DNA of 23,939 bases from a virus. Positions within the stretch are counted from its first letter, which is position 1. The number at the start of each line of letters is the position of its first letter. Below the pieces are notes generated by a model that was not told where the DNA came from, ran no database searches, and saw only the letters and a program-made list of their open reading frames with translations. The stretch covers positions 1 to 23,939 of IMG/VR virus record IMGVR_UViG_3300009082_000061, one strand, 5' to 3'. The translations under genes were made by a program, and so were the position numbers. Shown here in pieces: positions 1 to 23,939 of the stretch.

Positions 1-1927
1 AGCCTAGGGCCCGGTTCGGCCGGTCCTTGGCCTCCTGCATGACGGCCGCTGCTTTTTCGGGAGAAATGGCGGCGCCTTTTTCAAGGATAGCCCTGGCCGC
101 CTCAAACGCCCCCGGATTTTCTGCCATGGCCTTCCTTGCGGCCGGAAGCTGCTCACGGTAGAACCTGTTGTTGCTGATCTCGCCTTCGTTCAGCATATCC
201 CGGGCGGATTGCTGGGCCGACTTGCCGGAAAGCTGGTATTGCTGATCAATGGCGTTTTGAAGGGTGCCGGCAGGATGGGAGATATCCTTCCTTGCCGGTT
301 CAACCGGGCCTCCAAAAACCTGGGCCGCGTCCTCGTCGGACTTGATGCCGCTGGTTTTCAGGATGCCCTCAACGGCGTCCTTGTTGTTTTCATAGAACTG
401 GATATCCGCCGGGTCGGTGATCTTCTCCCCTGACATCAGACGTTCAGCGAAAGCTTGCGGGGTCTGTGTGTCCCCGAACAGGTCAATAATCTTTCCTGGC
501 TGCTCTCCGCGCCGCGCCGCCTGCTCTGCTTTATAGGCTGCAAGATTCGCCGCCTGCTTGTCCCCGCCCGTTCCGGATTCAAGGGCCTTGATTCTGGCTG
601 CAAGCTGCTCGTCGGTGATTTCCGGCATAGTGGACTTTACGGGAGGGGGAGTATCGAGCGCCCCGCGGGTCATTCCCCCGGCCCCCGGCGTGCCGCCCCC
701 TGCTGCATCATCAGGGCCGACAAGGCTGTCGATGGCGCTGTCTATGCTGGTCGCTTTCGGCGTTTTCTTGTCCAGGAGGTTGACGGGCTTTACGGGGCCG
801 GTTGAGGCCCCCGGCGTGGAAGAAACTCTCTTGCCTTCACCGTGGGCGAACCCGCCAAGACCAAGGCCCATGATTCCGCCCGTTATCCCGCCCTCTGCTG
901 CGGCCTCTCCTACGCCTTCAAGGAGGTCCTGCTCTGGATTTACATACTTCTTTTTCTGGATGTTCGTCTCAAGCTTTTCATATCCGCTCTGCGGTGCTTC
1001 CTGGGCAGTCTCAAGGGCTCCCTGTTTCAAGACGGTCGTCGCCATTCTTTTACCGGTCTCGCCCCCGATGGCCTTACCGAGTACGGCCCCTGACGGTGCG
1101 CCGACAACAGCGGTTACCGCACCGACACGAAGCCCCCCGGCTATGGCCGCGTTCCTTGCGACGATCTTTTTAGCGTGGTCAACCTTCTGGGACTCGGTCA
1201 TTTCGGATTCAACGGGTATGGAGGCATACGCATCAGCGAATGCTTCAGAATTTTTGACCTGCTCGTCGGCGCCCTGGTCCATCACAAGATCATAGATATC
1301 GACTGCGGACTCATAGGCCGCCTGCGACCCTTCGCCTATCGCGCTGCCGATGATACCGGCCGTTTTCTTCCTGTGTTTTGCGATAAACGCCGCCACCTTT
1401 GGGCTTGTTTTTGCGACTGCGGGGAGCACACCGACGATACCTTTTGTGATCGCGGCACCGGTTCCCATCCCGAGGGCCGTTGAAGCTGCCGATTCAAGCA
1501 CCGCCCCCAAAATTTTCGGCGCGCTTGTCCACGCCTTCCCGATATGCGTTTTACCGGCATCGTCTTTTGTGAAAAATGTCTTTGCTCTTTCCTCTTGGAA
1601 CGCAGGGGACAGCTCCGATTCGGTCTGTTTTGCCCTGGCCTTATACATCCCCTCGATTTTCTTGCCTGTCTCATCGAAGCCGACGATGTCCAGGCCCCGG
1701 CCGATGTATTTCGCCCCGAAGTTGTCAAGCCCAATGGCCAGGGACCGGCCATAGTCGCCCATGGTCCCCTTGTCTTCTGCCTCACTTCTGCCGAAAATTT
1801 CGTCCTCTGAGACGTCGTCAAAGGCATTCCATGCTGTCTCTTCGTTTTCTATTTCGTCGAAGATGTTTCCGGTCTTGGCAACCGGGGCGCTTGTCCGTTC
1901 GGCTTCAATCTCGTCAAATACGCTCAT
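1..1927 (-). CDS. Large DNA-ejection (internal virion) protein, P22 gp16-like position, partial
   Basis: The frame is open from ATG at 1927 to the left edge (642 codons), so the C-terminus is missing. The ATG shares one base with the stop of the upstream gene (TGATG), indicating translational coupling. The N-terminus carries three short acidic repeats, FDEIE at residues 4-8, FDEIE at 23-27 and FDDV at 36-39, followed by a charged helical stretch. Several Gly/Ala-rich, weakly hydrophobic segments lie around residues 135-170, 180-200, 245-280 and 315-335 and could insert into membrane or pack as helices. It is the last and largest member of a run whose order and sizes match P22 gp14-gp7-gp20-gp16, where gp16 (about 609 residues) is ejected with the DNA. 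No enzymatic motif is visible in the part present. The ejection role is inferred from position, composition and membrane-active character. Confidence 0.7.
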   Translation of the reverse strand, partial: MSVFDEIEAERTSAPVAKTGNIFDEIENEETAWNAFDDVSEDEIFGRSEAEDKGTMGDYGRSLAIGLDNFGAKYIGRGLDIVGFDETGKKIEGMYKARAKQTESELSPAFQEERAKTFFTKDDAGKTHIGKAWTSAPKILGAVLESAASTALGMGTGAAITKGIVGVLPAVAKTSPKVAAFIAKHRKKTAGIIGSAIGEGSQAAYESAVDIYDLVMDQGADEQVKNSEAFADAYASIPVESEMTESQKVDHAKKIVARNAAIAGGLRVGAVTAVVGAPSGAVLGKAIGGETGKRMATTVLKQGALETAQEAPQSGYEKLETNIQKKKYVNPEQDLLEGVGEAAAEGGITGGIMGLGLGGFAHGEGKRVSSTPGASTGPVKPVNLLDKKTPKATSIDSAIDSLVGPDDAAGGGTPGAGGMTRGALDTPPPVKSTMPEITDEQLAARIKALESGTGGDKQAANLAAYKAEQAARRGEQPGKIIDLFGDTQTPQAFAERLMSGEKITDPADIQFYENNKDAVEGILKTSGIKSDEDAAQVFGGPVEPARKDISHPAGTLQNAIDQQYQLSGKSAQQSARDMLNEGEISNNRFYREQLPAARKAMAENPGAFEAARAILEKGAAISPEKAAAVMQEAKDRPNRALG

Positions 1928-3378
1928 CAGAAAGAGTACCCCGCTTGTCTGGCAAGTTGTTCGGCTTTCGTTCTGTCCCCCCCGGCCTGTTTGTAGAATT
2001 GTATCGCAGTCTCTTTGTCAAGCGGCTTCCCGTATTTCTGCATGTTGTTGTATTGAAGGGTCTGCTCATCAAGGCCTTCCGGCAGGCCCGCGGCCACCTG
2101 CTGCTGGGGAGAAAACTGCCCCGCCGGTTGCGGCGCTGCTGATAAAGCGGCCTGGGCCTGGGTTGTTGGTGTTTGGGGGGATGATGCCGTTTCGGCTTGC
2201 TGGGTTGCCCCGGACCCCACCACTTGCTGCCACAATGAAACAGCCTTTTGTGCCGCTGCGAGTTCAGCCTTCCCCTGGATGGTGGTTGCCGCATCGGGGT
2301 TTTCCTGGTATTTTTGAACGGTCTGCAACGCGACCTGGAAGGCGGATTGAGCTTCTTTCGTGACAACTTTTGTCCACTCTCCACCAGAAACCACATCTTT
2401 TGTCACAGCCTCCGTTCCTTTTCCGAACGGCAGGAGGGCCATATCGAGTTCTTTTTTCGCGGCCGTCAACTGATCGTTTGCCGTCTCTCCAGAAGACGCG
2501 GCATCTTCTTTCATGCTCACTTCTTTATACCCGCCCCGGCCGAACTTTTTCGGCGTCAACTCTTCCCCGCTGTCAACGTCCTGGATGACAGTGGTGGTTT
2601 TTTTAGGGTCTTCGGGGTCAACGAGGGAATCATATTTCACCACCATTTTCCCTTCCGCATTTTCGTAATATGTCCCTTTCATCATTTGGCCCATATTATA
2701 GGCTCGACGATTCTGCTCCCACCCGGGGGCGTTTTTTTCAAGCCCCCCCTCAAGGAGCATTGATTGGGCCATCTTATAAATCTGATCTGCCGAAGGGACC
2801 GGTATATCCGTAGTGGAGCCCTTCCGGTTTTTCACACGCATCGTTCCGGCTTCCTGGTTGATGATCGGGGCGCCCGATTCGTCCTTAACGATATCGAGCC
2901 CGTCGTTCACATCGTCATAGAGGTTAAGAAGCGCCGACATGCCCTGGTTCTGGTCGGCCTGGTACAACCCCCACGCCTGCTGAAAACCCTGCGTAAGTTT
3001 TTCCCTCGACGCCTTAGTCCGTTTCACGTCATTTTCGGCCTGCAACGTCTTGATCTCATCGTTTTTCAGGACTGCCGAAAGCGCGGTCTGTTGCGCCTTT
3101 GCGTGGGAAGCGGCCCTATATCGCGGGTCTTTTTTGGTCGCTTCGTCGGGCTGGTAATCGGCCCCGCCTTCAATGATCCCGCTGGATACCTTTTCAGTCG
3201 TCCAGGCGTCCGCGTCCTGTTCGGTCTGAAGTTTCAGCGCCGCATCACGAGCCGTAGCATCGTCCTGGAGCTTCAACGCCCGGTCCTCTGCATCTGTCTT
3301 CTGCTTCTTGTCGAAAGCTCCGAACTCCCTGATTGCCGAAGCAAGCTGAATCCCCTCATTTATCCCAAATGCGCCCAT
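1927..3378 (-). CDS. Probable DNA-ejection protein, P22 gp20-like position
   Basis: A 483-residue protein starting at ATG 3378 with SD AAGGGG seven bases upstream. It is strongly helical and rich in Ala, Gln, Lys and Glu. The N-terminal 60 residues are charged and coiled-coil-like, and a Pro/Ala/Gln/Thr-rich linker spans about residues 390-430. The C-terminus (about 435-483) is a compact helical segment with repeated Gln/Tyr/Lys. There is no signal peptide and no transmembrane helix. P22 gp20 is 471 residues and sits between gp7 and gp16. The same size and neighbours are found here, so a role as a virion-internal protein released with the DNA is the best reading. The primary sequence was not matched to a family, so the call rests on context and composition. 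Confidence 0.65.
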   Translation of the reverse strand: MGAFGINEGIQLASAIREFGAFDKKQKTDAEDRALKLQDDATARDAALKLQTEQDADAWTTEKVSSGIIEGGADYQPDEATKKDPRYRAASHAKAQQTALSAVLKNDEIKTLQAENDVKRTKASREKLTQGFQQAWGLYQADQNQGMSALLNLYDDVNDGLDIVKDESGAPIINQEAGTMRVKNRKGSTTDIPVPSADQIYKMAQSMLLEGGLEKNAPGWEQNRRAYNMGQMMKGTYYENAEGKMVVKYDSLVDPEDPKKTTTVIQDVDSGEELTPKKFGRGGYKEVSMKEDAASSGETANDQLTAAKKELDMALLPFGKGTEAVTKDVVSGGEWTKVVTKEAQSAFQVALQTVQKYQENPDAATTIQGKAELAAAQKAVSLWQQVVGSGATQQAETASSPQTPTTQAQAALSAAPQPAGQFSPQQQVAAGLPEGLDEQTLQYNNMQKYGKPLDKETAIQFYKQAGGDRTKAEQLARQAGYSF

Positions 3379-3387
3379 GGCGTCCCC

Positions 3388-3684
3388 TTATGAAAGATAA
3401 TATGATGCGAGGCCGACTACAGCCCCGATTCCTGCGCCCCACCAGCCTCCGGCAGATCCGGACATCCCCCCGGCAGTAGCAGATGCCATGGCAGATCCAG
3501 CCGCCTGACCTGCAATAGCGGCCCCGACGCCGGATGATAGCGCCCCGCCAGCGCTCTTTTCCGTTTCGCTCGTCTGCTTCCCGCCGGTAGTTTGAGACCG
3601 GTATGCAGTGATAGCCGAATTTTTGGCGTCCTGCGATTTGTTGTAAAAAGTCTGAGGATCAATCTGTTGAAATCCGTAAGCCAT
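3388..3684 (-). CDS. Small glycine-zipper protein, probable ejection-apparatus component
   Basis: A 98-residue protein with a strong SD (TAGGAGGG) before ATG 3684. Residues 1-45 are polar. Residues 46-96 are almost entirely Gly, Ala, Ser and small hydrophobics with recurrent GxxxG/AxxxG spacing, ending in a hydrophobic stretch with two Trp (81-82) and a final Tyr-Tyr. This is the pattern of a glycine-zipper membrane-inserting hairpin. It lies between the gp7-like and gp20-like genes, where P22 has no separate gene. A part in the trans-envelope channel formed during DNA ejection is plausible. A holin-like function is an alternative, but the lysis genes are located elsewhere in the window. Confidence 0.6.
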   Translation of the reverse strand: MAYGFQQIDPQTFYNKSQDAKNSAITAYRSQTTGGKQTSETEKSAGGALSSGVGAAIAGQAAGSAMASATAGGMSGSAGGWWGAGIGAVVGLASYYLS

Positions 3685-3693
3685 GTCACCCTC

Positions 3694-4467
3694 CTATACC
3701 GAGGCAGCCGAAGCGAGCCGGTTGAAGTTCGTATCCTCGGCCGTGGTCTTTGCCGTTTGTCGGGCCGATGCAATCGCCTTTGTTTTGTCCAGCGCAGAAT
3801 TAACCATAGCACTGGAGAAAGCCCCGGACGCCGGATTAAGGCCGGTCATGGCCGCGTTCTGGCGAAGGGCGCTCATCGAATTCTTGCTGGCCTGCTCCAC
3901 ATCCGCCTGGGCCTCATTCGCCTTCGCGTCGACGTCTACGCCGGTCAGTGCGGAATTCAGGTACGCGCTATTCACGCTGGTCTGTGTTGGGAGTGTGGAT
4001 AATGCGCTTTGGTTCTGCGCGGTCGTAAGCTGATTTGACGAAAGAGCCGCCTCCGTAGACGACGGAATCAAAGACAGGGCGCTTTCGTTTGAAGCCGATG
4101 TGAGCGCGTTGGTAGACGCTGCGGCTGATGTTTCACCTGCAAGCAAAGAATTCTGCGCTTCAATGGATGCGGAGGCGTATTCCATCCCGGAAGTTGTCCC
4201 TTCGTCGTCATACCCTTCCAGTTCTCCACGGGTGATTGTTGTAACGCCTGCGGGGGCTTTAACCCCTGCTTGCCTTGTGTATTCCGTATAACTACCGTCA
4301 GCCTTCTTAACGACAGTGACCTCTTCCGTGGGGTCGTACAGCACGCCGTATTTGTAAAAATTATCATACGTTTTTGCGGTTGCTGAATCTTCTTTTTGAA
4401 GTTCCAACAACCCGGCGTTGTATACCGTGTCCCCGGACGAAACCGTGTTTGTATCAGAACCGCCCAT
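3694..4467 (-). CDS. Probable DNA-ejection protein, P22 gp7-like position
   Basis: A 257-residue protein beginning at ATG 4467 behind a near-perfect SD (AGGAGGTG) about eight bases upstream. The first 90 residues are mixed and include Tyr-rich patches. From about residue 95 onward it is Ala/Ser/Asn/Thr-rich and predicted helical, with periodic small residues resembling ejection proteins that are stored disordered or helical in the capsid. P22 gp7 is 229 residues and lies directly after gp14, which is the position here. No catalytic motif was seen. Family membership was not confirmed; the assignment is from order, length and composition. Confidence 0.6.
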   Translation of the reverse strand: MGGSDTNTVSSGDTVYNAGLLELQKEDSATAKTYDNFYKYGVLYDPTEEVTVVKKADGSYTEYTRQAGVKAPAGVTTITRGELEGYDDEGTTSGMEYASASIEAQNSLLAGETSAAASTNALTSASNESALSLIPSSTEAALSSNQLTTAQNQSALSTLPTQTSVNSAYLNSALTGVDVDAKANEAQADVEQASKNSMSALRQNAAMTGLNPASGAFSSAMVNSALDKTKAIASARQTAKTTAEDTNFNRLASAASV

Positions 4468-4473
4468 CGTTCG

Positions 4474-4989
4474 TCACCTCCTCGTAAAGTACATTATTTC
4501 GGCAGGCCCCATGCGCTTCTCGTCATCCAGCCAGACGCCGAAGGGAAGCGTACCGCATCTATGCCCTCCGAACAGCTCCACACACCTGATCGCCTGTTTG
4601 TTCCTGGTTGGGATTCTCGCGATAAGCATGTCGATTGCCCCGCTGCTGCGCTGAAAAACATGGCTTATGACAGCCTCGCCGATCTTGATTGCGTTTCTGT
4701 AGTTCTCCGCCTTCGCCGCACCAAAATGGATATAAGCGGTGCGGTGCTCAAACCGATCGAGCCAAAAGAAGAAGGACAATCCCCCGCCATAATATCCCGC
4801 ATACGAGGCCACCGTGGAGCCTGAGAGAAGCGCGTCAAAATCATCTTTGCTCTTAACGCTCCCGTCGAAGAACACGGCCCCAAGAGTTCCCTCAGAGACC
4901 ATCCGATCAAAAAACCAGTCGGCCACGCCCCTTGGCCGGTACCTACCGTTGCCCCCTACGCTGTAAGGAAGAATCGCGACATTGCCCAT
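4474..4989 (-). CDS. GNAT-like/DUF2824-type head completion protein, P22 gp14-like
   Basis: A 171-residue protein, nearly the length of P22 gp14 (about 172 residues), which belongs to a family with an acetyltransferase-like fold. Visible features fit a GNAT-like alpha/beta fold: a strand with FFFWLD around residues 73-78, a helix-rich middle (about 92-113), the segment MLIARIPTRNKQAIRCVELFG (a strand then a helix with Asn and Arg, about 120-140), and a terminal beta pair ending YFTRR. It directly precedes the gp7-like gene, the P22 order. In P22 the protein acts in head assembly, not metabolism. The ATG is the first start after an in-frame TAG 12 bases upstream. No clear SD is visible, and the start codon lies in the loop of a perfect 9-bp inverted repeat (see 4970-5000). 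A true acetyltransferase is an alternative. Confidence 0.6.
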   Translation of the reverse strand: MGNVAILPYSVGGNGRYRPRGVADWFFDRMVSEGTLGAVFFDGSVKSKDDFDALLSGSTVASYAGYYGGGLSFFFWLDRFEHRTAYIHFGAAKAENYRNAIKIGEAVISHVFQRSSGAIDMLIARIPTRNKQAIRCVELFGGHRCGTLPFGVWLDDEKRMGPAEIMYFTRR

Positions 4990-5000
4990 GCCGCGATTCT
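4970..5000 (-). promoter_or_regulatory. Inverted repeat enclosing a start codon
   Basis: A perfect 9-bp inverted repeat, with arms at 4970-4978 and 4992-5000 and a 13-base loop, places the ATG at 4987-4989 in the loop of the predicted mRNA hairpin. The gene has no convincing SD, unlike most others here. The hairpin could control initiation. A repeat of this size is expected about once or twice in 24 kb by chance, so function is uncertain. Confidence 0.3.
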
Positions 5001-5052
5001 ATATCCTGGCCCCGCATCGGCAACACAAATGCTCGCAAATGTCCGCATCTGA

Positions 5053-5265
5053 TTATCTGCCCGGTTGAACACCCTTCCCGTCCGATTTCATCACATCGGC
5101 TCTAAGCTTTTCCACTTCCTGCCGAAGCTCGGCGGCATGCTGTTCGAGCGCCTTGGCCCTGATGATCTCCCGCATGAGCGCTGCGCCCCCCCATTCCAGG
5201 ATGGTGTCAAGGGGAATACTTTGTTGCTGCGGCTGGCCCTGGTTTTTATTCTGTTCCGGTTCCAA
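5053..5265 (-). CDS. Small coiled-coil protein of unknown function, TTG start
   Basis: A 70-residue protein with a Gln/Asn-rich N-terminus (residues 1-16), a short hydrophobic helix (about 18-38), then a charged heptad-like helix (about 40-60, LRQEVEKLRADV) and a polar tail. The start is TTG at 5265, supported by TAGGAG six bases upstream (5272-5277). It overlaps the upstream exported-protein gene by 20 bases. The helical C-terminal half suggests oligomerisation. The family is not recognised; being next to the head-completion and ejection genes, it may be a minor virion or assembly protein. Confidence 0.6.
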   Translation of the reverse strand: MEPEQNKNQGQPQQQSIPLDTILEWGGAALMREIIRAKALEQHAAELRQEVEKLRADVMKSDGKGVQPGR

Positions 5266-5650
5266 ATTTCACTCCTATCGTTAAAAGGTTATATTGTTCG
5301 ACGGCCCCGTCGCGGTAGCCGTCTCGGTCTATCGGGTGCCAACACATATGCTCTATTCTTGCATATGCGGCCCCAAATTCTTTTATCAGCCCAACGGAAT
5401 ATTTAACGCTGCTCGGGTGGAACATTCCTCCGCCAACATGTCTATCAATCAGAGTTTCGACCCTGGTGTAGGCCCTCACATTGATCACCTTGACGCTCTG
5501 CCCGACCTCTATACCGGCGAGATATGCAAGCTCCCCTCCTTCCGGGTATGCTCTTGCGGTTGAGTCGGAGGCCATAGATACATAGACGTTTCCGTCGAAA
5601 GCAAAAGCCATGTAGGGTATACATATAAATAATAAGAGAAATTTAATCAT
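5246..5650 (-). CDS. Exported small protein with signal peptide, possible outer-membrane beta-barrel
   Basis: A 134-residue protein whose first 17 residues (MIKFLLLFICIPYMAFA) form a classic Sec signal peptide with an Ala-x-Ala-like cleavage site before FDG. The mature part is made of alternating polar/hydrophobic strands with many aromatics, ending in YNLLTIGVKFG, a pattern seen in small outer-membrane beta-barrel proteins. The start at 5650 overlaps the fibre stop by eight bases. Cys10 lies inside the hydrophobic core and does not form a canonical lipobox, so a lipoprotein is unlikely. An envelope-acting role (receptor masking, superinfection exclusion or an accessory to lysis) is possible but not shown. 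Base composition is intermediate between the AT-rich fibre tip and the rest of the block. Confidence 0.6.
   Translation of the reverse strand: MIKFLLLFICIPYMAFAFDGNVYVSMASDSTARAYPEGGELAYLAGIEVGQSVKVINVRAYTRVETLIDRHVGGGMFHPSSVKYSVGLIKEFGAAYARIEHMCWHPIDRDGYRDGAVEQYNLLTIGVKFGTGTE
5272..5277 (-). promoter_or_regulatory. Ribosome binding site deciding a TTG start
   Basis: TAGGAG on the minus strand lies six bases before TTG 5265; it supports the N-terminal Glu/Gln-rich segment being translated. Confidence 0.65.
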
Positions 5651-6480
5651 CAGTAGTCTTCTTTATATTAGATTCTAATTTTAATATCCTACCAAGTAAA
5701 TCATCTATAAGCTCCTGCTGTTCCTGTCCCCATTTAATCATATAACCTATAATAGCATTTGTATTTGTTACATATTCCGCAGTCTCGTGGCCCGGGTGAA
5801 CTACTAAATCTACTGCCAGATCAAGACCGGCAGCAAGGAGATTCTGAGCGGTAAATCCACAGATTTCTTTTTCAGGGCTCAGATCCATAGCAAATGTTTT
5901 TGACTCTACGGCCCTAAATTTTGCTATTACAGAACAGTCTAACTTACTTACATTTACTTTCCTTCGCTCATCTGATGTGGACCATGCTTGATATGCCCAG
6001 CAATATCCATTATCTGTAACATATAGCATATTAGCTGCAGAACTATTTCTTAATAGTATTGAAAAAGTACTTGAAGTTGTCCCTTTTCCATATGAGATAA
6101 GTCTATAGTATGAATTTGGCAGCACTGCTCCTACAGAAAGACCATCTGTTACAGTTACTGCAGTAGCATATACATTTGACCATCTGTATGAAGATGTTCC
6201 GAGAGTTGGAGTGCTGGATGTTGTATAAAATCCGCTTGAATTAAACTTATAGACACTAAAGCATGTAATATTAAACTCTGGGGTGACAACCCCAACAGAA
6301 GTTGAACCAGTCATATAAATATCGGCACCGTACAGCCATAACTTATTCCAATGATACCCAGTGGCGCCTATAGAAATATTATAGGAATTTCCTAAAGTGG
6401 GGGTCAATTCAAAGTAAGTCCCTGTATACCCAATCCTTGCAACGGAACTGAACAGGATACCGTTCGTTGAATTAATATTG
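5640..6480. other. AT-rich segment inside the tail-fibre gene
   Basis: Hand counts give 13/60 G+C at 5641-5700 and about 16/60 at 6001-6060, against about 33/60 at 7561-7620 in the same gene. The segment covers the beta-rich tip and the S74 domain. The composition change falls near the ISSG-type repeats, a plausible recombination joint. Confidence 0.7.
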
Positions 6481-7739
6481 AACGTACCTCCGCTGCTAAT
6501 TGTTATCGTTCCGGTTGACCCTATAGCCATAGACCCAGACGAGATGTTTAAGGCCCCACCTGAATTTATATTCAGAATCCCGGATGACGAAATCGTTAAC
6601 GTCCCGCTCGATATGGTCAGCGTCCCAAACGCCGCCCCATTCAGCTTCGCCCCGGTAATGGTGCCGGCCGCTATGCTTCTCGCCTCTATCGTACCGTCCA
6701 CGACCAACGCACCGGTGACGCCGACGGTGTATGTCCCGTTCACATAACCCATGATGAACGGATATTTGGTAGAGTACCCGCTTGCCCCCACTGCAAATTT
6801 ATCGACCCGGATCAGCATCGCAGAAGAGGACCCATTATTTACCAGACCAAACCCGGTCACATACCCGTTGACATCCAGCTTCACTAAATATTCCGACTGT
6901 AGATCGTCCAGCGAGGAGCCGTGGACGCTGAGGGTTGTCTCGACAGCCGCTATCTTAGAATTATACGTCGTGATTAAAACCCTGTTGGTGATTTGAGACT
7001 GCAAGCTTGTGTCGGTGTTCTGAAGCGTGACGATATTGGTCTCGGCCGTCGCCATATGAGTCGAAAGAGTGTCCACGGTGGCAATCTTGGTCTGAAGCGC
7101 TTCCGACAGGTAGTCAAGCTGGATGTCTCCTTGGAGTGTGGCCATAATTTCGTCTATGGTCGGGTTGTCGGCGTATTCAACACTCCCCGCGAAAGCCACG
7201 TCGGATCGGTTCCCGGACCAATCGACAGCTGCGAGCCAGTAATAATAATCCATATCCGGGATTATTCCGCCAAAATCCCGGTACATTGCCGCGCCTATGT
7301 AAGCGCTTGTCACGGTTACAATCGCAATGAGATCGGCCGTCGCATAGGTGGGCGCGTCCCCCGTTCTGTCCCACTCTGCACGCCAAACCTCGATATAGTA
7401 GAGATCGTCATCGGCGGGGTTGGTCCACGCCACCCTATGGGAAAACAGGCCATACGGGGCCACCGTAACGCCAGTGGGCGCACCGGGGGCTATCTCATCC
7501 GCCGATCCGGTGCCGGTCCCTCCGGCCGTGCTTGTCGACTTCAGCCCGCCCCCATAGACGCTCAAGTTGATTCCGGCGTTTTCCATATCCCGGAAGGTCA
7601 CCACCTGCTCAAGGCTGCTCGACGCCCTGCCCTCCCTGGTGTCCAGGATGGTCTTGATCGGAGACAGAATCGCTTTGAGCGCGCTGTCTACCCCGGTTAT
7701 GGCCGGTATGGATGGAAGACTTACCGCGCGTGTTGCCAT
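5643..7739 (-). CDS. Chimeric tail fibre/tip protein: FN3 + gpJ-like stalk + S74 chaperone domain
   Basis: A 698-residue protein starting at ATG 7739 with SD AGGGG. Regions in order: a conserved-looking N-terminal attachment segment (about 1-60); an Ala/Gly/Thr-rich linker; an FN3-like domain (about 88-190); helical trimer-type coiled coil (about 195-265); a segment resembling the gpJ C-terminal/DUF1983 domain with the hallmark VDGTIEARSIAAGTITGAKL (about 345-370); a run of ISSG/INSGG-type strand repeats (about 372-430); a beta-rich tip; and a C-terminal S74 intramolecular chaperone (about 590-698) beginning with STSDERRK, whose Ser normally mediates self-cleavage after trimerisation. The DNA coding for roughly the last 270 residues (5640-6480) is very AT-rich (13 G/C in the first 60 bases), unlike the 5' half, suggesting acquisition of a new tip by recombination. 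Probable role: receptor recognition. Confidence 0.85.
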   Translation of the reverse strand: MATRAVSLPSIPAITGVDSALKAILSPIKTILDTREGRASSSLEQVVTFRDMENAGINLSVYGGGLKSTSTAGGTGTGSADEIAPGAPTGVTVAPYGLFSHRVAWTNPADDDLYYIEVWRAEWDRTGDAPTYATADLIAIVTVTSAYIGAAMYRDFGGIIPDMDYYYWLAAVDWSGNRSDVAFAGSVEYADNPTIDEIMATLQGDIQLDYLSEALQTKIATVDTLSTHMATAETNIVTLQNTDTSLQSQITNRVLITTYNSKIAAVETTLSVHGSSLDDLQSEYLVKLDVNGYVTGFGLVNNGSSSAMLIRVDKFAVGASGYSTKYPFIMGYVNGTYTVGVTGALVVDGTIEARSIAAGTITGAKLNGAAFGTLTISSGTLTISSSGILNINSGGALNISSGSMAIGSTGTITISSGGTFNINSTNGILFSSVARIGYTGTYFELTPTLGNSYNISIGATGYHWNKLWLYGADIYMTGSTSVGVVTPEFNITCFSVYKFNSSGFYTTSSTPTLGTSSYRWSNVYATAVTVTDGLSVGAVLPNSYYRLISYGKGTTSSTFSILLRNSSAANMLYVTDNGYCWAYQAWSTSDERRKVNVSKLDCSVIAKFRAVESKTFAMDLSPEKEICGFTAQNLLAAGLDLAVDLVVHPGHETAEYVTNTNAIIGYMIKWGQEQQELIDDLLGRILKLESNIKKTTDD

Positions 7740-7740
7740 T

Positions 7741-9435
7741 TTATCCCCTCAGCTCTTCCATAGATGTGGCAAGAACTATTTCTGTTATGTCCCTCGATGA
7801 CGTGGAAACCAAAACCTCGGCCTCATCGTACTTCATCCCTCCGGGGAGCCTGAAAGCGTTGTGCCCCGTGACGGTCCGGGTGTAGAATGTTTCCATAACC
7901 GGGCCTGCTGTCGCCTTCAACGGCTTCACATAAAGCGTGAATGTGGCAGAATCAAAATAGCCACGAACGGCGGCAAACGAAAAGTTCGTCGGCGCGAACC
8001 TGAAGCGTTTGCTTTTGAAAATAGCCGTGAGATTGCTCGCCCCCGCGTCAAATTGCTCAATGCGAAAGGCCCCCGCATCTGTTTTGGTCAGAAGGAAGAC
8101 CCCGTGCTCAGTTGCGCGGCAATCAAGGACCTTATTCGGAAGCTCAAACGGGACATAACTTGCCAGGGACGAGTTGAAATCCAGGATAAACCCCGTCTTC
8201 AGGTTGTAATTGTAAACGAAGTACCGGCCATCGTAATATATCAGCAGCATGTCGCTCGGATTGAGAGCGGCCCATTGCCGGTCCGTGAACAACTTGCTCG
8301 TCCGGGTTAGGTTCACAAGCCCGTCGTCAGCATCTATCCTGATCAGACCGGTTGTCGACACATAAGCGACGAAGCCCTTCCCGCTTGTAACTCCCCTGGC
8401 GTTTAGCCCAGGGTGAAGCTCCCCGACCTTGTACGGGGACGGGCTGCTCGGGTCATAGCAGTCTATCGTCCATGGTTCTCCCTTGGTCACAACCACGAGG
8501 GTCGTGTCGTATCCGGCGAGAGCCACGACATCACGGCCCGTTGCCACCGTGTATGCCGCCGGCCACCCATACGGGATGTACGGCTCGGAAAGAGCCACCT
8601 GGTTACCGGTAAACCCGGCAAGCACCCCGTTTGAAAGCAGAACGAGCCCGTCCATGTCGGCATCCGGCGGCTGGAAATCTTCTGTCGACAGCGCTTGCCC
8701 TAAGCTCCCATCATCGATCAGCTCATATAAGGTACTGCCGTTTCTGTCGGTTACTGTTGTTGAGGCCACGGGGATATGCCCGCCGGTGGTGTCGCTCTCG
8801 ACCCACACGGAAGGGTATAGCAATTGGTATTCGGCCCCTGACGTACCGTTGTTCAGCCTGAACACTCGGTACCCGATGATATTATATGTGGATGAATACC
8901 CGGTCGGGAACGTGACCCCGGTAAGCGTGACGTACTGGCCGTCCATTACCGTCACAATAGCCGTCGGGTCGCTCGGAGGTCCCTGCTCGCCCCATGCCGT
9001 GACGTAGCAGTAAACGTATGAGACCTCCTCCTGAGTAGCGGTACCGATTCCGGCGGGGTCTGTAAAGAAATTGATCGTAAACGGGACGGTCGGCTTCGGT
9101 ACGCCCATGGCATACGACGTCCCCCCGGCGTATCCGGCCTTAGTTGCTTTCCTCGGGGTGCCGGTGCCGGTGAAAAAAAACCTGTTTGCATCGTTGAATA
9201 CGGGCGCATCGCACAGGTGGACCACGTCGCTAAACGCAAACCATGTTTCATCAACCTTGTGAATCGTCTTAAGGCCGCTGCCGGATGGCGTTTGGACAAA
9301 AAGCGGCGCCCTCAACGGGACAATGCCGCCGGACTCAAACCGGCAATTTTCCGCTTCCTGGGCCTGCCCGTTTTCGAGCAGGTGCGGCTCAAGCGCGGGC
9401 ATCTGGCCGGTCATGGCGTTGATGGAGATTTTCAT
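7741..9435 (-). CDS. Tail nozzle/hub-like structural protein (P22 gp10 or T7 gp12-type role)
   Basis: A 564-residue, almost all-beta protein without signal peptide or enzyme motif. Residues 1-50 look like a conserved N-terminal arm (MTGQMPALEPHLLENGQAQE). From about residue 130 there are repeated strand pairs, and residues 280-480 contain repeated blade-like patterns with DG/NG turns (for example DMDGLVLLSNGVLAGF, YYDGRYFVYN), consistent with a beta-propeller. Podoviral nozzle proteins (P22 gp10, 472 residues; T7 gp12, about 790) have propeller-type folds and sit downstream of the portal-binding adaptors. The gene lies between the lectin-like protein and the fibre, fitting a tail hub that carries receptor-binding proteins. 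The start at 9435 has only a weak SD and is one base beyond the upstream stop. The specific family is not certain. Confidence 0.65.
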   Translation of the reverse strand: MKISINAMTGQMPALEPHLLENGQAQEAENCRFESGGIVPLRAPLFVQTPSGSGLKTIHKVDETWFAFSDVVHLCDAPVFNDANRFFFTGTGTPRKATKAGYAGGTSYAMGVPKPTVPFTINFFTDPAGIGTATQEEVSYVYCYVTAWGEQGPPSDPTAIVTVMDGQYVTLTGVTFPTGYSSTYNIIGYRVFRLNNGTSGAEYQLLYPSVWVESDTTGGHIPVASTTVTDRNGSTLYELIDDGSLGQALSTEDFQPPDADMDGLVLLSNGVLAGFTGNQVALSEPYIPYGWPAAYTVATGRDVVALAGYDTTLVVVTKGEPWTIDCYDPSSPSPYKVGELHPGLNARGVTSGKGFVAYVSTTGLIRIDADDGLVNLTRTSKLFTDRQWAALNPSDMLLIYYDGRYFVYNYNLKTGFILDFNSSLASYVPFELPNKVLDCRATEHGVFLLTKTDAGAFRIEQFDAGASNLTAIFKSKRFRFAPTNFSFAAVRGYFDSATFTLYVKPLKATAGPVMETFYTRTVTGHNAFRLPGGMKYDEAEVLVSTSSRDITEIVLATSMEELRG

Positions 9436-9436
9436 A

Positions 9437-9751
9437 TCAGTCCGCTTCGACGATTGTGACGAACGCCGTGCTGGTCAGAGTGCATTCGGAATAGTCGATG
9501 TAGAGGTGCATTTTTTTTCCACCAGCATAATTCCAAATCATCACGCTGCCGTCCGACGATTCAAGGGGGATTTTCGCACCCGTCATAGAGCCCACGCGGA
9601 TGTATAGCTTGTCCCCTGCGGCCCCCGGCCTGAAGATAATCTGAGAGACCTTGAGCTTATTCCCCTGAAGATCGGTCGATGCAAAATCCGAGGTATCCGA
9701 GAATGTGATCGTGAACGAGCCGTCAATTTTTTCTGTCACCGTCTGAGCCAT
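9437..9751 (-). CDS. Small beta-rich virion-associated protein of unknown function
   Basis: A 104-residue protein with a strong SD (AAAGGAGGGG) before ATG 9751. Alternating strand-like segments (FTITFSDTSDF, LKVSQIIFRPG, KLYIRVGSMTG, SVMIWNYAGGKKMHLYIDYSE) suggest a compact beta sandwich. There is no signal peptide or membrane segment. It lies between the lectin-like variable protein and the nozzle-like protein in one transcription unit, so a small structural or connector role in the tail is likely. The family was not recognised. It has no similarity by eye to a DGR accessory protein (Avd), which is helical. Confidence 0.6.
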   Translation of the reverse strand: MAQTVTEKIDGSFTITFSDTSDFASTDLQGNKLKVSQIIFRPGAAGDKLYIRVGSMTGAKIPLESSDGSVMIWNYAGGKKMHLYIDYSECTLTSTAFVTIVEAD

Positions 9752-9799
9752 AACCCCTCCTTTATAAAAACATTACCGTTTAATTAACTATCTTCAAAA

Positions 9800-11059
9800 T
9801 CAAGCAACCACCCGCCCGCCGATCTCCGCATTTTGAGTCGACGCCGCGTTAGCCGCATGCCGATCCATGCCCCCCGCATACGCGCCATAACGCAGACCGC
9901 CCCCCGACCGAAGCGCCCGCCAACCGGCCGAGGAACTGGCATAAAAATAGTCGGTGACATATGTGGTGCTACTACCACCGCTCACGCTGTTCGGGAGGAA
10001 ACAACCATCATGGAGATTCCGCTGATAACCGGATGACAGTGGCAAATCTATCCCCATATCCGTGTAATTGGTCGCCGTGCCATCAGCCCAATTTGCCGGA
10101 GTGTTGCAGAGATAAACGCTGGCCTCAGTCAGGGGAGAGCCTACATACTGGAGATTGATTCCATCGACCCATTTCCACAGATGGCCATAGAAATTTTCTA
10201 TCCCCCTAAAACTATTGGCGATGTAATACCCCGTCATATCGTCGGTACACCGCAGTGCAGATGGGGCATTCTCCCAGAGTGCCGATCCGGAGGCATTCCC
10301 CAGGGATGCCGTGATGCCGGTTTTGCATCGTTTGGTGAGCGCCCAAGCGCTGGCCCCAGTGTACCCCGGAATAGCTGCCTGGCTGTTCCATGTCTTGTAC
10401 TCGGTCAGGAACAGCAGGAGCATGGCTTCATCGGCCCAGAACGGGTATTGATGAAACACGCCATCAACTGAATACGCCCTTCGTTCCGTTCTGTGAAAAT
10501 AGGTCAGTGGATAATAACCATAAATTGAATGAATCAAATCTCCGCTTGTCCCTGTTTGATCGCCGGTCCCATCCACATAGGCTCCGGATCGCTTCAGCAC
10601 AGCTTCGAACGCGGAGATATATTTATAGGAAGACGTTACTCCACCTTCCAGGAACCACGGATGAATTGCTGAGGATACAACCGACAAATCTGATTTGGTC
10701 AACGAGAACGGTGACCTGCCGATCAGAAAATACTTGTTGTCTCCATCCGTGCAAATAATGTATCGGAATTGCGGAACCTCAACCATCACCTGCCCGTCAG
10801 CACCGGTCAGAATCGCAGGATCACCGTTGATTTTGTACGCCGAATTGCTCGGATCGCAGTAGTAATTCACACCGCCCACGGTGTGATTTACCAAGCATCG
10901 GCGCATCAAGCCCTGAATCGGAAATGTTGTGTAGTTCCTCGCAACGAACTGCCCTCCAATTACCACCCCTGCTGTCATTACGTCCGTAGCTGAGTTCCAC
11001 CGGACACCATATGGGAGACTTCCACCTCCCCCCATGCGCATAGACATATCCATTCTCAT
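9800..11059 (-). CDS. C-type-lectin-like receptor-binding protein resembling DGR variable proteins
   Basis: A 419-residue protein starting at ATG 11059, ATGA-coupled to the upstream gene and preceded by GGAGG. The C-terminal third has the layout of phage C-lectin variable proteins: FRGIENFYGHLWKWVDGIN (residues 284-302), a Cys-containing stretch, DLPLSSGYQ (339-346), FLPNSVSGGSSTTYVTDYFY (354-373), then GWRALRSGG (379-387) and a terminal block ending IGGRVV (414-418). In DGR targets such as BPP-1 Mtd and its many homologues, this terminal block is the diversified receptor-contact surface. The preceding 270 residues are beta-rich with a Met-rich N-terminus and probably anchor it to the tail. 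No reverse transcriptase, Avd or template repeat is seen in the window, so active diversification is not established. The protein is likely a host-recognition tip. Confidence 0.75.
   Translation of the reverse strand: MRMDMSMRMGGGGSLPYGVRWNSATDVMTAGVVIGGQFVARNYTTFPIQGLMRRCLVNHTVGGVNYYCDPSNSAYKINGDPAILTGADGQVMVEVPQFRYIICTDGDNKYFLIGRSPFSLTKSDLSVVSSAIHPWFLEGGVTSSYKYISAFEAVLKRSGAYVDGTGDQTGTSGDLIHSIYGYYPLTYFHRTERRAYSVDGVFHQYPFWADEAMLLLFLTEYKTWNSQAAIPGYTGASAWALTKRCKTGITASLGNASGSALWENAPSALRCTDDMTGYYIANSFRGIENFYGHLWKWVDGINLQYVGSPLTEASVYLCNTPANWADGTATNYTDMGIDLPLSSGYQRNLHDGCFLPNSVSGGSSTTYVTDYFYASSSAGWRALRSGGGLRYGAYAGGMDRHAANAASTQNAEIGGRVVA
9803..9916 (-). other. Candidate DGR variable region (VR) at the 3' end of the lectin-like gene
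   Basis: Residues 382-419 align by eye with the pattern typical of DGR variable regions, in which AAY-derived codons alternate with fixed Gly, Ala, Ser and Arg codons before I-G-G/A-R. Codons at candidate variable positions end in C or T (CGT, TAT, TAT, GAT, CAT, AAC, ACT, AAT), as expected if they derive from AAC/AAT in a template. A G/C-only run at 9811-9820 close to the stop resembles the GC-rich start of an initiation-of-mutagenic-homing element. No template repeat copy was found by reading the window. Confidence 0.5.
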
Positions 11060-11652
11060 AATGCCTCCAGCGCCTTAGTATCGGTTACAACAACGAAATC
11101 ACGAAAAACAGTGAATGTATTCGCCGTAGTCATTCCAGCATCAAAAGCCCCTGTGCGATAGATTAAGAGCATCGGGTAGAGAAGCGCGGCCTGCTCTTTC
11201 GTGAACTGTGTAGCAATATACGCATGGAGTTCAGCCTCAGTGCATTTAGGATTTTCTTTTATCCACGCGACCGCAACGACCTTCAGCGCTGCTTTCAACT
11301 CGGACAAGCTGATATCCACCCGACTAACGTTACGTTTCTCGATGGGAAAAACCCTTCCCGCGTTGATATCGTATTTCGCTGCCGTTTCCGTAAGCACAGT
11401 TTCCCACGTTTTAGGCTGTGATATGCTGGCCCTATGGTCATTCAGCGCAGCCACCTGAAGGATATCCCAATGTTCGTAAAGGAATAGATCAATGTCCTCT
11501 ATTTGCTGCCCAGTGTCTGGAACGTAATATTCATCGTAATTGTAGAGCGTCTCGCCCTGTTCACCTGTGCTCGTCGTGAGGTTGCACGGATACAGGATAA
11601 CCCCCTGAAGCCGCTTGATTACTGGATATGTGTTGGACTGCGATTTAGCCAT
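11056..11652 (-). CDS. Protein of unknown function upstream of the variable lectin-like protein
   Basis: A 198-residue protein starting at ATG 11652 with AGGAG eight bases upstream. The first third has aromatic-rich strands (GVILYPCNL, LYNYDEYYVPDTG). The remainder is mainly helical with a segment resembling a small helical bundle (about 110-165), then a short beta end. No membrane helix, signal peptide or catalytic motif is visible. Its stop overlaps the start of the lectin-like gene (ATGA), so the two are probably translated together. It may be a tail component or an assembly partner for the receptor-binding protein; I do not recognise the family. Confidence 0.6.
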   Translation of the reverse strand: MAKSQSNTYPVIKRLQGVILYPCNLTTSTGEQGETLYNYDEYYVPDTGQQIEDIDLFLYEHWDILQVAALNDHRASISQPKTWETVLTETAAKYDINAGRVFPIEKRNVSRVDISLSELKAALKVVAVAWIKENPKCTEAELHAYIATQFTKEQAALLYPMLLIYRTGAFDAGMTTANTFTVFRDFVVVTDTKALEAL

Positions 11653-11699
11653 TCACCAGCTCCTTAAACCTAAAGAGTCTCATCATTTTTCAAACGAAA

Positions 11700-11951
11700 T
11701 CACGCCGACTTGAACAAAAACTTGCAGGCGATATCAACAGCAAGAGACACCAGCGGCTTAATCTTCGCCCAGGTCTCGGCCTGTCCACCGGTGCTCACTG
11801 CAACCACGCCAGACAAAAGCGTTTCAACCGCCGACATGACGGCCGCTTTCTTCGTTTCGCCGGTCTTTTCACCTTCAACCAGAGATTCGGCGTTCTTGCA
11901 AAGTTCAATGATGTACGGCACAAGCTGAAGAAAAATTGAAAAGTATTTCAT
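11700..11951 (-). CDS. Small holin-like protein
   Basis: An 83-residue protein starting at ATG 11951 with SD AAAGGAT. An N-terminal hydrophobic helix (about 3-17), a charged hinge with EGEKTGETKKAAV (about 26-39), and a C-terminal amphipathic/hydrophobic segment (about 40-80) resemble the small phage holin families with an N-terminal helix and a GxxKKxAV motif (Phage_holin_6 type). It follows a lysozyme and other small membrane proteins, consistent with a lysis role. The C-terminal part is only moderately hydrophobic, so a second membrane span is uncertain. A lysis regulator is an alternative. Confidence 0.5.
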   Translation of the reverse strand: MKYFSIFLQLVPYIIELCKNAESLVEGEKTGETKKAAVMSAVETLLSGVVAVSTGGQAETWAKIKPLVSLAVDIACKFLFKSA

Positions 11952-11975
11952 CGTCGCTATCCTTTCGTAAGTTGT

Positions 11976-12209
11976 TTAATTACCTTGATTATTTTCTTTA
12001 TTGTTTTCAGGCTTATCGAGAACCTGATTCCGTCTTTTTGCGCCTTCTCCTTTAAGCTCGTCGACCAGCTCGACAATTTCATCGTCCACCTGTGTTTTTG
12101 AACGCCTTGCGTAAATTTTGAACACCCCGTAAAGAAACCCAATTATCAGCCAGTGGTAGCCGATAATCTTCATGATGAATGCTGTCGAGTCGAAATATAA
12201 CCAGCCCAT
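11976..12209 (-). CDS. Small single-span membrane protein in the lysis cassette
   Basis: A 77-residue protein with one transmembrane helix (about residues 8-28, including MKIIGYHWLIIGFLYGVFKIY), a positively charged stop-transfer end (RRSK) and an acidic/polar C-terminal tail (about 35-77) rich in Asp, Glu, Lys and Asn. The start at ATG 12209 follows GAGGG. The later Met13 has no SD. The topology of one helix plus a long charged soluble tail would suit a pinholin-type or antiholin protein, or an inner-membrane spanin-like factor, but it is short for an Rz-type spanin. No paired outer-membrane lipoprotein gene was found. Confidence 0.55.
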   Translation of the reverse strand: MGWLYFDSTAFIMKIIGYHWLIIGFLYGVFKIYARRSKTQVDDEIVELVDELKGEGAKRRNQVLDKPENNKENNQGN

Positions 12210-12215
12210 AATCCC

Positions 12216-12653
12216 TCACGGTGCCACATAGATGTTGTCGTAATCTTCATCGCTCGGCTTCTTGCAGAACATGAACCCAAACCTATTCGTGAACCACTCC
12301 CACGCTTTCGCCTTCCCTTCGTCCATGCCATCCTGGATGCACAGCCGCCGGAGAATTTCGTCAACAAGCGGCTTCCATTCCAGATCCAGAAGCCCGAGCC
12401 GGAACAGCCGATAGAGCGCATCATGCACGGCGGTTCCCCTGAGAGAATCACGTGTCGGTTTTGCGCCGGTCGGCCCTCCCCACCAATAGCCCACGGACAG
12501 TTCAAGCAGCCCCTTCGTGGACAGCCGAATGAACTCCGTTTCGATGTCTTTTTCCGGAAAAATCTGAACGACAAAGACAGCCGGATTCACAAGCTGAAAC
12601 CCGCCGCCGACTTTCCGATATGTGATCCTTGGCGTCCCGAATATGTCTTTCAT
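12216..12653 (-). CDS. DUF1353-type phage protein
   Basis: A 145-residue protein. The best start is ATG 12653, which shares its first base with the upstream stop and has AGGGAG (12659-12664) five bases upstream; an in-frame ATG at 12656 lies too close to the SD. The family signature is visible around residues 47-90: RLSTKGLLELSVGYWWGGPTGAKP followed by TAVHDALYRL with His77 and Asp78. DUF1353 proteins are common in phage lysis regions and unrelated bacteria; the function is unknown and a hydrolase role has been suggested because of the conserved His-Asp. The C-terminal third is helical. Its position between two small membrane proteins supports a lysis-associated role. Confidence 0.65.
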   Translation of the reverse strand: MKDIFGTPRITYRKVGGGFQLVNPAVFVVQIFPEKDIETEFIRLSTKGLLELSVGYWWGGPTGAKPTRDSLRGTAVHDALYRLFRLGLLDLEWKPLVDEILRRLCIQDGMDEGKAKAWEWFTNRFGFMFCKKPSDEDYDNIYVAP

Positions 12654-12985
12654 CATGGCTCCCTGGTAATAATGGTTCTGATCCCCAACCATATCGCCGT
12701 CATTATCCCCCCGGCGAGCACCGTGAACACAGTCACCGCCACCGCACCACCGATCTTTTCGCCGCAGGATCGTATAGAAACCATCATCCCCGCCGCTCTG
12801 CTGAAAATCTCAATCCCCCGGCTCAGGTTCCCGTCTCCGAGGTCCTTCAACCGCCCGAAGAAGTGGCCCATCTCCTGTTGAGTCTCAGCCCCCAGGTCAC
12901 ATAGGCAAACCCCGCTCCGCTGCTGGCGCATGGCGGCACAAATTATTTCCACAATTTCTTTCCGGTCTTCCGCAGATAGCGCCAT
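12653..12985 (-). CDS. Holin-like/lysis membrane protein with C-terminal transmembrane helix
   Basis: A 110-residue protein. The start chosen is ATG 12985 because AAAGGGG (12991-12997) lies five bases upstream. A longer version from 13009 would overlap the lysozyme end and lacks this spacing. The N-terminal two thirds are soluble and helical, with Cys residues at 16, 27, 29 and 74. A single transmembrane helix spans about residues 79-102 (AVAVTVFTVLAGGIMTAIWL), followed by a short basic tail. A single C-terminal helix is the topology of class III holins or tail-anchored regulators. It directly follows the lysozyme and precedes the DUF1353 gene. Confidence 0.55.
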   Translation of the reverse strand: MALSAEDRKEIVEIICAAMRQQRSGVCLCDLGAETQQEMGHFFGRLKDLGDGNLSRGIEIFSRAAGMMVSIRSCGEKIGGAVAVTVFTVLAGGIMTAIWLGIRTIITREP

Positions 12986-12996
12986 CCCAACCCCTT

Positions 12997-13422
12997 TCAG
13001 CCGATCCATTCACCCGTAATATAGGCGGCCATCATCCGATGCGCCCTGTCCTTTACCTGTTTTCTCCACCGGCTATCCAGCCCATGGAACCCTGCCATGA
13101 CGTAATCCTCGGCAACCGTCGACCCGAGGAACTTTTTGAACCCCAAGAACCGAGTGAGCCCCAGGTTGAAAATCATCATCACGACCACCGCCCTTCGGAT
13201 CGGATCGAGCGTGAGCCCCAGGGAATCGTACCCTTTCACCGCTTCGGAGTAGTCCCGATCGAACCACGTCCTGATATGCTCGTCGCTCACCAGATCCCCA
13301 ACGTGAAGCTCCGGGCATCTATGGCCTATGCCTACTGTCTCGTAGCCCTCAGAATCGAGATAGACGCGGTACTTCCTCCCCTCGTCCCTCTCAATCTGAA
13401 CCATGATGGCGGTATCGTTCAT
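12997..13422 (-). CDS. T4-type lysozyme (endolysin, GH24)
   Basis: A 141-residue muramidase. The start is set at ATG 13422, which overlaps the upstream stop (TGATG) and has GAGGG (13430-13434) seven bases upstream. An ATG at 13428 is too near the SD, and longer versions only extend over the preceding gene. The catalytic triad of T4 lysozyme is present: Glu14 in RDEG, Asp23 in YLDSEG and Thr29 in YETVGIGH, closely matching the T4 arrangement of Glu11, Asp20 and Thr26. The C-terminal lobe with NLG and the helical arm is also present. It cleaves peptidoglycan after membrane permeabilisation. No signal-arrest segment is visible, so it needs a holin. Its place between an adaptor gene and tail genes is unusual compared with P22. 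Confidence 0.9.
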   Translation of the reverse strand: MNDTAIMVQIERDEGRKYRVYLDSEGYETVGIGHRCPELHVGDLVSDEHIRTWFDRDYSEAVKGYDSLGLTLDPIRRAVVVMMIFNLGLTRFLGFKKFLGSTVAEDYVMAGFHGLDSRWRKQVKDRAHRMMAAYITGEWIG

Positions 13423-13982
13423 CACCATGCCCTCATCTGGACCCGAGACGATCCGAGGCGCCCGGTTGCGATGTCGATCTTTGCCCTCGTAATCCCGGCC
13501 TTGAATATTTTCCGTTGCCGGTCCGCTTCGGTATGATCCGTCCACGGCTTATTCGGCATATCAAGGCACTCGGCCTTCGCCCCGGCGATAATTTCCCGCT
13601 TGAATCGGTCGTAGATGAAGTCGGGGAAGGATGTGCCATCCACAGGGTCAGGGGTCATGACGGCCCGTATGGTGATATCGAATGCGTCGGCGGGGGTATC
13701 TGCCAGGGTGATTTCGGCATAGTCGGATGAAACTTGGTAGTTCAGGAGGGCATCGTTCTCGTCTTTTACATAAAGGACCGCGACTACAACCATCCCGGAG
13801 TCTGGGGTGATCGGATAGGTGCCGTCTCCCGCCGATGTGGTTATACTGGTTATGTCGGCCTCATAAATCCATGATGCCCGACAAAACTCTACCACGGCGT
13901 CTCTTGCCCGTTCCTCGGCTACAAAATCAGGGATGCCGGTGAGCCCGGGGATAACCTTTATCGCCAAATCGGAAAAATTCAT
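13422..13982 (-). CDS. Head-tail adaptor/connector protein
   Basis: A 186-residue protein starting at ATG 13982 with GAGGGGG upstream. The N-terminal helices (residues 1-40) contain AEERARDAVVEFCRASWIYE, typical of portal-binding adaptor proteins with an initial helical hook. The middle is a beta sandwich (YPITPDSGMVVVAVLYV, TIRAVMTPDPVDGTSFPDFIYDRFKREI). A C-terminal basic helix (about 140-165) completes the pattern. It occurs after the capsid genes and beside another adaptor-like gene, the place of P22 gp4 or T7 gp11. It should join the portal to the tail nozzle. The exact family is not certain. Confidence 0.7.
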   Translation of the reverse strand: MNFSDLAIKVIPGLTGIPDFVAEERARDAVVEFCRASWIYEADITSITTSAGDGTYPITPDSGMVVVAVLYVKDENDALLNYQVSSDYAEITLADTPADAFDITIRAVMTPDPVDGTSFPDFIYDRFKREIIAGAKAECLDMPNKPWTDHTEADRQRKIFKAGITRAKIDIATGRLGSSRVQMRAW

Positions 13983-13998
13983 TGCGCCCCCTCTCCCT

Positions 13999-14673
13999 CT
14001 ACCTGTTGACCTTCGGTGTGTTTTCCTGACCGGCCGCCGCTATCAGTCCGAGGGATTGCGTGAACGCGTTCTGATACGCAGCTGCGAGCGCGGCGTTTGC
14101 GGAATGCTCGGCATCTTTCAGGTAGGCCATATAGAGGACCCAATTCATCAGGGCGTCCACGTAGCAATCATCCAGTGTTATGAAATTGCTCCCGGACCAG
14201 GTCGACACAACCACATCGGCCGGGGACCATGAACCCACTATTTCGATGTACCCTTGCTCGGATGATGGTTGCGGCGGGTAGCAATAGAATTCCCCCGGGT
14301 TTCTGGAATCGAACATCCACAGCTTCATCACAGCGCTTGCCGTTGAGGCCTGCCATCCCGGCAGCTCCTCATCCATGGTGTTCCGGAGTACGAGACGAAT
14401 GGCGTTTCCTCTGGTGGTTCCGCTGGTGCCCATATTGCACACCACGTCGATTAGACCGGCGCATGTTGACGGAACGGTTTGCTTCGGTCCCGCCGCGCAT
14501 TGCATATTCGCCGCGAACATATTGGCCGCCGGCTGGAGCTCAACAATTTTCCGCTGCCCATCGTTCAGATAAACCAAAAGCTCGGCTTGACTCCAACGGA
14601 CAGGGGAAGCGCTCTCGTTAAGGAGCTTTATCACCCTGTCGTTGATGATAGATTGCGCCGTGATTGTGCCCAT
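13999..14673 (-). CDS. Phage adaptor protein (DUF6682-like)
   Basis: A 224-residue protein with GAGGGG before ATG 14673. N-terminal WSQAELLVYLNDGQRKIVE (residues 27-45) is the recognised opening of phage adaptor proteins of the DUF6682 type: a helix contacting the portal. A beta-rich middle has the FYCYPPQPSS strand, and a C-terminal helix pair (about 170-205) is rich in Ala with ALMNWVLYMAYLKDAEHSANAAL. It lies in the connector module, next to a second adaptor, suggesting two successive ring layers below the portal. Confidence 0.75.
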   Translation of the reverse strand: MGTITAQSIINDRVIKLLNESASPVRWSQAELLVYLNDGQRKIVELQPAANMFAANMQCAAGPKQTVPSTCAGLIDVVCNMGTSGTTRGNAIRLVLRNTMDEELPGWQASTASAVMKLWMFDSRNPGEFYCYPPQPSSEQGYIEIVGSWSPADVVVSTWSGSNFITLDDCYVDALMNWVLYMAYLKDAEHSANAALAAAYQNAFTQSLGLIAAAGQENTPKVNR

Positions 14674-14684
14674 GTGCCCCTCGC

Positions 14685-15113
14685 TTACTCTTTGTCGATT
14701 TCGACCGTGGCAGCCTCATTACCAGCTTCATTCTCGGCCTCGATCCGCCGATACTCAGCGACCACAAAAGCCTTGGTGCTCCCGACCAGCTTGATCTGCA
14801 CCCCGTATTTTTCCATACAAAGGTCGGCAATTTCTTTCTTTGTCAGCTCTTCCAGAGGGTCTTCCGGGGCGGGTGCAGGGGTGGCCACAGGTTGGTCCAC
14901 AACTTCAACTTTGGGGGCTTCAGGCTCCGCAGGCTTGACGACCGGGGCGGATCTGCTTACCGAAATCGGGATGTTGATTTCTGCTGCCGACAGAGAAACA
15001 AAACTGTCGGTCTCCGCATCGAATCTTGCCGGGTGCATGTCGGGCCTTGCGGCAAGCGTATCAGTCTTCACGTAAACCATCCCTGTCGATGGCTGGATTA
15101 AGTATTCGGTCAT
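14685..15113 (-). CDS. Small protein with C-terminal SAP/HeH-like helix-extended-helix domain
   Basis: A 142-residue protein starting at ATG 15113 with AGGAGAGG upstream. Residues 1-50 form a beta-type N-terminal region beginning MTEYLIQPSTGMVYVKT. Residues 55-87 are a Pro/Ala/Val/Glu-rich linker, and residues 88-126 contain LTKKEIADLCMEKYGVQI followed by a second helix. This spacing is typical of HeH/LEM/SAP-like helix-extended-helix motifs found at the ends of phage virion proteins and of Rho N-terminal regions, which bind nucleic acid. It probably acts near the packaged DNA or the head-tail joint. The function is not known, and the HeH assignment is by pattern only. Confidence 0.55.
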   Translation of the reverse strand: MTEYLIQPSTGMVYVKTDTLAARPDMHPARFDAETDSFVSLSAAEINIPISVSRSAPVVKPAEPEAPKVEVVDQPVATPAPAPEDPLEELTKKEIADLCMEKYGVQIKLVGSTKAFVVAEYRRIEAENEAGNEAATVEIDKE

Positions 15114-15136
15114 TGTCCTCTCCTATTTTTTTAACC

Positions 15137-15179
15137 CCTCCCGCTGGCCCGGCACCATTACCGGACCAGCATAGGGAGG
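15137..15179 (-). other. Long imperfect stem-loop between capsid-region genes
   Basis: On the transcript the paired elements are CCTCCC/GGGAGG, GCTGG/CCAGC and CCGG/CCGG around an eight-base loop, with a three-base bulge and a small internal mismatch. No U-run follows in the transcribed direction (a poly-A tract lies beyond), so it is not an intrinsic terminator. It sits between the second beta paralogue and the SAP-like gene and may stabilise or process the mRNA. Confidence 0.5.
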
Positions 15180-15186
15180 AGGAAAT

Positions 15187-15209
15187 GCGCCACGAATGGC
15201 GGTTGGCGC
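15187..15209 (-). other. Short hairpin just after a stop codon
   Basis: GCGCCA and TGGCGC arms (15204-15209 and 15187-15192) with an 11-base loop begin immediately after the stop codon of the second beta paralogue. No U-run follows. It may work with the larger stem-loop at 15137-15179. Confidence 0.35.
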
Positions 15210-15623
15210 TTACGTCATGTGGTACAGCACGATAGCGACCCCGGCCCCAGCGGTTAAGCTGGTCCCGCCGACGGTCAGAACCACATCCGTCTGCGCCGTG
15301 AGGGTCGCGCTCGGGTAGTTCGCATAGGTTCCTACCGTTGCTTCTGTGACTTTCGTGTTTGCGAGGTAGGCCCCCACGGTACCGGAAACACCCACATCAA
15401 TAGTGGGAGAGGTCCCCGCGAATGCGGTCATGATGCCGACTTCAACCTTGTCGATCACCGCCCCCGGGGGGAGGGTACCGACTGCGACGGTCCCGCCGCT
15501 CGCGCCGACATAGGTAAATGGTTTGACGAGCATTTCGGCGTTCCTTCGGCCATGGCTGGGGATAGCGCCGGGTTTGATTTTGTGGGTGGTCAGCTCGGTT
15601 ACAGAAAGAGTTTCGTATCTCAT
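15210..15623 (-). CDS. Beta-rich head decoration/spike-like protein, paralogue 2
   Basis: A 137-residue protein. The start is ATG 15623, with AGAGG (15629-15633) five bases upstream; a GTG two codons earlier is too close to that SD. A basic N-terminal arm (about 1-35) precedes a beta domain (about 37-137) with the pattern P-G-A-x-I-x-x-V-E-V-G, IDVGVSGTVGAYLANTKVTEATVG and a final strand pair. This domain matches the neighbouring gene at 15688-16041 at about 43 of 92 ungapped positions by hand count, so the two are tandem duplicates. Position just after the coat gene and the all-beta character suggest head decoration or capsid-spike proteins. The N-terminal arm is absent from the sister protein. 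The exact family is not certain. Confidence 0.65.
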   Translation of the reverse strand: MRYETLSVTELTTHKIKPGAIPSHGRRNAEMLVKPFTYVGASGGTVAVGTLPPGAVIDKVEVGIMTAFAGTSPTIDVGVSGTVGAYLANTKVTEATVGTYANYPSATLTAQTDVVLTVGGTSLTAGAGVAIVLYHMT

Positions 15624-15628
15624 GTTCA

Positions 15629-15676
15629 CCTCTTGGCCTTTTAAGCCTCTTGGCCCCCAGGGCGGGGGCCTCTTGG
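15629..15676 (-). repeat. Three direct CCAAGAGG repeats around a hairpin and SD
   Basis: On the minus strand the octamer CCAAGAGG occurs three times in 48 bases (plus-strand positions 15629-15636, 15646-15653 and 15669-15676). The last copy in the transcribed direction contains the SD of the gene starting at 15623. The hairpin at 15652-15670 lies between copies, so the repeats could compete for ribosomes or be a duplicated leader element. Confidence 0.4.
15652..15670 (-). other. GC-rich hairpin between the two decoration-like paralogues
   Basis: Arms GGCCCCC (15652-15658) and GGGGGCC (15664-15670) form a perfect 7-bp stem with a five-base loop. No U-run follows it on the minus strand. It lies between the two paralogues, in the same position relative to its upstream gene as the hairpin at 16059-16089. 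Confidence 0.45.
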
Positions 15677-15687
15677 TGGTTTACTGC

Positions 15688-16041
15688 TTAAACGGAGTAC
15701 CAGAGAAGGACGGTAGCGTCCCCGGTGGTCCCGACGGTTCCGCCGACAGTCGCAATGACGGTTTTGTCCGCCGTGAGCGCGACGTTCGGCATGACCGTAT
15801 AGATCCCGGCCGTTGCCTCTGTGATGCTGGCGTTGGCCATAAACGCCCCCACTGTCCCGGAGTAGCCGACGTCGATGGTCGCACCCGACCCGTTGAACAC
15901 CGTGCGAACGCCAACGTCCACCCTTTCAACGGTCGCCCCTAAAGGAATCCTCCCAAGGGTGTATGCGCCCAACGTGAAGCCGACCACGGCCTTCAGGCAT
16001 TTCAGCGCCTTCGTATCCCCATCCTGCGTTGCGATTTGCAT
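15688..16041 (-). CDS. Beta-rich head decoration/spike-like protein, paralogue 1
   Basis: A 117-residue protein with an AGGAGG SD before ATG 16041. The first 24 residues are a short N-terminal arm. The remaining beta domain begins at about residue 25 with the pattern GxIPxGATVERVDVGV and continues through IDVGYSGTVGAFMANASITEATAG. It matches the next downstream gene (15210-15623) at about 43 of 92 aligned positions. Immediately following the coat gene, it is probably a virion surface protein, made in large amounts given the good SD. Two related proteins may form hetero-oligomers or decorate different symmetry positions. The fold (a jelly-roll or Ig-like sandwich) is inferred. Confidence 0.65.
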   Translation of the reverse strand: MQIATQDGDTKALKCLKAVVGFTLGAYTLGRIPLGATVERVDVGVRTVFNGSGATIDVGYSGTVGAFMANASITEATAGIYTVMPNVALTADKTVIATVGGTVGTTGDATVLLWYSV

Positions 16042-16058
16042 ATTTTGCCTCCTGTGAT

Positions 16059-16089
16059 CCGGCCCGGAGGAGTTACCCGCCCGGGCCGG
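16059..16089 (-). other. GC-rich hairpin after the coat-protein gene
   Basis: Perfect 9-bp arms CCGGCCCGG (16059-16067) and CCGGGCCGG (16081-16089) surround a 13-base loop. It lies between the coat gene stop and the first decoration-like gene. No U-run follows on the minus strand, so an attenuator, RNA-processing site or mRNA-stabilising element is more likely than a full terminator. Confidence 0.5.
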
Positions 16090-16107
16090 TGGTTATTTGT
16101 TCAGTGG

Positions 16108-17064
16108 TTAGCTTCCCTTTTTGCAGTACAGCTTCCCGATGGCGGTCGGCTGAATGACCTTGAACCCGTACACCTGGAGCCCGCGAAGCAGCTCACCGAA
16201 GTCGGTCGGGTTCTTCATCTTCTCGTTCTCGGTGAGCTGGGAGGCGAAGGTAATCGCGCTCTTGTGACCGAAAATCGCGTTGTAGCATTTGGTGCTGGTC
16301 TCGGTGGTGACCGCGACGTTGTTCGAGCTGAAGATCTCGAACCGATCGATCATCCCCACGCGGCCGTTCCGGAGGATGCTCTTTCCGTCTCCGGAGAGAG
16401 AGGCGTCCTTCAGCTCGGAATTCTTGATCCGCTGGCACACCCAGGCCGGGAGCACGATCCACCTGTCGGTCTCGGGCACGTTCTGTTCGTCCAAGGCGAG
16501 GCCGCACTGTGTGATTGTGTCGATGACGGTGCTGGTGGTGATCGCAACAGCGCTTTCCCCTGCGGTGCCGGTGGCGCCAAGGGAAATGTCCCCGGAGATT
16601 TTACCGGCGGAATTACCGGCGTTGTAGGAGTTCACATCCGCGTAGACCGAAGCCAGAAGAGAGGTGTCGATCTTGATCTTCATTTGCTGACCGGCGTCGT
16701 CGGACCATTTGTCCACATACGCGATGTCGGCCTGCTTCTCCTCGACATCGTTGACGGCAAACGCGTAGTACATGCCCTTGTCGATGAGCAGCTCGACGTT
16801 GTCCGCCCGGGGCCGCTCATAGTTGAGGTTCATTCCGATCTGGTATTCGGAAATGGTGATGTCGGGAACGGTACGGATCTTCACCTTGTCGCCCAAGCGG
16901 GTGATTTCACCCTCATAGGAGGTGTTGGCAATCGCGCCGAACACGGTGGAGAGGTAGAATTTTTCAAGCAACTTGCTGGACCAGATCTCGGGAATGTAAG
17001 TCCCGGACAGTCCGTTTCCGGACACATAGGTGGTCCCGGTGTTTGCGTTAATGGGATAGGTCAT
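16108..17064 (-). CDS. Major capsid (coat) protein, HK97-fold type
   Basis: A 318-residue protein starting at ATG 17064 with GGAGG seven bases upstream. The order scaffold then coat supports the call. Sequence features match coat proteins: an N-terminal arm with SGTYIPEIWSSKLLEKFYLSTVFGAIANTSYEG (about residues 20-52) in which a loop-rich strand is followed by the spine-type helix; the DITISEYQIGMNLNY segment (about 69-83) resembling an E-loop strand; helix QADIAYVDKWSDDAGQQMKIK (about 110-130); and a C-terminal core (about 190-300) with IVLPAWVCQRIKNSEL and the final YGFKVIQPTAIGKLY strand. At 318 residues it is shorter than P22 coat (430 residues), so it probably lacks an inserted telokin-type domain. 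No delta-domain protease is present, consistent with a separate scaffold. Confidence 0.85.
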   Translation of the reverse strand: MTYPINANTGTTYVSGNGLSGTYIPEIWSSKLLEKFYLSTVFGAIANTSYEGEITRLGDKVKIRTVPDITISEYQIGMNLNYERPRADNVELLIDKGMYYAFAVNDVEEKQADIAYVDKWSDDAGQQMKIKIDTSLLASVYADVNSYNAGNSAGKISGDISLGATGTAGESAVAITTSTVIDTITQCGLALDEQNVPETDRWIVLPAWVCQRIKNSELKDASLSGDGKSILRNGRVGMIDRFEIFSSNNVAVTTETSTKCYNAIFGHKSAITFASQLTENEKMKNPTDFGELLRGLQVYGFKVIQPTAIGKLYCKKGS

Positions 17065-17083
17065 TTAAAGCCTCCATATCTCG

Positions 17084-18025
17084 CTATCCCCGGATTCTTC
17101 CCTCATTCTGAGCCTTGAATATGTCCGCCTGCATCGCCTGATACTCTGCCTCCCGGCCCTTGTACGCGCCCTCTCTTGCGTCCCGATAAAACTTCGAGAT
17201 ATCCGCCCGGGTCCATATCTTCCCGGAGAATTGAGGGCTGACGGGCATCGAGCCGGTTGCCTGGGTAGTGGCAGGCGTGATCGGCGGATGGGTATTCGTT
17301 CTCACGTCGGGGGGAGCCCCGAGGATTTGCTGTTTGAATTTGTTGAAAACCTTGATTGCCGTGTCGTGATTGAATTGCTGCTGGGCGCGGTTCATGATTT
17401 CGCGCATCCTGAACCCCGTTTCAGGGTCGGTGGTTTCGTCCAACCACTTCAGGAGCTGCGGATCATTGTTGAGTGCTTCCAGGTCGGAAACGGCCGCCGA
17501 AACTTTGCCATAGAACGTGGCGAACTGATCCGCCGCGATGGTGTCGGATACTTTCGGCCCCGGGGCTTTCGTCCCTCCTGCCTTCAGCCGCTCATTTTCT
17601 GCCTGGAGCATGTTCACGCGCTTTGCCAACTCTACGAACTCTTCCCCATAGTTCCCGAAGGATTCCGGGTTAAGTTGCTTCGCATCAGCGGGCCTCGGTG
17701 AGGTTTCCGCTTTCTTCGCGGCGTTCTGGAGTTCGGTTTGCAGCCGGGAATTCTCTTCAAGGAGCGCCGAAACCTGACTTCTCAGCTTCGCGCATTCCTT
17801 GGCGAGGCGCGGCACCTCCGCGTCATACTTCCCCTGCAATGTCCTTAACTGCTGCTCCAACGTGGCCGGTGTCCCTGCCGTGGTCTGGTCATGGTTCTGC
17901 TGCTGCGTTGCAGACTGATCCATTTCCGCCGCGCCCGGGGCCTCCGCGTTTAACGCCTTGATGATCTGCTCCGCCTGCTCTGCTCCCGCCCTTACCTGGG
18001 ATGGGATGTTGTTCTGTTCGTCCAT
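17084..18025 (-). CDS. Scaffolding protein
   Basis: A 313-residue, highly charged protein with a very good SD (GGAGGAAGCAAATG) before ATG 18025. It has a Gln/Ala-rich disordered N-terminal segment (1-55), a long coiled coil (about 55-112, including LRTLQGKYDAEVPRLAKECAKL and SALLEENSRLQTELQ), a second helix (about 128-148), and a C-terminal helical end (about 265-313) with basic and acidic clusters, resembling the coat-binding helix-turn-helix of phage scaffolds. P22 scaffold is 303 residues and sits directly before its coat, exactly as here. It directs procapsid assembly and leaves before DNA packaging. There is no protease motif. Confidence 0.8.
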   Translation of the reverse strand: MDEQNNIPSQVRAGAEQAEQIIKALNAEAPGAAEMDQSATQQQNHDQTTAGTPATLEQQLRTLQGKYDAEVPRLAKECAKLRSQVSALLEENSRLQTELQNAAKKAETSPRPADAKQLNPESFGNYGEEFVELAKRVNMLQAENERLKAGGTKAPGPKVSDTIAADQFATFYGKVSAAVSDLEALNNDPQLLKWLDETTDPETGFRMREIMNRAQQQFNHDTAIKVFNKFKQQILGAPPDVRTNTHPPITPATTQATGSMPVSPQFSGKIWTRADISKFYRDAREGAYKGREAEYQAMQADIFKAQNEGRIRG

Positions 18026-18061
18026 TTGCTTCCTCCATTGCGGCCTTTCTGCTCGGTCTCC

Positions 18062-18075
18062 GCCCGCCGGCGGGC
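18062..18075. other. 14-bp perfect GC palindrome in the scaffold leader
   Basis: GCCCGCCGGCGGGC at 18062-18075 is a perfect palindrome without a loop, 37 bases upstream of the scaffold start codon and downstream of the terminator at 18207-18244. It could form a short hairpin in the 5' leader or be a protein-binding site. Confidence 0.35.
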
Positions 18076-18206
18076 CTGCGAAAGGTGTCGTGTTGGTGAG
18101 TTATGGGAACAGGGTAGAAGAATGAAAATTTAGGGCAACAAAACGAGGCTCAAATACGGACATCTGGACAGGGAGTGCGGGATTCGGCGGAAAGTGGTAG
18201 CTCCAG

Positions 18207-18244
18207 AACAAAAAAACGCCCGGAAGGATTGCTCCCCCGGGCGT
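18207..18244 (-). terminator. Rho-independent terminator after the portal module
   Basis: On the minus strand, ACGCCCGG (18237-18244) and CCGGGCGT (18216-18223) pair over 8 bp with a 13-base loop. A run of seven Ts (complement of the As at 18210-18216) follows. It lies 26 bases beyond the stop of the gene at 18271-18576, so it separates packaging genes from scaffold and coat. Confidence 0.8.
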
Positions 18245-18270
18245 CTTGGCGTTCTATATTGGCTTGCGCT

Positions 18271-18576
18271 TTATCCGATCATGCTCGACCGGTTCAACTC
18301 CTGCATCGATTTCGCCTTTGCGGTGTTTTCTTCAAATGACTTCAGCGCGGTCCTTGCATTCTCCACCGCGTCCGCGAGACTGGAAAGGGCCTGTGCCGCC
18401 CCCTGGAGCCATCGCACCCGGATAGGATCGTCTTCGGTGCGGGCTTCGACGTCGAACTTCGCCACCTGGGCCTTGATTGCTTCTACGAGAGCCCGGCCGT
18501 CCTTGGAGTCGTATAGCCGCATCATGGCGGCGATGTCCTCCAGGCTCCTGGCTGTGAACTTGGTGGGTTTTATCAT
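18271..18576 (-). CDS. Small helical protein following the portal, unknown function
   Basis: A 101-residue protein starting at ATG 18576, ATGA-coupled to the portal stop. Two or three helices are likely (about 13-42 and 54-88, with ALSSLADAVENARTALKSFEENTAKAK). The N-terminus is basic (MIKPTKFTARS). No membrane or signal segment. It is the last gene before the intrinsic terminator at 18207-18244. It may be a portal-assembly or packaging accessory protein. The family is not recognised. Confidence 0.65.
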   Translation of the reverse strand: MIKPTKFTARSLEDIAAMMRLYDSKDGRALVEAIKAQVAKFDVEARTEDDPIRVRWLQGAAQALSSLADAVENARTALKSFEENTAKAKSMQELNRSSMIG

Positions 18577-20621
18577 CGCTTGAAATCCTGCCCGGAAACC
18601 TTATTCCCGGCGCCGTTCACCTGGGCCGGTTTCACCTGCTGCACCTGTCCACCGGCCTGCGCGGTTTGCTGCATCATAGCCGCTTGCTGCTGGGCCTGCT
18701 GCTGCTGTAAAATTTGCTCCTTGGTCGGGAGGCTCCTCCCCATATCAATATCGATACCGAGCGCAATGGACCTCAGCACTTCAATGATCGGGAGCGGACC
18801 GGCGATCTGCGCAATAGTCGGGTTCAGGAGTAATTGCAGGAATTCGTTCCTTCGCACCTGATTCTGTTCGCGGGCCACCATAGCCGACGCCCCGGAGGCC
18901 ACCAGCTTGCAGTCCCCGCGCAACAGCTCCTCCTTGCGATCATAGAGAAGCATGTCGTCGCGCACTCGCCTGACCGACGGCTCTATCCAACCTTTGTCGA
19001 TCTGTGTCACGATGCGTTTGATGCCCCTGAGTAAATTATTTTGCAGGATAGAAACCCCCGTTGCGGTATCGAGGGCGCCCGTGCTCGAATCTGATCCGCT
19101 GGCATATTTCGGGATACCGAGGACATTATCGCACTCCGAGCTGAACTGCTGGTAAACCCCCATGAGTTCGTTGACCAGGGCGTTGGGCTGGAAGAACCAT
19201 AACGGCAGCCGGGTTCCGGGATCGTCGGATAGGTCGAAATTCCATACCTTCCAGGGGTGCATCTTGGAATAATCATGCCCGCCCGGATTTTTGCTCTGGT
19301 CAACTCCCACCTGCGGGCCTGACGCGATGGCCATATTGTTGAGCAGGGACCGTGCCGCCGCGTTACATGCGTCCACCTTATCGGTTATAATGTCGCACGG
19401 GGATTTTCCCCAGAACGATCCGGCTACGTTCCGGAAGCATGTTTTATAAATCCCTTTCCTCCCCAGCGGGTCCCCGTTGAGTTCGCACTTGATGGCGCAA
19501 TTCCCGATCAGCCACAACTCTGCATTGTATTCGGCCAGCGGGTCCGGGATCTGCCCGGGGTCCATGCCAGCTTCGAGGAGATAGAGCCCCTGCACCGACC
19601 CCCACCATTGCAGGGCATCGATACGGGAGTCCGGGTCCCACAAAACACTGTCGCGGTTCTCCAGGCGCTTCCGTTCCGAATCCCCCGACACCATCAGCCA
19701 ATCAGAGAGCCCCCCCCGGCCATGGTCTTCAAGGACTGTTCTGATAGAGGCCTCATCATACCCCTGCACCCCGATCATGTTATAGAGCTGCGACCGTGTG
19801 AGCCGGTGGCGGCGGAACAACCACCCGTCATCAATCCCCTTGCTGTTCGGGCTCGGATAGATATCGTGGGAGGATACCCACTCGAATTCCATCTGTGGCG
19901 ATCTTTCCACAATAGGGTTCCCGGACTGGTCCCATTTCAGTGTTGGCTTTACCCGGTACACCGGCCCAGCGATGAATGCCGCCGGGTATGTGGAGAGGTC
20001 ATCTATGGATTCCAGCATGGCGTTCTTCCAGCCGGATTCCTCCAGCTTATCCTTGACCACGGTCTCGGCCTTGGCGTCGTTCTTCCTGGCCTCTTCCCCG
20101 ATTCGCTCCTTGGCCTTCTCGACGAGTTCCTTCAGCCGCATAGCCACATCGGATTGAGACACGGCCCAATCAGCGGCTTGCGCCTGCATCAACTCGGCTC
20201 TGACCTGTTGCTCGATATCCTGCTTGATCGCTGGGGACATTTCGGGCTCAGGGGTAGGGTCGATGTTCCACGGCTCCTGCCCGGGGACAAAAAGGGTATC
20301 GATCAGCCACGATTCGACAGAGGTGCATTTCTCGTCGGGGATCATCATATATATCGTCGACCCACCGTATGCCGCTATCTCGGATCTCTTGGCCGGCTCA
20401 TACTCACCGTTCCGCATCCGGAGAGACCGGAGCATGCGCTCCTGGATAGGGGCTTTTGCGGTCTTTGCAGCGTCCCAGCATCGTTTCACCCATGAGACCA
20501 GGGAAACCACCTCGGGCCGGTTCTGCCGGTCCTCAGATTCCCGTCGGGAAACAGCGTCATCTCGCTCTTCCTCGATCATCTGATCATTGCTCTTGCACTG
20601 TATCATCCCGATTGCTGGCAT
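18573..20621 (-). CDS. Portal protein
   Basis: A 682-residue protein starting at ATG 20621 with AGGAGG upstream. Size and neighbours match podovirus portals (P22 portal 725 residues): it follows the large terminase and precedes the scaffold and coat. The N-terminal region has the conserved-looking pattern RMRNGEYEPAKRSE (about residues 68-81) and MIPDEKCTSVESWLIDTLF (about 93-111), a long helical segment (about 135-185), then a core with DDLSTYPAAFIAGPVYRVKP and FEWVSSHDIYPSPNSKGI. The region around 415-460 has TDKVDACNAAARSLLNNMAIASGP, typical of a portal stem/core helix. The C-terminal 60 residues are extremely Gln/Ala-rich (about 625-660), as in portals with a barrel extension. It forms the dodecameric DNA entry ring. 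Confidence 0.85.
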   Translation of the reverse strand: MPAIGMIQCKSNDQMIEEERDDAVSRRESEDRQNRPEVVSLVSWVKRCWDAAKTAKAPIQERMLRSLRMRNGEYEPAKRSEIAAYGGSTIYMMIPDEKCTSVESWLIDTLFVPGQEPWNIDPTPEPEMSPAIKQDIEQQVRAELMQAQAADWAVSQSDVAMRLKELVEKAKERIGEEARKNDAKAETVVKDKLEESGWKNAMLESIDDLSTYPAAFIAGPVYRVKPTLKWDQSGNPIVERSPQMEFEWVSSHDIYPSPNSKGIDDGWLFRRHRLTRSQLYNMIGVQGYDEASIRTVLEDHGRGGLSDWLMVSGDSERKRLENRDSVLWDPDSRIDALQWWGSVQGLYLLEAGMDPGQIPDPLAEYNAELWLIGNCAIKCELNGDPLGRKGIYKTCFRNVAGSFWGKSPCDIITDKVDACNAAARSLLNNMAIASGPQVGVDQSKNPGGHDYSKMHPWKVWNFDLSDDPGTRLPLWFFQPNALVNELMGVYQQFSSECDNVLGIPKYASGSDSSTGALDTATGVSILQNNLLRGIKRIVTQIDKGWIEPSVRRVRDDMLLYDRKEELLRGDCKLVASGASAMVAREQNQVRRNEFLQLLLNPTIAQIAGPLPIIEVLRSIALGIDIDMGRSLPTKEQILQQQQAQQQAAMMQQTAQAGGQVQQVKPAQVNGAGNKVSGQDFKR

Positions 20622-20628
20622 ATGCCTC

Positions 20629-22284
20629 CTATGTCCACCCGCCGACAGGTGGCGCCGTCGCTGTTTGTCCTATCCCCACTCCGGTTTGTCTCATGAGCCT
20701 GTTGATATGCTTGCCGTGACCCTGCCCGAGGGTTTGAAACGCGTCCGATCCGTTGGATGCGTCGTTGTGCAACGGCGTCCGTTTGTACGTCTGGAGGTGC
20801 TCATCCCACGCCTTACGATAATTCTCGAGCCTGGACAGACCGAGAGCGCACTTTGATTCATCGAACCAGCATATAGATAGGATCGACCGTGCGGCCTGGA
20901 TGCTGTCCTGCTTGTCCTGGCATCGCGGGACCATGCCGAACTTGATCCCGAGCTTTGCAGCGGCCTTCATCCGGCTCTCTCCCGTGCCCAATTCACGGAC
21001 GGATATATCATGCGGGGCGTTGTGCTGCCCGTACCGGTATCCCTTCTTGTTGAGCAGATCGGCATAATAGGCGAACCCCTCGTCAGAGTCCTCCAGATAA
21101 TCGATGACGTGCAGCTCCCGGCCAACATCCTGCGTAAACCATATGGCCATCACGTCGTTCATCCCGAGATCCCACCAGGTATCTACCAGGAACGCCGGGT
21201 TGTACGGCACGGCGCAAATCCGCTTTTCCGCCCGAATCTTGTTAAACTCCGACGTGAAATAAGCCCCCAGCACATTGTTGAGGAACGCCTCTTTCGATGT
21301 GGACGGGTTTTCCCGGTAAACATCGTCCCCGAGGCGCTTCCACTTCGATACCCACCAGCACTTTTGACCCATTGACAGGCTGCGGCCTATCTCCCCTTCC
21401 AGGTTCTCCAAATACTGAAGCTGCGCTTGAGGGATAGGAATATAATGCTCGGGGGCCAGTGCGTTCTTCGGATCTTCCCACCAGGGCGCGAAAAAGAATT
21501 TGAATTCGAGCTGCGAGGGTTTCCGCCCCAACTTTTCGAGGTCCTGAGCTTCTTTGCAGATGTCGTAAAAATATCCCGTGCTCCCCTCTGCCGTGGACTC
21601 AAACACCGCGATCCCGTTCTTGGGAACGGCTTCAAGGGCGCCGGTTACAATCTCCCGGGCTTTCTCCGGATATGTGGCGGCGATCTTCCCCAGCTCGGAG
21701 ACATGCAGCCGTTGGGCCGTATTAGACCGCATTGAGCACGAAACAGATATGGATGAATTGTTGGCAAAAATGAGTTGGTCGGAGGTTTCCTTCTTGAGCG
21801 GCAGAGCCTTTTTCAGGTTCGGCGGCAGGTTCTCATAGGGGAACTTCACCTTCCTGCGGAAAATCGATTGAGCGTCCGGCAATGTGTGGGCGATGATACC
21901 GGCTTCGATGTTGTCGTTGAACAGGCAATCGTCCAAAAAATACAATGCGATGAACGTCGTGAACCCCAATTGCCGCGCCTTCAAAATAACGTTCCGATAC
22001 CAGATTGAATTGAAAAATTTCTTTTGGGTGCGCCTGCACTTGAACAACACCTTTTCCCCGTCCTCGTTCACGACGAGATACAGGTGGTTCATCCGCCACC
22101 ACTTATCCTTAAGGAACTCATTGAATTCGGAGAGTTTCAGTTTCCGCAGGCCGGCATACGGGTCCTTCGGCGCTGCCGTTGCCAGGGCATCGGCATCCTC
22201 CCATGGGACCCCGGCCTCGATCATGTCCGATCGTTCCAGGCGTCGGGCTTTAATGGCCTCGATATCAGATGCGGTGACCGCCAT
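20629..22284 (-). CDS. terL: Large terminase subunit (packaging ATPase/nuclease)
   Basis: A 551-residue protein that starts at ATG 22284 in a one-base overlap with the small-subunit stop. The ATPase domain shows a Walker A-like KARQLGFTT (102-110), a Walker B-like RLHVSE with Glu197, and motif III-like ESTAEG (229-234). The nuclease domain shows the acidic pattern VDTWWDLG (Asp368, Asp372), VIDYLED (Asp395) and KQDS (Asp460), matching the RNase H-like fold of terminase large subunits. It pumps DNA into the procapsid through the portal and cuts concatemers. The length is usual for the family. The deviation from GxxxxGK[ST] in Walker A is normal for terminases. Confidence 0.93.
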   Translation of the reverse strand: MAVTASDIEAIKARRLERSDMIEAGVPWEDADALATAAPKDPYAGLRKLKLSEFNEFLKDKWWRMNHLYLVVNEDGEKVLFKCRRTQKKFFNSIWYRNVILKARQLGFTTFIALYFLDDCLFNDNIEAGIIAHTLPDAQSIFRRKVKFPYENLPPNLKKALPLKKETSDQLIFANNSSISVSCSMRSNTAQRLHVSELGKIAATYPEKAREIVTGALEAVPKNGIAVFESTAEGSTGYFYDICKEAQDLEKLGRKPSQLEFKFFFAPWWEDPKNALAPEHYIPIPQAQLQYLENLEGEIGRSLSMGQKCWWVSKWKRLGDDVYRENPSTSKEAFLNNVLGAYFTSEFNKIRAEKRICAVPYNPAFLVDTWWDLGMNDVMAIWFTQDVGRELHVIDYLEDSDEGFAYYADLLNKKGYRYGQHNAPHDISVRELGTGESRMKAAAKLGIKFGMVPRCQDKQDSIQAARSILSICWFDESKCALGLSRLENYRKAWDEHLQTYKRTPLHNDASNGSDAFQTLGQGHGKHINRLMRQTGVGIGQTATAPPVGGWT

Positions 22285-22859
22285 CAGTCGTCATCCTCGT
22301 CGGGGGCAGGGTCGGGGAGGTCCTTGGAGCGGTTGGAGGCTTCGAGGACAATGCCGGACAGGGGGCAATCCCCATCCCATGAGTGTTCCACCTTGTCCAC
22401 GAACAGCTTCAGGTGCTTGCCCAACAATTCCGTACAGCCCTTTACATCGATGATTTTATATTCGAGCTGGCCAATAGCGTCGTACTTGACGCCCACAACG
22501 GCTTTCGCGGTGTCGTCATCCAGTTCGTGGGGGGACTTCAATCGACCGTCCGGATGATACATTTTTCGGATATCGAACTCCTGACCCTGCATGAGCCGCT
22601 TAAGCGTTTTTTCCGGTTTTACCGCCAGCTTATCGAGCATTTTTTGCTTAAACTCGGCGACCCTTGCCTGAATCTTGCCCATGTGCAGCAGATCGTAAGC
22701 CCGTCTGTTTACCGTCTCGGGTTTCATCCCCTTGGCGTCGAACGCAAACCGATACGCGGCTGAGGCGTCCCCACCATCGCTGTATTTCGCAACGAACTTT
22801 TCCTGCTTGATAGTAAGAGTGGGCTTCTCGTTTTTTAGCTTTCCCTTTTGATTCTGCAT
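22284..22859 (-). CDS. terS: Small terminase subunit
   Basis: A 191-residue protein. The N-terminal basic region is followed by a helix-turn-helix-type segment, LTIKQEKFVAKYSDGGDASAAYRFAF (about residues 15-40), then KGMKPETVNRRAYDLL (43-58), the recognised opening of Terminase_2-type small subunits. The middle contains a helix (about 60-90) with VAEFKQKMLDKLAVKP, a probable coiled coil. The C-terminus is acidic (last residues ...DPAPDEDDD), often involved in contact with the large subunit. The stop overlaps the terL start (TGATG). The SD before ATG 22859 is weak. It recognises the packaging start site and regulates the large subunit. Confidence 0.88.
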   Translation of the reverse strand: MQNQKGKLKNEKPTLTIKQEKFVAKYSDGGDASAAYRFAFDAKGMKPETVNRRAYDLLHMGKIQARVAEFKQKMLDKLAVKPEKTLKRLMQGQEFDIRKMYHPDGRLKSPHELDDDTAKAVVGVKYDAIGQLEYKIIDVKGCTELLGKHLKLFVDKVEHSWDGDCPLSGIVLEASNRSKDLPDPAPDEDDD

Positions 22860-23161
22860 AGTTATAGCCCGTTAAACCCCTAATCCCCGCTATTGAATTC
22901 AGCCGAATTTTGTATCACCGCCCAATTATAGCCCCGCCCTTTCGGGCCTCTTTGCCCCCAGCACATGAGGCGTTCTTCCTTCACCGATGATGCTGGGCTC
23001 ATCGGCCACCTCGTAATAAAAACCAGTCACCTGGTGGGGCCTTTATCCCGGTTCCCCAGGCGGTTGATTGAAATGTCTTTCGTCGGCCGCTGCCTGGTGA
23101 TCCCCGATAGCCCGAGCCAGGCCCGGGCGGTATTACCTCATATTGTCGCTGGATAATTTTG
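22860..23161. other. 302-bp gap between zinc-ribbon and terS genes
   Basis: No recognised gene is seen. On the minus strand two tiny overlapping frames exist (22999-23175 and 22880-23002). A short GC hairpin with arms GGGC/GCCC and a TATAAT-like hexamer (22925-22930) are present, but no acceptable -35 at 16-18 bases, so no promoter is called. A packaging site near terS is possible but not visible as repeats. Confidence 0.5.
22880..23002 (-). CDS. Possible 40-residue small ORF
   Basis: The ATG at 23002 is ATGA-coupled to the stop of the frame at 22999-23175 and has GAGGTG at a suitable distance. The peptide (starts MSPASSVKEERLMCWGQRG, ends NSGD) has a basic middle with no recognisable domain. 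It fills part of the gap before terS. Support is only by RBS and coupling; it may be non-coding. Confidence 0.3.
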   Translation of the reverse strand: MSPASSVKEERLMCWGQRGPKGRGYNWAVIQNSAEFNSGD

Positions 23162-23175
23162 TTATTCAACCCCAT
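22999..23175 (-). CDS. Possible 58-residue small ORF
   Basis: ATG at 23175 lies in the end of the zinc-ribbon gene (14-base overlap) behind GAGGAC. The frame is Gly/Pro/Arg-rich in the middle (PPGPGSGYRGSPGSGRRKTF) and ends with a more ordinary stretch (GIKAPPGDWFLLRGGR). No domain recognised. Coupling at both ends argues weakly for translation. Confidence 0.3.
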   Translation of the reverse strand: MGLNNKIIQRQYEVIPPGPGSGYRGSPGSGRRKTFQSTAWGTGIKAPPGDWFLLRGGR

Positions 23176-23497
23176 CGTCCTCAGATATGGACATCTGAAC
23201 CAAATGCGTCCTTGCATACCGGTGCAAATGCCTCTCTATGAGCTTTTCTTCCGTCCGGGTTGGAGCCCCCCACGTCCCCCTGGTGCGAAACACAACGGTA
23301 TCATATGTCCTGGTGCTCAAAACCGGTAACCCCCGGATCGGAATTAAATCATCACCATCACACGCCCGCTCCTGCGTAGAGAACGCCTCGGAACAGCTGG
23401 GGCAATACCGCACACGGATTATTTCAAACGAATCCGCGTGGCTATTCCTGGGCGTCTCTACCGTGGTATGTAAAAATTTGCAGTTTGGGCAGCGCAA
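23162..23497 (-). CDS. NrdR-like zinc-ribbon protein, TTG start
   Basis: A 111-residue protein beginning at TTG 23497, with AGGAG (23504-23508) six bases upstream and no better start. The N-terminus has Cys3-x-x-Cys6, then IIRVRYCPSC with Cys32-x-x-Cys35, followed by FSTQER. This matches the zinc-ribbon of NrdR (MRCPxC ... IRRRRxCxxCxxRFTTxER). In NrdR this is followed by an ATP-cone; here the remaining ~70 residues do not resemble one and are short, with basic and acidic patches. It could be a phage transcription factor or a DNA-binding protein related to late expression. It is followed by the gap before terS. Confidence 0.65.
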   Translation of the reverse strand: MRCPNCKFLHTTVETPRNSHADSFEIIRVRYCPSCSEAFSTQERACDGDDLIPIRGLPVLSTRTYDTVVFRTRGTWGAPTRTEEKLIERHLHRYARTHLVQMSISEDDGVE

Positions 23498-23503
23498 TTA
23501 TCG

Positions 23504-23508
23504 CTCCT
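23504..23508 (-). promoter_or_regulatory. Ribosome binding site deciding a TTG start
   Basis: AGGAG on the minus strand lies six bases before TTG 23497. There is no ATG or GTG start before the zinc-binding cysteines. Confidence 0.7.
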
Positions 23509-23514
23509 GTGTTA

Positions 23515-23916
23515 TCACCGGGCTTCTTTGATCCCTAAATAATCCACTACCACCCTCCGGGCAGACTCGAATCCCTTGCAGACCTCAGCCCGATATCCAT
23601 GCGCTGATAGCCCCCTGATCCAGCACGCCTGTTCCTCGGTAGGCCCTGCCCCACCATCTGAGCGTTTCATCTCGATGTAGAGCCCGTGGTGGCCATTTCG
23701 CGGGACCGGTATGCACACGTCAGGCACCCCGGCTTTCATCCCTTCGGCCTTCATGATCGCGGCCAACGCAGGCCCACGTTTCGCCGCGTTGGGGATCGCA
23801 TAGGCCATAAGCGCGTCCGGGTGGGAGGTTTCCCCGATCATCCGGAGCCACCGGAACAGAGCAGCTTGCTCTTGGTGCTCGGAGGGTACCCAGGGCTTGG
23901 CTTTGCGGGGGGCCAA
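23515..23916 (-). CDS. VRR-NUC domain nuclease, TTG start
   Basis: A 133-residue protein matching the VRR-NUC (PD-(D/E)XK superfamily) pattern: Glu13 in SEHQEQAALFRWL, the central segment GVPDVCIPVP with Asp66, GLYIEMKR with Glu82 and Lys84, and Gln96 in PTEEQACWI. Stand-alone VRR-NUC proteins of this length are common in phages and act as structure-specific DNA nucleases, for example on Holliday-junction-like or flap intermediates. The TTG at 23916 directly follows an in-frame TAA and has GGAGG (23926-23930) nine bases upstream. Starting later would delete the N-terminal Glu. It probably processes replication or packaging intermediates. Confidence 0.88.
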   Translation of the reverse strand: MAPRKAKPWVPSEHQEQAALFRWLRMIGETSHPDALMAYAIPNAAKRGPALAAIMKAEGMKAGVPDVCIPVPRNGHHGLYIEMKRSDGGAGPTEEQACWIRGLSAHGYRAEVCKGFESARRVVVDYLGIKEAR

Positions 23917-23925
23917 TTACGCGGC

Positions 23926-23930
23926 CCTCC
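23926..23930 (-). promoter_or_regulatory. Ribosome binding site deciding a TTG start
   Basis: GGAGG on the minus strand lies nine bases before TTG 23916, which follows an in-frame TAA. Confidence 0.55.
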
Positions 23931-23939
23931 GGAAAATGC

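Follow-up and report, generated by a model that had tools for sequence, protein, structure and literature searches.

The gene at 9800..11059 (minus strand) of the virus DNA analysed here is predicted to encode a tail-tip receptor-binding protein of a tailed phage with a C-type lectin fold. It is probably an orphaned target of a diversity-generating retroelement (DGR) that sits in an inserted lysis/receptor cassette and is not diversified by the phage itself. The analysed stretch, hereafter the window, is a linear fragment (23,939 bases) of a virus from IMG/VR, and the absences reported for it apply to these bases only. Loss of the reverse transcriptase (RT) from a DGR target is already known from Epsilonunovirus phages, where RT-less remnants of DGR cassettes occur with TaqVP-like receptor-binding proteins (PMC11054128), and the window is one further, ordinary case. 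Our survey, which started from the target, found no RT next to the gene in roughly a fifth of the family members covered, and this state changed independently many times. The question whether RT-less surfaces are frozen, served remotely, or refreshed by relatives is thereby made testable.

Target gene and predicted fold

Uninterrupted between its ATG and its TGA, the reading frame encodes 419 aa, and its start overlaps the stop of an upstream gene for a 198-aa protein (11056..11652, minus strand) by the 4 bp ATGA. A first-pass annotation made from the DNA letters had listed several motifs and a G/C-only run in this gene, every one of which was found in its place: GWRALRSGG at residues 379-387, IGGR at 413-416, FRGIENFYGHLWKW at residue 284, LPLSSGY at 339, YVTDYFY at 367, and the run GGCGGGCGGG at 9811-9820 on the minus strand. 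This run lies at the 3' end of the variable region (VR), in the place expected of a homing-initiation (IMH) site by analogy with PMC10743442, and is a putative IMH site by its position.

Sequence searches of the target against Pfam and PDB gave no match, and PHROGs and fold comparison were therefore needed. In PHROGs the protein was assigned to phrog_5302 'tail protein' (E=1.6e-60). An AlphaFold2 model based on an alignment of 45 sequences reached a mean pLDDT of 91.6 and a pTM of 0.92. Its top solved-structure match in Foldseek is TaqVP from Thermus aquaticus (PDB 5VF4, E=2e-9, about 420 columns), followed by variants of the BPP-1 protein Mtd (E=0.003-0.02). Behind these ranked cellular enzymes with a C-type-lectin-like fold, and the best matches among viral models are tail collar or tail fibre proteins, some of them crAss-like. 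The C-type lectin fold suggested in the first-pass annotation agrees with this prediction. TaqVP (PMC6328139) is the best fold match at 16% identity only and is a bacterial DGR variable protein from another lineage.

Mtd, the DGR-diversified tropism determinant of BPP-1, belongs to the second-best fold family and shares the C-type lectin fold with the target at about 10% identity. In BPP-1, the template repeat (TR), Avd and RT accompany mtd.

A profile search retrieved 434 IMG/VR relatives and a further 20 from GTDB genomes. The nearest homologues are L001 (58% identity), L037 (57%), L003 (57%), L041 (54%) and L004 (49%); all of them except L003 lie in complete DGR cassettes. Both the sequence and the C-type lectin fold place the protein in the DGR-target family phrog_5302, in line with the earlier proposal. 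The crAss-like phage cr55_1 (Crassvirales, NC_055869) has a homologous target with 27% identity, but this protein is far from the window target on the tree, comes from a different phage order and lies in a complete cassette, with 24/24 TR changes at adenines and an annotated RT directly downstream. The Epsilonunovirus (crAssE-Sib) proteins resemble the window target in their C-terminal VR, in TaqVP as the top structural match and in the RT, which is fragmented or deleted in several members; these phages differ in belonging to Crassvirales and in having lost the RT inside a recognisable cassette (PMC11054128).

Signature of the variable region

The VR comprises the last 42 codons of the gene (9803..9928, minus strand), which are depleted in A and carry NNY codons at template AAY positions. 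No gaps are needed to align these last 126 coding bases with the template repeats of L001, L037, L041 and L004. Compared with the consensus of these four relatives' templates, which served as reference in place of the window's own template, the VR is changed at 14/25 adenine columns and at 13/89 others (Fisher p=6e-5; p=0.0013 for codon positions 1-2 only). Nine of the ten AAY template codons end in C or T in the window, and the tenth is GAG. RT-bearing members behaved like the window when scored against templates of other members. The A content of the last 126 nt is 11.1%, against a gene mean of 22.6%, and is the fourth lowest of 379 equivalent segments; wobble A is about 2.4-2.6% in the VR and 15.4% over the gene. 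The DGR signature is considered real because template-A columns are preferentially changed and nine of ten AAY codons keep a final C or T. The A-depletion and the concentration of changes at template-A columns go beyond chance and bear out the DGR-style variable C-terminus described in the first-pass annotation.

An ordinary C-type-lectin tail protein without DGR history, with a C-terminus that merely resembles a VR, would be compatible with the missing RT and TR in the window, and C-type lectin folds do occur outside DGRs, as the weak formylglycine-generating-enzyme-like matches illustrate. It is nevertheless highly improbable in view of the gapless fit to four templates, the focus of the changes on adenine columns, the strong A-depletion, and a tree of the non-variable part on which the window target nests among RT-bearing members.

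The wobble-A depletion is gone in the RT-less members L070, L123 and L125 and kept in the window. Since the VR shows little decay, either the RT was lost recently or rewriting of the VR continues. Judged by its base composition and template fit, the VR is most likely the work of a DGR, and of fairly recent date by the standards of the family. Its good state, so different from that of L070, L123 and L125, counts against an orphaned target.

A search for the hairpin that closely follows the VR in BPP-1 found none in the window or in its RT-bearing relatives; as it is missing in the latter also, its absence from the window carries no information. Two probes for further members were set aside: a 16-mer of the VR start gained no new member, and a template-repeat pattern for the window subfamily mainly returned already known cassettes. 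Two other hits of the pattern search are a distant homologue (L145) and an unrelated chance match (L146).

Gene neighbourhood in the window

No RT was detected in the 23,939 bases by PF00078 or by a family-specific RT HMM with all filters off, and a repeat search found neither a second copy of the VR nor a template repeat there. Two components of a complete DGR, RT and template repeat, are thus absent from the window, which represents an incomplete genome; the first-pass annotation had seen neither in the 24 kb. There was no Avd-like match among those proteins of the window that were scanned with Pfam. The place directly after the target, where template and RT are found in most family members, is a 48-bp gap (9752..9799, minus strand), followed by an ORF of 104 aa (9437..9751, minus strand) without a match in the family scans.

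All genes of the window lie on one strand. Genes for a VRR-NUC nuclease, terminase, portal, major capsid protein and two SU10-type adaptors come first, followed by the lysis/receptor cassette. After it come genes for an internal virion protein and for a tail fibre that ends in an S74-like chaperone, and lastly the beginning of a very long ORF. The cassette (9437..13421, minus strand) contains the lysozyme (phage lysozyme PF00959 match at 12997-13545), small genes, the accessory gene at 11056..11652, the target and the 104-aa ORF. Backbone relatives were found via the terminase; the internal virion protein as query found no relative among the viral contigs searched, and no conspecific of the window phage was recovered. 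The nearest backbone relative, L149 (56 kb), is collinear with the window (capsid 72%, terminase 60%). Its genes at 18468-19022 and 19015-20712, the homologues of window 13422-13982 and 7741-9435, overlap each other, so that, compared with L149, the block 9437-13421 of the window has been inserted or rearranged. Neither RT nor target was found in the 56 kb of L149.

In L003, L004, L037, L049, L079 and L109, homologues of the accessory gene follow immediately after the target or the RT. Target and accessory gene thus move as a pair, whether the RT is present or not. The N-terminal part of the accessory protein is conserved with the consensus YPxIxxLQGxILFPxNI, and DUF4376 is matched by two of its nine homologues. 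The protein may help in the assembly of tail proteins.

An orphaned target could have arisen as follows. The ancestor of the gene would have been part of a target-template-RT cassette. By insertion or rearrangement, a lysis/receptor module with target and accessory gene would then have come to lie between the genes for the head-tail adaptor and the internal virion/tail protein. Template and RT would have stayed behind, and the target would have been orphaned either by the module transfer or by RT loss. The phage would keep a receptor-binding surface made by a DGR, with its own diversification gone, and any later change would be due to ordinary mutation, to recombination with RT-bearing relatives or to an outside DGR.

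The window is a fragment when set against its 56-kb relative, and over half of the phage may be missing and could contain TR and RT, which counts against the orphan reading. Along this line, a remote DGR in cis would have its template and RT in the part of the phage beyond the contig and diversify the target from a distance. The well-preserved VR would fit as well, and remote targets do exist and are missed by RT-first mining by construction (PMC8144416). However, the 56-kb backbone relative has no RT, and together with the family data given below we consider such an arrangement unlikely.

Two tandem arrangements were observed. The adjacent genes at 15210-15629 and 15688-16041 correspond to one and the same gene in L149 (16997-17347) and are thus a tandem duplication, located by the capsid gene. 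The genes at 13422-13982 and 13999-14673 are in tandem and both match SU10_adaptor, the first of them weakly and below the Pfam cut-off. A long open frame at 2-1927 runs off the left end of the window, where L149 has a protein of 2963 aa.

Reverse transcriptase and variation across the family

After removal of duplicate records, 92 loci from the hits and the reference phages were surveyed. The sequence ends too early after the target to judge the RT in 14 loci, and 78 were long enough. A DGR-type RT is located downstream of the target in 62 of the 78, at 27-640 bp in nearly all of them and at 1847 bp in one. The template repeat mostly precedes the RT and differs from the 3' end of the target almost only at template adenines. 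No RT was found in 15 loci, including the window, despite at least 2 kb of downstream sequence, which leaves about 19% of the surveyed family without an adjacent RT. Detached targets of this kind escape DGR catalogues because these start from the RT. The RT-less members are scattered over the tree of the non-variable part, which requires 13 changes, at least 11 of them forced by well-supported branches. L109 has kept its template repeat (7300-7419, 28/33 differences at A) without any RT in the whole 50-kb contig, and on its sequence it is an intermediate state, a cassette with the RT alone missing.

Twelve of the RT-less records, between 22 and 90 kb long and with MetMV as a complete genome among them, were searched over their whole length. 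None of the 12 has an RT elsewhere, and a full template is present only in L109. The family thus offers little precedent for an RT placed elsewhere in the genome of its target, and the short target-to-RT distance in nearly all RT-bearing members argues against such a remote RT as well, the single exception at 1847 bp having a duplicated VR. The first-pass annotation had left the choice between an active, a distant and a decayed DGR; the family data make the distant variant, a remote RT in the same genome, less likely. In L070, a stretch of 49 bp some 18 kb away from the target resembles a template, but the match was weak (E=0.001) and was set aside.

DGRs of this family work in nature, since RT-bearing pairs vary in the VR alone: with identical bodies (0/940 differences), 13-20 of 130 VR bases differ. 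Variation was also found in two RT-less sister pairs. L059 (3937-7170) and L094 (3-2306) have a common junction between target and next gene, with no template and no RT; their bodies diverge by 6%, and 24 of 130 VR bases differ. Placed on the template of the RT-bearing L092, these differences affect 16/30 adenine columns and 8/75 others (p=9e-6). L102 (5222-6736) and L115 (5701-7062) share an identical RT-less junction of 98 bp, and their VRs differ at 25 of 130 bases, 23 of the 25 at codon positions 1-2. A guessed template pattern for this second pair gave no match. Comparison of MetMV with its sister L126 showed no such VR pattern (15/16/18 differences by codon position). The two varying pairs rule out that all RT-less members are simply frozen, and as they vary at DGR-like sites, an RT-less neighbourhood is no proof of inactivity.

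The variation in these pairs could come from outside rewriting, from recombination with RT-bearing relatives or from a remote RT in parts of the genomes beyond the contigs. For the window target, outside help would mean that the DGR of a co-infecting or resident relative rewrites it, or that fresh VRs are obtained by homologous recombination with RT-bearing relatives. Both RT-less pairs are in favour of this, the first by its focus on template-A columns and the second by its codon-position bias. So is L269, an RT-bearing contig from the same metagenome as L094 that carries target end, template and RT together. The near-matching template of L269 has 5 core non-adenine mismatches to the L094 VR and 3 to the L059 VR, however, and this exact template is thus probably not the writer of either. 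Action in trans was reported within one bacterial genome: in Thiohalocapsa PB-PSB1 incomplete DGR loci without their own RT or TR resemble the window target, and some of them are still diversified in trans (PMC10907252). That system differs in having several DGRs in one bacterial genome and in not concerning phage receptor-binding proteins. The evidence for outside help comes from other loci, with none seen for the window itself, and the contigs of L059 and L094 are incomplete, where a remote RT in cis is possible. We judge outside help to be as improbable for the window as a remote DGR in cis, and a target orphaned in its present cassette is favoured.

In a broader form of outside help, DGR-less phages would keep a hypervariable receptor-binding protein whose VR is rewritten with the RT and template that a co-circulating relative supplies, either as partner in a mixed infection or as a prophage, and the window phage would be one user. 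This is less likely again and stays speculative; if true, it would amount to a trans-acting diversification system for tail proteins that is common to related phages.

Two further loci deserve mention. In L074 (4450-6194), where the RT lies 1847 bp off, a second VR-like copy at 5890-6051 precedes the template at 6081-6194, and one DGR probably has two targets there. Methanosarcina virus MetMV (MK170447; L035, L231 and L232 in our survey) is an archaeal virus with a complete genome; its homologue of the target has no RT, and the VR of this homologue looks decayed. The MetMV record appears terminally redundant, with the features at 754-7994 recurring at 59883-67123 (offset 59129), and the true genome length may be near 59 kb.
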